From a virus, in the IMG/VR virus record IMGVR_UViG_3300009082_000030, positions 1-46,576 of that record: a DNA stretch of 46,576 nt; one strand, given 5' to 3'. Of this stretch, positions 1 to 46,576 are shown in pieces; the first letter of the stretch is position 1, and each line of letters starts with the position of its first letter. Both the position numbers and the translations under genes were made by a program. The notes below the pieces were generated by a model, which saw nothing but the letters and a program-made list of their open reading frames with translations, was not told the origin of the DNA and searched no databases.

Positions 1-2160
1 ATTAGCCTTTTTCCAATTCTCAAGTGCTTTTTTTATAGCTTCTCCGCCTTCCTCTCCATCTTTTAAAAGAATATTTTTTAAGCTATCTATTTTTTTTGTA
101 CCATGTGATATATTCATTGATATTTTTTGATTTGTTTTAAGACCTTGTAAAAGTTGTAAGAAATTAAAAGTTGGAGAAAAGTCTAATACATCTGGAAAAC
201 TTATATCCCATACTGTTGGATAACCTGGATTAAAATTGTCTTTATAATTGTTTGGGTTTCCATTTGTTAATATTGAATATGCTTGTATTATTTTTGTTAT
301 TCCTCCCTTTTCTAAACTAAATATTTCTGCTCCTGGCGTTATATCTCTAACAAACAAAAATATACCTTTGTCTTTTTCTTTCAAACTTATTTCGTTTAGA
401 ATTTTTTCAATACCACTTTTTTGTTCTGTTCTTTCTTTTTTATCAGCGATTAAATATTTTATAAAATGATTTATTTTTGATATTGCTTCATCTTTAGATG
501 ATAAATATATTACTTTAGTATTTAATGGGGAATGTATATAAAGTTTTTTTTCTCCAGCTTCGAGTATTGTACTTCGGCCATAACGTGTGTTTTTATTTTT
601 AGTTATTTCTTTTCCTACTTCATTATATATATTTTTTTCTTTTGTAACATCAATGGCCGCATACATTTTTCGTTCCAACTCTTGAAATGCTTCAGGCCAT
701 GATGTACCATTGGAAAGAACTAAAGCTGCAGTTGCTTTTACTCCGTATTTTTCTTTATCAGCTTGTTGTAATTTATCAAATTCTTGTTGATTTATATTTG
801 TTTTATATTCGTCTTTTTCTTTTTCTTTTGAAATTTTTGTTTTTGTTATATATTTTAGTGGATAAATATTTTCTTCGGGCACTAAAGATATTACATACAT
901 TTGTACATCTTTTGCAATATCCTTAAATGCTTCGCTATTTTTTAATCCATTTTCAAAAGATCGTTTCAAATATTCAAACACTAAATATGGATGTATATAC
1001 ATTTCTGATACTGACGGCACAAGCTCTTGTATAAAATCAGAATTAACTTTTTGTAGACTAAGTACATATTGTAATATTTTTGAACGTCGATTACCTTCTA
1101 ATTCGTTAAGGTCATTAATAAAATTTGTTATTATGTCTGTATTGTCTATAGTAGGACCTTTTTCTTTAATTGTATATATTCCGCCTTTTTTAAGGATACC
1201 AATATTATTTAATTCCTTTAATAGTTCTGAATCTTTTACAGTGCAATCCCCTAAATAATTTTTAACAACATTCTTATATAATTCAATTATTTTATTTCTA
1301 CTTTTTGTTAAATGCGTAAGAATAAATAATAATAAATTTGACCTAATATCTTTTTCCGGTATTGTAGAATTTTTTTGTCCCGCTTCTTTGGGAAACATTT
1401 TATCAAATTTTTTTAATACCATATACAAAGCAACAGTTACTCCAGGATATGGACCGACAATTTCTTTTGGTAAATATCCATTATATGGGGCAGGAAAATT
1501 ACCAAGAGTTTGATCCACAGTACAACTTAATGTGGCCTCAATAGAACCGTCTTTATTAAAAACTACATCTCCTATTCCTAAGGGGCCGGAAATTGTTGTT
1601 GTAAAACTACAAGAGTCTTTATATTGTCTTTTTAATTCCGGAGAAACACTCCATCCAAAATCAACTAAAATTTTTGGAGGGTTACTATTAGCTATACGAT
1701 GTAAATAAGTAAAACGCATTGCTAATATTTCTATTATTTCTTGATTTACACTTGTTAATGTTATTACTAAATTTCCTCCTCCTGTCGATGTTGTGTCACC
1801 ACCTTTGGGCATTACATCATATTTCATAGACTTAAGAAAACTATGACTTTGGTTTTCTTCAGAATCAAATAAATCAATATATTCAAATTCATTAATTGAA
1901 TTTTTTGGTAATATAATTTGAACTTTAATATATGGGGTTAATGAGTCTAATAAAAATGTTGGTTTTAAATACATTGGTGGGGCATTTATACTAACTTTAC
2001 CTTCGGTTGCTCTACTAAGGATTTTTGTTCGTAATTCTTTAGCAGCAGACTCTTGGGTTTCTTGAAGTGTTGGAGCTTTTGCTGATGTCTTTACTGGTAA
2101 TTTTGTTTTTATACCATATAAATCAGTCGGTGTTATTATTGTTTTTTCTTCATTCGCCAT
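1..2160 (-). CDS. Probable virion (baseplate/tail) protein, 3' end outside window
   Basis: A continuous reverse-strand frame runs from an ATG at 2160 off the left edge, giving at least 720 residues; the triplets I checked across the left part of the frame contain no stop. The N-terminus is MANEEKTIITPTDLYGIKT. Near residue 165 is a LVDFGWS segment, a type I associate with phage baseplate/hub-like proteins, followed by a Thr/Ser/Gly-rich beta-type stretch. There is no YLE tag and no signal peptide. It starts 4 bases after the stop of the 198-residue gene upstream, so the two are probably co-transcribed. The structural assignment rests on size, composition and the FGW motif, and is an inference. 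The C-terminus is not visible. Confidence 0.5.
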   Translation of the reverse strand, partial: MANEEKTIITPTDLYGIKTKLPVKTSAKAPTLQETQESAAKELRTKILSRATEGKVSINAPPMYLKPTFLLDSLTPYIKVQIILPKNSINEFEYIDLFDSEENQSHSFLKSMKYDVMPKGGDTTSTGGGNLVITLTSVNQEIIEILAMRFTYLHRIANSNPPKILVDFGWSVSPELKRQYKDSCSFTTTISGPLGIGDVVFNKDGSIEATLSCTVDQTLGNFPAPYNGYLPKEIVGPYPGVTVALYMVLKKFDKMFPKEAGQKNSTIPEKDIRSNLLLFILTHLTKSRNKIIELYKNVVKNYLGDCTVKDSELLKELNNIGILKKGGIYTIKEKGPTIDNTDIITNFINDLNELEGNRRSKILQYVLSLQKVNSDFIQELVPSVSEMYIHPYLVFEYLKRSFENGLKNSEAFKDIAKDVQMYVISLVPEENIYPLKYITKTKISKEKEKDEYKTNINQQEFDKLQQADKEKYGVKATAALVLSNGTSWPEAFQELERKMYAAIDVTKEKNIYNEVGKEITKNKNTRYGRSTILEAGEKKLYIHSPLNTKVIYLSSKDEAISKINHFIKYLIADKKERTEQKSGIEKILNEISLKEKDKGIFLFVRDITPGAEIFSLEKGGITKIIQAYSILTNGNPNNYKDNFNPGYPTVWDISFPDVLDFSPTFNFLQLLQGLKTNQKISMNISHGTKKIDSLKNILLKDGEEGGEAIKKALENWKKAN

Positions 2161-2164
2161 ATAA

Positions 2165-2761
2165 TTATTCCTCGAATCCGTCTAATCCACTTCCACCTTT
2201 ATCTTCTTTTGGTTTTGCTGTTGGTATTTGCGCAGATGTAACTTTTGGTGTTGTATCTTTTTCTACGGGTTGTTCAACTGTTGGTTTTGCAAAACTGTCT
2301 TGTACGTTTTTCAATTCTACACCTCTTTTTGAATATAAATTTAGTGTTTTAATTATTAAGTCTTGTGTTGCTTTTTTATATAAATCTTTATCTGCAAAGT
2401 TTTTTTCTAATTCTGTAAAGTCTTCTTCTTTATTTAATCCATAATTTATTAATGCACCTCGTGCTACAAAAGATTTAAAATATGTTCTATAGCATTTTCG
2501 TATTACTGGTTTTATATAAGTGGTTAATATTCTATATAGCATTGCTCCGGTATATTTATTAGATGCAGGAATTTTTGATAATTGAACTAAAACTCGCATT
2601 AGTTTTGCTCTATCAACAATATTTAATTGTGCTGCACCAATGTTTAATGCATGTATTTTATCTACTCCAGGTCCGCCATAAAGTATAAAAGCATATATCT
2701 TTATATTTTTTTTCCATTGAGTATAATATAAACTATAAAATGAACCTGTCTTATATAACAT
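2165..2761 (-). CDS. Hypothetical protein, probably structural
   Basis: 198 residues. I do not recognise the family. The first two thirds are mixed and basic. The last 50 residues are a low-complexity Pro/Lys/Thr/Glu tail ending GGSGLDGFEE, which looks like a disordered extension. It lies directly upstream of the large virion-type gene, with a 4-base gap. The nearest purine-rich run upstream (AAGGAAAA) sits about 15 bases from the ATG, so the start could be slightly further in. It is transcribed away from the + strand nuclease gene at 2825. A structural or assembly role is inferred only from the neighbour. Confidence 0.5.
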   Translation of the reverse strand: MLYKTGSFYSLYYTQWKKNIKIYAFILYGGPGVDKIHALNIGAAQLNIVDRAKLMRVLVQLSKIPASNKYTGAMLYRILTTYIKPVIRKCYRTYFKSFVARGALINYGLNKEEDFTELEKNFADKDLYKKATQDLIIKTLNLYSKRGVELKNVQDSFAKPTVEQPVEKDTTPKVTSAQIPTAKPKEDKGGSGLDGFEE

Positions 2762-2824
2762 ATAAAATAATATATTTTCCTTAATATATAATTAATTATA
2801 ATAAATCCTATAATATATTTAACT
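2762..2824. promoter_or_regulatory. Divergent intergenic region, probable promoters
   Basis: 63 bases of almost pure A/T between two divergently transcribed genes, so each must be served by a promoter here or nearby. Several TATAAT-like boxes occur on both strands but none stands out against the base composition. No clear Shine-Dalgarno precedes the + strand gene. Confidence 0.35.
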
Positions 2825-3355
2825 ATGAGCGATAAAAAAATATCATATAAAAAACTGAAAGTATATTCTGTAAATGTCAAAAAAAACAAAAAGCAAAGGA
2901 AAAAAAATGCTTTAAAAATGTTAGAACATTATAAGACAAATACTGGAAAACAACAAGAAAATTCTATAGAAAAAAAGGTTAGATTATATTTAGAAACAAT
3001 AGGAATATATTTTATTCCAGAATACGGAATACAACATAAATTTAAAAAAGCTAAAAAAACATATTATAAAGTTTATGATTTTTATGTTGTTGGTAATTTA
3101 AACGATTTGCCGTTTTCTTTTTTTATAGAATGCGATGGAACATATTATCATTCAGAAGATTATTATGAGGGCAAAAAAGTATATAATGAACTTACTTATG
3201 TTCAAAAGAAAAATGTAAGAAATGATAAACTGAAAAATAAAATAGCTAAAGATATTGGAATTCCTTTATTAAGATTAAAAGAAAAAGACATCAAATATAA
3301 CTTTGATGTCATTATCGAACAAATACAAAATGAAATAAAAAGACAAACATCTTAA
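2825..3355 (+). CDS. Vsr/DUF559-like PD-(D/E)XK endonuclease
   Basis: 176 residues with a Lys-rich N-terminus (about residues 1-45), then a compact nuclease core. Key elements are VYDFYVV (Asp near residue 84), FFIECDGTYYH (Glu-x-Asp-Gly and His) and the closing GIPLLRLKEKDI strand, the order seen in Vsr/DUF559-type restriction-like nucleases. Such proteins are often free-standing phage endonucleases or homing-type enzymes. It is a lone + strand gene between two minus-strand blocks and overlaps the next gene tail to tail by 4 bases, which fits an inserted moron-like gene. It has no YLE tag. The target is unknown; a DNA-repair nicking role is an alternative. Confidence 0.65.
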   Translation: MSDKKISYKKLKVYSVNVKKNKKQRKKNALKMLEHYKTNTGKQQENSIEKKVRLYLETIGIYFIPEYGIQHKFKKAKKTYYKVYDFYVVGNLNDLPFSFFIECDGTYYHSEDYYEGKKVYNELTYVQKKNVRNDKLKNKIAKDIGIPLLRLKEKDIKYNFDVIIEQIQNEIKRQTS

Positions 3356-3546
3356 TCTATATCTATATTTAACAATCTTGCATTAGAAATTTTATTTACT
3401 ATTTCATTAGCTAACTTTTTCGCTTCGGCTTTTTGATTTTTAACATTTTTAGGAACAAATATTTTAACAGCTATATTAGCCCAATAAACATTATCAGACT
3501 TTTCTTCATTTAATACTTTTATATATGTATCTATGAGTTTTTTCAT
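3352..3546 (-). CDS. Small protein with divergent YLE tag
   Basis: 64 residues starting MKKLIDTYIKVLNEE, a relaxed form of the tag in which L-N-E could be the cut site. The remainder (about 48 residues) is Lys/Asn-rich with the stretch KAEAKKLANEIVNKI, probably helical. A GAGGG Shine-Dalgarno lies 6 bases before the ATG, inside the end of the upstream gene, with which it overlaps by 4 bases. Function unknown. If the tag is real this is a small internal virion peptide. Confidence 0.5.
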   Translation of the reverse strand: MKKLIDTYIKVLNEEKSDNVYWANIAVKIFVPKNVKNQKAEAKKLANEIVNKISNARLLNIDID

Positions 3547-4946
3547 AGTTTTCCCTCTTTAAGTTTTTTTATAAAATATGCTTCATCAAATGCGCTCTCT
3601 AATTGTCCATTTGGTACATAAAATTGAGAAAGTGCATTATTACTATCATGTGAAAAAAATAAATCATTAAAATATAAAGTATCTTGATCTTCAAGCCAAT
3701 CTTCTTCACCTATAATATTATTACATAATCTATATAACATTGGCTCAATATTAATTGTATAATAGTATTTATTACCAGATTCATTTTTCCATCCATTCGC
3801 TAATAGATATTTACTAAAATAGAAATTAAAAATTTTAATTATTCCTCGATATGTGGCATCAATATATATGTCAAGTATAATATCAATAGCATCACGATGT
3901 TTTTCATAATCTTCAAAATCATTTAAATCCAGTCCATAATTATTTTTTATTATTTTTGTTATTTTATCGTTTGAACTTAAATCGTTTTTTAATATTGAAA
4001 GAATATCAATGTTTCCTATCATATCAACATAAAAATCTTCATAATCATCTGTCGCACTATATAACCAATCCATTTCATGGTTTGTATTTTTTATAAGTGC
4101 ACGATTTGATTCAAAAATATACATTTTTATATTTTTTATTGTAGCACTAATGGTGATTATTTTATCATGATATGAATATTTAAAGTTGCCAGGGCCTGAT
4201 GTGTATTGATTGTTATTCTGATAAAATATAAAATCCAATCTTGGTTCTATTATTTTTTTTATAAATACATCTTTTAATCCAGCATCGGAATCAAAAATTT
4301 TATTAAATGTTGCTTTTGATATTGGATGGTCCGACGAATCCATATAACTTGAAGATTGAATATGAAATTGATATTTTTCTTTTGTATTTTTATTTATTAG
4401 TACATATAAATTTCCAAAGTCATTATATTGGTCAAATGCATTATTTTCTGTTCTTGTTGCTGTACACCATTGAGTATCTGAGCCCCAATAACAACTTGCC
4501 TCTTTTGTTTGTGGCAATAAAAACATCCACTTATTACTTTCATAAAGTAATATTATATCATCTTTACCTTTATGTATATCTCTTCTTTTTTCTCTATCTG
4601 TTTTTATTTCAAAAAGATTATTACTGTCTAACACAGCATATACATCTTGTAATGATTTATATTTATTTATATCTCGTATTTCTAATTTATTTTTTCTTTT
4701 ATCAAATATAGTTAAATAGTCTTTGGCTTTATAAAAGTCTTCATTTTTTAATTTTTTATTTTTATAAAGATTTAGTAGCCATTTTGAATAATTGCCGACA
4801 TATTTTACAAAATTATTTTCAACTTTAGAGGTTGGGTCTAAAGAACAGATTTCTATAAATTTATCTAAAGGTATATCGTTTTTAAAAAACGGATATATAC
4901 TATCTTGATTGCCTTCGTTGATTAAATAATATAAATAGTTTTTCAT
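3543..4946 (-). CDS. Tagged W-C-T-A motif protein
   Basis: 467 residues. The N-terminus MKNYLYYLINEG is a tag variant (L-I-N-E then G). The centre has a conserved-looking block: LLPQTKEASCYWGSDTQWCT (Cys161) followed by N-x-F-x-x-Y and G-x-LYVLIN, then a K-Y-Q-F-H strand and a D-x-x-D-H-P-I loop. I have seen similar W-C-T-A/G-x-LY blocks in other large phages but cannot name a family. The C-terminal half is Asp/Asn/Tyr-rich with no recognised domain. The block loosely resembles the W-x-S-C-M blocks of the proteins at 11074-13128 and 40395-41822. Enzymatic activity centred on the Cys is possible but unproven. Confidence 0.6.
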   Translation of the reverse strand: MKNYLYYLINEGNQDSIYPFFKNDIPLDKFIEICSLDPTSKVENNFVKYVGNYSKWLLNLYKNKKLKNEDFYKAKDYLTIFDKRKNKLEIRDINKYKSLQDVYAVLDSNNLFEIKTDREKRRDIHKGKDDIILLYESNKWMFLLPQTKEASCYWGSDTQWCTATRTENNAFDQYNDFGNLYVLINKNTKEKYQFHIQSSSYMDSSDHPISKATFNKIFDSDAGLKDVFIKKIIEPRLDFIFYQNNNQYTSGPGNFKYSYHDKIITISATIKNIKMYIFESNRALIKNTNHEMDWLYSATDDYEDFYVDMIGNIDILSILKNDLSSNDKITKIIKNNYGLDLNDFEDYEKHRDAIDIILDIYIDATYRGIIKIFNFYFSKYLLANGWKNESGNKYYYTINIEPMLYRLCNNIIGEEDWLEDQDTLYFNDLFFSHDSNNALSQFYVPNGQLESAFDEAYFIKKLKEGKL

Positions 4947-4952
4947 TAAAAT

Positions 4953-5423
4953 TTACCATCCACTATTTGGCTCATTATATTTTCTACGACTTGACCTTCC
5001 TAGGTCTATATCTGAAACATTATCTTTCCATTTTTTACTTTGTTTAACTAATATTTTTTCAATTGATTCGGGAGAATTAAATAATTTATATTCTATATTT
5101 GCTTCTAGCTTTTTAACTTCTAAATTAGTCCAGCCCTTTTTTATATATCGTTGTTTTAATTCTTCGTTTATTTTATTAAAATATTGTTTAAACAATTTAA
5201 ACATTTGTTCTTTTTCTTGTTTTTCTGATAACAAATTCCATTTAAATAAATCTGAATATTTAATAGAAACAGTAAGGTCTGATTTGCTGTTTTTATAAAA
5301 ACCATTTTTAATATTGCTGTCTATAATATTTTTTATTTTATCAACAATTTTATTAAGTTCAAATGATTTATCTTTTATATTATTATTTGATATGACTTCC
5401 AAATACTGTTCAAGTTTTTTCAT
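4953..5423 (-). CDS. Tagged hypothetical protein
   Basis: 156 residues beginning MKKLEQYLEVIS, a clear YLE tag. The rest is Lys/Asn-rich and mainly helical, with a basic C-terminus (GRSSRRKYNEPNSGW). There is no recognised domain. It is the most upstream of a three-gene tagged group (5423 to 3352) and lies 6 bases after the membrane-protein gene that ends the lysis operon, so it may be read through from it. Confidence 0.55.
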   Translation of the reverse strand: MKKLEQYLEVISNNNIKDKSFELNKIVDKIKNIIDSNIKNGFYKNSKSDLTVSIKYSDLFKWNLLSEKQEKEQMFKLFKQYFNKINEELKQRYIKKGWTNLEVKKLEANIEYKLFNSPESIEKILVKQSKKWKDNVSDIDLGRSSRRKYNEPNSGW

Positions 5424-5429
5424 TTTTGT

Positions 5430-5675
5430 TTATACCTTTTTAATTTTCTCTAATATTCGTTTTGATAAACTGACAGCAGATGACATATCGTCTATGTCTG
5501 GAGCATCTTCGCTTTTAATGTCTACAATTTTAATTTCTGGATATAATATTAGTTTTTTTTCTTTTCTATTTAGGTAAACTACAAATAAAACATATGGTAT
5601 AATAATTATTAATAAAATTAATACTATTAAAAACCAATTTAATACATTCTTAAAAAGCTCTTTATTTATTATCAT
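5430..5675 (-). CDS. Small single-pass membrane protein of lysis operon
   Basis: 81 residues. One strong hydrophobic segment at about residues 13-35, then basic RKEKK and a soluble tail of about 40 residues ending in a short helix (SLSKRILEKIKKV). The start overlaps the preceding stop (ATGA). An inner-membrane anchor with a soluble tail is the layout of an inner-membrane spanin or a holin accessory protein, but there is no extended coiled coil. The role is inferred from position downstream of the amidase. Confidence 0.5.
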   Translation of the reverse strand: MIINKELFKNVLNWFLIVLILLIIIIPYVLFVVYLNRKEKKLILYPEIKIVDIKSEDAPDIDDMSSAVSLSKRILEKIKKV

Positions 5676-6106
5676 AACGCTATCACCACCACTAAAATTA
5701 ATAATACTACTGGAAAACCATACTTTGCTGTTTGTGTATATATTTTATCTATTACAATTAACAATTCATTTGTTTGATTATCTTTTCGGATATTTATAGA
5801 AATGATTACTGTTTTAATAATCTTATTATTTTCATCATACCATTGAATTTCTGCTTTTGTTTCAAAAGTATCGTCATTGATTATTTCCCATGGGCTTTTT
5901 TCTAAAACAATCTTTATTTTTTTATTTTTTTCGGCTAAAATTTCTTTATAATAATTCTCAGCCATCTTTACTTGTGTTTCAAATTCTTTTAACGACATAG
6001 ACTCGATATATTGATTTTTATAATATATGTCTATTTCTTTTCCTTTTTCAACCGCAAAAGAATTGATTGTTATTAAACTAAATAATAATACTAATATTTT
6101 TTTCAT
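5672..6106 (-). CDS. Exported protein with signal peptide and C-terminal membrane segment (spanin-like layout)
   Basis: 144 residues. The N-terminal signal peptide is MKKILVLLFSLITINSFAVE, with likely cleavage after SFA. A Lys/Glu-rich domain of about 95 residues follows, containing W and E-I-Q-W-Y elements, then a C-terminal hydrophobic segment (FPVVLLILVVVIAL). It overlaps the amidase stop by 4 bases and the next gene by 4 bases. Unimolecular spanins have an outer-membrane lipobox at one end and a C-terminal membrane helix at the other; here the helix is present but I see no lipobox Cys. It is therefore a spanin-like candidate rather than a confident spanin. Confidence 0.5.
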   Translation of the reverse strand: MKKILVLLFSLITINSFAVEKGKEIDIYYKNQYIESMSLKEFETQVKMAENYYKEILAEKNKKIKIVLEKSPWEIINDDTFETKAEIQWYDENNKIIKTVIISINIRKDNQTNELLIVIDKIYTQTAKYGFPVVLLILVVVIAL

Positions 6107-6828
6107 ATTACCTTATTTATATTATATCTTAAATTTCCACTAGTCAAGAAATTATATTTATTATCTTTTAACATTTTATCTAACTCACCCCAATTAAACC
6201 CTTCACCTGGACATTGTTTTAGTTTTTTTGCTATAACAGCTTGAGTATTATATGATAAAATATTAAATCTATGTGATGTTATTCGGTTTATAGTTGGATA
6301 TAATAAAAACAAATGTTTGAATATTAATTTTTCTAAAGCGATATATTGCTTTGCTGTATAAGGGTCGCGATTTGATTTTGAACTATTCATTATTTCAATA
6401 CAAACTGTTTTAAGGTCGTGTCTGCCAGATGATGAATGATATGTATAGTATTCTGGGTCTATTATTTCTACAATTTCTCCAGATTTACTTATAACATAAT
6501 GAACCAAAGCTATTCCTTGAAAATATTCTGCGGCTCGTTCTCCATCGTACATCCATCTTAAAAAACCTTCTATCGTATTACCGCCACCAGTACCATGTAA
6601 AACTATTTCTGTTATTGGTTGTTTTCTTATGTTTCTTATCCAGCCGGGTTTATATTTAGTTCTTATTTTTTTTTCTATAATAATATCTACTTTTTCTTCT
6701 TTAGCGGTAGGTAATATTGTTATATCATTTACACTTGAAGACATATCTTTTGCCTCTATAGGATCCATTATTTTATTTCCAAATAAATCTTTTGTGCTTC
6801 TTAAAATGTTATTTAATAAATCTAACAT
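6103..6828 (-). CDS. Endolysin: N-acetylmuramoyl-L-alanine amidase (Amidase_2/PGRP-like)
   Basis: 241 residues. The catalytic domain covers about residues 65-225: EIVLHGTGGG (first zinc His), YYTYHSS, TVCIEIMNSS, the TSHRFN His and CPGEGFNW (Cys ligand). This is the normal zinc set of the Amidase_2 fold, which cleaves the amide between muramic acid and L-Ala of peptidoglycan. There is no signal peptide, so export would rely on a holin, and the neighbouring gene upstream (6829-7203) is holin-like. The N-terminal 60 residues (STKDLFGNKIMDPIEAKDMS) are an unassigned linker or anchor. The gene is directly adjacent to the holin candidate (0-base gap) and overlaps the exported protein downstream. 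Confidence 0.85.
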   Translation of the reverse strand: MLDLLNNILRSTKDLFGNKIMDPIEAKDMSSSVNDITILPTAKEEKVDIIIEKKIRTKYKPGWIRNIRKQPITEIVLHGTGGGNTIEGFLRWMYDGERAAEYFQGIALVHYVISKSGEIVEIIDPEYYTYHSSSGRHDLKTVCIEIMNSSKSNRDPYTAKQYIALEKLIFKHLFLLYPTINRITSHRFNILSYNTQAVIAKKLKQCPGEGFNWGELDKMLKDNKYNFLTSGNLRYNINKVI

Positions 6829-7203
6829 TTATTTTTCCGGATTTATTATTGGGTCACCATTTTCATCGACCATTAGTTCTTCTAATTCACCGCGGCTTTT
6901 ACCATCATTATAAAGTTTTATCATTATTCCAACCATTGCAATTAAGGTTGCTATAACTCCAGCTAATGTTGGTAAAATTATTGCCGAATCTTGAATTCCT
7001 TTTGTTGCCGCCATATATGATAAATATAAAAACATTATTATACTTGCAAAAAATAATAACATTCCAACAAATACATATACATATGGCGCAATAATTGACT
7101 CTGGTCTATTACTTGAAAAAAACATTGGTTTAACATATTTTTGCCCGCGGGCTATTATTGCATTAGAAATTAGTTCTACAGCATTTAATATATATTTAAG
7201 CAT
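6829..7203 (-). CDS. Holin-like membrane protein
   Basis: About 124 residues. Two hydrophobic segments (APYVYVFVGMLLFFASIIMF and the following YLSYMAA region, then ILPTLAGVIATLIAMVGIMI) precede an acidic, charged C-terminus (SRGELEELMVDENGDPI). This layout, next to an amidase without a signal peptide, fits a holin. I chose the ATG at 7203 because GGAG lies six bases before it. The in-frame ATG at 7215 is also possible but would place that GGAG inside the gene. Overlaps the upstream stop, implying coupling. Confidence 0.6.
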   Translation of the reverse strand: MLKYILNAVELISNAIIARGQKYVKPMFFSSNRPESIIAPYVYVFVGMLLFFASIIMFLYLSYMAATKGIQDSAIILPTLAGVIATLIAMVGIMIKLYNDGKSRGELEELMVDENGDPIINPEK

Positions 7204-7426
7204 TTTGTACTCCATATTTATTTTTTAATTTTTCTAAAATCTCTTTAACTATTGATTTGTTTTCGTGATACGCACTCTCATCTATAATCATATTATTTTT
7301 TACAACAATAGCTCTATAAACAGTTCTATCATTTGTAGTATCTTCATATGTTTTAAGTGAAAAAATTATAGTTTCTCCATCATATCCTACTTTCCCAGAC
7401 AGCTCGTTAGATATTTCTTTATACAT
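7196..7426 (-). CDS. Hypothetical small protein, first gene of lysis operon
   Basis: 76 residues with the pattern GKVGYDGETIIFSLKTYEDT then VYRAIVVKNNMIIDES and a terminal helix, suggesting a small beta-beta-alpha domain. Family not recognised. AAAGGATAAG lies about 7 bases before the ATG. Its end overlaps the holin-like gene by 8 bases, so it is in the same transcript as the lysis genes and could be a regulator of it; that is inference only. Confidence 0.5.
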   Translation of the reverse strand: MYKEISNELSGKVGYDGETIIFSLKTYEDTTNDRTVYRAIVVKNNMIIDESAYHENKSIVKEILEKLKNKYGVQNA

Positions 7427-7525
7427 AATTAGCTTATCCTTTTGCGAAAAAAAGTATTATTTTTTTTATTATTGTAAATAATAATATATAATATTTTTTT
7501 ATTACATTAAAGCCATCTTGATTCA
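7427..7525 (-). promoter_or_regulatory. Intergenic region with AT-only hairpin upstream of lysis operon
   Basis: 99 bases between the STAS gene and the lysis operon. It contains a perfect 8-base inverted repeat with a 3-base loop (TTATTATT, GTA, AATAATAA, 7466-7484), then an A/T run and AAAGGATAAG before the next ATG. It is the largest gap in this minus-strand block and so the likeliest place for a separate lysis promoter. The hairpin is made only of A/T and may be chance. Confidence 0.3.
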
Positions 7526-7828
7526 TCATAGGTCAAACACTCCGCTTAATGAGCTTATTTTTAATATACTTAAAACTTTATCACTTACTTTTGATATATA
7601 AAGTTTTTTGTTCTTTTTTCTTAATATCTTTAATAAACTTAATAACAATCCAATACCAGAAGAATCAATATATTCTACATCAGATAAATCTAATTCTATA
7701 TCTTTATTATTGTTTTCTGCTAATACCATTAATTGTTGTTTAATATCTTTTATATATAACATTTCTATTTCTCCGTTTACTGTTACAAAGAAATTTGAAT
7801 CATTTTCTTTAATATTTATATTAATCAT
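7526..7828 (-). CDS. STAS-domain protein (anti-sigma factor antagonist-like)
   Basis: 100 residues, a complete single STAS domain. It has an N-terminal strand (NFFVTVNGEIEMLYIKDIKQ), the strand IELDLSDVEYIDSSGIGLLL with the phosphorylatable Ser at about residue 56 in D-S-S-G, and a last helix (SDKVLSILKISSLSGVFDL). In SpoIIAA/RsbV proteins this Ser is phosphorylated by an anti-sigma kinase, which controls partner switching. I took the ATG at 7828 because AAAGGAGAAAT precedes it; a longer frame to 7906 overlaps the upstream gene and adds no domain. No cognate anti-sigma kinase is visible, so a host partner or the nearby PAS protein is possible. Rare in phage genomes. Confidence 0.8.
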   Translation of the reverse strand: MININIKENDSNFFVTVNGEIEMLYIKDIKQQLMVLAENNNKDIELDLSDVEYIDSSGIGLLLSLLKILRKKNKKLYISKVSDKVLSILKISSLSGVFDL

Positions 7829-7839
7829 TATTTCTCCTT

Positions 7840-8241
7840 TTATCTTGTTAGCGCATATATTATTGCTGCGCCTAACGCACTTAATAAACCAGATAATCCA
7901 CCCCAAATACCTGCTTTAACTTTTAACCCAGCGATGTCTTCTTTTACAAGAGATATAATTTTAATCCAATCACTTAAAGACCTTTCTAAATCTTTAATTT
8001 TTTCTTTCAAATTATCTATTTTATCTGTAATTCTTTTTATTTCTTCTAATATTATTTTAATATCATCTATTTTATTGTCTTGGGTTTTTAATTCTTTTTC
8101 CAATGCCTCTATTGATTTTTTTAATTCTTTATCTAATGTTTTAACTTCTGAGTCTAATCGATTAACATTAAATAATATTGTTTGTGCCCATTCATGCCAT
8201 CCTGTATTTTTGGGTGTTGTATCATTATTAAAATCGTTCAT
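7840..8241 (-). CDS. Coiled-coil protein with C-terminal membrane anchor (XhlA-like)
   Basis: 133 residues. After GWHEWAQTIL, a long heptad-type coiled coil (about residues 28-105) rich in Lys/Glu/Leu/Ile leads to a C-terminal hydrophobic segment (GIWGGLSGLLSALGAAIIYA) with a short basic end. Coiled coil plus tail anchor resembles the hemolysin-XhlA class of phage/prophage membrane proteins linked to lysis. It lies 4 bases after the PAS gene and 11 before the STAS gene, so these three are likely co-expressed. A membrane tether for a signalling complex is an alternative role. Confidence 0.55.
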   Translation of the reverse strand: MNDFNNDTTPKNTGWHEWAQTILFNVNRLDSEVKTLDKELKKSIEALEKELKTQDNKIDDIKIILEEIKRITDKIDNLKEKIKDLERSLSDWIKIISLVKEDIAGLKVKAGIWGGLSGLLSALGAAIIYALTR

Positions 8242-8245
8242 TTAA

Positions 8246-9565
8246 TTACACTCTTGTTAATTGATATACATACGAAGGAATAACTTCTTTTACTAATCCT
8301 TTAGTTATTCTGTTTTTTATTCCTTTGCGAATATCCTCTTTATCTTTTGTAATATCAAATGCTACACCAACAGTGCCTATTATTATACCGCCAATATCAA
8401 ATAATGGAGATTTTTTAACATCAAGCCAATATTCTCCATTATCATTTGTAATAAATATTTCATAAAATCTACATGAAGTTTTTGAATCTTTTGTAATATT
8501 ATCTGTGATACCATTAATATCACCCTGAATATATTTTTGTGCTATTTTATAAATATCTGAAATTTCTTTATCATCATAACCTATAGCTTGATCTGGATCA
8601 CATCCTAATATTTTTTCACATAATAATTTACTTGCAAACATATATTTATTATTAGCATCTTTAACCCACACTAATGCTTCCATATTATCTGACATTGTTT
8701 GTAACATATTGCATCTTCTATATATTAGTTCTTCAAATCTTAATTGATCTGTAACATCTTTACCAACAGATTGAATAACAAGTGGCATGTTTTTTTCATC
8801 AAATATCATTCTATCTGTCCAACGTTGATATTTAGTTTTGTTATTAATTATTACCTTATGTGTTATTTCTCGTGATGGATTGTCTGGTGTCAATAAATTA
8901 AAATGTTCCTTAATATACTCTTGCTCTTGCTCTGGAATAAAATTAAAAAAGTTTTCGCCTATAAGATTTTCTTTTTCTTTTTCAAAAAATCTTGCATAAG
9001 CAGTATTTATAAATGTTAATGTTCCATCTGGTAATACTCTTCTTATAAATTCTGTTTGGTCTTCTACTATATTTCTATATCGTTCTTCACTTCTCTTTAA
9101 TTTTTGTTCTATAGTTTTCCATTCAGTAATATCTCTACATACTCCTATTTCATAAAGAACGTTATTGTCATTATCAATTTGACTATTAGCTCTAACATTA
9201 ACCCATTTATGTCCACGGTTTTTTACTTTTAATCTAAACTCTTTATTGCCATATTGTGTGTTGTTTTTTTCTCTTTGAACTCTAAAACTTTCAAGAACCA
9301 TTTCTCTATCTTGTTCATAAACAAACTCTATAAACATTTTACCTATTGCGTTTTCAGCATCTTCTTGAGTATAACCAAACAATTCAATATTGCCGCCGAT
9401 ATAAACAATTACACCATCTTTATCAATTTTATATACAAGATCTGGAATACTATCTACCAAAGCTTTGAACTGTTCTTCGCTTCTTTTTAATGCATCATCT
9501 TTTTCAATAAGCTCTTGAGTTAAAATTTTTAATTGTTCTAAGTTTGTTTCCATAACACTACTCAT
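8246..9565 (-). CDS. Triple-PAS sensor protein without output domain
   Basis: 439 residues. A short coiled coil (residues 1-30, ending in KRSEEQFKALVDSIPDLVYK) leads into PAS1 (about 30-150, PAC signature VCRDITEWKTIEQKL), PAS2 (about 155-275, SEERYRNIVEDQTEFIRRV to SVGKDVTDQL) and PAS3 (about 285-405, DNMEALVWVKDANNKYMFAS to VGVAFDITKDKED). The last 30 residues are basic (RKGIKNRITKGLVKEV) and match no HisKA, GGDEF, EAL, HTH or STAS-kinase signature. It is thus a free-standing sensor that must act through a partner. It overlaps the tagged small gene upstream by 8 bases and precedes the coiled-coil and STAS genes. Confidence 0.8.
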   Translation of the reverse strand: MSSVMETNLEQLKILTQELIEKDDALKRSEEQFKALVDSIPDLVYKIDKDGVIVYIGGNIELFGYTQEDAENAIGKMFIEFVYEQDREMVLESFRVQREKNNTQYGNKEFRLKVKNRGHKWVNVRANSQIDNDNNVLYEIGVCRDITEWKTIEQKLKRSEERYRNIVEDQTEFIRRVLPDGTLTFINTAYARFFEKEKENLIGENFFNFIPEQEQEYIKEHFNLLTPDNPSREITHKVIINNKTKYQRWTDRMIFDEKNMPLVIQSVGKDVTDQLRFEELIYRRCNMLQTMSDNMEALVWVKDANNKYMFASKLLCEKILGCDPDQAIGYDDKEISDIYKIAQKYIQGDINGITDNITKDSKTSCRFYEIFITNDNGEYWLDVKKSPLFDIGGIIIGTVGVAFDITKDKEDIRKGIKNRITKGLVKEVIPSYVYQLTRV

Positions 9566-9749
9566 TATTGCTTAATAGCTCCGGTTGTGGCCTACGTATT
9601 ATTGGCAGTCTTTTATATTTTTTAGTATTTTTGCTTAAATATTTTTTAGGATTAAGTTTTTGATTTGTTCCAATACTATTACCATCGATTGTCATAGCTG
9701 TTGTGGCAATTAAATCTTCAATATATTTAGACAATTTTATTCTTTTCAT
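9558..9749 (-). CDS. Small basic protein with YLE tag
   Basis: 63 residues starting MKRIKLSKYIEDL, a good YIE form of the tag shifted by two residues. The rest is Lys/Arg/Pro-rich (KKYLSKNTKKYKRLPIIRRP), suggesting nucleic-acid binding, as expected of a DNA-associated internal peptide. GGAGAATATCT precedes the ATG. It is the first gene of the sensory cluster and overlaps the PAS gene by 8 bases. Function otherwise unknown. Confidence 0.5.
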   Translation of the reverse strand: MKRIKLSKYIEDLIATTAMTIDGNSIGTNQKLNPKKYLSKNTKKYKRLPIIRRPQPELLSNNE

Positions 9750-9824
9750 AGATATTCTCCGATTGAATAGGATATAATATATTAAGAAGAATTGATCATA
9801 TTATATAAAATAAAAGGATATTAT

Positions 9825-10475
9825 ATGGAAACTAGAATAGAAGATTTTGATAAATTACAACCAAAGCTTACTAAGTCCGGAAAAACAAGAAGTCAAATCG
9901 GTAAATCAAGTAAACAAAAAGGAAAATCCGGAGAAAGATATTTTGCAGATAAATTAAGCGAAGTATCTGGTATGTCTTTTATACGAGTCCCCAATTCTGG
10001 TGCAGGGGTTGGAAGTCAGAACAGAGAACGATTAAAAGTTTTAACAAAAACACAAGGGTTTATACAACTCGGAGATATAATTCCACCAGACGACTTAAAT
10101 AATCATTTTATATTTGAATGTAAAAATTATAAAGATTTAAACTTTTCAACTTTATTAAAATCAGGTGGATGTATTAAAATTCATGAATGGTTAAACGAAT
10201 TAGCATATGATTGTGAAAGTGCAAAAATGTATATGAATCTAAATAATATTTTAGGGTTTTTATGTGTTAAAATAACAAACAAAGGTAATTGGATAATTGT
10301 AAATTCTATTTATGACCAACTCACTTTAAGTTTACCAATATTAACATTTGAATATTTAACAAAATTTGACGGATGGAATAACTTATTTATGATGGTAGAA
10401 TTTGAGCCATTTATAAAAAATAATAAAAAAATCTTATTTTCAATTAAAAAAAATGTAGAAATTTTTGAAAAATAA
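9825..10475 (+). CDS. PD-(D/E)XK nuclease, Holliday-junction-resolvase-like
   Basis: 216 residues from the ATG at 9825, chosen because AAAAGG lies about 8 bases upstream; a frame from 9792 adds 11 residues without a better site. The core has GKSGERYFADKLSE (Glu), RVPNSGAGVGS, LGDIIPP (Asp) and FIFECKNYK (the E-x-K pair), the order seen in archaeal-Hjc/RecB-type nucleases. The N-terminus is Lys-rich (SSKQKGKSG). A role in junction resolution or DNA processing is likely; substrate unknown. It is divergent from the sensory cluster and upstream of Hsp20. Confidence 0.65.
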   Translation: METRIEDFDKLQPKLTKSGKTRSQIGKSSKQKGKSGERYFADKLSEVSGMSFIRVPNSGAGVGSQNRERLKVLTKTQGFIQLGDIIPPDDLNNHFIFECKNYKDLNFSTLLKSGGCIKIHEWLNELAYDCESAKMYMNLNNILGFLCVKITNKGNWIIVNSIYDQLTLSLPILTFEYLTKFDGWNNLFMMVEFEPFIKNNKKILFSIKKNVEIFEK

Positions 10476-10490
10476 ATAATATAATTATAC

Positions 10491-10514
10491 AGAATATAAC
10501 AATAAGTATATTCT
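10491..10514. repeat. Inverted repeat AGAATATA...TATATTCT upstream of Hsp20 gene
   Basis: Two perfect 8-base arms (10491-10498 and 10507-10514) are separated by 8 bases, in the gap between the nuclease and Hsp20 genes. It is not followed by a T run, so it is more likely an operator or an mRNA structure than a terminator. Confidence 0.4.
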
Positions 10515-10516
10515 AA

Positions 10517-10565
10517 CTTTGCACCTTATGGGCAAAGACACTTTATTAAAATAAGAGGTGACAGT
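10517..10565 (+). promoter_or_regulatory. Hsp20 leader with Shine-Dalgarno-sequestering complement (possible RNA thermometer)
   Basis: The Shine-Dalgarno lies in ATAAGAGGTG (10551-10560), 5 bases before the ATG. CACCTTAT (10522-10529) can pair with it: CACC with GGTG and TTAT with ATAA, leaving a GA bulge. This would occlude the ribosome site. A competing small hairpin, CTTTGC (10517-10522) with GCAAAG (10532-10537), puts the anti-SD in its loop. Two alternative folds near a small heat-shock gene resemble ROSE-type RNA thermometers in principle. No folding was computed. Confidence 0.4.
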
Positions 10566-11057
10566 ATGTTTAATTCAGGCACACTAGTTCCACGCACATT
10601 TTCAAATCGTTTTCCATCAATTTCCCCTTCTGATTTATTTAAGACTCATTCAGATCTATTCAAAGATATGGATAAAATATTTTATTTATTATTTCCAGAC
10701 TTTGTAGAGAATGAAGTTCCAGAAATATTCAAAGGGTATCCGGTTAGTAATGTTTATGTAAATACTGAAGGCGAAGTAAAAATTGAAATTGCTGTAACAG
10801 GATTTCAAAAAGAAGAAATCAATATAAACATTGAAGATAATTGCCTAATTGTTTCTGCTGAAAGAAATAATGAAGAAAATGAAGAAAAATGGCAAAATGT
10901 TTATCGCAATCTAAAAACTTCAGCTTTTGATAAACGCTATAGATTATCAAATCGTATGGACATAGAAAAAGCTAAAGTAACGATGGAAAATGGAATACTA
11001 ACAATAGTTATTCCAATTAAAGAAGGTTCTAAACCAAAAAAACTAAGTATTAAGTAA
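10566..11057 (+). CDS. Small heat-shock protein, Hsp20/alpha-crystallin family
   Basis: 163 residues. The N-terminal arm (about 1-65) is Phe/Ser/Pro-rich and contains LFKDMDKIFYLLFPDF. The alpha-crystallin domain spans about 66-160: VSNVYVNTEGEVKIEIAVTG, FQKEEININIEDNCLIVSAE, then RNLKTSAFDKRYRLS and the ENGILTIVIP strand, which carries the I-x-I/V-type motif near the C-terminus (NGxL/I-x-I). These ATP-independent holdases stop aggregation; phage copies (notably in cyanophages) are thought to help folding or assembly of virion proteins. The gene has a strong AGAGGTG site within a probable regulated leader and ends at a bidirectional terminator. It has no YLE tag. Confidence 0.9.
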   Translation: MFNSGTLVPRTFSNRFPSISPSDLFKTHSDLFKDMDKIFYLLFPDFVENEVPEIFKGYPVSNVYVNTEGEVKIEIAVTGFQKEEININIEDNCLIVSAERNNEENEEKWQNVYRNLKTSAFDKRYRLSNRMDIEKAKVTMENGILTIVIPIKEGSKPKKLSIK

Positions 11058-11061
11058 ATTA

Positions 11062-11090
11062 AAAAAGCCCGGATTATTTTCGGGCTTTTT
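11062..11090. terminator. Bidirectional rho-independent terminator
   Basis: AAAAAGCCCG (11062-11071), a 9-base loop, then CGGGCTTTTT (11081-11090). The stem is flanked by A and T runs and so works on both strands. It ends the Hsp20 gene on the + strand and overlaps the last codons and stop of the convergent minus-strand repeat protein. Confidence 0.85.
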
Positions 11091-13128
11091 CTTTAGCTAA
11101 TCGTTTTACTTTTGCTGTGGGATTATCAATATAGTCAATAGCTGATTTATTTTTTCGTACCGCTAACATTTGTATTTCTTCGGATGGGTCTGTAATATAT
11201 TTAATATGACGCCACGACCTTTTTATTAAAGCCTTATGTGACTCTGATGATACTTTCTTTATTTCTTCTGATGGGTTTTTAATAAATTGAATAGCATTAC
11301 CATTCTGTTTTACTGCTAATATTTTTATTTCTTCTGATGCATTTTGAATATGTTTAATAGCATTTCCATCTGTTTCTACTGCAAGTTTTTGTATTTTTTC
11401 GGATGGATTTTTAATATATTTAATAACAAATGGAGAATCTTTTACCGCATACCATTGCACCTTATCAGATGGATTTTTAATTAATTGAATAACAGTACCA
11501 TCTTGTGATACCGCTATTTGTTGTACTTCTTCTGATGGATTTTTAATAAATTGAATTGTATTACCACGACTTTGAACTGCCATTTGTTTTATTTTTTCTG
11601 ATGGATTTTTAATATATTTAATTAAATAAGCGCTAAAATCTATTGCCATTTCTTGTACTTCTTCTGATGGGTTATCAATAACCTCGATAACATTTGGATC
11701 ATTTTGCATTGCCAACAATTGCACTTTTTCAGATGGATTTTTAATATATGTAAGGGCATAAGCATCTTGTTCTATTGCTAATATCTGTAATTTTTCTGAT
11801 GGATTTTTAATATAACGTATTGCTTGCGGTGTTTCTTGTATTGCTTTATTTATCATACGTTGAGAAGGATTTTCAATATATTTTATTATTTCACCGTTTC
11901 TGCCAAGTGCATCTAATGTAATACTTTCTGGTGGGTCAATAAACATTTTATATAAATCAGGTATTTCATTTTCATATGCGTGCTCTATTGCATCTCGCAT
12001 AATAGATGGGGTTTGTACTTTAATATATTTAAAATTTTTCCTATCTTGTTTTATTGCTATTTTTATTATTTTATTACTTGGGTTTTTTATGTCTTTAAAA
12101 CTAATTGCTTTGTTTTTTAAAAGTGCTTCTAAATGACCATCTGATAATTTATCCAGATTTTTTTTACCATAATATTTATATGTACCCATAGTGTCATCGT
12201 AAATATCTGTTGATAAACTATATAAACCTTCTTTGGGTTTTCCTGTAACATTTTTAATTATATTCTGTACTTGTTGTTTGAATGCTTCTGGAGCTTCTTC
12301 TGGGTATGCTTTTTCTTCAACATCCCAAACCATTTCTTGTGAAAATTCAGTTTCATCTCTATCTTTATTACGACGACGAAAACCAAATTGTTTCATTGTT
12401 GTATAGGTTCTTGGCTTTATTAATACTCTTGCCTTTGGATCATTTAATTCAAATTCATCTCCGGCTTGAACTAAATATGCAATAAATACACCAGCAGATA
12501 TACCAGACCCCACCATATCTCTATACATGCCACTGTTTAAATTCATACAAGACCTCCAACCAACACTAGTTGATTGAGATGCTATTGCTCTTTGGTCCAT
12601 AGTAAATACTATTTTATATTCTTTATCTTTATTATTATTATAAATACTTAATCTTGAAATGTTTATTTTATCATTATTTATTAAGTTATTAATTTTTAAT
12701 TTATCTATTGCGTCTAATTGTTTTTTAGCACCTGGGTTTTGTTCTGCTGCTTTTTGTAATTGGTCATATGTTTTAATTTTAGAATTAAATGAACTTAAAA
12801 TGTCAATAACATTTATTTCTTTATTGTCTTTTGTAACTTTTCCAGTTAAATAACTTTCTTTAGAAACTGTATATCCTAAATCTGATAATATTGGTATTAG
12901 TTTTGTATCAAATGCATTTAGTTTAGAAATAGCTTTTGTTTGATAATCTACTATAACAGTTTCAGCAAATGTGCCACCGTTTAATTTTGTAAAAAAATTT
13001 TTAAGTTTTGGTAATACTTGTTCATATGTGTCTTTGTCAAATGTTCTATTGATTGTTGTTTTATATTTCTTTTCCCAAGATTTTTGAGATATTATTTCAT
13101 TATATATGTGATTCAAATAATCTTTCAT
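11074..13128 (-). CDS. Tagged W-R-S-C-M domain protein with 22-residue repeats
   Basis: 684 residues. The N-terminus MKDYLNHIYNEI is a tag variant. Residues about 165-300 form a domain with VGWRSCMNL (Cys194), GVFIAYLVQAGDE, ARVLIKPRTY and a W-D-V-E-x-x-x-Y segment. The same order occurs in the tagged protein at 40395-41822. From about residue 420 to the end are some twelve tandem 22-residue units of the pattern N-P-S-E-x-(I/V)-Q-x-x-A-V-x-x-x-(G)-x-x-I-x-(Y/F)-I-K, with one 29-residue unit; less regular units precede them. This resembles DUF4116-like helical repeats, a likely binding solenoid. The stop lies inside the bidirectional terminator. An injected effector with a variable recognition arm is inferred. 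Confidence 0.7.
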   Translation of the reverse strand: MKDYLNHIYNEIISQKSWEKKYKTTINRTFDKDTYEQVLPKLKNFFTKLNGGTFAETVIVDYQTKAISKLNAFDTKLIPILSDLGYTVSKESYLTGKVTKDNKEINVIDILSSFNSKIKTYDQLQKAAEQNPGAKKQLDAIDKLKINNLINNDKINISRLSIYNNNKDKEYKIVFTMDQRAIASQSTSVGWRSCMNLNSGMYRDMVGSGISAGVFIAYLVQAGDEFELNDPKARVLIKPRTYTTMKQFGFRRRNKDRDETEFSQEMVWDVEEKAYPEEAPEAFKQQVQNIIKNVTGKPKEGLYSLSTDIYDDTMGTYKYYGKKNLDKLSDGHLEALLKNKAISFKDIKNPSNKIIKIAIKQDRKNFKYIKVQTPSIMRDAIEHAYENEIPDLYKMFIDPPESITLDALGRNGEIIKYIENPSQRMINKAIQETPQAIRYIKNPSEKLQILAIEQDAYALTYIKNPSEKVQLLAMQNDPNVIEVIDNPSEEVQEMAIDFSAYLIKYIKNPSEKIKQMAVQSRGNTIQFIKNPSEEVQQIAVSQDGTVIQLIKNPSDKVQWYAVKDSPFVIKYIKNPSEKIQKLAVETDGNAIKHIQNASEEIKILAVKQNGNAIQFIKNPSEEIKKVSSESHKALIKRSWRHIKYITDPSEEIQMLAVRKNKSAIDYIDNPTAKVKRLAKEKARK
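11077..11871 (-). repeat. 66-bp coding repeats (22-residue units)
   Basis: About twelve units recur every 66 bases in frame. Most include a form of TCnGATGGATTTTTAATATA, the reverse complement of the codons for Y-I-K-N-P-S-(E/D). The copies have diverged at synonymous and variable positions, as expected of an old protein repeat under selection. Confidence 0.8.
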
Positions 13129-13132
13129 GGCT

Positions 13133-13531
13133 TTACATTATAGAATATCTTTGTAATTGATTAATAAACATGTTTACATCTTTAGTGTTTATTTTTCCAA
13201 ATTCTAAATCTTTTTGAAAGTTATTGACATCAAAAATCATTTTACCAATATCCCATATACATTCTTTTGCTAATGAAGTTATTTTATTAGTGCTTTTGGC
13301 TGCATCAAATAAAGTCTCTTCTGTAACTTTCTTTTTGACGTCTTGGTCTATTTCCATCCATCTTCTTTTAACTCTGCTATCAGAACTATAATAACTGTTT
13401 CTTAGTTCAGATTCTCTATCAACTTTTTCATATTTAGATGAAAGGTCTAATTTTCTTTTTGTAGGCCCCATAAAGCGCGGGTCATCAAGTTGACCCTCTA
13501 ATTGTTCTAAATATTTATTAAATTTATTCAT
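13133..13531 (-). CDS. Tagged hypothetical protein
   Basis: About 132 residues from the ATG at 13531, which gives MNKFNKYLEQLE, a model YLE tag. A frame four codons longer starts at 13543, but GAAGGG inside it is the probable Shine-Dalgarno for 13531. The body is charged (SKYEKVDRESELRNSYYSSD, RVKRRWMEIDQDVKKK) and helical, with no recognised domain. The first eight residues and the DNA around the start are identical to those of the next gene upstream, although the bodies are unrelated. Confidence 0.55.
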   Translation of the reverse strand: MNKFNKYLEQLEGQLDDPRFMGPTKRKLDLSSKYEKVDRESELRNSYYSSDSRVKRRWMEIDQDVKKKVTEETLFDAAKSTNKITSLAKECIWDIGKMIFDVNNFQKDLEFGKINTKDVNMFINQLQRYSIM

Positions 13532-13558
13532 ATTACCCTTCATTATATTATATAATAG

Positions 13559-13972
13559 TTATTTTTCTACAAATATCTTTTTATTTTTTCCATCTTTACC
13601 TTTTTCAGTAAAAGTATAATATCCATGTATTGCAATGTGTTTTTGTGCAAGTACCTTTGCCATATTCTTTAAATCTTTTACATTTCTAATTTCATCGGCT
13701 TGACTTTTAATGGCCTCTCTATAAAGTTTTTCTTTACCTTTAGTTTTAAGATCTGAAATAATAATATCAATCAATTCATCAGAATCAATATCATCAATAT
13801 TATCCAATGTATCTTCATCAAACCCTTTATCGAAACCATAATTAAAAATCATATCAATTAATTCTTCTTTGCTTAAATTATGTAATTGTTCTGTTAACAT
13901 TTCATCTAAATTTGAGCTTGTTTCTTTTTTATTGCTTGTTGCCATTTCTAAATATTTATTAAATTTATTCAT
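13559..13972 (-). CDS. Tagged acidic hypothetical protein
   Basis: 137 residues starting MNKFNKYLEMAT. After a Ser/Lys/Glu linker comes an acidic helical region (LSKEELIDMIFNYGFDKGFD, DNIDDIDSDELIDIIIS), then a Lys-rich C-terminus (FTEKGKDGKNKKIFVEK). The family is not recognised. The region LHNLSKEELIDMIFNYGFD has the look of a short SAP-like or helix-loop-helix binding element, but that is weak. Between two other tagged genes. Confidence 0.5.
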   Translation of the reverse strand: MNKFNKYLEMATSNKKETSSNLDEMLTEQLHNLSKEELIDMIFNYGFDKGFDEDTLDNIDDIDSDELIDIIISDLKTKGKEKLYREAIKSQADEIRNVKDLKNMAKVLAQKHIAIHGYYTFTEKGKDGKNKKIFVEK

Positions 13973-13983
13973 ATTATTTTATC

Positions 13984-16209
13984 CTATAATGGTTTTAAAA
14001 ACTTATATAAGTTCTTATAAATATCATCTACTAATTTTTTTTGTGTATTCGTGAGCTTTCGGTCTTCTTGTATTTGTTTTAAAATAAAAACCGTTTCATT
14101 AATATATTTTTTTCTAAATTCATATGATACATGTTCTAAATCAGAAACATTATCTAATCTATCTGCTAGTTTTATAACTAATGCCCATGAGCTCATATTA
14201 GACATTTTATCTGCCAAATATCTTTTTTTACCAATCGTTTTAATTGCTTTATTATCATTAGTTAATTCTTTTACTAATGACGCAACTAATTCACCAAATG
14301 AACTTTTAATATCTTTTAATGATAGATTAGTGTCTTCAATTGTATCATGTAAATATGCTGCTGATATTAAATGCGGTAAAAATTTTGATTTTTTATTTTT
14401 GGCAATTATTTCTGCTACCTTTTTAGGGTGATTAAAGTATGGAGCATTATTAAATTTTCTTTTCTGCTCTTTGTGTTGTTCTATAGAAACTTCCTTAGCT
14501 CTATTTACCATTTTTGATAATAATGGATTTTCTAAATATACTTTTTGTAAAATATCTTGTTTAATATCGTTTGACTCGCTTATTTGTCCTTTTAATAACT
14601 TTCCCCAATCTTTATATTCGGTTTTTTTAATAGATGCAGTTTCAAACATTCCATCCATTTGTCCTTGTTTAAAACGGAAAATTATTACTATTTCTAATAC
14701 AGAAGTTTTTCCTATTGAAACAATAATTGGAAATATAACACCAGAACCGCTATTAGAAATGTCATATGATAATTTGATTTTGTTTTTCTTAATAGAATTT
14801 TTAATTGTTTTTTTAGATGGGATTACCGTATATTCATTTCCACCACCAGCAAAATACCAAAGGTCCATAGAGTCTAATGCGCTAACTTGACGAACAAATA
14901 AATCGGCTAACTTATCTTCTGTTATTTTACCGGCAAACATACTATCAATAATTTTTTTAAAATATTTGCCTCTTAATCCTTCATCTTTTTTAGAAAAATC
15001 TATATCATTTGCATCATCTTCTTCTTCTTCTAATGAAGACCATTTTTTAGTCATCTCTTGTGGTAAGCATTGATATATTTTTCTTGCTGCATATCTAAAG
15101 GATGTATATTTTTTTATTTTATCTTTTATTTGAGACCTGTCTTTTATGCCGAGTTTTATATTTGCGTCTGGAAATAATAATATTTCTTTTAATATAGTTT
15201 CAGCTTCTTTGTCGCTTATTTTATATTTTTGATAATCCGGATATGTTTTACAAGTTTGTTTTACTTTTTTTAATATTTCACGGAAAGCCGGAGCATGATA
15301 TGTAGAATTTTTACCTTTTGTCCAACTATCTAATTGTTCATACCACCCTTGTAACATATTTGTCCAATACTTTTCATGTTTTTCATATGTAAACACTGAA
15401 AATCTTTTTTCATCCATCTCTTCATCTGCTAATCCTAATGTTTTAATAATTTGTGCAGTTGAAAGATTTTTAAATTGTCCTGTTTCAAACTTTAAAGAAA
15501 TACCTTGAAATATACCATCAATAGGTATTACAATATCTGAAGCGCCAAATTTAGTACTATCATTACTCGGCCCAGTCCAATATACAACTTTAGGTGCTTT
15601 TATATTAGCAAATCTTCTAATAGATTCTGCGGTATGTAATGCATCATATGCAACATAAAAAAACTTTTTATAATTTTCTTTATCATTCTTTGGATCTATA
15701 AATGCCATTTTTCCATCTGATAATTCTATTGGTGCTAAATCTTCTGTTGCTGTTGGTTTAACTTTCGCACTTGGATATGGATAAATAAATTGTATTATAT
15801 CCGATGGCTTTGTAATAATATCTTTTGCTCTATTATGAACAACTTGTTTACTTTGCAATTGTTCATTTAAATCGTTTAATTGATTATTTAATAATTCTAA
15901 CGCCGAAGTTAACTCATCTATTTCTTTTTGTAATTGATTATTAAATGCTTTAGAAATAGTATTTTTGGGCAGTGATTGTTCTTTGCTTAATTTTTGTTGC
16001 TTACTATTTAAACTTTTTTCTGCTTTAGTTATTTTATTATTTACTACATTTATATTTTTATTTATATATGATATAGACTTATCTTCTTCTTCTTTTATTT
16101 TTAATTCTGGATAGGCTAAAAAAACGGCAACAAGAATTTCATGATAAAATGTTGTTGCATTTGCATCACCAGATAATGTCGCTTCTAAATAATAATTTAA
16201 GTCAGCCAT
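13984..16209 (-). CDS. Tagged multidomain protein with C-terminal SpoT/MESH1-type HD hydrolase domain
   Basis: 741 residues. Tag MADLNYYLEATL. Residues about 45-120 form a coiled coil. A central region of about 420 residues has no family I recognise but includes WTGPSNDSTKFGASDIVIPI and RFRFK-type strands. The C-terminal domain (about 560-735) shows YFNHPKKVAEII (zinc-binding His), AAYLHDTIEDT (His621-Asp622), FGELVASLVKELT and VIKLADRLDNVSDLE, the order of RelA/SpoT-type and MESH1-type hydrolases, which cleave the 3'-pyrophosphate of (p)ppGpp. There is no synthetase domain. If injected, it could damp a stringent response or remove alarmone signals at once. Another pyrophosphorylated substrate is possible. 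The ATG overlaps the stop of the preceding gene. Confidence 0.7.
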   Translation of the reverse strand: MADLNYYLEATLSGDANATTFYHEILVAVFLAYPELKIKEEEDKSISYINKNINVVNNKITKAEKSLNSKQQKLSKEQSLPKNTISKAFNNQLQKEIDELTSALELLNNQLNDLNEQLQSKQVVHNRAKDIITKPSDIIQFIYPYPSAKVKPTATEDLAPIELSDGKMAFIDPKNDKENYKKFFYVAYDALHTAESIRRFANIKAPKVVYWTGPSNDSTKFGASDIVIPIDGIFQGISLKFETGQFKNLSTAQIIKTLGLADEEMDEKRFSVFTYEKHEKYWTNMLQGWYEQLDSWTKGKNSTYHAPAFREILKKVKQTCKTYPDYQKYKISDKEAETILKEILLFPDANIKLGIKDRSQIKDKIKKYTSFRYAARKIYQCLPQEMTKKWSSLEEEEDDANDIDFSKKDEGLRGKYFKKIIDSMFAGKITEDKLADLFVRQVSALDSMDLWYFAGGGNEYTVIPSKKTIKNSIKKNKIKLSYDISNSGSGVIFPIIVSIGKTSVLEIVIIFRFKQGQMDGMFETASIKKTEYKDWGKLLKGQISESNDIKQDILQKVYLENPLLSKMVNRAKEVSIEQHKEQKRKFNNAPYFNHPKKVAEIIAKNKKSKFLPHLISAAYLHDTIEDTNLSLKDIKSSFGELVASLVKELTNDNKAIKTIGKKRYLADKMSNMSSWALVIKLADRLDNVSDLEHVSYEFRKKYINETVFILKQIQEDRKLTNTQKKLVDDIYKNLYKFLKPL

Positions 16210-16448
16210 TATTTATCTACCTTTTTTTTAAAATCTTCACAACCAGTTACTTGTTTTTCGCCGTCAGAAAATTCAACCGTATATAATTTATTTTTATAGG
16301 GTTTTATTTTTTTTCCCTTTAAATCACGGTCCGTTTCGGTTTCACGAATTTTAACTATTGTAACAGTTTCATCGTTTTTATAAATTACCTTATCGCCAAC
16401 TTTATAATCATCTTTGATAGTTTCTAAATAATAATTAAATGTTTTCAT
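16209..16448 (-). CDS. Tagged small beta-rich protein
   Basis: 79 residues. Tag MKTFNYYLETIK, then a compact beta-rich domain: YKVGDKVIYKNDETVTIVKI, KKIKPYKNKLYTVEFSDGEK, CEDFKKK. V-G-D-K-V-x-Y and Y-x-V-x-F-x-D-G-E are typical of SH3/KOW/Tudor-like barrels that bind nucleic acid or protein. Only one domain follows the tag, so the tag is clearly an add-on. One-base overlap with the HD-protein gene downstream. Confidence 0.55.
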   Translation of the reverse strand: MKTFNYYLETIKDDYKVGDKVIYKNDETVTIVKIRETETDRDLKGKKIKPYKNKLYTVEFSDGEKQVTGCEDFKKKVDK

Positions 16449-16449
16449 A

Positions 16450-16725
16450 TCAATCTGGTTCTTCCCCTATATCTGGTGTATTAATATTTAAAATTTCAAA
16501 TTCTTTTGCTTGTGTGTTATTTCGTCTTTGTTCCCAAGATAATTCTTCAAAGGCACTAGAAACAGAAAAGTTATATTTATTCATTGGATGAAATTCTCCA
16601 AAATGACCTTTAGTTCCAACAACCAAATTTTTATCCATAGTATTTAATAATGCTATTAAATCTTTAACTGTAAAAGTTTCATTTTTAACAGGTGCAGCTT
16701 CTAAATAATAATTAAAACTTTTCAT
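16450..16725 (-). CDS. Tagged small hypothetical protein
   Basis: 91 residues. Tag MKSFNYYLEAAP, then FTVKDLIALLNTMDKNLVVG, GHFGEFHPMNKYNF and an acidic tail (NTPDIGEEPD). The segment T-V-x-D-L-I-x-x-L-x-x-x-D-x-(D/N)-x-x-V is a common small phage domain of unknown function (V-x-D-L-I-x-x-L-x-x-x-P-x-D). One-base spacing to the next gene shows tight co-transcription. Confidence 0.55.
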   Translation of the reverse strand: MKSFNYYLEAAPVKNETFTVKDLIALLNTMDKNLVVGTKGHFGEFHPMNKYNFSVSSAFEELSWEQRRNNTQAKEFEILNINTPDIGEEPD

Positions 16726-16726
16726 A

Positions 16727-17173
16727 TTATTCTCTCTTAAATGTTTTATTTACAGCTGGTTCTTCAATAGTTTCTTCTTCGGGTTCTTCGATCGTTCCTT
16801 CTTCTTCTTCTGGCATCTCTTCTTCACCCTCTTCTTCGGGCTCTTCAGTAATATATTGTTTAAGTTCATCACCAATATCTAACAAGTCTTTCATAACTTT
16901 TTTAATAACTTCCATTCCTTCTTCTGGTGTTCCGCCTCTTAGACCAGAAGCCATTGCTCCAGCATATCTTAATATACCGACTAGTTGTTTAACATTCCAC
17001 TCCCAAGGCTCCTCATCTGCTGTTTTTGTGGCAGTGGCAGGAGATTGGTCACCTTGTGTCATAGGTTGTGCCGGGGTAGTTTCAGGCTGTGCTGGGGCCG
17101 CTTCAGGAGCATCTTGCTCTAAATATGTTTTTGATTTCATAATATCGTTTAATTTTTCATTGAATTTATTCAT
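16727..17173 (-). CDS. Tagged acidic, Pro/Ala-rich internal-peptide-like protein
   Basis: 148 residues. Tag variant MNKFNEKLNDIMKSKTYLE, in which the Y-L-E cut site is at residue 19. A Pro/Ala/Thr/Gln-rich linker (QPETTPAQPMTQGDQSPATA) follows, then a short helical core (EWNVKQLVGILRYAGAMASG, GMEVIKKVMKDLLDIGDELK) and a very acidic C-terminal tail of repeated Glu with Pro (residues about 112-140). In composition it recalls T4 prohead core proteins such as gp67, which the prohead protease chops into internal peptides. A scaffold or internal-peptide role is inferred. Confidence 0.5.
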   Translation of the reverse strand: MNKFNEKLNDIMKSKTYLEQDAPEAAPAQPETTPAQPMTQGDQSPATATKTADEEPWEWNVKQLVGILRYAGAMASGLRGGTPEEGMEVIKKVMKDLLDIGDELKQYITEEPEEEGEEEMPEEEEGTIEEPEEETIEEPAVNKTFKRE

Positions 17174-17178
17174 AAATG

Positions 17179-18363
17179 TTATCCTTGTTTTGCAAAATTA
17201 GCAGCGCTAAAAGTAAGTCTATCGATTAGTTTTGTTATATTGCCTGTATCATCGATAGAACAATATCCTTCGCTGCCACATAATTTATATTCATTATTTT
17301 GTTTAATAAAAGCTTTTATTTCTGCATTTTTATTATCTTCATTTAAGGCTTCTATAATTATGTCTTTTCCCGCTTCTATTGATTTATATGCACCTAATAA
17401 TTTTTTAAAATTATTTTCAAAATTTTCTTTAGTAATAATATTCATATTATTACGTTTATCATTATCAGATAATCTTGGATTTTCAAATATCCATTTTTTA
17501 AAATTATCCAAAAAATTATCTACAACCCCAATTACTATACCAGATCTTCTTATTTGAGAATTAATAAATGTTTTAATTAAATATTCTGGTTTTAATAAAG
17601 ATAAATCATTTAAAAAAGCTTCATCTATTTTACCACTCATATTTTCTAATCGACTTATCGCTTCATTTAATTTTCTTTTTTGTTGTTCATTTAATACCAC
17701 AGAACTGTATTTTGTTTTTGCATCAATTACCCAAATATCTGATGTACTAGCAAAACCTTCGCTTTGTAAAGATATATTAAAATATGGTACCAATTTATTT
17801 ATTTCTTTGCCTATATATTTTGTATGTATTATTATACCAATTTTTTTTGATGTTATTTCATTTGCTAATGATGAATTTTTATCTATTGCATATGTAATTG
17901 TGTTTGGTGTAAATGTAATATATTCTTGATTATTTATATTTTTTTCTTCTATAGGTTTATCTGCGCCAAATAAAAAATCACATTGATAAATGCTTTTTGG
18001 ATTTAATTGTCTTAAATATAAAAAAGCTTCTTTTAATGCTGGACGTGGACCTTCGTTAAATAAACTTAAATCTTCTTCTTTGGTTATAAACTTTGGAGTT
18101 GAATTAAAAAAAGATTTAGTAGATATAAAAAAAGTTCCCGCTGGAATGTTATTGATTAATTGTGGCAATATACCAAACACAATTGCCGGGCTTCCATCCC
18201 ATTTTTGAGTTATATTAGCTTTGTTACTAATATAATTTTTAAATATTGATATTGCTTTTTCTATTCCGGCTTTACCTATATTTATAATTTCATCGGCAAT
18301 ATGTTCTTGATGAACATTTTGTATTTTACTTTCATAAATTGCAACAAAATAATCTTTTAACAT
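17179..18363 (-). CDS. Tagged ligase-like nucleotidyltransferase (DUF6267-like)
   Basis: 394 residues. Tag variant MLKDYFVAIYES. Next comes EHIADEIINIGKAG, then NITQKWDGSPAIVFG, which contains a K-x-D-G motif as in motif I of ATP/NAD-dependent ligases and capping enzymes, where the Lys takes the nucleotide. Further elements are GTFFISTKSFFN, IYQCDFLFG (motif-III-like) and IGIIIHTKYIG. This order matches a cyanophage/T4-like family I know as DUF6267, which I infer is in the covalent nucleotidyltransferase superfamily. Its natural substrate is unknown; nicked DNA or RNA, or a host RNA end, is plausible. Tail LTFSAANFAKQG. Confidence 0.6.
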   Translation of the reverse strand: MLKDYFVAIYESKIQNVHQEHIADEIINIGKAGIEKAISIFKNYISNKANITQKWDGSPAIVFGILPQLINNIPAGTFFISTKSFFNSTPKFITKEEDLSLFNEGPRPALKEAFLYLRQLNPKSIYQCDFLFGADKPIEEKNINNQEYITFTPNTITYAIDKNSSLANEITSKKIGIIIHTKYIGKEINKLVPYFNISLQSEGFASTSDIWVIDAKTKYSSVVLNEQQKRKLNEAISRLENMSGKIDEAFLNDLSLLKPEYLIKTFINSQIRRSGIVIGVVDNFLDNFKKWIFENPRLSDNDKRNNMNIITKENFENNFKKLLGAYKSIEAGKDIIIEALNEDNKNAEIKAFIKQNNEYKLCGSEGYCSIDDTGNITKLIDRLTFSAANFAKQG

Positions 18364-18365
18364 AA

Positions 18366-18653
18366 TTAAATTTCGATGTCCTCGGATGTTTGTAACATAT
18401 CTTCTATATCATTTAAACTTAATAAATGTAATAACATTAAGGCATTATCTTTTGCTGTTGCAGTATATTGGGCATTCCATATTTCTTCATCCCCATCAGA
18501 AATAATATCTAACGCTTCTTCAAAATTATTATCAACCCAATCAATTAGTTTTTGGAAATTATTTTTCCACCAGAGTTGTTTGTTAGCTTCGTCGGTCGAT
18601 GTTTGGTCGGCATTAATTCTTATCATTTCAATATAATCTTTTAAATCTTTCAT
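18366..18653 (-). CDS. Tagged small acidic helical protein
   Basis: 95 residues beginning MKDLKDYIEMIR (YIE form of the tag). The body includes NKQLWWKNNFQKLIDWVDNN and an acidic helical end (LNDIEDMLQTSEDIEI). Family not recognised. It sits two bases before the ligase-like gene, so both are probably expressed together. Confidence 0.5.
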   Translation of the reverse strand: MKDLKDYIEMIRINADQTSTDEANKQLWWKNNFQKLIDWVDNNFEEALDIISDGDEEIWNAQYTATAKDNALMLLHLLSLNDIEDMLQTSEDIEI

Positions 18654-18664
18654 ATTATTATACC

Positions 18665-19234
18665 TTATTCAAAACTTTTTTCAAATTTTTGCAACTCTGT
18701 TATATCATATGGGACTATATCTTTTATTTTATCCCATTCTTTATTTTTTATTTTATCTCTTATTTGTGATGCGGATAATGGTATCTTATTAAACATAAAC
18801 GATTTAATTTTAAATATATAAGCATACTCTATGGCCGGCTTCATCTGTTGAACGGAAATATTTGCATCTTTAAACTTATCACTGTGTATTAATCTATCTG
18901 CGTCTTTTTCAGACAACGCTATTATTATTTTTGTATTATTTATATCAATACCAAAGTCATTAGCTACATCTTCAATATTATATGCAGATTTAGTCATTTC
19001 TTTTATTTTATCCGATGCTATAACTTTTGAAATCAGCGTTTTTTTTTGTTGAAAATTTAATGGAGATTTCGGTTTTACCACTTTATCGGATGTATAAATA
19101 TATGTATTATTAGTTCCAAATTTTTTAATAAGTTCTTGATAAACAGAAAGATGCCCATTATGAAATGGATTAAATCTTCCTGGAAAAACAACTATATAAT
19201 TTGGATTAGCTAATGCCTCTAAATATTGTTTCAT
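18665..19234 (-). CDS. Tagged cytidylyltransferase-like protein (NMN/nicotinate adenylyltransferase-like)
   Basis: 189 residues. The tag MKQYLEALA is directly followed, from residue 13, by the first strand of the catalytic domain: YIVVFPGRFNPFHNGH (G-R-F-x-P-x-H-x-G-H, residues 19-28), the HxGH nucleotide-binding motif of the HIGH superfamily. The C-terminal ISxxxR-like motif LSASQIRDKI is present. The size and G-R-F-N-P-x-H form suit NMN adenylyltransferases of the NadM/NadR kind, which join NMN and ATP into NAD+, but pantetheine or glycerol-phosphate relatives cannot be excluded. If injected it could top up NAD+ against NAD-depleting defences. Overlaps the upstream gene by 4 bases. Confidence 0.7.
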   Translation of the reverse strand: MKQYLEALANPNYIVVFPGRFNPFHNGHLSVYQELIKKFGTNNTYIYTSDKVVKPKSPLNFQQKKTLISKVIASDKIKEMTKSAYNIEDVANDFGIDINNTKIIIALSEKDADRLIHSDKFKDANISVQQMKPAIEYAYIFKIKSFMFNKIPLSASQIRDKIKNKEWDKIKDIVPYDITELQKFEKSFE

Positions 19235-19527
19235 ATTTTTTCTTTAAGTTTTAATAATAATATTTCAGATATAACACCATCAAAAAGCATTTTATTATCT
19301 TCCGTTATGTTTTTATAGTCTGATATATTTATATTATTTAATGACAATAACAAATCCTGTTTCTTTTCTTCTGCAATTCTTTCTAATGTTTGCTCTAAAT
19401 CTTTTATGTTAAATTTAATCTTTTCTTCATTTAGGATTTTTGTGGCATCATTTAATAAGTCAATATACTTTTCTTCTTCTTCAAATACTTGTTTTTTCAA
19501 ATAATTATTAAATAGGTTTTTTTTCAT
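19231..19527 (-). CDS. Tagged helical hypothetical protein
   Basis: 98 residues starting MKKNLFNNYLKKQV, a tag variant in which the Glu comes later (QVFEEEE). The rest is Lys/Glu/Leu-rich coiled-coil-type sequence (LEQTLERIAEEKKQDLLLSL) with a hydrophobic end (GVISEILLLKLKEKI). No domain recognised. It overlaps the adenylyltransferase-like gene by 4 bases. Confidence 0.5.
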   Translation of the reverse strand: MKKNLFNNYLKKQVFEEEEKYIDLLNDATKILNEEKIKFNIKDLEQTLERIAEEKKQDLLLSLNNINISDYKNITEDNKMLFDGVISEILLLKLKEKI

Positions 19528-19543
19528 AATATCATCCTAGTTA

Positions 19544-19891
19544 TTAAAGAATTGTTATTACACCATCAGTATAATCTATTTCAACAATACCATTAATTAT
19601 TAGTATTGGTTTGTTTGAATCTTTTTTAACTACTTCTTTTGCTGCAACAAATGGACCGCCTTGAACCATTAATTTATCTATAAAACTTTTTTCGTCTGTA
19701 ACCTTAAATACGTTTGGCCTTGTTGTTTTTTCAACCCAAGCTGTACAATCAAAAGTTATTAAAGGTGTACTATGCGACTCTTTTTTATTACTATATACAC
19801 CAACAACTATTTTTTTGTTTTGTGTTTCGGCTTCTAAATCAACCATCTTTTCATCATAACGCATTTTTAAGTATTCATGTAATTTTGGCAT
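19544..19891 (-). CDS. Tagged hypothetical protein, first of the 19.9-11 kb tagged run
   Basis: 115 residues starting MPKLHEYLKMRYDE, a degenerate tag (E-Y-L-K); a possible later cut site is D-L-E at about residue 20. The remainder is beta-rich: NKKIVVGVYSNK, LITFDCTAWVEKT, PILIINGIVEIDYTDG. Function unknown. It is the most upstream tagged gene of this run and is separated from the untagged genes by about 40 bases. Confidence 0.45.
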   Translation of the reverse strand: MPKLHEYLKMRYDEKMVDLEAETQNKKIVVGVYSNKKESHSTPLITFDCTAWVEKTTRPNVFKVTDEKSFIDKLMVQGGPFVAAKEVVKKDSNKPILIINGIVEIDYTDGVITIL

Positions 19892-19931
19892 TTCATTTAC
19901 CTTTAAATATTCTTTAATATTATATATTGTT

Positions 19932-20741
19932 TTATTTTGCTAACTTTTGTTTATATTTTTTTATAAAACGGTAAGATATATATCCTGCTACAGTCAATGG
20001 AATTATATTTTGTGATGCTCGTAATGATAATAATTGAATTATATCATTGATATAGACTCTAATTGTTTTATTATCTTTCCATGATATTTCTTTTTTGTAT
20101 CTGTCTATGTTTTGTATATTCAATAGTTTTTCTATTTCTTTATTTATATATGAGCCGGATTTATTAGTTAGTTTTATAAATATATCTAATAACGTTGCTC
20201 TCATAGTTGTTGTTTGTGAATATGTTAAAAACAATGGCAGACTTTTCATAAAAACAAATTCCAATTCTTCTTTTATAATTCGGTTTTGTTTGTTTATCTT
20301 TATAAATTTTTTATTATAATATAACTCTAACATTTTAGATAAATCAAAAGTTATAATCCCTTTAATTTGAAGAAAAGGAATTTTAGGGTCTGTCCAGAAT
20401 TTACAATCATAATCAGTTAAAGTTATATCTGTAACTTTTGAAAAAAACTCTATAGGCTCCATCCATTTTTTATCATAAAAATATCTATGTATACTTTCAA
20501 TATCTGAGTTAGATATTGTTTTCTTTATATACCGCCTCATTTCTAATAACTTTTTATTTTGTTCTATAGAATATATATAATAAGTTAATACTTCTTTGAA
20601 ATTTTTGACACAATATAGTTCTATCTCTTTGGTGTTTGTTCTAAATACAATATCAAACGGAATAGATATAATTTCATTTTTTATGTTTTGTAATTGAAAT
20701 GCTATATTAAACTTATGAACTGTACCAGAAATATACGCCAT
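19932..20741 (-). CDS. Hypothetical protein, possibly structural
   Basis: 269 residues, untagged, starting MAYISGTVHKFNIAFQL. It contains beta-type regions (GIITFDLSKMLELYYNK), Tyr/Phe-rich helices and a C-terminal segment that could touch a membrane (NIIPLTVAGYISYRFIKKYK). No family recognised. Its ATG overlaps the stop of the coiled-coil gene upstream, and the pair plus the gene at 21500 form an untagged island within the tagged region. Confidence 0.45.
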   Translation of the reverse strand: MAYISGTVHKFNIAFQLQNIKNEIISIPFDIVFRTNTKEIELYCVKNFKEVLTYYIYSIEQNKKLLEMRRYIKKTISNSDIESIHRYFYDKKWMEPIEFFSKVTDITLTDYDCKFWTDPKIPFLQIKGIITFDLSKMLELYYNKKFIKINKQNRIIKEELEFVFMKSLPLFLTYSQTTTMRATLLDIFIKLTNKSGSYINKEIEKLLNIQNIDRYKKEISWKDNKTIRVYINDIIQLLSLRASQNIIPLTVAGYISYRFIKKYKQKLAK

Positions 20742-21439
20742 TATTTTTTACCTTTATCTTTTTTATAAGACTCATTATTATTAGATAAACTTTTTTTATT
20801 TTCGTCAGTAGTACCTACAGATATATTATCGTTAAACTTAACTTCTTTCTTAAATTTATGTTCATCCATACTAACAATTTCGGCAACTATTTTAATTTCA
20901 TCTTTAAGATTTTTCATTATTTTATCATCATCCTGTTCTACAACAAAACCGCCGTTAAGTGTTCTTAACGGTTCTAAGCTTAATAACATTCTTCTTTCTT
21001 CGTCATCTTTAACCATATTTTGGAAGTGAAGGTCGGCAGTATCTTTAATACCAATAAAAGATTGATAAATTTCACCAGTATAACCAAATAATCTTTTTAC
21101 TTGATGGACAATTTCTGTAGCCACTCGTCTTGTTGCCATCATATCTTTATAAAATGTTTTATATGCTTTTTGACTGTTTTTTACTTGCAATTCTAATTCC
21201 TTAATACGTAAAGTCATACCATGAATTTTAGCTTCTCTTTCTGCTAATTCACATTCAAAGTTATCGCGCATATCATTTTTTGTTTTTTCCATTTCTTCAT
21301 GCAACTCTTCTATCGTCTGTTGTCGTTCTTCTTCACGAGCTTTTATTATTATATTCGCTAAATATTCTTTCAGCTCTTTTGTCATTTGAACAGCTTCTTT
21401 TTTTTCTTGAAAGAATATTCTTTTTATTTTTTCAAACAT
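20741..21439 (-). CDS. Coiled-coil hypothetical protein
   Basis: 232 residues with a long coiled coil (about residues 18-110: KAREEERQQTIEELHEEMEK, ECELAEREAKIHG, RIKELELQVK), a central conserved-looking segment (RVATEIVHQVKRLFGYTGEI) and a Lys/Asn-rich disordered tail. AAGGAG precedes the ATG by about 6 bases. An internal MTKELKEYLANI at residue 19 resembles the YLE tag but is not at the start. It follows a strong terminator, so it needs its own promoter or read-through. A scaffold or tail-fibre-chaperone-type role is conceivable but not supported. Confidence 0.5.
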   Translation of the reverse strand: MFEKIKRIFFQEKKEAVQMTKELKEYLANIIIKAREEERQQTIEELHEEMEKTKNDMRDNFECELAEREAKIHGMTLRIKELELQVKNSQKAYKTFYKDMMATRRVATEIVHQVKRLFGYTGEIYQSFIGIKDTADLHFQNMVKDDEERRMLLSLEPLRTLNGGFVVEQDDDKIMKNLKDEIKIVAEIVSMDEHKFKKEVKFNDNISVGTTDENKKSLSNNNESYKKDKGKK

Positions 21440-21470
21440 TTTATTCTCCTTAGGGGTTTTTATTATTAAA

Positions 21471-21492
21471 ATGGGGGCATAAATACCCCCAT
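21471..21492 (-). terminator. Rho-independent terminator after the 21500 gene
   Basis: On the minus strand ATGGGGG, an 8-base loop, then CCCCCAT, followed by TTTTAAT. The stem is the most G/C-rich spot nearby and lies 8 bases past the stop, isolating the virion-type gene upstream. Confidence 0.8.
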
Positions 21493-21499
21493 CCTGCTT

Positions 21500-22246
21500 T
21501 TATAGTATTGGCTCAGGTATACATGTTGATATACCTCTTAGTTTTCGTATCTTTTTTCCGCTTTGTTCTGAATTTATTAATCTTAAATGAATTGTTGTTT
21601 GTTCTTCATATAAATATACTTGGTCTTTGTTTTCTAAATCATTTTCATAAAATTCTTGATTACTATTACCGCTGAGACCTGTTCCTCCAGCTTTATAAGT
21701 ACATGAACTTTCGCTGTTACAACAGTTTTGTTTAACATAACTACAACAGCTTGCATTATAATTTGAAGCTGAAGCTGTATTTATAGTATTTTCATAATAC
21801 CATATTGGTAAAGTATTTGGTATTGGATCATCCCATTGCCATATTCTTTTTAACCACACTGGTTTATAAATATACACTGGATATTCATAAATAATTCTGG
21901 TAATATCTTGATATTTTATTTGTTCTTGTATTGGAGTGAATACAACTGATATTAAGCCTAAAGAACTATTCTTTTCAAGCTCAGCTTCTTTTCCTTCAGA
22001 TGAGTCTAATCGATAAAATGTAAATTTACCATTATCACCCATTGGTCTTTCTAATGTTATTCCTGTTTTTTTAGGCATAAAATGTGTTCCAATCTCTTTA
22101 CCATCAATAAATACTTTTGCAACCGCATGTAAGTTTCGATTGTTTCTTAATAAGATGTGATAGATTTGATTGTGTTTCATATGGACATAGCCACGTTCGT
22201 CTTCATACCCTTGGGGTATACGTACAGAAAAATAATTTAAATGCAT
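21500..22246 (-). CDS. Probable virion surface/decoration protein
   Basis: 248 residues. The N-terminal domain (about 1-105) reads YFSVRIPQGYEDERGYVHMK, Y-H-I-L-L-R-N-N-R, AKVFIDGKEIGTHFM, ITLERPMGDNGKFTFYR, a beta-domain pattern (I-D-G-K-x-(V/I)-G, E-R-P, K-F-T-F) that I recognise from virion-associated proteins of diverse large DNA viruses and phages. A middle linker has a Cys-rich cluster (CCSYVKQNCCNSESSC) and GGTGLSG. The C-terminus is another beta strand set. A strong AAGGAGG site, its own probable promoter and its own terminator suggest high independent expression, as for an abundant virion protein. Not tagged. Confidence 0.55.
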   Translation of the reverse strand: MHLNYFSVRIPQGYEDERGYVHMKHNQIYHILLRNNRNLHAVAKVFIDGKEIGTHFMPKKTGITLERPMGDNGKFTFYRLDSSEGKEAELEKNSSLGLISVVFTPIQEQIKYQDITRIIYEYPVYIYKPVWLKRIWQWDDPIPNTLPIWYYENTINTASASNYNASCCSYVKQNCCNSESSCTYKAGGTGLSGNSNQEFYENDLENKDQVYLYEEQTTIHLRLINSEQSGKKIRKLRGISTCIPEPIL

Positions 22247-22322
22247 ATTATTCTGCCTCCTTATTTATTGTTTATTTAATAACGTTCGGAAACATTATTT
22301 ACTATATTATAATTGTATTGTT
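22247..22322 (-). promoter_or_regulatory. Probable promoter and strong Shine-Dalgarno for the virion-type gene
   Basis: Minus-strand TATAAT (22306-22311) about 50 bases before AAGGAGG (22256-22262), which sits 9 bases before the ATG at 22246. AACGTT lies between. There is no convincing -35 box. This is the best-formed ribosome site in the window. Confidence 0.4.
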
Positions 22323-22841
22323 TTATATAGATTTTATTATATTATTTTCATTATTATAATAAGCTACAACATTATCTTTTGATAATTTTATTATAGGGTC
22401 TAAAAATAACATTTCATTTTGATATTTATTATTAATATATACATCTTTATAAAATGGATCTGGCTTTATTTTAATAATATCTTCCATAGTTCTTACTATA
22501 TCAATAACTCTACCTTTGTGTTTACTTATAAGCACTGGAAATTTTATATCATTTTCATTTATTATAGTTTTAATATCGTTCATTGTTTTTGTGCAAGCAT
22601 AATAATCTTTTTGCTTTATTTGAAATGTATCTATTTTTCCTTCTATAAAATCTTTTGCATTTGTAATTTCGGGCCAAACTCTATAACACTCAGAAGAGCT
22701 AATAAAAGGTTCTAAAAATCTTTGATATTTATTTATATCTAAATATTCATTGGCACCAACATACTCAAAGAACATATCATAAAATTTTTCTTGGTCTTCA
22801 TTATTAAAAATATCTTCTAAGTAATTTTTAAATTTTTTCAT
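22323..22841 (-). CDS. Tagged protein, possibly ADP-ribosyltransferase-like
   Basis: 172 residues. Tag MKKFKNYLEDIF. The body has ECYRVWPEI (an Arg at a beta strand), a central PVLISKHKGRVIDIVRTMED block and QNEMLFLDPIIKL near the end. An Arg, a Ser-bearing strand and a final E-x-L/M-L-F strand are the order of R-S-E ADP-ribosyltransferases, which T4 also packages (Alt). The match is loose and the second Glu of E-x-E is absent, so I treat it as a suggestion only. 14-base gap to the phosphoribosyltransferase gene upstream. Confidence 0.45.
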   Translation of the reverse strand: MKKFKNYLEDIFNNEDQEKFYDMFFEYVGANEYLDINKYQRFLEPFISSSECYRVWPEITNAKDFIEGKIDTFQIKQKDYYACTKTMNDIKTIINENDIKFPVLISKHKGRVIDIVRTMEDIIKIKPDPFYKDVYINNKYQNEMLFLDPIIKLSKDNVVAYYNNENNIIKSI

Positions 22842-22854
22842 ATTATACCCTCTG

Positions 22855-23568
22855 TTAATATTTAAATAATGTCAAACCCATAAGTTGATTTGGATTATAT
22901 TGTTTAATCAATTGAAATAATTGGGAAAATGTTGTACCAACAGTAAACACATCATCTACAATTAAAATATTTTTATTTTTTAACTTATTTAAAACATTAT
23001 CTTCTATTGAAATAAATCCTCCAAAAAACATTCGTAATCGTAATGGAATTTCATCTCTAAGTTTTATAGTGTCTTTTTGTTTTAATTTAATTAAAAGATT
23101 TTCTGCTGCAGCCTTATATTTTTTTGGAATATTATCCTTTAAATATAATTTATTTGTTGAAGTTTTATAAATTGACTGTGAAACGTTTAAAGTCTTTGAT
23201 TGAAACTTTAATGCTAATTGTTCAATAAATTTATCTAAAACCGGGAAAGAGTTTTTATTATAAATAATATAATCTAAATCTTTTGGTAAATATCTATAAG
23301 CATAAGATACACTTCTTTTTATAAAATATTCCATATCTTCATTATTAATTTCTTTATTATCTTCTCTTTTAAGTGCTCGAAGCAATGGCGTTTCATTAGC
23401 AGTTAATAAATATAAAGACAAAACAGTATGACCAAAAAGTCTAGAAGATTTTGAACTATAAGGTTTATTACGTAATGCTGTATTAATTCCATTAGTTGTT
23501 GAATAATCAAAAACCACCTGGTTATCTTTTGAAATTATATTTTCTAAATATTCTTTAAATTTTTTCAT
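22855..23568 (-). CDS. Tagged type I phosphoribosyltransferase-like protein (ComF-like)
   Basis: 237 residues. Tag MKKFKEYLENII. The decisive motif is near the C-terminus: KNILIVDDVFTVGTTFSQLF, the PRPP-binding loop (two acidic residues, then T-x-G-T-T) of type I phosphoribosyltransferases. It is preceded by LDYIIYNKNSFPVLDKFIEQ and LLIKLKQKDTIKLRD. The arrangement resembles ComF-like proteins, whose substrates are poorly known. Purine or pyrimidine salvage is possible. Four-base overlap with the DUF5661-like gene. The N-terminal 100 residues do not match a known domain. Confidence 0.65.
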   Translation of the reverse strand: MKKFKEYLENIISKDNQVVFDYSTTNGINTALRNKPYSSKSSRLFGHTVLSLYLLTANETPLLRALKREDNKEINNEDMEYFIKRSVSYAYRYLPKDLDYIIYNKNSFPVLDKFIEQLALKFQSKTLNVSQSIYKTSTNKLYLKDNIPKKYKAAAENLLIKLKQKDTIKLRDEIPLRLRMFFGGFISIEDNVLNKLKNKNILIVDDVFTVGTTFSQLFQLIKQYNPNQLMGLTLFKY

Positions 23569-24023
23569 TTCTTTTCTTTTTGTTTTTCATTAGCTAATTG
23601 TTCTATAAAATTTATACCATAAACATAATAATTTTCATTACCTTTTTCTGCTATATGGTCATTAACAATTTTACGTTTAATTATGTCTTGCATTTTATTA
23701 AGAACTTTGTTATCGGTTTCATAAAAACAATGTTCTGCTTCTATTTCCATTCCAATTTTTAAATTTTCTTTAGATACTTCAATATCTTTTCCCTTTGATG
23801 CCCCGCCACAAAATAATAAAGTAAGAAAGGCATAAGCATATTCTTCAAGAGCTTCGGATTCTATATTAATTGATTCGGCAAATTTATGCCATTCAGCGTG
23901 GTCCAATGGAAATGGATGTTTTTTTATAAATTCAACTATTTTTTCTGGAATAGCAGTGTTGGTTAATTCTTTTACTGAGTTTTCAGTATAAATATTATTT
24001 AAGTATTCTTTAAAATGTTTCAT
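23565..24023 (-). CDS. Tagged DUF5661-like protein
   Basis: 152 residues from the ATG at 24023, giving MKHFKEYLNNIYTENS. A frame eight codons longer (24047) lies inside the upstream gene and hides the tag. The C-terminal half carries LKIGMEIEAEHCFYETDNKV followed by IVNDHIAEKGNENYYVYG, the G-x-E-x-E-H...D-H-x-x-E...Y-Y pattern of DUF5661, a small family common in phages and plasmids. The paired His/Glu suggest metal binding. One base separates it from the stop of the CCA-adding enzyme gene. Confidence 0.6.
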   Translation of the reverse strand: MKHFKEYLNNIYTENSVKELTNTAIPEKIVEFIKKHPFPLDHAEWHKFAESINIESEALEEYAYAFLTLLFCGGASKGKDIEVSKENLKIGMEIEAEHCFYETDNKVLNKMQDIIKRKIVNDHIAEKGNENYYVYGINFIEQLANEKQKEKK

Positions 24024-24024
24024 A

Positions 24025-25431
24025 TTATACCTTTTTAATATAATCATTAATTTTATTTATATCATTAATATCTATATTATTATTTAATATCCAATCAATA
24101 GTTTTATTAATGGTTTTTCCAACTTCTGGCCCAGGTTTTAAATTCTTTAATTTCATTACCAATTCTCCATTTACAATCTTTTTAAGGTTGTTTGAAAAAT
24201 CGGTATTAGCATATTTTAATGTTACTTCTTCGATTTTTTTAGTTATTTTATCCCATTCTTGTTTTGAAAATAAATCGCCTCGGGCTTTTTGGTCAGCCAA
24301 TGCAACATTATATAATACATTCCAATGTTTATTTTTAATTAAACTAAATATTTTAGCATTACTCATATTCAAAAAATCATGAAGCTTCATATGGTTTTCA
24401 CAAGCAAAAATTAAAGCATCTTTTGTTTCGTTATCCATTTTTAATCTTGAAGCGATTTCTTCAATTAAAGATATACCGGCTTGAGCATGACCAAGATATT
24501 TAGCTCTTCCATCAACATAAGTTTTAGTTGTTAACTTACCAATATCATGTAATAATATTGCCAAATTAACAATTGGGGTAGCTATATCATTTGCTCGTAT
24601 TGCTGAGATAACATGGTCATATACATTAGGACCTTCAGGATGAACGTCTAAAGAATGTTCCATATCTTTAAGATTTACAATTTCAGGTAATATATATTTT
24701 AATAAATTAGCTTCATAGAGTATTTCAATATATTGCGCGAACTTATCTCCAGATTGTTCTGCTGCTTTTAATATTTCTTGTAAAATTCTTTCTGAAGATA
24801 CATTAGTAATATTGTTTGCTAATTTTTTTACGGCTTCTATTGAGTCTTTATCTATGGTATAATTTAATCTTGATGCAAAACGTGCCATTCTCATCATACG
24901 TAAATAATCTTCTTTGAATCTTTGTTCTGGGTCACCTACTGTTTTTAATACTTTATTTTGAATTGCATTCATACCATCAAAATAATCTATAACATTACCA
25001 TTACTATCTATAGCCATAGCATTAATTGTAAAATCACGACGAGCAGCATCATCTTCAAATGACATAACAATTTCTACACTTTCTGGATGTCTACCATCGG
25101 AATATGTTCCATCTCGTCTAAAATTGGCAATTTCATAAGTAAACCCTTTATAAGTTATTACAACTATACCAAAATCTTTATTTTTGCCAATGTCATGACT
25201 TTCAAATAATTCTTCTATTTTTTTGATAGGAACATTAGTTGCTATATCAATGTCATCTGGTTCTTTATTACCAATAACTATATCCCTAACAGCACCACCG
25301 ACAATATAAGCGTCTCCATATTTTTCTAATTTTTTTAGTATTTCAACGCCTATTTTTAGCATAGGAATACGATTAACATATGTATTCCATTCTGCAAATG
25401 AAGTTATATCTTCTAGATAATTTTTGAACAT
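24025..25431 (-). CDS. cca: Tagged CCA-adding enzyme / poly(A) polymerase family nucleotidyltransferase with HD domain
   Basis: 468 residues. Tag MFKNYLEDITS. The nucleotidyltransferase core follows: YIVGGAVRDIVIG, PDDIDIAT (the catalytic D-x-D), then FEDDAARRDFTINAMAID, DYFDGMNAI and DYLRMMRMARFASRL, the class II tRNA nucleotidyltransferase order. A C-terminal HD domain has ILLHDIGKL and ENHMKLHD, as in bacterial CCA enzymes with 2',3'-phosphatase/phosphodiesterase activity. It adds or repairs the 3' CCA of tRNA. A tag on such an enzyme is unexpected. Injected, it could restore host tRNAs damaged by defence nucleases (inference). It overlaps the SpeD-like gene upstream by one base. Confidence 0.85.
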   Translation of the reverse strand: MFKNYLEDITSFAEWNTYVNRIPMLKIGVEILKKLEKYGDAYIVGGAVRDIVIGNKEPDDIDIATNVPIKKIEELFESHDIGKNKDFGIVVITYKGFTYEIANFRRDGTYSDGRHPESVEIVMSFEDDAARRDFTINAMAIDSNGNVIDYFDGMNAIQNKVLKTVGDPEQRFKEDYLRMMRMARFASRLNYTIDKDSIEAVKKLANNITNVSSERILQEILKAAEQSGDKFAQYIEILYEANLLKYILPEIVNLKDMEHSLDVHPEGPNVYDHVISAIRANDIATPIVNLAILLHDIGKLTTKTYVDGRAKYLGHAQAGISLIEEIASRLKMDNETKDALIFACENHMKLHDFLNMSNAKIFSLIKNKHWNVLYNVALADQKARGDLFSKQEWDKITKKIEEVTLKYANTDFSNNLKKIVNGELVMKLKNLKPGPEVGKTINKTIDWILNNNIDINDINKINDYIKKV

Positions 25432-25796
25432 TATGCCTGGCGTTTTAGAAATTCGTGGTTTACGGTTTTTGCATCAAAGAAATCTATTGAAAATATTAAT
25501 GCATCTGAAATATCGTACTCTTTGCAACTAAAAATATCTAAATAAACATCATTTGATATATTTACAAAATGACCAGAAAGATTTGAAGTTTCTATAAGTT
25601 GGAACATAGAATATCCAGCAACCCTTTCATCTTCCCCAAAATTAACAATAACACATTCACCAAAGCGTTTCATTTGAATTAAATCACATAATTCAATTAC
25701 GAACTCTTCAATTTTTTGTTTATTTCTAATTGTATTAGGATTACATTGGCCAAGATTAATAATTAAATGATAGCCCCAATATTCTTTTTTTTCCAC
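25431..25796 (-). CDS. Divergent S-adenosylmethionine decarboxylase homologue (second SpeD-like protein)
   Basis: 121 residues, YWGYHLIINLGQCNPNTI, then RFGECVIVNFGEDERVAGYS, LIETSNLSGHF, YLDIFSCKEYD. Aligned by its 15-residue H-to-C spacing, it matches the SpeD core, but E-S-H around the pyruvoyl Ser becomes T-S-N (Ser71) and H-T-W-P-E is replaced. The Ser is kept and the flanks differ, so it may form a pyruvoyl group with a changed substrate, or be a partner subunit. Other SpeD homologues are known to have changed substrate to amino acids such as ornithine or arginine. Directly after the canonical copy (no gap). Confidence 0.65.
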   Translation of the reverse strand: MEKKEYWGYHLIINLGQCNPNTIRNKQKIEEFVIELCDLIQMKRFGECVIVNFGEDERVAGYSMFQLIETSNLSGHFVNISNDVYLDIFSCKEYDISDALIFSIDFFDAKTVNHEFLKRQA

Positions 25797-26207
25797 TTAT
25801 TTATCCTCCAATTCATCATATTCATCATAGTATCGATTTATTTCGTTTGTATTTATTTTTTTAGCATTAAATATTTTTTTTAATTCTTCAACTATATAAT
25901 ATACTTTATTTCTATTATCTGTCAAATAGTTACATACATATATATCAGTATTAACTATTTTTTCTTCCGGCCAGGTATGAATTGTTACATGGCTTTCTTG
26001 TAATATTATTGCGCCGCTATAACCACATTGATTTTCTTTATCTATATTAAATGAATAAAAGGTATCTGCAACCGGTGTTAATGATGATGCTTTAATAATA
26101 GAAAATAATTTTTCTTTTATTAAATTATAATCTTTTAATAAAGATATATCACATTCACAATCATATAAATCTAACGTAATTTGAAATCCGGCTCCAAAAT
26201 TATTCAT
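25797..26207 (-). CDS. speD: S-adenosylmethionine decarboxylase proenzyme
   Basis: 136 residues. The family signature is complete: GYSGAIILQESHVTIHTWPE (self-cleavage before Ser72, which becomes the pyruvoyl cofactor) and DIYVCNYL. The enzyme makes decarboxylated SAM, the aminopropyl donor for spermidine. I see no spermidine synthase (SpeE) in the window. Phage polyamines neutralise packaged DNA, so this may serve condensation or host supply. The acidic end (YYDEYDELEDK) is an unusual extension. Not tagged. Paired with a divergent paralogue downstream. Confidence 0.9.
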   Translation of the reverse strand: MNNFGAGFQITLDLYDCECDISLLKDYNLIKEKLFSIIKASSLTPVADTFYSFNIDKENQCGYSGAIILQESHVTIHTWPEEKIVNTDIYVCNYLTDNRNKVYYIVEELKKIFNAKKINTNEINRYYDEYDELEDK

Positions 26208-26249
26208 TCCATATTACCGCCCTATCAATATTCTTTTATAAGTATATAT

Positions 26250-26669
26250 TTATAATATATTAAAAAACTTTGCTAATTTTTTGTAAATACTTTCATATGA
26301 TGCCATATAAAAATATGTTTTTCCTGATAATGATTTTGCCTTATTATGTATTAATTTTTTTAAACTATATCCATAGTTATATAAACATCTTATCTCTTCT
26401 ATTGAGGCTTCTAATTCTACTTTTAATCTGTATTTTTTTGAGAAAAAATATAAAAGAAAAAACACCAATGGAGAATAAAATCTTTTTGTTTGTTGTTTCA
26501 CATGAACATTCTCATGTACTATAAATGCCTGTTGTTGATCAGACCCATATGATTTATATATATTCTTATTAATATATATCTTATTCAATATAGTTACTCC
26601 AACAGCACCATATCTAAATAGAATAAAATTACTATCTTTATAAATTATTTTTGGTTTTGAAATATTCAT
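26250..26669 (-). CDS. Small HExxH zinc-metalloprotease-like protein
   Basis: 139 residues. QQAFIVHENVHVKQQ carries H-E-x-x-H followed by a Gln pair, and about 30 residues later come LEASIEEIR with Glu candidates for a third zinc ligand. Between them is a hydrophobic stretch (YSPLVFFLLYFFSKKY), probably a membrane contact. The layout fits a minimal gluzincin of the M48/M56 type. Substrate unknown. It overlaps the GIY-YIG-like gene by about 30 bases, so the start may be slightly further in. Confidence 0.55.
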   Translation of the reverse strand: MNISKPKIIYKDSNFILFRYGAVGVTILNKIYINKNIYKSYGSDQQQAFIVHENVHVKQQTKRFYSPLVFFLLYFFSKKYRLKVELEASIEEIRCLYNYGYSLKKLIHNKAKSLSGKTYFYMASYESIYKKLAKFFNIL

Positions 26670-26928
26670 TTATTTTATTAACCATTTCTTGAACTTCATT
26701 ATTAGTTATATCTCCTTCAAACCATTCTTTAGAGTTTAAGCATTTTTTATAATTATATTTTAACAATTCATAATGAACTGCTTTTTCACATTTTTTATCA
26801 ACTATCTTAAATATACCAGAAACTTTTGCGGTTAAATTATGTGTTTTATAAGAACTAAATCTTTTTTTATAATTAGAAGTATATCCAACCTTAAAACGGT
26901 TAGGCTCTTTAATTAAATATAAATGCAT
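26638..26928 (-). CDS. GIY-YIG-like (T5orf172/MUG113-type) protein
   Basis: 96 residues: MHLYLIKEPNRFKVGYTSNY, KKRFSSYKTHNLTA and a KEWFEGD end. The LYLI...FKVGYTS...R...Y order is that of the T5orf172/MUG113 branch of GIY-YIG nucleases; the Arg and the EWF-(E) Glu are in place. Free-standing copies are common in phages and often mobile. The start overlaps the stop of the membrane peptide upstream (TAATG). Confidence 0.65.
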   Translation of the reverse strand: MHLYLIKEPNRFKVGYTSNYKKRFSSYKTHNLTAKVSGIFKIVDKKCEKAVHYELLKYNYKKCLNSKEWFEGDITNNEVQEMVNKINEYFKTKNNL

Positions 26929-27107
26929 TACGAATTTAACATTGTTTCTACATCAGTAAATACAAGCGCCAAAACTACCATAATAAATATTGGGGCCCAA
27001 AATAAATTAATTAAAAGCAATAATAAAAACTCCTTTATAGTTAAATATGGAGTTTTTACCAAAGAATAAACAAAAAACAAAAAACTAATTATTAAATATA
27101 CAATCAT
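26928..27107 (-). CDS. Small two-helix membrane peptide
   Basis: 59 residues, beginning MIVYLIISFLFFVYSLVKTP. Two hydrophobic stretches (about 2-16 and 27-50) are separated by TPYLTIKEF. The first 17 residues align with those of the 22-residue peptide next door (I-x-Y-L...F-L-F-F-(I/V)-Y-S-(M/L)-(I/V)-(K/R)), so they are probably duplicates. Function unknown. Confidence 0.4.
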   Translation of the reverse strand: MIVYLIISFLFFVYSLVKTPYLTIKEFLLLLLINLFWAPIFIMVVLALVFTDVETMLNS

Positions 27108-27117
27108 ATCATTACCA

Positions 27118-27186
27118 TCACCATCTTATCATAGAATAAATAAAAAACAAAAAAACCATTCCTAAGTACGCAATTATATTAAACAT
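27118..27186 (-). CDS. 22-residue membrane peptide
   Basis: MFNIIAYLGMVFLFFIYSMI plus R-W, a single hydrophobic helix. GGAG lies 10 bases before the ATG. It is related to the first half of the adjacent 59-residue peptide, so it may be a duplicated and truncated copy. Small size keeps confidence low. Confidence 0.3.
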   Translation of the reverse strand: MFNIIAYLGMVFLFFIYSMIRW

Positions 27187-27214
27187 TTTAATCAATCTCC
27201 TATTATTATTTTTT

Positions 27215-29668
27215 TTAACCACATTTACTCATACCACAAGACATACAAACAAAACAACCTTCATTAAATCTTAATTCACCGCCACAAGAAGAACATTTTT
27301 CTTTAACAACAGCGTCATCAGGAATATATTTTTTAATAGAACGTAAAATAGATTTTGAAAAATCAACTATGGTTCCTTTAGATTTACTTAATTGTTGTGC
27401 TAAAAATTCCATAGGAACTCCATGCCTTAAACTTGTAGAAATCAATCGGGTTAATGCTTCATGATTTTCATTTTCAAATATCTTTGTTACATCTTTTATA
27501 ATGGTTTCTCCTTCATATTCAAATGAATATATTCCCTTAGTTTGTTTTGTTAAAGTTCCTGTATCTATTTTAGATGGAATATCAACTAATACAACTTTAC
27601 CAGCAAAAACTTCATATGGATGTCCTTTATATAATCCAACAAATACAATCCATTTATCACCCTTAACTGTAATTCTATGCACATGACATGGAATAGATTT
27701 AGGCCTCTTTGGTGCATTACGTTCTATAATATGCCCATTACCATTTAATGGAGCAACAGATAAAACAGATGTCATAGTTCCAGCTCGATATGTTGTAAAA
27801 CCTTTAATATATTTAGTATTATAAGCTTTCAAATATATCTCCTTAAAATCTTCAAAAGATATATTATAAACACAATTAATTGTTTTACTTATACTTGCAT
27901 CAATATATTTAGCAAATATTGCCATAGTATCTATATGTTCATCAATACTTAAATCTTGTGCTGTTTTTGTAAATACTTCAACATTAACATTTTCGGTATC
28001 ATTATTAATTAATGAATAATCAAATATTAATTCTTCTTTTGTCAAGCCTCTATTGCGGTCTATTTTGTAAATTGTATTATTAAATTCTTTTCTTAAAATC
28101 CATTCATCACCTTCCATAACCCATTTCCATTTATCATGATTACAATCATATTTTTGATTATCCCAAGATATATTTGTTGGTAATATTAAACCTTCTGGTA
28201 TGTTTGACTCTATAATTGTTCTTATATATGAAGAATGAAATATTGGTTCTAATCCACCAGAAACACAATTAGCAAAAATACTACTGTTGCCTGTTGGTGC
28301 TATTGTTGTTAAATGTGAATTTCTTATTCCGTTTTTTTTAATTAGGTCTATTGTTTTTTTATTTAGTGCAGTTTTTATAAATAAAGAATTCAAATATAAC
28401 TCTTCATTATAATCCTTAAAACTGCCTTTTTCTTTTGCTAAATTTGCCGAAGCTTCATATAAAGCATTTGTTACTGTACTACATAACATATCTGTAAAAT
28501 CTAAAGCTTCCTTTGAACCATATGCCATCTTTAACATATAAAGCATAGAAGCATAACCCATATATCCTATACCAACTCTTCTTGTTTTAAGTGCTTTTTC
28601 TTTTTGAGCGGGTAATGGATAATTAGTTAAATCAATTATAGCATCTTGAAATCTTACTATATGTGGAATATCTTTTAACAATTGATTAAAATCAAAAGAA
28701 TTATTATTAACATATTGAGTTAAATTAATTGAACCTAAACAACATGAACCATCAATAGGCAAAGGTTCTTCAGCACATGGATTGGCTGCAGATAAATATT
28801 CACAATAATATAAATTATTTAATTTATTTATTCTATCTATAAACAAAACACCAGGTTCATTTCTATTATAAGTAGATGTCATTATCAAATCCCATAATTC
28901 ATTTGCGTTTTTATATTCTTTATATATCGTTACGGGATATGATTTATCTATCCATTTTTTTATATTACCATCCCATTCATCATTATATTTTTCAAATGAA
29001 GTAGATGGGAACATTAATGTCCATGGTTTATTATTTATAACAGCATTTATAAATTCATCTGTAATTAAGACAGACATATTAAATTTTGTTAAATTACCTG
29101 GGTTTTGTTTTGCTGTAATAAATTCTTCTATTCCGGGATGCCAACAACTCATAGAAACAAGCATTGCACCTTTTCTAATTTTATTCTTTCCTTTATTGTC
29201 TTTTTTCTTTAGGTCAGAACCTTTTGTTATAACAGAAGAAGATGTATCCCATAGTTTTAATATTTCTACCGTTCCAGGGCTTTCTACACCAATACCACCT
29301 ATATAAGCGCCGCGGGGTCTTAAAACATCACAACAAAATCCATAACCACCTTCGGACTTTAATATTTTCGCTTGTCTTTTTAATTCATCATAAATGCTAT
29401 CAATACTATCTTGATGAGTACCCTTAAAACCAGATACATAACAGTTCATTAGGGTTGTACCTTTTAGGTTTGTTCCTGCGTTGGATAATATTCTTCCGCC
29501 GGGAATATATTTGAAACTTGATAATATATCATAATATATATCTTTATATTCTTTTTCATTTTTAGAAACAAAATTAGCAACACGACGAAATGTATCTTCT
29601 GGTGTATTATCTGTTTCCCATTTATATGTATTTTCCCAAACTTCTTTAGCTATTTTCTGTTGAAACAT
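27215..29668 (-). CDS. nrdJ: Ribonucleotide reductase, class II (adenosylcobalamin-dependent)
   Basis: 817 residues. Key regions are GGRILSNAGTNLKGTTLMNC (N-terminal cysteine region), SEGGYGFCCDVLRPRGA, NEPGVLFIDRIN, NPCAEEPLPIDGSCCLGSIN (the Asn-x-Cys-x-Glu radical-site loop), APTGNSSIFANCVSGGLEP and ITVKGDKWIVFVGLYKG. The C-terminus has a zinc-ribbon-like double CxxC (CSSCGGELRF, CMSCG). This architecture is NrdJ; no NrdB radical subunit is nearby, as expected. It makes deoxynucleotides for phage replication and needs host-derived B12. Downstream of the guanylate-kinase-like gene. Untagged. Confidence 0.9.
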   Translation of the reverse strand: MFQQKIAKEVWENTYKWETDNTPEDTFRRVANFVSKNEKEYKDIYYDILSSFKYIPGGRILSNAGTNLKGTTLMNCYVSGFKGTHQDSIDSIYDELKRQAKILKSEGGYGFCCDVLRPRGAYIGGIGVESPGTVEILKLWDTSSSVITKGSDLKKKDNKGKNKIRKGAMLVSMSCWHPGIEEFITAKQNPGNLTKFNMSVLITDEFINAVINNKPWTLMFPSTSFEKYNDEWDGNIKKWIDKSYPVTIYKEYKNANELWDLIMTSTYNRNEPGVLFIDRINKLNNLYYCEYLSAANPCAEEPLPIDGSCCLGSINLTQYVNNNSFDFNQLLKDIPHIVRFQDAIIDLTNYPLPAQKEKALKTRRVGIGYMGYASMLYMLKMAYGSKEALDFTDMLCSTVTNALYEASANLAKEKGSFKDYNEELYLNSLFIKTALNKKTIDLIKKNGIRNSHLTTIAPTGNSSIFANCVSGGLEPIFHSSYIRTIIESNIPEGLILPTNISWDNQKYDCNHDKWKWVMEGDEWILRKEFNNTIYKIDRNRGLTKEELIFDYSLINNDTENVNVEVFTKTAQDLSIDEHIDTMAIFAKYIDASISKTINCVYNISFEDFKEIYLKAYNTKYIKGFTTYRAGTMTSVLSVAPLNGNGHIIERNAPKRPKSIPCHVHRITVKGDKWIVFVGLYKGHPYEVFAGKVVLVDIPSKIDTGTLTKQTKGIYSFEYEGETIIKDVTKIFENENHEALTRLISTSLRHGVPMEFLAQQLSKSKGTIVDFSKSILRSIKKYIPDDAVVKEKCSSCGGELRFNEGCFVCMSCGMSKCG

Positions 29669-29676
29669 ATTTCCCT

Positions 29677-30174
29677 CTAATTATCAACATTTAACAAAAC
29701 ATCATAATGTACATCTTCAAAAACTTTTTTATCATGGTATATTCTATCTTTTATTTGTTTTTCAGAATCTCCACGTATCCGCATCCTTTCGGCACAAGTT
29801 CTTTCTGAGGCATGTAAATATACTATTATTAATTCTCTCTTAATTAATCCTTTTTCTTTTGCCTTTAATAAATCGTTAATACCTTTGGGGTCTATTATAT
29901 AGACATGATTATTTTCATCGTTTATATCACTGTAAGTTGTCCAATAAAAATTATTATCAAACTTAGTCCATGCGGCTACAATGTCATTAAAGATTTTATT
30001 ATTAAATAATTGATTCCACACTTCCATTGATACAAATTTATGTTCTATTCCGTCTTTTTCTTTTGTTCTGATTTTTCTGGTCGTATAACTAACTAATGGA
30101 GTTAAACGAAATGTATCTATCAGATAGTTTTTTCCGCTACCACTTTTTCCAACTAACAAAATCAATGGCTTCAT
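29677..30174 (-). CDS. Guanylate-kinase-like nucleotide kinase
   Basis: 165 residues. Walker A VGKSGSGKN at residues about 8-16, SYTTRKIRTKEKDGIEHKF (the T-T-R...R...E-x-D-G-x-x-(Y/H)-x-F-V-S guanylate-kinase segment) and RGDSEKQIKDRIYHD (lid/Arg region). It probably phosphorylates (d)GMP or another nucleoside monophosphate. A short gap separates it from nrdJ, so the two supply dNTPs together. AAGGAAAA precedes the ATG. Confidence 0.7.
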   Translation of the reverse strand: MKPLILLVGKSGSGKNYLIDTFRLTPLVSYTTRKIRTKEKDGIEHKFVSMEVWNQLFNNKIFNDIVAAWTKFDNNFYWTTYSDINDENNHVYIIDPKGINDLLKAKEKGLIKRELIIVYLHASERTCAERMRIRGDSEKQIKDRIYHDKKVFEDVHYDVLLNVDN

Positions 30175-30184
30175 ATTTTTTCCT

Positions 30185-30709
30185 TTATGGTAATATTAAA
30201 ATATTGTTAAGTATTATTCCATTATTTTCACTATATAATATATAATTTGATAATTTTATTTCTCTGGTAGGATTATTATCTTCTGAATCTAATATGCTAT
30301 CATACAAAAATACTTCTTTTACTTCTGCAATACAATAGTCATCTGTAATTTCATCATAACATAAAATTGAATCGTATTCTTGAATATCTTCAAATTTAGA
30401 AACAATATATTTATCTTCGTCTTCATCATATATTAAAAAATTACATGAGTTATTTAAGTCTTGAAATATAAGAGAACCTAATGTTGTTGATAAAATTTTT
30501 ATTATTATCTCATCAAAGTTTTTTATTTCTTTTTTGGGTATCATTTTTGTTTCTAAATTTTCAACAAGAAAATTTATACTATAGTTTGACAAATCAATGT
30601 TAAATTTTTTAACCAGATTCCCTTTGCGGTTTTCATTTTCAAAAACTATATTTTTATTTTCACCTACAGTTTCCGTTCCGTCATTTGTTCTAATCATTAA
30701 AGTTTTCAT
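30185..30709 (-). CDS. Hypothetical protein with acidic C-terminal beta region
   Basis: 174 residues, starting MKTLMIRTNDGTETVGENKN. Mostly beta and acidic, with DSILCYDEITDDYCIAEVKE and YILYSENNGIILNNILILP at the end. The spacing of D-S-I...V-x-x-V and the N-x-I-L-x-N-x-I end vaguely recall Hint-type or phage-protein beta domains, but this is not secure. Function unknown. Lies in the nucleotide-metabolism group. Confidence 0.45.
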   Translation of the reverse strand: MKTLMIRTNDGTETVGENKNIVFENENRKGNLVKKFNIDLSNYSINFLVENLETKMIPKKEIKNFDEIIIKILSTTLGSLIFQDLNNSCNFLIYDEDEDKYIVSKFEDIQEYDSILCYDEITDDYCIAEVKEVFLYDSILDSEDNNPTREIKLSNYILYSENNGIILNNILILP

Positions 30710-30717
30710 AAATTCTC

Positions 30718-31065
30718 CTATAAAACGAAATCATCCTTGAGCTGTTTCTTAAAAAACGAAAATAACTTTTTATTTTTTTTAACTTGATTCCGATACTCAT
30801 ATAATTCTTTTCTTTGTATAATATCATTTGCAAAATCTGCATCTAAATTATTATAATACTTTTCAAAACACTTACTGCTTGCTAAAAAAATCTTAGGTGC
30901 AACATATAAATATTTATAAGTTTCACTTGCAAATGCATTTTTATTATAATTCAAAAATGTTATAAACTTATAATTTATATCTTTTTCTTTACAAAACTTT
31001 TTTACCATTTTATCAAACTTATTATATTGTTTCATATAATAATTATTTAATATCATCTCTTCCAT
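30718..31065 (-). CDS. Hypothetical basic protein
   Basis: 115 residues, rich in Lys, Tyr and Phe (KKNKKLFSFFKKQLKDDFVL at the end). It starts MEEMILNNYYMKQYNKF; the internal Met at residue 11 is a possible alternative start. No domain seen. It is last in the direction of the two-component genes, separated from them by a 53-base gap containing two TATAAATA boxes. Confidence 0.45.
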   Translation of the reverse strand: MEEMILNNYYMKQYNKFDKMVKKFCKEKDINYKFITFLNYNKNAFASETYKYLYVAPKIFLASSKCFEKYYNNLDADFANDIIQRKELYEYRNQVKKNKKLFSFFKKQLKDDFVL

Positions 31066-31118
31066 AGTATTTCCTTTAATTTTTATTTATAATTATATAA
31101 TATTTATAACCCGTTTAT
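31066..31118 (-). promoter_or_regulatory. Candidate promoter region with two TATAAATA boxes
   Basis: The minus strand has TATAAATA at 31084-31091 and 31101-31108 before the 30.7-31.1 kb gene. This sequence equals the T4 late-promoter -10, but A/T content makes chance hits common. Confidence 0.3.
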
Positions 31119-32111
31119 CTATGAAAAATTAAAATTATTATCAATTTTATTAATTATTGGTATTGCAAATTTTACAGCTTCTTCGTTATATAATATGTTT
31201 TTATTACTATCAAGTTCCATTATTACTTCTTCTTTAAGACCTCTTTCTTTATATGGACGTGGCATAAACATTGCTTCGGCAACATCGGCTACAGCAATTA
31301 TTTGTGCTTCTAATAAAATTTCATTACCCTTTAATCCATATGGATAACCACTACCATTTAATCTTTCATGATGTTGTAATACAATATCTGCTATCGGCCA
31401 TGGAAATTTAATATTTTTCAAAATTTCATAACCATTTACTACATGTGAATTTAATATTTCTCTTTCAGCTTTAGATAGTTTTTTTGTAGTTGTTAAAAAT
31501 TCTCCAGGTATTGATATTTTTCCTATATCATGAACATAACCAGCATAATAAATACTTCGACATTGTTCTTTTGGTAAATGCATAAGTTCTGCAATTCTTG
31601 TTGCTAATCTGCTTACATGTTTTTGATGGCCAGCAGTATATGGATCTCTTTGTTCTGTAATATTAGCAATGGCAATAACTATATCATTAAACAAACTATT
31701 TTGATCTTCTATTATTTTTCTCATTTTAGCACTTTCTTGATATTTTTGTAGGGCCAATTGTATTGTTAATATAAAAGTGTTATGATCTAATGGTTTTGTT
31801 AAATATCCATATGGATTTGTTTTAATAATTTTATCTAATGTTGCAACATTTGAATATGCCGTCATAAATACAATTGGTATATCTTTATGTTTTGTAATTT
31901 CATATGCGGCATCAATTCCAGATACATTATCTATCAATCTTATATCCATTAATATTAAATCAATATCATTTGATAATGCACATTGTATAGCATCTTGTCC
32001 TGTGTTACATGGACCTATTATTTTATAATTTAATTTATTTAATATATTTCTTATTTCTAGTTGTGTTACTGCTTCATCTTCAACTAATAATATTTTTATT
32101 TCTTTATTCAT
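31119..32111 (-). CDS. Response regulator with HD-GYP domain (probable c-di-GMP phosphodiesterase)
   Basis: 330 residues. A receiver domain (1-125) has the acid pair E11/D12, phosphoacceptor Asp56 in LILMDIRL, and GYLTKPLD (Lys). A short coiled linker leads to an HD-GYP domain (about 145-310): RDPYTAGHQKHVSRLATRIA, YVHDIGKISIPGE, HVVNGYEIL and HHERLNGSGYP, the diagnostic motif with N in place of the usual D. HD-GYP proteins hydrolyse c-di-GMP, controlling motility and biofilm. It overlaps the histidine kinase gene by 8 bases, so the two are a cognate pair. Untagged. Confidence 0.85.
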   Translation of the reverse strand: MNKEIKILLVEDEAVTQLEIRNILNKLNYKIIGPCNTGQDAIQCALSNDIDLILMDIRLIDNVSGIDAAYEITKHKDIPIVFMTAYSNVATLDKIIKTNPYGYLTKPLDHNTFILTIQLALQKYQESAKMRKIIEDQNSLFNDIVIAIANITEQRDPYTAGHQKHVSRLATRIAELMHLPKEQCRSIYYAGYVHDIGKISIPGEFLTTTKKLSKAEREILNSHVVNGYEILKNIKFPWPIADIVLQHHERLNGSGYPYGLKGNEILLEAQIIAVADVAEAMFMPRPYKERGLKEEVIMELDSNKNILYNEEAVKFAIPIINKIDNNFNFS

Positions 32112-33324
32112 AGTTATTTTGCCATATAGGAAATGTTATTTTAATTTTCGTACCTTTATCTATTTTTATTTCAATATCATCTTGTAATTGTTGGGCTAAA
32201 CTGGTAATTAATTTAAACCCTAAAGTTTTAATATTATTTATGTCCTTAATATCTATTGACTTAGGTAAACCAATACCATCATCTTTTACAGTTAAAACAT
32301 AATTACCATTATTACGATAAAAATCAATAACAATAACTCCCTTTTTCTTATTTATAAAAGCATGTTCAATTGAATTTGAAATAAGTTCATTTAATATTAA
32401 TGTAATTGGTACTGCTTGGTTTATATTTAATATTACATTTTTTTCTATATTCAATATAAAATCTATATTTAATTTTGGAGTTTTTAATGTTTCATATATT
32501 ACATTTATTAAACTTTTTAAGTGGTCTTCGACATTTATAGAATCTAATTTTTCTGATTTATATATTTTTTCATGTATAAGACTCATAGACTTAATTCTAT
32601 TTTGTGTGTCTTTTAATATTGTTTTTACTCTTTTATTTTTTGTGTTATCTAGTTGTAATGAAAATAAGCCAGATATAACAGATAAATTATTTTTAACTCT
32701 ATGATGCACCTCTTTTAATAATAATTCTTTTTCTTTATTTGATTGTTCCAATATATCTTTAATTTTTTTCCTTTTGGTTATATCTGCATAAACTATAATT
32801 ATTTCATTTGTTAATAATTTAGATATATAAATCTCTACCCATTTATTATATTGATTATCTATATAATTAAAATTTAATATAGAGTTAGGTGTATTACAAC
32901 AATAAGTGTTATTTATAGCTAAAGATATTTCTTTTTTAAACCCTGGAAAAACATCTTCAAATTCTTTATTTAATATTTCATTTTCTTTTATCTTCCATAA
33001 TGTCTCAGACATGTTATTAAATCCTACAATAATATTCTTATTGTCTTTTTTTTGTAAAACCATTATAGCAACATTTACATCCTTAAATAAATTATAATAT
33101 ACTTTTTTACTTGTTTTAACATATTGTATTAATAAATAAAAAATATAACTAAAAATAGCTATAAATAAAATACTAATTATTCTTTCTATATTTTCATGTA
33201 ATTCAATATTATTAACAAAAAAATGTTTATCAAAATAAATATCTAAAAAATAAAATACTATAGAAAAAAAAGATACATATAAAGAAAATATGTATTTATA
33301 AAATCTTTGATAAAATGATGACAT
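32104..33324 (-). CDS. Membrane histidine kinase (HisKA_2 type) with PAS domain
   Basis: 406 residues. Two membrane segments (about 11-30 and 47-66) flank a short extracytoplasmic loop. A PAS domain (about 82-185) is next, then LLLKEVHHRVKNNLSVISGL with the phosphorylated His near 207, and an HATPase_c domain: LILNELISNSIEHAF (N box), VKDDGIGLP (G1) and LGFKLITSLAQQ (G2). HisKA_2 kinases are typical of bacterial signal transduction. AGGTGG sits 9 bases before the ATG. Overlaps the HD-GYP regulator, its likely partner. A complete two-component system in a phage is very unusual. Confidence 0.85.
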   Translation of the reverse strand: MSSFYQRFYKYIFSLYVSFFSIVFYFLDIYFDKHFFVNNIELHENIERIISILFIAIFSYIFYLLIQYVKTSKKVYYNLFKDVNVAIMVLQKKDNKNIIVGFNNMSETLWKIKENEILNKEFEDVFPGFKKEISLAINNTYCCNTPNSILNFNYIDNQYNKWVEIYISKLLTNEIIIVYADITKRKKIKDILEQSNKEKELLLKEVHHRVKNNLSVISGLFSLQLDNTKNKRVKTILKDTQNRIKSMSLIHEKIYKSEKLDSINVEDHLKSLINVIYETLKTPKLNIDFILNIEKNVILNINQAVPITLILNELISNSIEHAFINKKKGVIVIDFYRNNGNYVLTVKDDGIGLPKSIDIKDINNIKTLGFKLITSLAQQLQDDIEIKIDKGTKIKITFPIWQNNYE

Positions 33325-33493
33325 GTCTTAACCACCTAACCTTATGTGCTACAGTTTTATTTTATTTTTTTAGTTATTAAAACGTCTATTTTATTTTAGC
33401 TTTTTAAGAAAAAAATATGATTATTTATAGATATACTATGTCGATATTAAATATAATTTAATATTATTTCAAGAGTTTAGGGAGTAGTTTTAG
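33325..33493. promoter_or_regulatory. Divergent intergenic region between kinase and nuclease genes
   Basis: 169 bases, the longest gap in the window, separating the minus-strand signalling pair from the + strand gp47/46 pair. It holds AGGTGG for the kinase and GGAG for the nuclease. Promoters for both directions must lie here; candidate TATAAT-like boxes cannot be ranked by eye. I see no further structure. Confidence 0.4.
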
Positions 33494-34573
33494 ATGATAG
33501 ATTTGTCAATTATTAATGGATTATATAATAAGAATTTTAAGATTGCATTTATAAGCGATACACACTTAAATATATGGAGAAAAAACAATAGATTTTTTAA
33601 GCATATAGATAGTATGTTTGAAAATTTTTATAAATTATGTGAAGGACAAAATATAGATATTATTGTACACTTAGGTGATTTGTTTGATAGTAAGCATGTT
33701 GTAGCTACCGAAGGTCTTATAAGGGTTGATAGAATTATTGAAAAGTTTGCAGCTCGTTGGCCGATGATTTTAATTCCAGGTAACCACGATATGGTAATGA
33801 ACGATGACACTGAAATAAATTTAGTTAGCAATTATAAAACCTATAACAATGTATTTGTTGCAGACAAATATTCTTGTATAAACTTAGGAGATAATATATT
33901 ACATTGCTTACCATATATAAAAAATAATTTAATAAATGAAATCAATAATATTAAAATTGATAATAAAAAAAATAATATACTATTAAGTCACTTGGGTGTT
34001 ATTGGATTTAAGGTTCATGAAAATGCAAGTGAATATATAAATAATTCGATTGGACAAATTAAAAAAGGATACTTAAAAAAGTTTAATAAAGTTTTCCTTG
34101 GCCATTATCATGGTTATCAAGATAACAACCATATCGTTTATGTTAGTGCCCCATTACAATCAAGACATGGTGACCAAAAAGATAAACATGGTTTTGTTAT
34201 ATATAATACTTATGATGATAAATTTTCTTTTTATGAAAATGTCGCCACACCAAATTTTATAGAAACAACTCTTACAAAAGAGAATATATCAAAATTATTA
34301 AAATTAAAAAATCATTATATTAAAATAGAGATAACAAAAAAGGTATCAAAAGATTTACTGATACAATTAAAAGCAAAATTATTAAGAAATAATTATGACA
34401 TAAAATGGAAATATTCATTTCAAGAGTCTGAATCATTAGCAACAATAGATGGATGGAGTGATATAGTTTATGAGTCACCAGAAACTATTATAAAAAAATA
34501 TATAGATTATTTAGAAAAGAATGAAAAGTTACCATTCTCAAAAAAAGAAATACTAAAAGAAATATTTGATTAA
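33494..34573 (+). CDS. 47: SbcD/Mre11-like (T4 gp47-like) nuclease subunit
   Basis: 359 residues. Metallophosphoesterase motifs in order: IAFISDTHLN, HLGDLFDSK, LIPGNHDM, ILLSHLGV, FLGHYHGYQ. With gp46 it forms an ATP-dependent exo/endonuclease that resects DNA ends for recombination and for host DNA breakdown. Its stop is 9 bases before the gp46 start. GGAG lies upstream. Untagged. Confidence 0.9.
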   Translation: MIDLSIINGLYNKNFKIAFISDTHLNIWRKNNRFFKHIDSMFENFYKLCEGQNIDIIVHLGDLFDSKHVVATEGLIRVDRIIEKFAARWPMILIPGNHDMVMNDDTEINLVSNYKTYNNVFVADKYSCINLGDNILHCLPYIKNNLINEINNIKIDNKKNNILLSHLGVIGFKVHENASEYINNSIGQIKKGYLKKFNKVFLGHYHGYQDNNHIVYVSAPLQSRHGDQKDKHGFVIYNTYDDKFSFYENVATPNFIETTLTKENISKLLKLKNHYIKIEITKKVSKDLLIQLKAKLLRNNYDIKWKYSFQESESLATIDGWSDIVYESPETIIKKYIDYLEKNEKLPFSKKEILKEIFD

Positions 34574-34582
34574 GGAAGTAAT

Positions 34583-36514
34583 ATGCTGACATTTCATAAA
34601 ATAGAAATAGAAAATTTTTTATCATTCAAAGATAAACAAATCTTTGATTTCCACAAAAACGGAGTATATAGCATTGATGGAATAAATTTAGATAATATGG
34701 TTGATGGCAACGATAACGATGTTACTAAGTATTCTATTGGTAGTGGTAAAAGTTCATTTACTATGGCCATTGGTTATGCTTTATGGGGGATAGTACAAAA
34801 AGAAGCAATAAGAAATATTAAAAAAGATAGAATTATAAATAAAGAAACAGGAAAAAATTTAAGAGTATCGTTAGATTTTAGTATCAATGGTAATACATAT
34901 AAAATAGAACGATATAGAAAACATAAAGAACATAAAAATTCATTATTTATTTGGGAAAAAATAAATAATGGTTGGAACAATTTATCTAAATTAGATTTAG
35001 ATGTAACACAAGATTTAATAAATTCTATAGTGATATTAAACCCAACAACATTTCACAAATCTATATTACTCACACGAGAAGACTCTCAACAGTTTTTAGA
35101 CTTTGGACCACCAGACCGTGGTAGAGTATTTGAAAATATAATACAACTAAGTAAACTAAAAGATTGGGGAGAAAAAATTAAAAAGAAAACAAAAGATACT
35201 GAAGAAGAATATTCTTTTGTTACATCAACATTAAATGGTTTTATTATAGCCAATAAAAACTATAAAGAACATATCGATGAAGAACTGTCCGAAATAAGCG
35301 CAAAAGAACAAAAGATTTTTAAGGAGTTAAAAGTGTTGCAAAAGAAAATGATAGCAATAACATCTTCTAATATAACTCCAGAAAAAATTATAGCAACGGC
35401 AGAAAAAATCTATAATACAATATTATCATTAAATATATATAATGAAAAAATAAATAACACTAATAAACAATTAAAACATGTATTAGATAATCTATTAAAT
35501 ACAAAAGATAGTATTAAAAGAGTGTCTGGATTATTAAATAATCTTAATAATAACTTGAGCACTTTACAACCTATAAAATGTTTTAATTGCGGGGAAATAC
35601 AAAACAAAAAAGAATACGAAGACAATAAAAAAACTTTAGTTAAAGATATAGATTCTTATAAAAAAGTATTAGATAAACTTAATAATGAAAAAGAAACTAT
35701 ACAACAAACAGAATTACAATTAAAAAAAGAATTAAAAGAAGAAACAGACCAATGGAATTTGTATAAAAAAGAACTAAATGAATTAGAGTTACCAGCGGAC
35801 CTAAAAAATATTGTAATAAATAATGCAAACAATAATAAACCAAATACAACAACAAATGAAATAAGAGAAATAAATCATAAAATAACATTAAAAAAACAAG
35901 AACTAGAAAATCTTAAAAAGAATAATATATTAAAATTCAAAAACAAAATTAAACAGAACGAAAAAGAGTTAGTCTTATATAGAAAGAAAAAAGAAAAGAT
36001 AGAAATCCGATTAAAAATATTAGACTTTTGGAAACAAACATTAGATATGGGAAATGAAAATTCTATGAAGCAACATATTATTGGAAGAGTAATTCCTATA
36101 TTTAATAATTTATTACAACAGAATTTGGATTATGTTTATAACGGAAATATGTCTTTAATGTTTGATTCAAATTTTAGAGAAACTATGGTTTATAATGGAG
36201 AAGATTATAATTATGATGAATTAAGTACAGGAGAAAAGGTAAAAATAAATTTGGCTATTAATTTTTCTATATTTGATATGACTAGAATAAATCTTTCTGG
36301 TTCTAATGTAATATTTCTTGATGAAGTATTTACAAATGTTGACCATTATACTATTGATGCCTTTATAAAACTAATTAAAAAGAAATATGCAAAGGATAGT
36401 GCGGTATATGTAATAAGCCATCAAGAGTCTGTCAAAGAATTATTAAAGCCGTTAAAAATTATAGAAATAGTTAAAGAAAATAATACAAGTAAAATTATAA
36501 CAAAAGAAGGGTAA
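34583..36514 (+). CDS. 46: SbcC/Rad50-like (T4 gp46-like) ATPase subunit
   Basis: 643 residues. Walker A SIGSGKSSFT (K56), Q-loop TREDSQQFLD, two coiled-coil arms around a zinc hook CFNCG (Cys333 and Cys336), signature YDELSTGEKVKI and Walker B VIFLDEVF with a D-loop near residue 585. The hook allows dimerisation of the arms. Works with the upstream gp47-like nuclease on DNA ends. Length is near that of T4 gp46. Confidence 0.9.
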   Translation: MLTFHKIEIENFLSFKDKQIFDFHKNGVYSIDGINLDNMVDGNDNDVTKYSIGSGKSSFTMAIGYALWGIVQKEAIRNIKKDRIINKETGKNLRVSLDFSINGNTYKIERYRKHKEHKNSLFIWEKINNGWNNLSKLDLDVTQDLINSIVILNPTTFHKSILLTREDSQQFLDFGPPDRGRVFENIIQLSKLKDWGEKIKKKTKDTEEEYSFVTSTLNGFIIANKNYKEHIDEELSEISAKEQKIFKELKVLQKKMIAITSSNITPEKIIATAEKIYNTILSLNIYNEKINNTNKQLKHVLDNLLNTKDSIKRVSGLLNNLNNNLSTLQPIKCFNCGEIQNKKEYEDNKKTLVKDIDSYKKVLDKLNNEKETIQQTELQLKKELKEETDQWNLYKKELNELELPADLKNIVINNANNNKPNTTTNEIREINHKITLKKQELENLKKNNILKFKNKIKQNEKELVLYRKKKEKIEIRLKILDFWKQTLDMGNENSMKQHIIGRVIPIFNNLLQQNLDYVYNGNMSLMFDSNFRETMVYNGEDYNYDELSTGEKVKINLAINFSIFDMTRINLSGSNVIFLDEVFTNVDHYTIDAFIKLIKKKYAKDSAVYVISHQESVKELLKPLKIIEIVKENNTSKIITKEG

Positions 36515-36518
36515 ATTT

Positions 36519-36650
36519 ATGTGGAAAAAATGTAAATTATGTAATAAAGAACATAAAAATACACATCTAGATTATTGCGATAAATGTTTTACAGAACTAC
36601 AAAAACAAGAACAAAAACAAAATGCAAAGAATAAGAAAATCAAAAAATAA
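36519..36650 (+). CDS. Zinc-finger microprotein
   Basis: 43 residues: MWKKCKLCNKEHKNTH, then YCDKCFTEL and a Lys/Gln tail. Two CxxC pairs (residues about 5/8 and 21/24) form a probable single zinc ribbon; it probably binds nucleic acid or protein. It begins 4 bases after gp46 and overlaps the next gene by 29 bases. Too small for many gene finders. Confidence 0.5.
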   Translation: MWKKCKLCNKEHKNTHLDYCDKCFTELQKQEQKQNAKNKKIKK

Positions 36651-37062
36651 TATTCAATCATTGTTCTTAGGTATTTTTAGCGGGTTAATTGTTTTAAGTA
36701 TTATATTAATAAGTATATTTTATAGAACAAATAAAACTAAAAATGTTGAATTAAATGGTTATACTATTACGGCTTATTGCCCCGGATATTGTTGTAATAA
36801 ATCTTGGGCCGGGCATGTTGTTGATGGTTCTACAATGGATTATTATATTAACAAAGGAGAAAATATTATTGCAGCAGATATATTCTTATTGCCATTAGGA
36901 ACAACAATAATATGGAATAACACAGAATATGTTGTTAGAGATATAGGTTCTAATATCAAAGGAAAACGATTAGATATATTATTAAAAACCCATAAAGATA
37001 CAATAGATTTTGGAATTAAATCAAATCAATCAATTATTATAAAAGATAAAGAGAATAATTAG
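36622..37062 (+). CDS. Membrane-anchored 3D-domain (RlpA/MltA-type) protein
   Basis: 146 residues. An N-terminal membrane segment (about 15-36, GIFSGLIVLSIILISIFY) is followed by a 3D domain: YTITAYCPGYCCNKSWAG, ENIIAADIFLLPLGT, VRDIGSNIKGKRLDILLKTH, with the three conserved Asp residues. Such double-psi barrels are lytic-transglycosylase-type enzymes that act on peptidoglycan. Likely in the cell envelope, for lysis or genome entry. Ends at its own terminator. Untagged. Confidence 0.75.
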   Translation: MQRIRKSKNNIQSLFLGIFSGLIVLSIILISIFYRTNKTKNVELNGYTITAYCPGYCCNKSWAGHVVDGSTMDYYINKGENIIAADIFLLPLGTTIIWNNTEYVVRDIGSNIKGKRLDILLKTHKDTIDFGIKSNQSIIIKDKENN

Positions 37063-37075
37063 TTCTCTTTTTTTA
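37048..37075 (+). terminator. Rho-independent terminator after the 3D-domain gene
   Basis: AAAGAGAA, a 7-base loop, then TTCTCTTT running into T-rich TTTTAT. The left arm lies in the end of the CDS. Confidence 0.6.
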
Positions 37076-37118
37076 TTTATACGTAAAATAATATTATATT
37101 TAATTTATGGAATAATTA

Positions 37119-38051
37119 ATGAAAAAATATTTACAACATATTATTTATAATGAATGGATTGATGATATATATCCAAATAATGATTTGTATAAAAATTTAT
37201 ATATGTTATATGAGTGGGAATATAAGTATCATAAAGTATCCAGGTCGGAACAGTTTCCACCAAGAATAGAAAGAATAAAACAATCAATAAAAACAAAAAT
37301 GACTCCAGTAATTAAAACTATTACTAAACAATTATCAATTGTTTTTAAGGAATGGTTAAATGAACATAATATAAATTCCGCTGAAGAGTGGGCTAAAAAC
37401 AGATATAAATATAAAGGTAATATTATAGATTTATTAGAAGTAATATTTAATGATAGCGCACGATATGCAGACCGCCATAAACTAGTGAAACAAATAATTA
37501 TTGAATTATATGATGATATTTTTTATGATGAAATACAAGATTCAATACGTGACCATATAATTGAAACCATGCCAATTAATAGACAACATGTAATTAGAAG
37601 ATTAGATTTGAAAAATCCATTAAATGGAATTCAATTTTTACGTTTAACCAAAATGAATTTACCTACTTTTATTTCTGATGCATTGAATAAAATTGAACGA
37701 ATTGGTGGTGCAGAAATTTCACATATAGTTAATATTTTAGTAAATATTGGAAAAACAATGTTTAAGAATTGGCTTAAAACTTGGAATAAAAATAAAAAAT
37801 TAGAATATGTAATAAATGATATTTCTAAAGCATATGATATGTTATTAAACTTAGATTTAAATGATTTTTCTAAAACAATAGCGGATTTAAATATAGTCTT
37901 AAATATATCGCATTCAAATGGATATTTTTTGGAATATATATCGCAAGTACATCCTAATGTTACAAGACGTTCGTTAAGTTTTTTAAGTGATTTGCCACAA
38001 CAAATTTTAGATGAATGGGATAATGAATTAAAAAAAATGGTAGCTATGTAA
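37119..38051 (+). CDS. Tagged all-helical protein, first of the second tagged run
   Basis: 310 residues. The N-terminus MKKYLQHIIYNEW is a tag variant. The whole body is helical with many Trp/Lys/Asp residues (FKEWLNEHNINSAEEWAKNR), no domain recognised. GGAATAATTA precedes the ATG. It opens the + strand tagged run to 41822 and overlaps the next gene by one base. An internal structural or effector role is inferred from the tag alone. Confidence 0.5.
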   Translation: MKKYLQHIIYNEWIDDIYPNNDLYKNLYMLYEWEYKYHKVSRSEQFPPRIERIKQSIKTKMTPVIKTITKQLSIVFKEWLNEHNINSAEEWAKNRYKYKGNIIDLLEVIFNDSARYADRHKLVKQIIIELYDDIFYDEIQDSIRDHIIETMPINRQHVIRRLDLKNPLNGIQFLRLTKMNLPTFISDALNKIERIGGAEISHIVNILVNIGKTMFKNWLKTWNKNKKLEYVINDISKAYDMLLNLDLNDFSKTIADLNIVLNISHSNGYFLEYISQVHPNVTRRSLSFLSDLPQQILDEWDNELKKMVAM

Positions 38052-38356
38052 TGGAACTAAAATATTATATAGAAGATAGCACTATAGATTTTAATAATTG
38101 GAATATTACAGATGTCTCAAAATGGTTTAATGATGCATTAAAAGATAGTTGGGAAATTATAAAAGGCAGCTACGAAGAGGGACAAGTTCATTTGAAAAAA
38201 GACAGCATTAAGGCTGTAGTTTATTTTAGTAGTTCAACAAGTTATTATAAAAATCGATGTGGAGTTTATATTTTAAATGAATTTGATTTTGCGACAAAAC
38301 TTAATAATAAAAAATACAATTATGAATATATTAAAACAATTCTTGAAGAGGAATAA
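38051..38356 (+). CDS. Tagged small protein
   Basis: 101 residues, starting MELKYYIEDST (YIE form of the tag). The body includes WNITDVSKWFNDALKDSWE, then a beta stretch (SIKAVVYFSSSTSYYKNRCG). No domain recognised. Stop and next start are adjacent. Confidence 0.5.
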   Translation: MELKYYIEDSTIDFNNWNITDVSKWFNDALKDSWEIIKGSYEEGQVHLKKDSIKAVVYFSSSTSYYKNRCGVYILNEFDFATKLNNKKYNYEYIKTILEEE

Positions 38357-38896
38357 ATGTTTAAATTATATATAGAAGCCTTATTAAAAAATACACAAAT
38401 AAAACCATATGCGACAGCCAATACGTCAGTATATGTAACAATATATAAAAATCCTACTTCAGAAGAATTATTATCTTGTGATGAAGATACCCGCGGACTA
38501 ATTGATAGCGATGGCAATTTATATGTTATAAGTAATGATGAAGCAATTCATATTGATATATTGCAAGGAATTGCAGATGAAATAAATGCATTTGATGATT
38601 TAGATAAAGATGAAATGATAAAAAAAATAGAAGAAATAACACCCGAAGAAATTGGGTTCTTAACTGTTCAAAGAATAAGAGATACCAAAGCGTTTATGGC
38701 CGGGGAAAGTCTTAGTAATCTTGATGATATAGCGATAGAAAATGTTAATATACCTAATTATTATAAAAAATGTAAAATAAAAAATCCAAAATTTTTATTT
38801 TTTGTATGTTCTATTGATGAATTATCAAGATTTAGAAATGTAGCAGATACAGATATTGTAATAAGTAAATTAATGGATGAGTACGAATATGTTTAA
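38357..38896 (+). CDS. Tagged protein, paralogue of the next gene
   Basis: 179 residues, MFKLYIEALLKN. It contains DTRGLIDSDGNLYVISNDEA then IHIDILQGIADE, nearly the same block as the gene at 38889 (RGVLTDSNLYVI, VHDAILETLA). The middle is acidic (DDLDKDEMIKKIEEITPEEI), with LFFVCSIDELS near the end. Function unknown, but duplication of the block suggests a domain specific to this phage. Confidence 0.5.
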   Translation: MFKLYIEALLKNTQIKPYATANTSVYVTIYKNPTSEELLSCDEDTRGLIDSDGNLYVISNDEAIHIDILQGIADEINAFDDLDKDEMIKKIEEITPEEIGFLTVQRIRDTKAFMAGESLSNLDDIAIENVNIPNYYKKCKIKNPKFLFFVCSIDELSRFRNVADTDIVISKLMDEYEYV

Positions 38897-39560
38897 ATCA
38901 TATATTGAATGGCTAACAAAAACAGAAAGAATTGAAGCCTTTAGAGGTGGTCAAACTAATTTAGATCCAAAATATAATATGGCTAATGATGATATATATT
39001 ATAAAGGATATAATGCATTAAGAGGTAATGAATATGAAACTAACCCTTCAGATTTTTTACCATCAAAAGATTATAGAGGTGTTTTGACGGATAGTAATTT
39101 ATATGTTATAGACGCAGGTACTAATGTTCATGACGCTATATTAGAAACATTGGCTGCACATAAAAAGTTGTTTATTGAAATGTCAGAACTTAAAGCAGAT
39201 TTTGCTTTAAATTTTCAAGACTCTTCTTGGCATCGGCCTGGTCGTAGTTGGGATAGTTTGGATTATTTTCTTTGCATTCAGTCTTCACCAAGAATGGTAC
39301 AAAAAATAAAAGAATGGATAAAAAACAAAAAACTTATAGAAGCAATAGATTCAAAATATTTATTTTTTGGCAGTGAAAGTTATTTAGAAGGAAAACTAAA
39401 TAGTCCAAAAATAAAAAATTATCAAAATATGTTAAAAAGAATATATCCCAATGGTAATGTAATATTAGTTCCAATAGCAGTTAGAAATGATTATGCTTTT
39501 GGCCATAACAGTTGGGAAATGCAAGATGTAATAAATGAAGTTATAAAGGCAATAAAATAA
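38889..39560 (+). CDS. Tagged protein, paralogue of the previous gene
   Basis: 223 residues from the ATG at 38889 (MFKSYIEWLTKT); a frame from 38877 adds four residues and hides the tag. It shares with its neighbour the RG-x-x-x-(S/D)-x-x-NLYVI...D-I-L block, and adds FRGGQTNLDP, SWHRPGRSWDSLDY and FLCIQSSPRMVQKIKEW. No family recognised. Overlaps its neighbour by 8 bases. Confidence 0.5.
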   Translation: MFKSYIEWLTKTERIEAFRGGQTNLDPKYNMANDDIYYKGYNALRGNEYETNPSDFLPSKDYRGVLTDSNLYVIDAGTNVHDAILETLAAHKKLFIEMSELKADFALNFQDSSWHRPGRSWDSLDYFLCIQSSPRMVQKIKEWIKNKKLIEAIDSKYLFFGSESYLEGKLNSPKIKNYQNMLKRIYPNGNVILVPIAVRNDYAFGHNSWEMQDVINEVIKAIK

Positions 39561-40408
39561 TGAGTAACCAAATATATATAGAGTCAGTTCTTGATTCTGT
39601 AAAAGAAACTTTAGTACCAGAGTTATTTGATAATAACAACAGATTTATACCTAAAGCAAAAGATTTTATTTTAGATATAATAAATCGGTGGAAAGAAAAA
39701 GTTTATCCAAGAATGAAAATTGAAGAAGTAATAGTGCTTGGTAGTTCTGTTACATATCAATATAATGATACAGCCGATGTAGATATAAATCTAAAAATAA
39801 GTAATATTCCTAATAGTTTATATAAAGAACTTAGAAAAATATTGCCTAATGGTAATATGTTATTTAATACACAACATCCAATAAATTTCTTTTTGGTACT
39901 AGATGATTATAATTTTGAAAATACTTTTGCTGCATATGATTTATTAAATGATGAATGGATTAAAAAACCACAGAAACAACATGTTAAAATTCCTTATAGT
40001 TATATATTAGAGATAGCTAAATTTTTTATGGCTGGCGTTGATAATAGAATTTCAGAATATGAACATGATAATAATGAACTAAAATATTATAAAGATTTAT
40101 TAAGTTCAAATAAAGATAAAACAGAACAAGATGATATAAAACAAATTATTACTATAAAACATCAAGAAATGATGGCAGACTTAGATGCAATAAAAATAGC
40201 ACATAATGTAATTAAAGCTTTTAGAAAAGAAGCATTTGTAGACTCAGATACAAAAACAAAATATTTAATAAATATAGAAAATGATAATCCAAATTATTCA
40301 ATAAATAATATGGTATATAAAATAATAGAAACCTCTGGCTATTTTGAAAAATTAGAAAAATATGAAAAATTACATAAAGCTTTGAAGGACAAAAATGATG
40401 AGGTTTAA
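39560..40408 (+). CDS. Tagged pol-beta-type nucleotidyltransferase-like protein
   Basis: 282 residues. Tag MSNQIYIESVLD. The motif VIVLGSSVTYQYNDTADVD (residues 57-75) has G-S-S and D-x-D (Asp73, Asp75), the active-site pattern of the pol-beta/MNT nucleotidyltransferase fold, which adds nucleotides to RNA, protein or small molecules. After it come helical regions with a Lys/Glu/Asp-rich end. Substrate unknown; tRNA or host-target modification fits an injected effector. Overlaps the next gene by 14 bases. Confidence 0.6.
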   Translation: MSNQIYIESVLDSVKETLVPELFDNNNRFIPKAKDFILDIINRWKEKVYPRMKIEEVIVLGSSVTYQYNDTADVDINLKISNIPNSLYKELRKILPNGNMLFNTQHPINFFLVLDDYNFENTFAAYDLLNDEWIKKPQKQHVKIPYSYILEIAKFFMAGVDNRISEYEHDNNELKYYKDLLSSNKDKTEQDDIKQIITIKHQEMMADLDAIKIAHNVIKAFRKEAFVDSDTKTKYLINIENDNPNYSINNMVYKIIETSGYFEKLEKYEKLHKALKDKNDEV

Positions 40409-41822
40409 TAATTACTTAGAAGCAATAAGCCTGTCAAAAGCAAAGTATTATACTCGAATGTATAATAAAGATAAATATAATGATTGGTTTAATAATAAAA
40501 ACCGAATATATATACCTCTTAAAACTATAGAAAATAAACCAATTAAAAACAAAAAAATAGAAAATTTATTATCTAAAGAAGGATATGATATTATTGATTA
40601 TCAAGCTGGATATGCACAACCTAAAACTGGTAGTAAGAATATAATTAAAATAGGTAAATTATTAAAACGTCTTTTCCCTGAACAACCGGAACTTATTAAA
40701 ATGTTTGAGTCAGACCCATTAAGAGCAGGCTCAAAAATGGAAAAAAAACAAATGGTTGTTATATCAAGACATCCAATAGATGTGGCGGGAATGAGCACAG
40801 ATAGAAGATGGACATCGTGTATGAGTTTAATAGATGGATGTAACAAAAACAAAGTGAAATATGATGTCCGTGGCGGGTCTATTATTGCATATTTAATAAA
40901 CGCAGATGATAAAAATATTAAAAATCCTATATCAAGAATTTTAATGAAACCATATTTTATAGTAAATGATAATAATGAACCAATAGAAGATAAAACTTTT
41001 TTAATACCAGATAAACAATATGGCATACCTAATAAATTATTTTCACAAACAGTAATGGATTGGTTAAATGAAAAACAAGGTAAATTAGAGGGGATATTTA
41101 GAATAGCAAATAAAAAAATATATACTGATAGTGGAAAACAACAAGTTGTATTTTTAAATAAAGAAGCACAAGAACTTATAAGAATGTATAGTAAAGGTAA
41201 AGAAGATTTTAAAAAGATAAAAGAAATAATTAATACAGCTGGTTTTATACCAGATAGAATTCAAACTGGATATGGAGAAACATTATTAAGTTTAGTTGTT
41301 AGAGATTGGCCAATAGATATTGTTGAAATGTTATTAAAAAAAGGTGCAGACCCAAATGTAATAGATACAATAAACAATACAACCCTAACAGATAAAATAT
41401 TATATAATATTGACCCATGGCATCGGATAGTAGTAGCATATGATGATAAAAAATTTCAAGAAAAACAACAGAATGATGCATATCAAAAAATAAAACTACT
41501 TATAAAATATGGGTTAGATATAAATAAAAAAATAAATAATATACCACCATTATATAGATTTGCAAGAATGATGCCATTTAAATTGTTTAAAGCTTTTATT
41601 GAAGAATTTAATGCCGATTATAAATATAAACTATTTAATACTATATCACTAATAGACATATTAAAACAAGAAGAACCTGATAAATTAACAAGTCAATTGC
41701 CAACAAAAAACACAACGAATATAAAAAATATACACAATATAAAAGAAATAGAACTTATAAAAATGGTAGATAGAGATTTAAAAATAAATTACTTAAATGA
41801 GTTAAATAAAAAGGGAGCTTAA
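40395..41822 (+). CDS. Tagged W-T-S-C-M domain protein with ankyrin-like repeats
   Basis: 475 residues. Tag MMRFNNYLEAIS. Residues about 110-240 have SRHPIDVAGMSTDRRWTSCM (Cys142), GGSIIAYLINADDK, SRILMKPYFI and DKQYGIP; the same order as in the protein at 11074-13128. The C-terminal half has ankyrin-like units (GETLLSLVVRDWPIDIVEML, then KKGADPNVIDTINN, and a second about 60 residues on: LLIKYGLDINKK). So the shared domain is joined to a different repeat module. The end overlaps the terminator stem. Confidence 0.65.
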   Translation: MMRFNNYLEAISLSKAKYYTRMYNKDKYNDWFNNKNRIYIPLKTIENKPIKNKKIENLLSKEGYDIIDYQAGYAQPKTGSKNIIKIGKLLKRLFPEQPELIKMFESDPLRAGSKMEKKQMVVISRHPIDVAGMSTDRRWTSCMSLIDGCNKNKVKYDVRGGSIIAYLINADDKNIKNPISRILMKPYFIVNDNNEPIEDKTFLIPDKQYGIPNKLFSQTVMDWLNEKQGKLEGIFRIANKKIYTDSGKQQVVFLNKEAQELIRMYSKGKEDFKKIKEIINTAGFIPDRIQTGYGETLLSLVVRDWPIDIVEMLLKKGADPNVIDTINNTTLTDKILYNIDPWHRIVVAYDDKKFQEKQQNDAYQKIKLLIKYGLDINKKINNIPPLYRFARMMPFKLFKAFIEEFNADYKYKLFNTISLIDILKQEEPDKLTSQLPTKNTTNIKNIHNIKEIELIKMVDRDLKINYLNELNKKGA

Positions 41823-41838
41823 ATTCAGCTCCCTTTGT
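41811..41838. terminator. Terminator between convergent tagged and tail-tube genes
   Basis: AAGGGAGCT, a 7-base spacer, then AGCTCCCTT (41811-41835) followed by T-rich sequence. It overlaps the stop codon of the + strand gene and faces the tail-tube gene, so it can serve both. Confidence 0.65.
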
Positions 41839-41860
41839 TGTCTTAAATATAATTAATATT

Positions 41861-42547
41861 TTATAGAGTTGGTACGTTGTATCTTTCTTCTGGTGTTGTA
41901 GCTTCGTAATTGTATGTTCTAATTTCAAGCGGATAAATATTATCTATAGCAAATTCTACAGTAACCTTTCTTGGTTCAGCTCCATCGGAATGTTCTCCAA
42001 AATCAACAGATTTTGGAAAGATATTGATGATTTCATATTTTTGTAAATAAGGAATATCAAGTGATGTTTCTACTTCATATCCGGGAGCATCAGGTCCATA
42101 TACAAAGAAATAAGCTTTAGGAAGAACAAAGTCTTGTTTAAATCCTATAGCTCCAGTTTTTTTATCACCAACAAAAGCATGCCATAGTTGCATAATTGCT
42201 GAAGCAGATCCGTTTACATAATCTATAAATGTTATAGACATATCTCCTATTTCAGCAAATTTTGTTACTGCTTTTATTTGGTCATTAAACTTTGGAATAG
42301 GTGCAACTTCAATAGTAACAGCAGGAAGTGATACTGAGCTTAATGAAAGTTCTAATGATGTTGATGGATCATCTCCTAGTGCTAATTGTACCGCGCGGTA
42401 TCTTTCTTGTATACCAGGTAAAGATACTGAGCTTTTTGCTTTTACTAATAGTTTATAGTTTAACTCCGGAAAACGTAATGACCATCTATTAGAGTTAATA
42501 GTTTGTAAGTTATTTATTTGTTTTATTTGAAATATATTTCCAGCCAT
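41861..42547 (-). CDS. 19: Tail tube protein (T4 gp19-like)
   Basis: 228 residues. Starts MAGNIFQIKQINNLQTINSN, then beta-rich with KSSVSLPGIQERYRAVQLAL, VAPIPKFNDQI, ITFIDYVNGSASAIMQLWHA, and an R-K-V-T-V-E-F-A-I-D end. Fold pattern and size match myovirus tail tubes that form the inner channel. Next to the sheath gene on the same strand, in the same relative order as T4 (18, 19). GGAG precedes the ATG. Untagged. Confidence 0.85.
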   Translation of the reverse strand: MAGNIFQIKQINNLQTINSNRWSLRFPELNYKLLVKAKSSVSLPGIQERYRAVQLALGDDPSTSLELSLSSVSLPAVTIEVAPIPKFNDQIKAVTKFAEIGDMSITFIDYVNGSASAIMQLWHAFVGDKKTGAIGFKQDFVLPKAYFFVYGPDAPGYEVETSLDIPYLQKYEIINIFPKSVDFGEHSDGAEPRKVTVEFAIDNIYPLEIRTYNYEATTPEERYNVPTL

Positions 42548-42616
42548 ATTGTGTCAATCTCCATTCTAATTTAATATATAATATTTTATGTTTATCTATA
42601 AAAATATTATTTTTTT

Positions 42617-44956
42617 TTATCCTATGCTTGTCGTAATTACTCGTCTATCTTTGATAGTCGAAATAATCTTAATTTTTTCAATACTTCCAACAGCTTCCCA
42701 TTCTATAGAAGCAACCATACCTCTTGCGGCTTCAACAGCAATAGGATTATTAGAATCATTACATGTTACTATAAATCCAGCCTTAACAGCTTTTCTATCA
42801 ACTAATTCATTCATCATAGTTGTTAAAACAGCTTGCATTTCTTCTCTAGTAGCTTTTGTTAATGGTTGCCAGAAAAAGTCAGGCGCTATAGAATATACTT
42901 TCTTCTTAATATATAATGCTGTTCTTAATACATTAAGTCTACTTAATGCATCAAAACTTCTTCTTGTATTTTTTTGACCATCAACAAAGAATCCACGTGT
43001 GGTTGTATATACAACAGGGTTTATAGAATTTCCAAGTTCATCAGCATATAATCTTGCCTTATCATCTTCTCTTAAATATAATGCTAAAGCTTCTATTGAT
43101 TGCATCTCAGATCTTGGTCCTGCCGGCGCTGCAAACTTATGACCACTTAATTTATCATTATTTGAAATCATACCAACTACTCTTGTTGTCGGTGCATGCC
43201 ATTGATTTGGCGTAGTTGTGTTATATGGAACATTTAATAATAACCATGGAAAATAAGTGGTTACATACATGCTATCAAGTTTTTTGGTTCTAAGACTTGG
43301 CATTAAACCATTATGCCAATTTATCATTGAGTATATATTTCCATCTATACCAGCAACATCTTCTGGTGGATCTATTATTCCAAAACAGTCCATTCTTTGT
43401 TCACATACTTCTTGAATTTTATCATGTACAGCTTCAGAAACATTACCTGATACAGCTAAAACATCTATATTATATAGGTCAACATTTTTATATTCTTCAA
43501 GAGCTTGAATATATTTTGCATCCGCTATACCAACTGTACCTTCATGTGTTCCAGATGTTCCACCAGATAATTCTGTAACACCATATGGAAATTCATAAAT
43601 ATATGTCGATCCAGGAATTACATCTGCTGAAAATTCTAATACTTTATTTACATTTACATCATTTGCTAATAATGTTCCAATATAAGCTGGAGATTCAGTA
43701 TCATAACTATAATTAAAATAGTTTGCAACTATTTGGTTACCAAAGTATATTGTTAAGGAATATCCGTCTTGTGTCGCTATCTTTTCAAAATAGATATTGT
43801 TTCCTTGTGTTCCAGTATATTTTGCTATAAATGAACCAGCATTATTTATAGAATCTTTTCCATAGTTAGCCGTAGCCATTGTAGCTAAACCTAATAAACT
43901 ATAAGTTGATGCTGTTGCTGGTGTAGTATTTGCAATCAATATTGATTTAGTACTACCACTTTCATTTGTTATTACTTCAAAATATCCAGTTACACCAGAA
44001 ATATATGCCGTTGCAACAGTTCCTAGGTTTGTATTTATTGCACTTAAGATTGTTGATATTGGTGTATTAGCACCAGAAACAATAACAGGAACTGCCGGCG
44101 TTGCATTAAACAGTCTTGGAAGTGAAAATATCTTAATACTTGAATCAACACCTATTTCTATAGATGTTAATTTTATTGTGCTGTTTGTAAAACTTATAAT
44201 TGACGCTTGTATTGTTGTTGCTAATCCAGCCGGAGTAAAAATAAATTCTTTACATGCATCTATCCATCTTTCTTCATATAATCTGTCATCTTGTGTACTT
44301 AATGTTCCAACAGCTTTATCTGCGATGTTTGTAAAATAATCTGTTGTACCAGTTACACCAGATGCTATAACATGTGTAAAATGATTTCCATCTATTTCAA
44401 AATCAAGTATTTCTCCAATCGAATAATTCCAAGATGATGTTGTACCATATACTACACTTGCTAATGAAAGGCTAGTTTGAGTTGGTACTGATGGTGTTTG
44501 TGATAATGTTACAGGAATTACTGTTCCATTAATGTTTAATGCCAATAGATTGTTTTGTAGATTTTCTCCTCTATCGGTTGCATTAATCATGAAGTTGCTA
44601 TTGGATATTATTAAATTACCAGTTACTTTTGCAGCTTCAGCTTGTTTAGTAATTACTTTCATTGCTTTTGTATCATGACCATTAGTTACGCGTATAAACC
44701 AAGCTACTGGTGAATAATTTAAATGGTATTCACAAGATAGTCCTGAAGAGTCGCTATAGTCATAATAATCTATTGGAGTTCCAAATAAATTTGAAAAACT
44801 TTTTTCTATTAAAGTTGGTTCGCTAACAGGTCCCCAGTTTGCTCCACCAACAAAAGCGGCAATTGTTCCAGTAAGTTTTTCGATTATATTTTCAACTTCT
44901 ATTCTTTGTTCGTATTTAAAGCCTTTACCTAATATATCATTTACAGTTTCTGACAT
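42617..44956 (-). CDS. 18: Contractile tail sheath protein (T4 gp18-like)
   Basis: 779 residues. N-terminal GTIAAFVGGANWGPVSEPTL and central variable domains (beta, Gly/Ser/Thr-rich, with repeated TGYFEVITNESG-type stretches), then the conserved C-terminal domain: DKLSGHKFAAPAGPR, LADELGNSINPV-like, VDGQKNTRRSFDALSRLNVL and EWEAVGSIEKIKIIST. Contraction drives genome ejection. Slightly longer than T4 gp18, with the extra length in the central domain. AAGGAG lies 10 bases before the ATG. Confidence 0.9.
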   Translation of the reverse strand: MSETVNDILGKGFKYEQRIEVENIIEKLTGTIAAFVGGANWGPVSEPTLIEKSFSNLFGTPIDYYDYSDSSGLSCEYHLNYSPVAWFIRVTNGHDTKAMKVITKQAEAAKVTGNLIISNSNFMINATDRGENLQNNLLALNINGTVIPVTLSQTPSVPTQTSLSLASVVYGTTSSWNYSIGEILDFEIDGNHFTHVIASGVTGTTDYFTNIADKAVGTLSTQDDRLYEERWIDACKEFIFTPAGLATTIQASIISFTNSTIKLTSIEIGVDSSIKIFSLPRLFNATPAVPVIVSGANTPISTILSAINTNLGTVATAYISGVTGYFEVITNESGSTKSILIANTTPATASTYSLLGLATMATANYGKDSINNAGSFIAKYTGTQGNNIYFEKIATQDGYSLTIYFGNQIVANYFNYSYDTESPAYIGTLLANDVNVNKVLEFSADVIPGSTYIYEFPYGVTELSGGTSGTHEGTVGIADAKYIQALEEYKNVDLYNIDVLAVSGNVSEAVHDKIQEVCEQRMDCFGIIDPPEDVAGIDGNIYSMINWHNGLMPSLRTKKLDSMYVTTYFPWLLLNVPYNTTTPNQWHAPTTRVVGMISNNDKLSGHKFAAPAGPRSEMQSIEALALYLREDDKARLYADELGNSINPVVYTTTRGFFVDGQKNTRRSFDALSRLNVLRTALYIKKKVYSIAPDFFWQPLTKATREEMQAVLTTMMNELVDRKAVKAGFIVTCNDSNNPIAVEAARGMVASIEWEAVGSIEKIKIISTIKDRRVITTSIG

Positions 44957-44977
44957 TTTTCAATTCTCCTTATAAAT

Positions 44978-45154
44978 TTATTCGCTTATAATTTCAATAT
45001 TTATCTTATTGTTTTTTTGTAATACTAAAAAGTGCTCAGGAATTTCCGGTGATTCTAATATTACAGTATGATTTTTTGGAGGAATTACAAAAGATTCTCC
45101 ACAAAAAATAGTTTTAATTGGGTTGTGTTTTTTATTATTTATTTTAAATCTCAT
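44978..45154 (-). CDS. Small hypothetical protein in tail operon
   Basis: 58 residues: MRFKINNKKHNPIKTIFCGE, FVIPPKNHTVILE, VLQKNNKINIEIIS. Beta-rich and basic. GAGGG precedes the ATG. Function unknown; between the gp15-like and sheath genes. Confidence 0.45.
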   Translation of the reverse strand: MRFKINNKKHNPIKTIFCGESFVIPPKNHTVILESPEIPEHFLVLQKNNKINIEIISE

Positions 45155-45170
45155 ATATATTCCCTCTAAT

Positions 45171-45178
45171 TATTTATA
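45171..45178 (-). promoter_or_regulatory. TATAAATA late-promoter-like box
   Basis: Minus-strand TATAAATA 17 bases before the ATG of the small gene and upstream of the sheath gene. It equals the T4 late-promoter -10. No other element is seen; A/T richness makes chance possible, though the place in front of structural genes is right. Confidence 0.35.
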
Positions 45179-45221
45179 TTATATATTAAGAAAATAAAAA
45201 CAAAAAATATATAAAAAACAT

Positions 45222-46016
45222 CTATATATTAACATTTGGGGCAGTAATTGTTATTACGGCTGTATCAACTCTTGCCTTCTTATGAAAATAATTCACAGGT
45301 ATTTGTGTTTTTTGTACATCATTTATTTGATTAAACATATATGTATTAATATATGATTCAAAATCTATATATTCAATCGGCACACCATCTATACTACTTG
45401 GAACATATGCCTTGTATGGCAATAAAGCTTCACATTTTATTGTAAAAGATGTCTTTACTCTATCCCTTGTCTCTTTAACTTCTAAACCTTCTACTTCAGT
45501 CTCATCATTAAAATTACCATCTACCATTATTGGCATTGCTAAAAAAACTTCTGGATAATTAGCATAATCTGGATAATAAATTAAAGATGTTCCACCTTGA
45601 ATTAATTTTGTATTAAAATTATGCAGCATATAATCTCTTTCTCGCATCGAATTATTCCACATATTAATTGAATATGTTATATCAAAACGCATTGGAGCTC
45701 GTGTAAATTCGTATTTACCTTCTGTCGGATTATATGTTTCTTTGGACCATAATCTTATATTAGGACGTTCAAACTGCGGCTTCCTAATTGTATCGGTTAC
45801 ATAAAAATTAACCATAGGTAATAATATTTGGCCGTTAAATTTTTCTTGATAAAATCTTATTGCCGCTTGAGGAACACCAAAAAAAACTTGAGAATTTATA
45901 ATATCCCCGCCTGGTTTTAATCTAAAACCACTAAATATATCTTTAAGGAATTTACCCATTTCTAATGAATAAATTCCAAAATAATAATATTGATAAATCG
46001 GGTTAACAATTGTCAT
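45222..46016 (-). CDS. Tail terminator/sheath-stabiliser-like protein (T4 gp15-like)
   Basis: 264 residues. Features in common with gp15: Y-Y-F...MGKFLKDIFSGFRLKPGGD, FFGVPQAAIRFYQEKFNGQI, LPMVNFYVTD, then APMRFDITYSINMWNNSMRE and a late KTSFTIKCEALLPYKAYVPS. T4 gp15 caps the tail and joins it to the head. Position before the sheath gene agrees with the T4 order (15, 16, 17, 18, 19). Untagged. Similarity is by pattern, so moderate confidence. Confidence 0.55.
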   Translation of the reverse strand: MTIVNPIYQYYYFGIYSLEMGKFLKDIFSGFRLKPGGDIINSQVFFGVPQAAIRFYQEKFNGQILLPMVNFYVTDTIRKPQFERPNIRLWSKETYNPTEGKYEFTRAPMRFDITYSINMWNNSMRERDYMLHNFNTKLIQGGTSLIYYPDYANYPEVFLAMPIMVDGNFNDETEVEGLEVKETRDRVKTSFTIKCEALLPYKAYVPSSIDGVPIEYIDFESYINTYMFNQINDVQKTQIPVNYFHKKARVDTAVITITAPNVNI

Positions 46017-46018
46017 AA

Positions 46019-46369
46019 TTATTCTTTAACTTCTGTTGACTCTTCCGCGTTCTCTTCTTTTTCAGATCTATTTTGTAACTTTTTAATTTCTTTATCTAGA
46101 ATTGAATTAACAAATTTATCAAAATCTTTAGTTGTTTGTTTTATATCTTCAATTAAAGTTTTGAATTCTGTTTTAAATTTTTCACTTTGTTTTACCACGC
46201 CATCAACACTATCTTCTTTTGCCATAACAGACTTAAATGTATCAAGAGTTTTATCTAATTTATTAACAACATTAATAACCGGATTGGCGCTTAAAAATGT
46301 TAAATTAGTTATACTCATTTCTTCATATTTATACAAACTTTCTAAATACTTACTAAAAGTCTTCTTCAT
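46019..46369 (-). CDS. Tagged coiled-coil protein in tail region
   Basis: 116 residues from the ATG at 46369 (MKKTFSKYLESLYKYEE), chosen because GGAGAAATAAA precedes it; a frame to 46426 adds 19 residues and hides the tag. The body is a helix-rich coil (KSVMAKEDSVDGVVKQSEKF, TTKDFDKFVNSILDKEIKKL) with an acidic end. Two bases separate it from the gp15-like gene. A tagged protein amid tail genes may be an internal or connector-related protein. Confidence 0.55.
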   Translation of the reverse strand: MKKTFSKYLESLYKYEEMSITNLTFLSANPVINVVNKLDKTLDTFKSVMAKEDSVDGVVKQSEKFKTEFKTLIEDIKQTTKDFDKFVNSILDKEIKKLQNRSEKEENAEESTEVKE

Positions 46370-46379
46370 TTTATTTCTC

Positions 46380-46576
46380 CTATTTATCTGGATTAATTTC
46401 AATCCCTTGTTTTTTATCTGTACCACTTATAATTATATCTGCTGGTGGGAATTTGTTACCTAATAATTTATCAAATCCACCCTTAGCTTCAATACTTTTC
46501 CAAACTTCAGGATGATTTTTTTGTAACCATGATATAAACATAGCTTTTATATTTTGGCCATTCTTTTTATCTGCAG
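46380..46576 (-). CDS. Hypothetical protein, 5' end outside window
   Basis: A reverse frame open to the right edge, of which 64 residues are visible, with the end ADIIISGTDKKQGIEINPDK. KKNGQNIKAMFISWLQKNHP and VWKSIEAKGGFDKLLGNKFP precede it. No family recognised. Its stop is 10 bases before the tagged gene. Confidence 0.5.
   Translation of the reverse strand, partial: ADKKNGQNIKAMFISWLQKNHPEVWKSIEAKGGFDKLLGNKFPPADIIISGTDKKQGIEINPDK

Follow-up and report, generated by a model that had tools for sequence, protein, structure and literature searches.

Does a phage encode a complete sensor-to-output two-component system that acts on a host second messenger and, if so, are its parts intact and what would they do during infection? 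The question is raised by two overlapping genes, designated HK and RR, that encode a membrane histidine kinase and a receiver-HD-GYP response regulator in the 46,576-nucleotide viral record IMGVR_UViG_3300009082_000030, the whole of which was analysed and is referred to below as the window.

Residence of the gene pair in a T4-like phage

The window (46.6 kb) encodes a tail sheath protein, an SbcCD-like nuclease, a ribonucleotide reductase and other phage-type genes, and the carrier of the pair is a low-GC T4-like phage. Both ORFs are located as originally predicted (Table 1) and the overlap between them is exactly the 8 bases ATGAATAA, at 32104-32111. A second assembly, the sister contig IMGVR_UViG_3300027792_000044, corresponds to window positions 26304-46576 with 99.916% identity over 20,273 b, and extends 14 kb beyond the window through genes for a head-tail adaptor, a major head protein, a prohead protease and a portal. 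The two assemblies differ by one synonymous change in HK and by none in RR, and neither gene is interrupted by stops or frameshifts. When 46 genes were ranked by how typical their codon usage is for this phage, HK and RR ranked 42 and 45, among the most typical, and with such synonymous codons the pair seems to have been adapting to this genome for a long time. The pair therefore resides stably in a T4-like phage. Contamination by host DNA, named in the original prediction as a finding that would overturn it, was considered and rejected, as the same junctions are present in a second assembly that ties the pair to virion genes and the codon usage is phage-typical.

The window ends in a tandem array of ~120-129 b units (46457-46576; positions 154-539 of L194), present in ~3 copies in the sister contig, and this array is probably why the assembly stopped there. 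Several other genes in the window are of host-metabolism type (Table 1). The gene at 13984-16209 (minus strand) encodes a 741 aa protein with a long N-terminal part and a C-terminal HD_4 domain resembling those of RelA, SpoT and MESH1 (YLHDTIEDT, KLADRLDNV), and so is a candidate for a second nucleotide-signal (alarmone) hydrolase of this phage. A 439 aa protein encoded at 8246-9565 (minus strand) is composed of approximately three PAS domains, lacks an output domain such as a kinase, and could be a free-standing sensor.

The T4 late-promoter-like sequence TATAAATA is enriched in the window, with 48 copies observed versus 28.7 expected and none of 100 shuffles containing as many. Few copies are, however, positioned just upstream of genes. 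There is one within 130 nt upstream and on the sense strand for 10 of 76 genes, compared with 4 in the reverse orientation, and one copy is 97 nt ahead of HK. A further copy is 18 nt ahead of the gene at 30718-31065. Sites resembling sigma-70 promoters are no more frequent than expected by chance, and a search for a terminator found none.

Table 1. Positions of the gene pair, its domains and other genes in the window
Feature	Position	Strand	Description or evidence
HK	32104-33324	minus	406 aa, membrane histidine kinase, HisKA_2 + HATPase_c
HK, two predicted TM helices, ~residues 9-31 and 44-71	33112-33300	minus	hydropathy; model helices 2-34 and 40-80 (low-confidence part)
HK, putative PAS-like sensor region, ~residues 83-181	32782-33078	minus	AlphaFold alpha/beta layout, pLDDT ~62-85
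HK, HisKA_2 phosphoacceptor domain, residues 205-278	32491-32712	minus	PF07568; aligned with EL346 (4r39)
HK, HATPase_c, residues 305-400	32125-32412	minus	N box NELISNSIEHAF; G boxes DDGIGLP, LGFKLI
RR	31119-32111	minus	330 aa, receiver-HD-GYP response regulator
RR, receiver, residues 7-116	31764-32093	minus	PF00072, 2.5e-19
RR, HD-GYP domain, residues 149-297	31221-31667	minus	HD_5 match; seven dimetal ligands; Y158 in the place of E185
HSP20 chaperone	10566-11057		host-metabolism type
DUF4116 protein	11074-13128		host-metabolism type
CCA-adding/poly(A) polymerase-like enzyme	24025-25431		host-metabolism type
S-adenosylmethionine decarboxylase	25797-26207		host-metabolism type
Tail sheath protein	42617-44956	minus	phrog_23, 1.5e-35; also on the sister contig bearing the pair

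Residues retained in HK and RR

Pfam matches, two TM segments and residue alignments together confirm that a membrane HisKA_2 kinase and a receiver-HD-GYP regulator are both present. In addition to the Response_reg match (Table 1), RR matches HD_5 (5.5e-34) and HD (2.9e-19), and HK matches HisKA_2 (6.6e-25) and HATPase_c (PF02518; 3.4e-9). These scores are so far over the curated cut-offs that chance is not an issue.

Based on hydropathy, the two membrane helices of HK are joined by a short loop and a sizeable extracellular sensor domain is absent, so the signal is probably membrane-borne or cytoplasmic. The AlphaFold model of HK (74.1) is weaker than that of RR (mean pLDDT 94.4). In it, the membrane helices are followed by a region that may have a PAS-like fold, given the modest quality of the model, and then by the kinase core. 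As Pfam returned no PAS match in HK, we infer this region from the model layout only. The predicted phosphoacceptor is H208, within the sequence EVHHRVKNN, and H208, R209, K211 and N212 are invariant in the alignment of HK relatives, as are N317, D348, G350, G352 and G369 in the HATPase_c domain. With a HisKA_2 domain followed by N and G boxes, HK is classified as a HisKA_2 histidine kinase and is predicted to autophosphorylate. Neither the receiver nor the HPt domain of an RpfC-type hybrid kinase was detected in HK by Pfam.

The receiver of RR has the acidic pair E11/D12, the phosphoacceptor D56, T84 and K106, with D56 and K106 invariant in the alignment of relatives, where the number of each is smaller by one. 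Among the best solved sequence relatives of this receiver are EutV (6wsh) and the antiterminator 1s8n. The kinases that serve them, EutW and PdtaS, are of the HisKA_2 type.

Residues of the HD-GYP domain were mapped on an alignment with PmGH (PDB 4mcw, in which the chain numbering is that of the paper +6), using the catalytic residues listed by Bellini et al. (PMC4159591). All seven dimetal ligands are kept in RR (H162, H194, D195, H223, H247, H248 and D276). The PmGH catalytic pair D183/K225 is present as D156/K198, the guanine contacts R314/K317 as R285/K288 and I294 as I265, and G255-Y256-P257 is conserved. The HHExxDGxGYPxxxxxxxI motif reads HHERLNGSGYPYGLKGNEI in RR, with Asn instead of Asp ahead of the first Gly, a replacement also present in L004. 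The arginine and aspartate that are paired near the metal centre of PmGH, R192 and D308, are H165 and E279 in RR, and a Glu at the latter position is nearly invariant among relatives.

The eighth, trinuclear, ligand of PmGH, E185, is Y158 in RR, which thus lacks the E/D-T-G signature of trinuclear enzymes. This position is the character that divides the HD-GYP family into subfamilies (PMC4159591) and, with a tyrosine instead of the carboxylate, the RR domain belongs to the Y/F subfamily as defined there and is probably a dinuclear enzyme. HD-GYPs of the dinuclear kind are held to halt after one hydrolysis step (PMC8177086). The initial assertion that all catalytic motifs are intact is consequently correct for a dinuclear Y/F enzyme but not for a trinuclear one. 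Within that limit, alignments to solved structures and motif inspection indicate that HK and RR keep every residue for ATP binding, His/Asp phosphorylation and dimetal phosphodiester hydrolysis.

When the RR model was compared with the PDB by Foldseek, the HD-GYP structures 9rbz and 4mcw (PmGH) ranked top, with DvhD the best structural match; the HD-GYP structure of PA4781 and receivers were also matched. By sequence, the second-best PDB match of RR is V-cGAP3 (5z7c), a cGAMP phosphodiesterase that shares the segment YTAGH.

Related genes in viral and bacterial sequences

Pattern-based scans of viral contigs identified at least 74 HD-GYP relatives and at least 16 HisKA_2 relatives, both lower bounds, and all seven ligands are kept in 67 of the 78 HD-GYP domains surveyed. 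Within these lower-bound counts, a kinase gene adjacent to a receiver-HD-GYP gene was found only in the window phage and at L170, a locus in IMGVR_UViG_3300029286_003693 (82.7 kb, 54% GC; terminase, P22-like portal, integrase). Three large contigs, G003 (109 kb; terminase, sheath), G004 (61 kb) and G009 (234 kb; terminase), have receiver-HD-GYP genes that form a separate clade in the tree. A single hybrid kinase, unlinked to these genes, is also encoded in each of the three; it contains PAS and/or GAF domains, and its N-terminus resembles solute-binding or ABC-substrate-binding proteins. The view that phages rarely carry both components is thus supported in part. Very large hybrid kinases of 1207-1692 aa, with PAS/GAF, HATPase and receiver domains and an N-terminus of the kind just described, are encoded in large viral contigs at L195 6141-11216, L196 1956-6281 and L197 4687-8307, with receiver-HD-GYP genes elsewhere in the same genomes. 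Of the 22 records searched, including G000 and G001, 21 had no GGDEF (diguanylate cyclase) gene, the exception being G035, and this favours breakdown without synthesis. The repeated occurrence of receiver-HD-GYP genes together with kinases in several large viral contigs, unaccompanied by a cyclase gene, suggests a common theme and not a chance event.

At L170, a multi-PAS kinase gene precedes the receiver-HD-GYP gene (2375-3376) in the same order as in the window, and homology between the two contigs is confined to these two genes. The L170 pair is at the very end of its contig, so a host flank is possible there. Its receiver is intact and its HD-GYP active site is destroyed, with Y, L, Y, R and H at the positions of H194, K198, H223, H248 and D276, and so the output of such a pair may be non-enzymatic in phages. 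When 60 receiver-HD-GYP proteins were placed in a tree, RR grouped (support 99/96) with the L170 protein and with L089, a protein from a deltaproteobacterial MAG that retains every dimetal ligand as well as the D/K pair. The HK tree lacked resolution and so lends no support to co-inheritance of the two genes.

Bacterial plasmids and genomes contain hundreds of matches to parts of the pair. In the Aminicenantes MAG L108, a HisKA_2 kinase gene (1191-3329) is directly upstream of a receiver-HD-GYP gene (3376-4746), and two Campylobacterota plasmids (L011, L012) have adjacent, slightly overlapping HisKA_2 and receiver genes, the latter with another C-terminal part. The 8-base overlap, the EutV/1s8n-like receiver and the gene order shared with L170 and L108 argue for HK and RR being a cognate pair. 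No nucleotide relatives of the window were found in phage records, and scans of viral contigs with single proteins returned nothing beyond the same phage. Matches by tblastn in phage records were left out, as most are to faecal contigs labelled 'Bacteriophage sp.', which carry no annotation and may be of bacterial origin.

Possible role and relation to known systems

We consider it fairly probable that HK and RR are an acquired, phage-borne two-component module of bacterial type that controls the degradation of a cyclic dinucleotide of the host, with c-di-GMP as the probable substrate. HK would sit in the host membrane during infection, where its membrane helices and the putative PAS-like region would do the sensing. 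Phosphate would then pass from H208 of HK to D56 of the RR receiver, and phosphorylation of D56 would switch the HD-GYP domain on or off; in the receiver-EAL pair ArrS/ArrR of Aeromonas, phosphorylation inhibits the enzyme (PMC11841396). The HD-GYP domain would linearise the host cyclic dinucleotide, most likely converting c-di-GMP to pGpG, and the outcome would be a signal-gated fall in the level of the host messenger during infection. No substrate is commoner among HD-GYP enzymes than c-di-GMP (PMC8177086), and RR keeps both guanine contacts, which is why we favour it. As V-cGAP3 is a close match, cGAMP is also a possible substrate, and the determinants of cGAMP specificity vary among known HD-GYP enzymes (PMC8177086).

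The match to V-cGAP3 also bears on a role in counter-defence, in which the HD-GYP domain would destroy 3'3'-cGAMP (CBASS) or another cyclic oligonucleotide, with the kinase and receiver timing or gating its activity. Such a role has been predicted for jumbo-phage HD-GYP proteins (Iyer et al. 2021, PMC7824862), and the HD domain protein encoded at 13984-16209 would be a second hydrolase of nucleotide-signal type in this phage. The YTAGH segment is, however, common to relatives of RR, R285 and K288 are retained, and the PADLOC library gave only weak matches, to Cas3-type HD and receiver models. Receiver gating and a membrane sensor would also make more sense for signalling of an environmental or physiological state than for evading immunity at all times, and we regard counter-defence as unlikely.

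It is less likely still that the HD-GYP domain is primarily a binding or regulatory module, namely a c-di-GMP receptor or a GGDEF-binding partner, rather than an enzyme. The HD-GYP domain is degenerate in L170, the one further adjacent pair identified, and DvhD, the top structural match, is described as a c-di-GMP receptor (PMC13090378), but DvhD lacks the HD pair in our alignment whereas RR, like its bacterial sister L089, keeps all the dimetal ligands and the D/K pair. In favour of host DNA having been misassembled or binned into the viral contig, or of the genes being a decaying passenger, is that kinase-regulator pairs of this type are ordinary in bacteria. Given the junctions shared by two assemblies and extending to head genes, the uninterrupted frames with a lone synonymous change in HK, and the phage-typical codon usage, such an origin is very improbable, barring an artefact common to both assemblies.

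A signal-gated module for cyclic dinucleotide breakdown, our preferred reading, could rewire the signalling of an infected bacterium. With an intact sensor-to-output pair that would be directed at a global second messenger, whether phages sense conditions with bacterial hardware becomes directly testable, and biofilm formation, motility and cyclic-nucleotide immunity are what they might reset in this way. More tentatively, some large phages may possess a sensory circuit of their own, with a membrane kinase that controls when a cyclic dinucleotide of the host, either c-di-GMP or an immune messenger of the cGAMP type, is destroyed. The virus could then adjust the lifestyle of its host, or the host's immunity, to a condition that it senses, and the window would be the compact, intact example.

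Two-component parts have been annotated before in a myovirus, Alteromonas phage V22, as a histidine kinase/response regulator (CheY-like) AMG, in which an HD-GYP output is not annotated (PMC7289586). HD-GYP proteins of jumbo phages were described by Iyer et al. 2021 and read as counter-nucleotide enzymes, and they share with RR a phage origin and host cyclic nucleotides as the proposed target; a receiver-HD-GYP protein joined to its kinase is not described in the accessible portions of that paper (PMC7824862). A search of the open-access literature found no phage operon of a kinase with a receiver-HD-GYP regulator, although absence there is not proof. In BFVD, the matches were viral receivers, none of them in a full receiver-HD-GYP protein.

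The bacterial regulators RpfG of Xanthomonas, TM0186 and PA4781 have the same receiver-HD-GYP fusion and the same two-component input to cyclic-dinucleotide breakdown, but are not phage-encoded. Y158 places RR in the Y/F dinuclear subfamily, unlike PmGH and TM0186 with their E/D ligand (PMC4159591), and the partner of RR is a simple HisKA_2 kinase rather than a hybrid such as RpfC. In kinase family and receiver, the pair resembles EutW-EutV, PdtaS-PdtaR and the pairs on plasmids L011 and L012, the last two also in having adjacent, slightly overlapping genes, but in all of these the output is an ANTAR or other C-terminal domain instead of HD-GYP. The parts are thus ordinary bacterial ones and HD-GYP proteins were already known from jumbo phages; what is new is the pairing of the two, apparently intact, in a phage.
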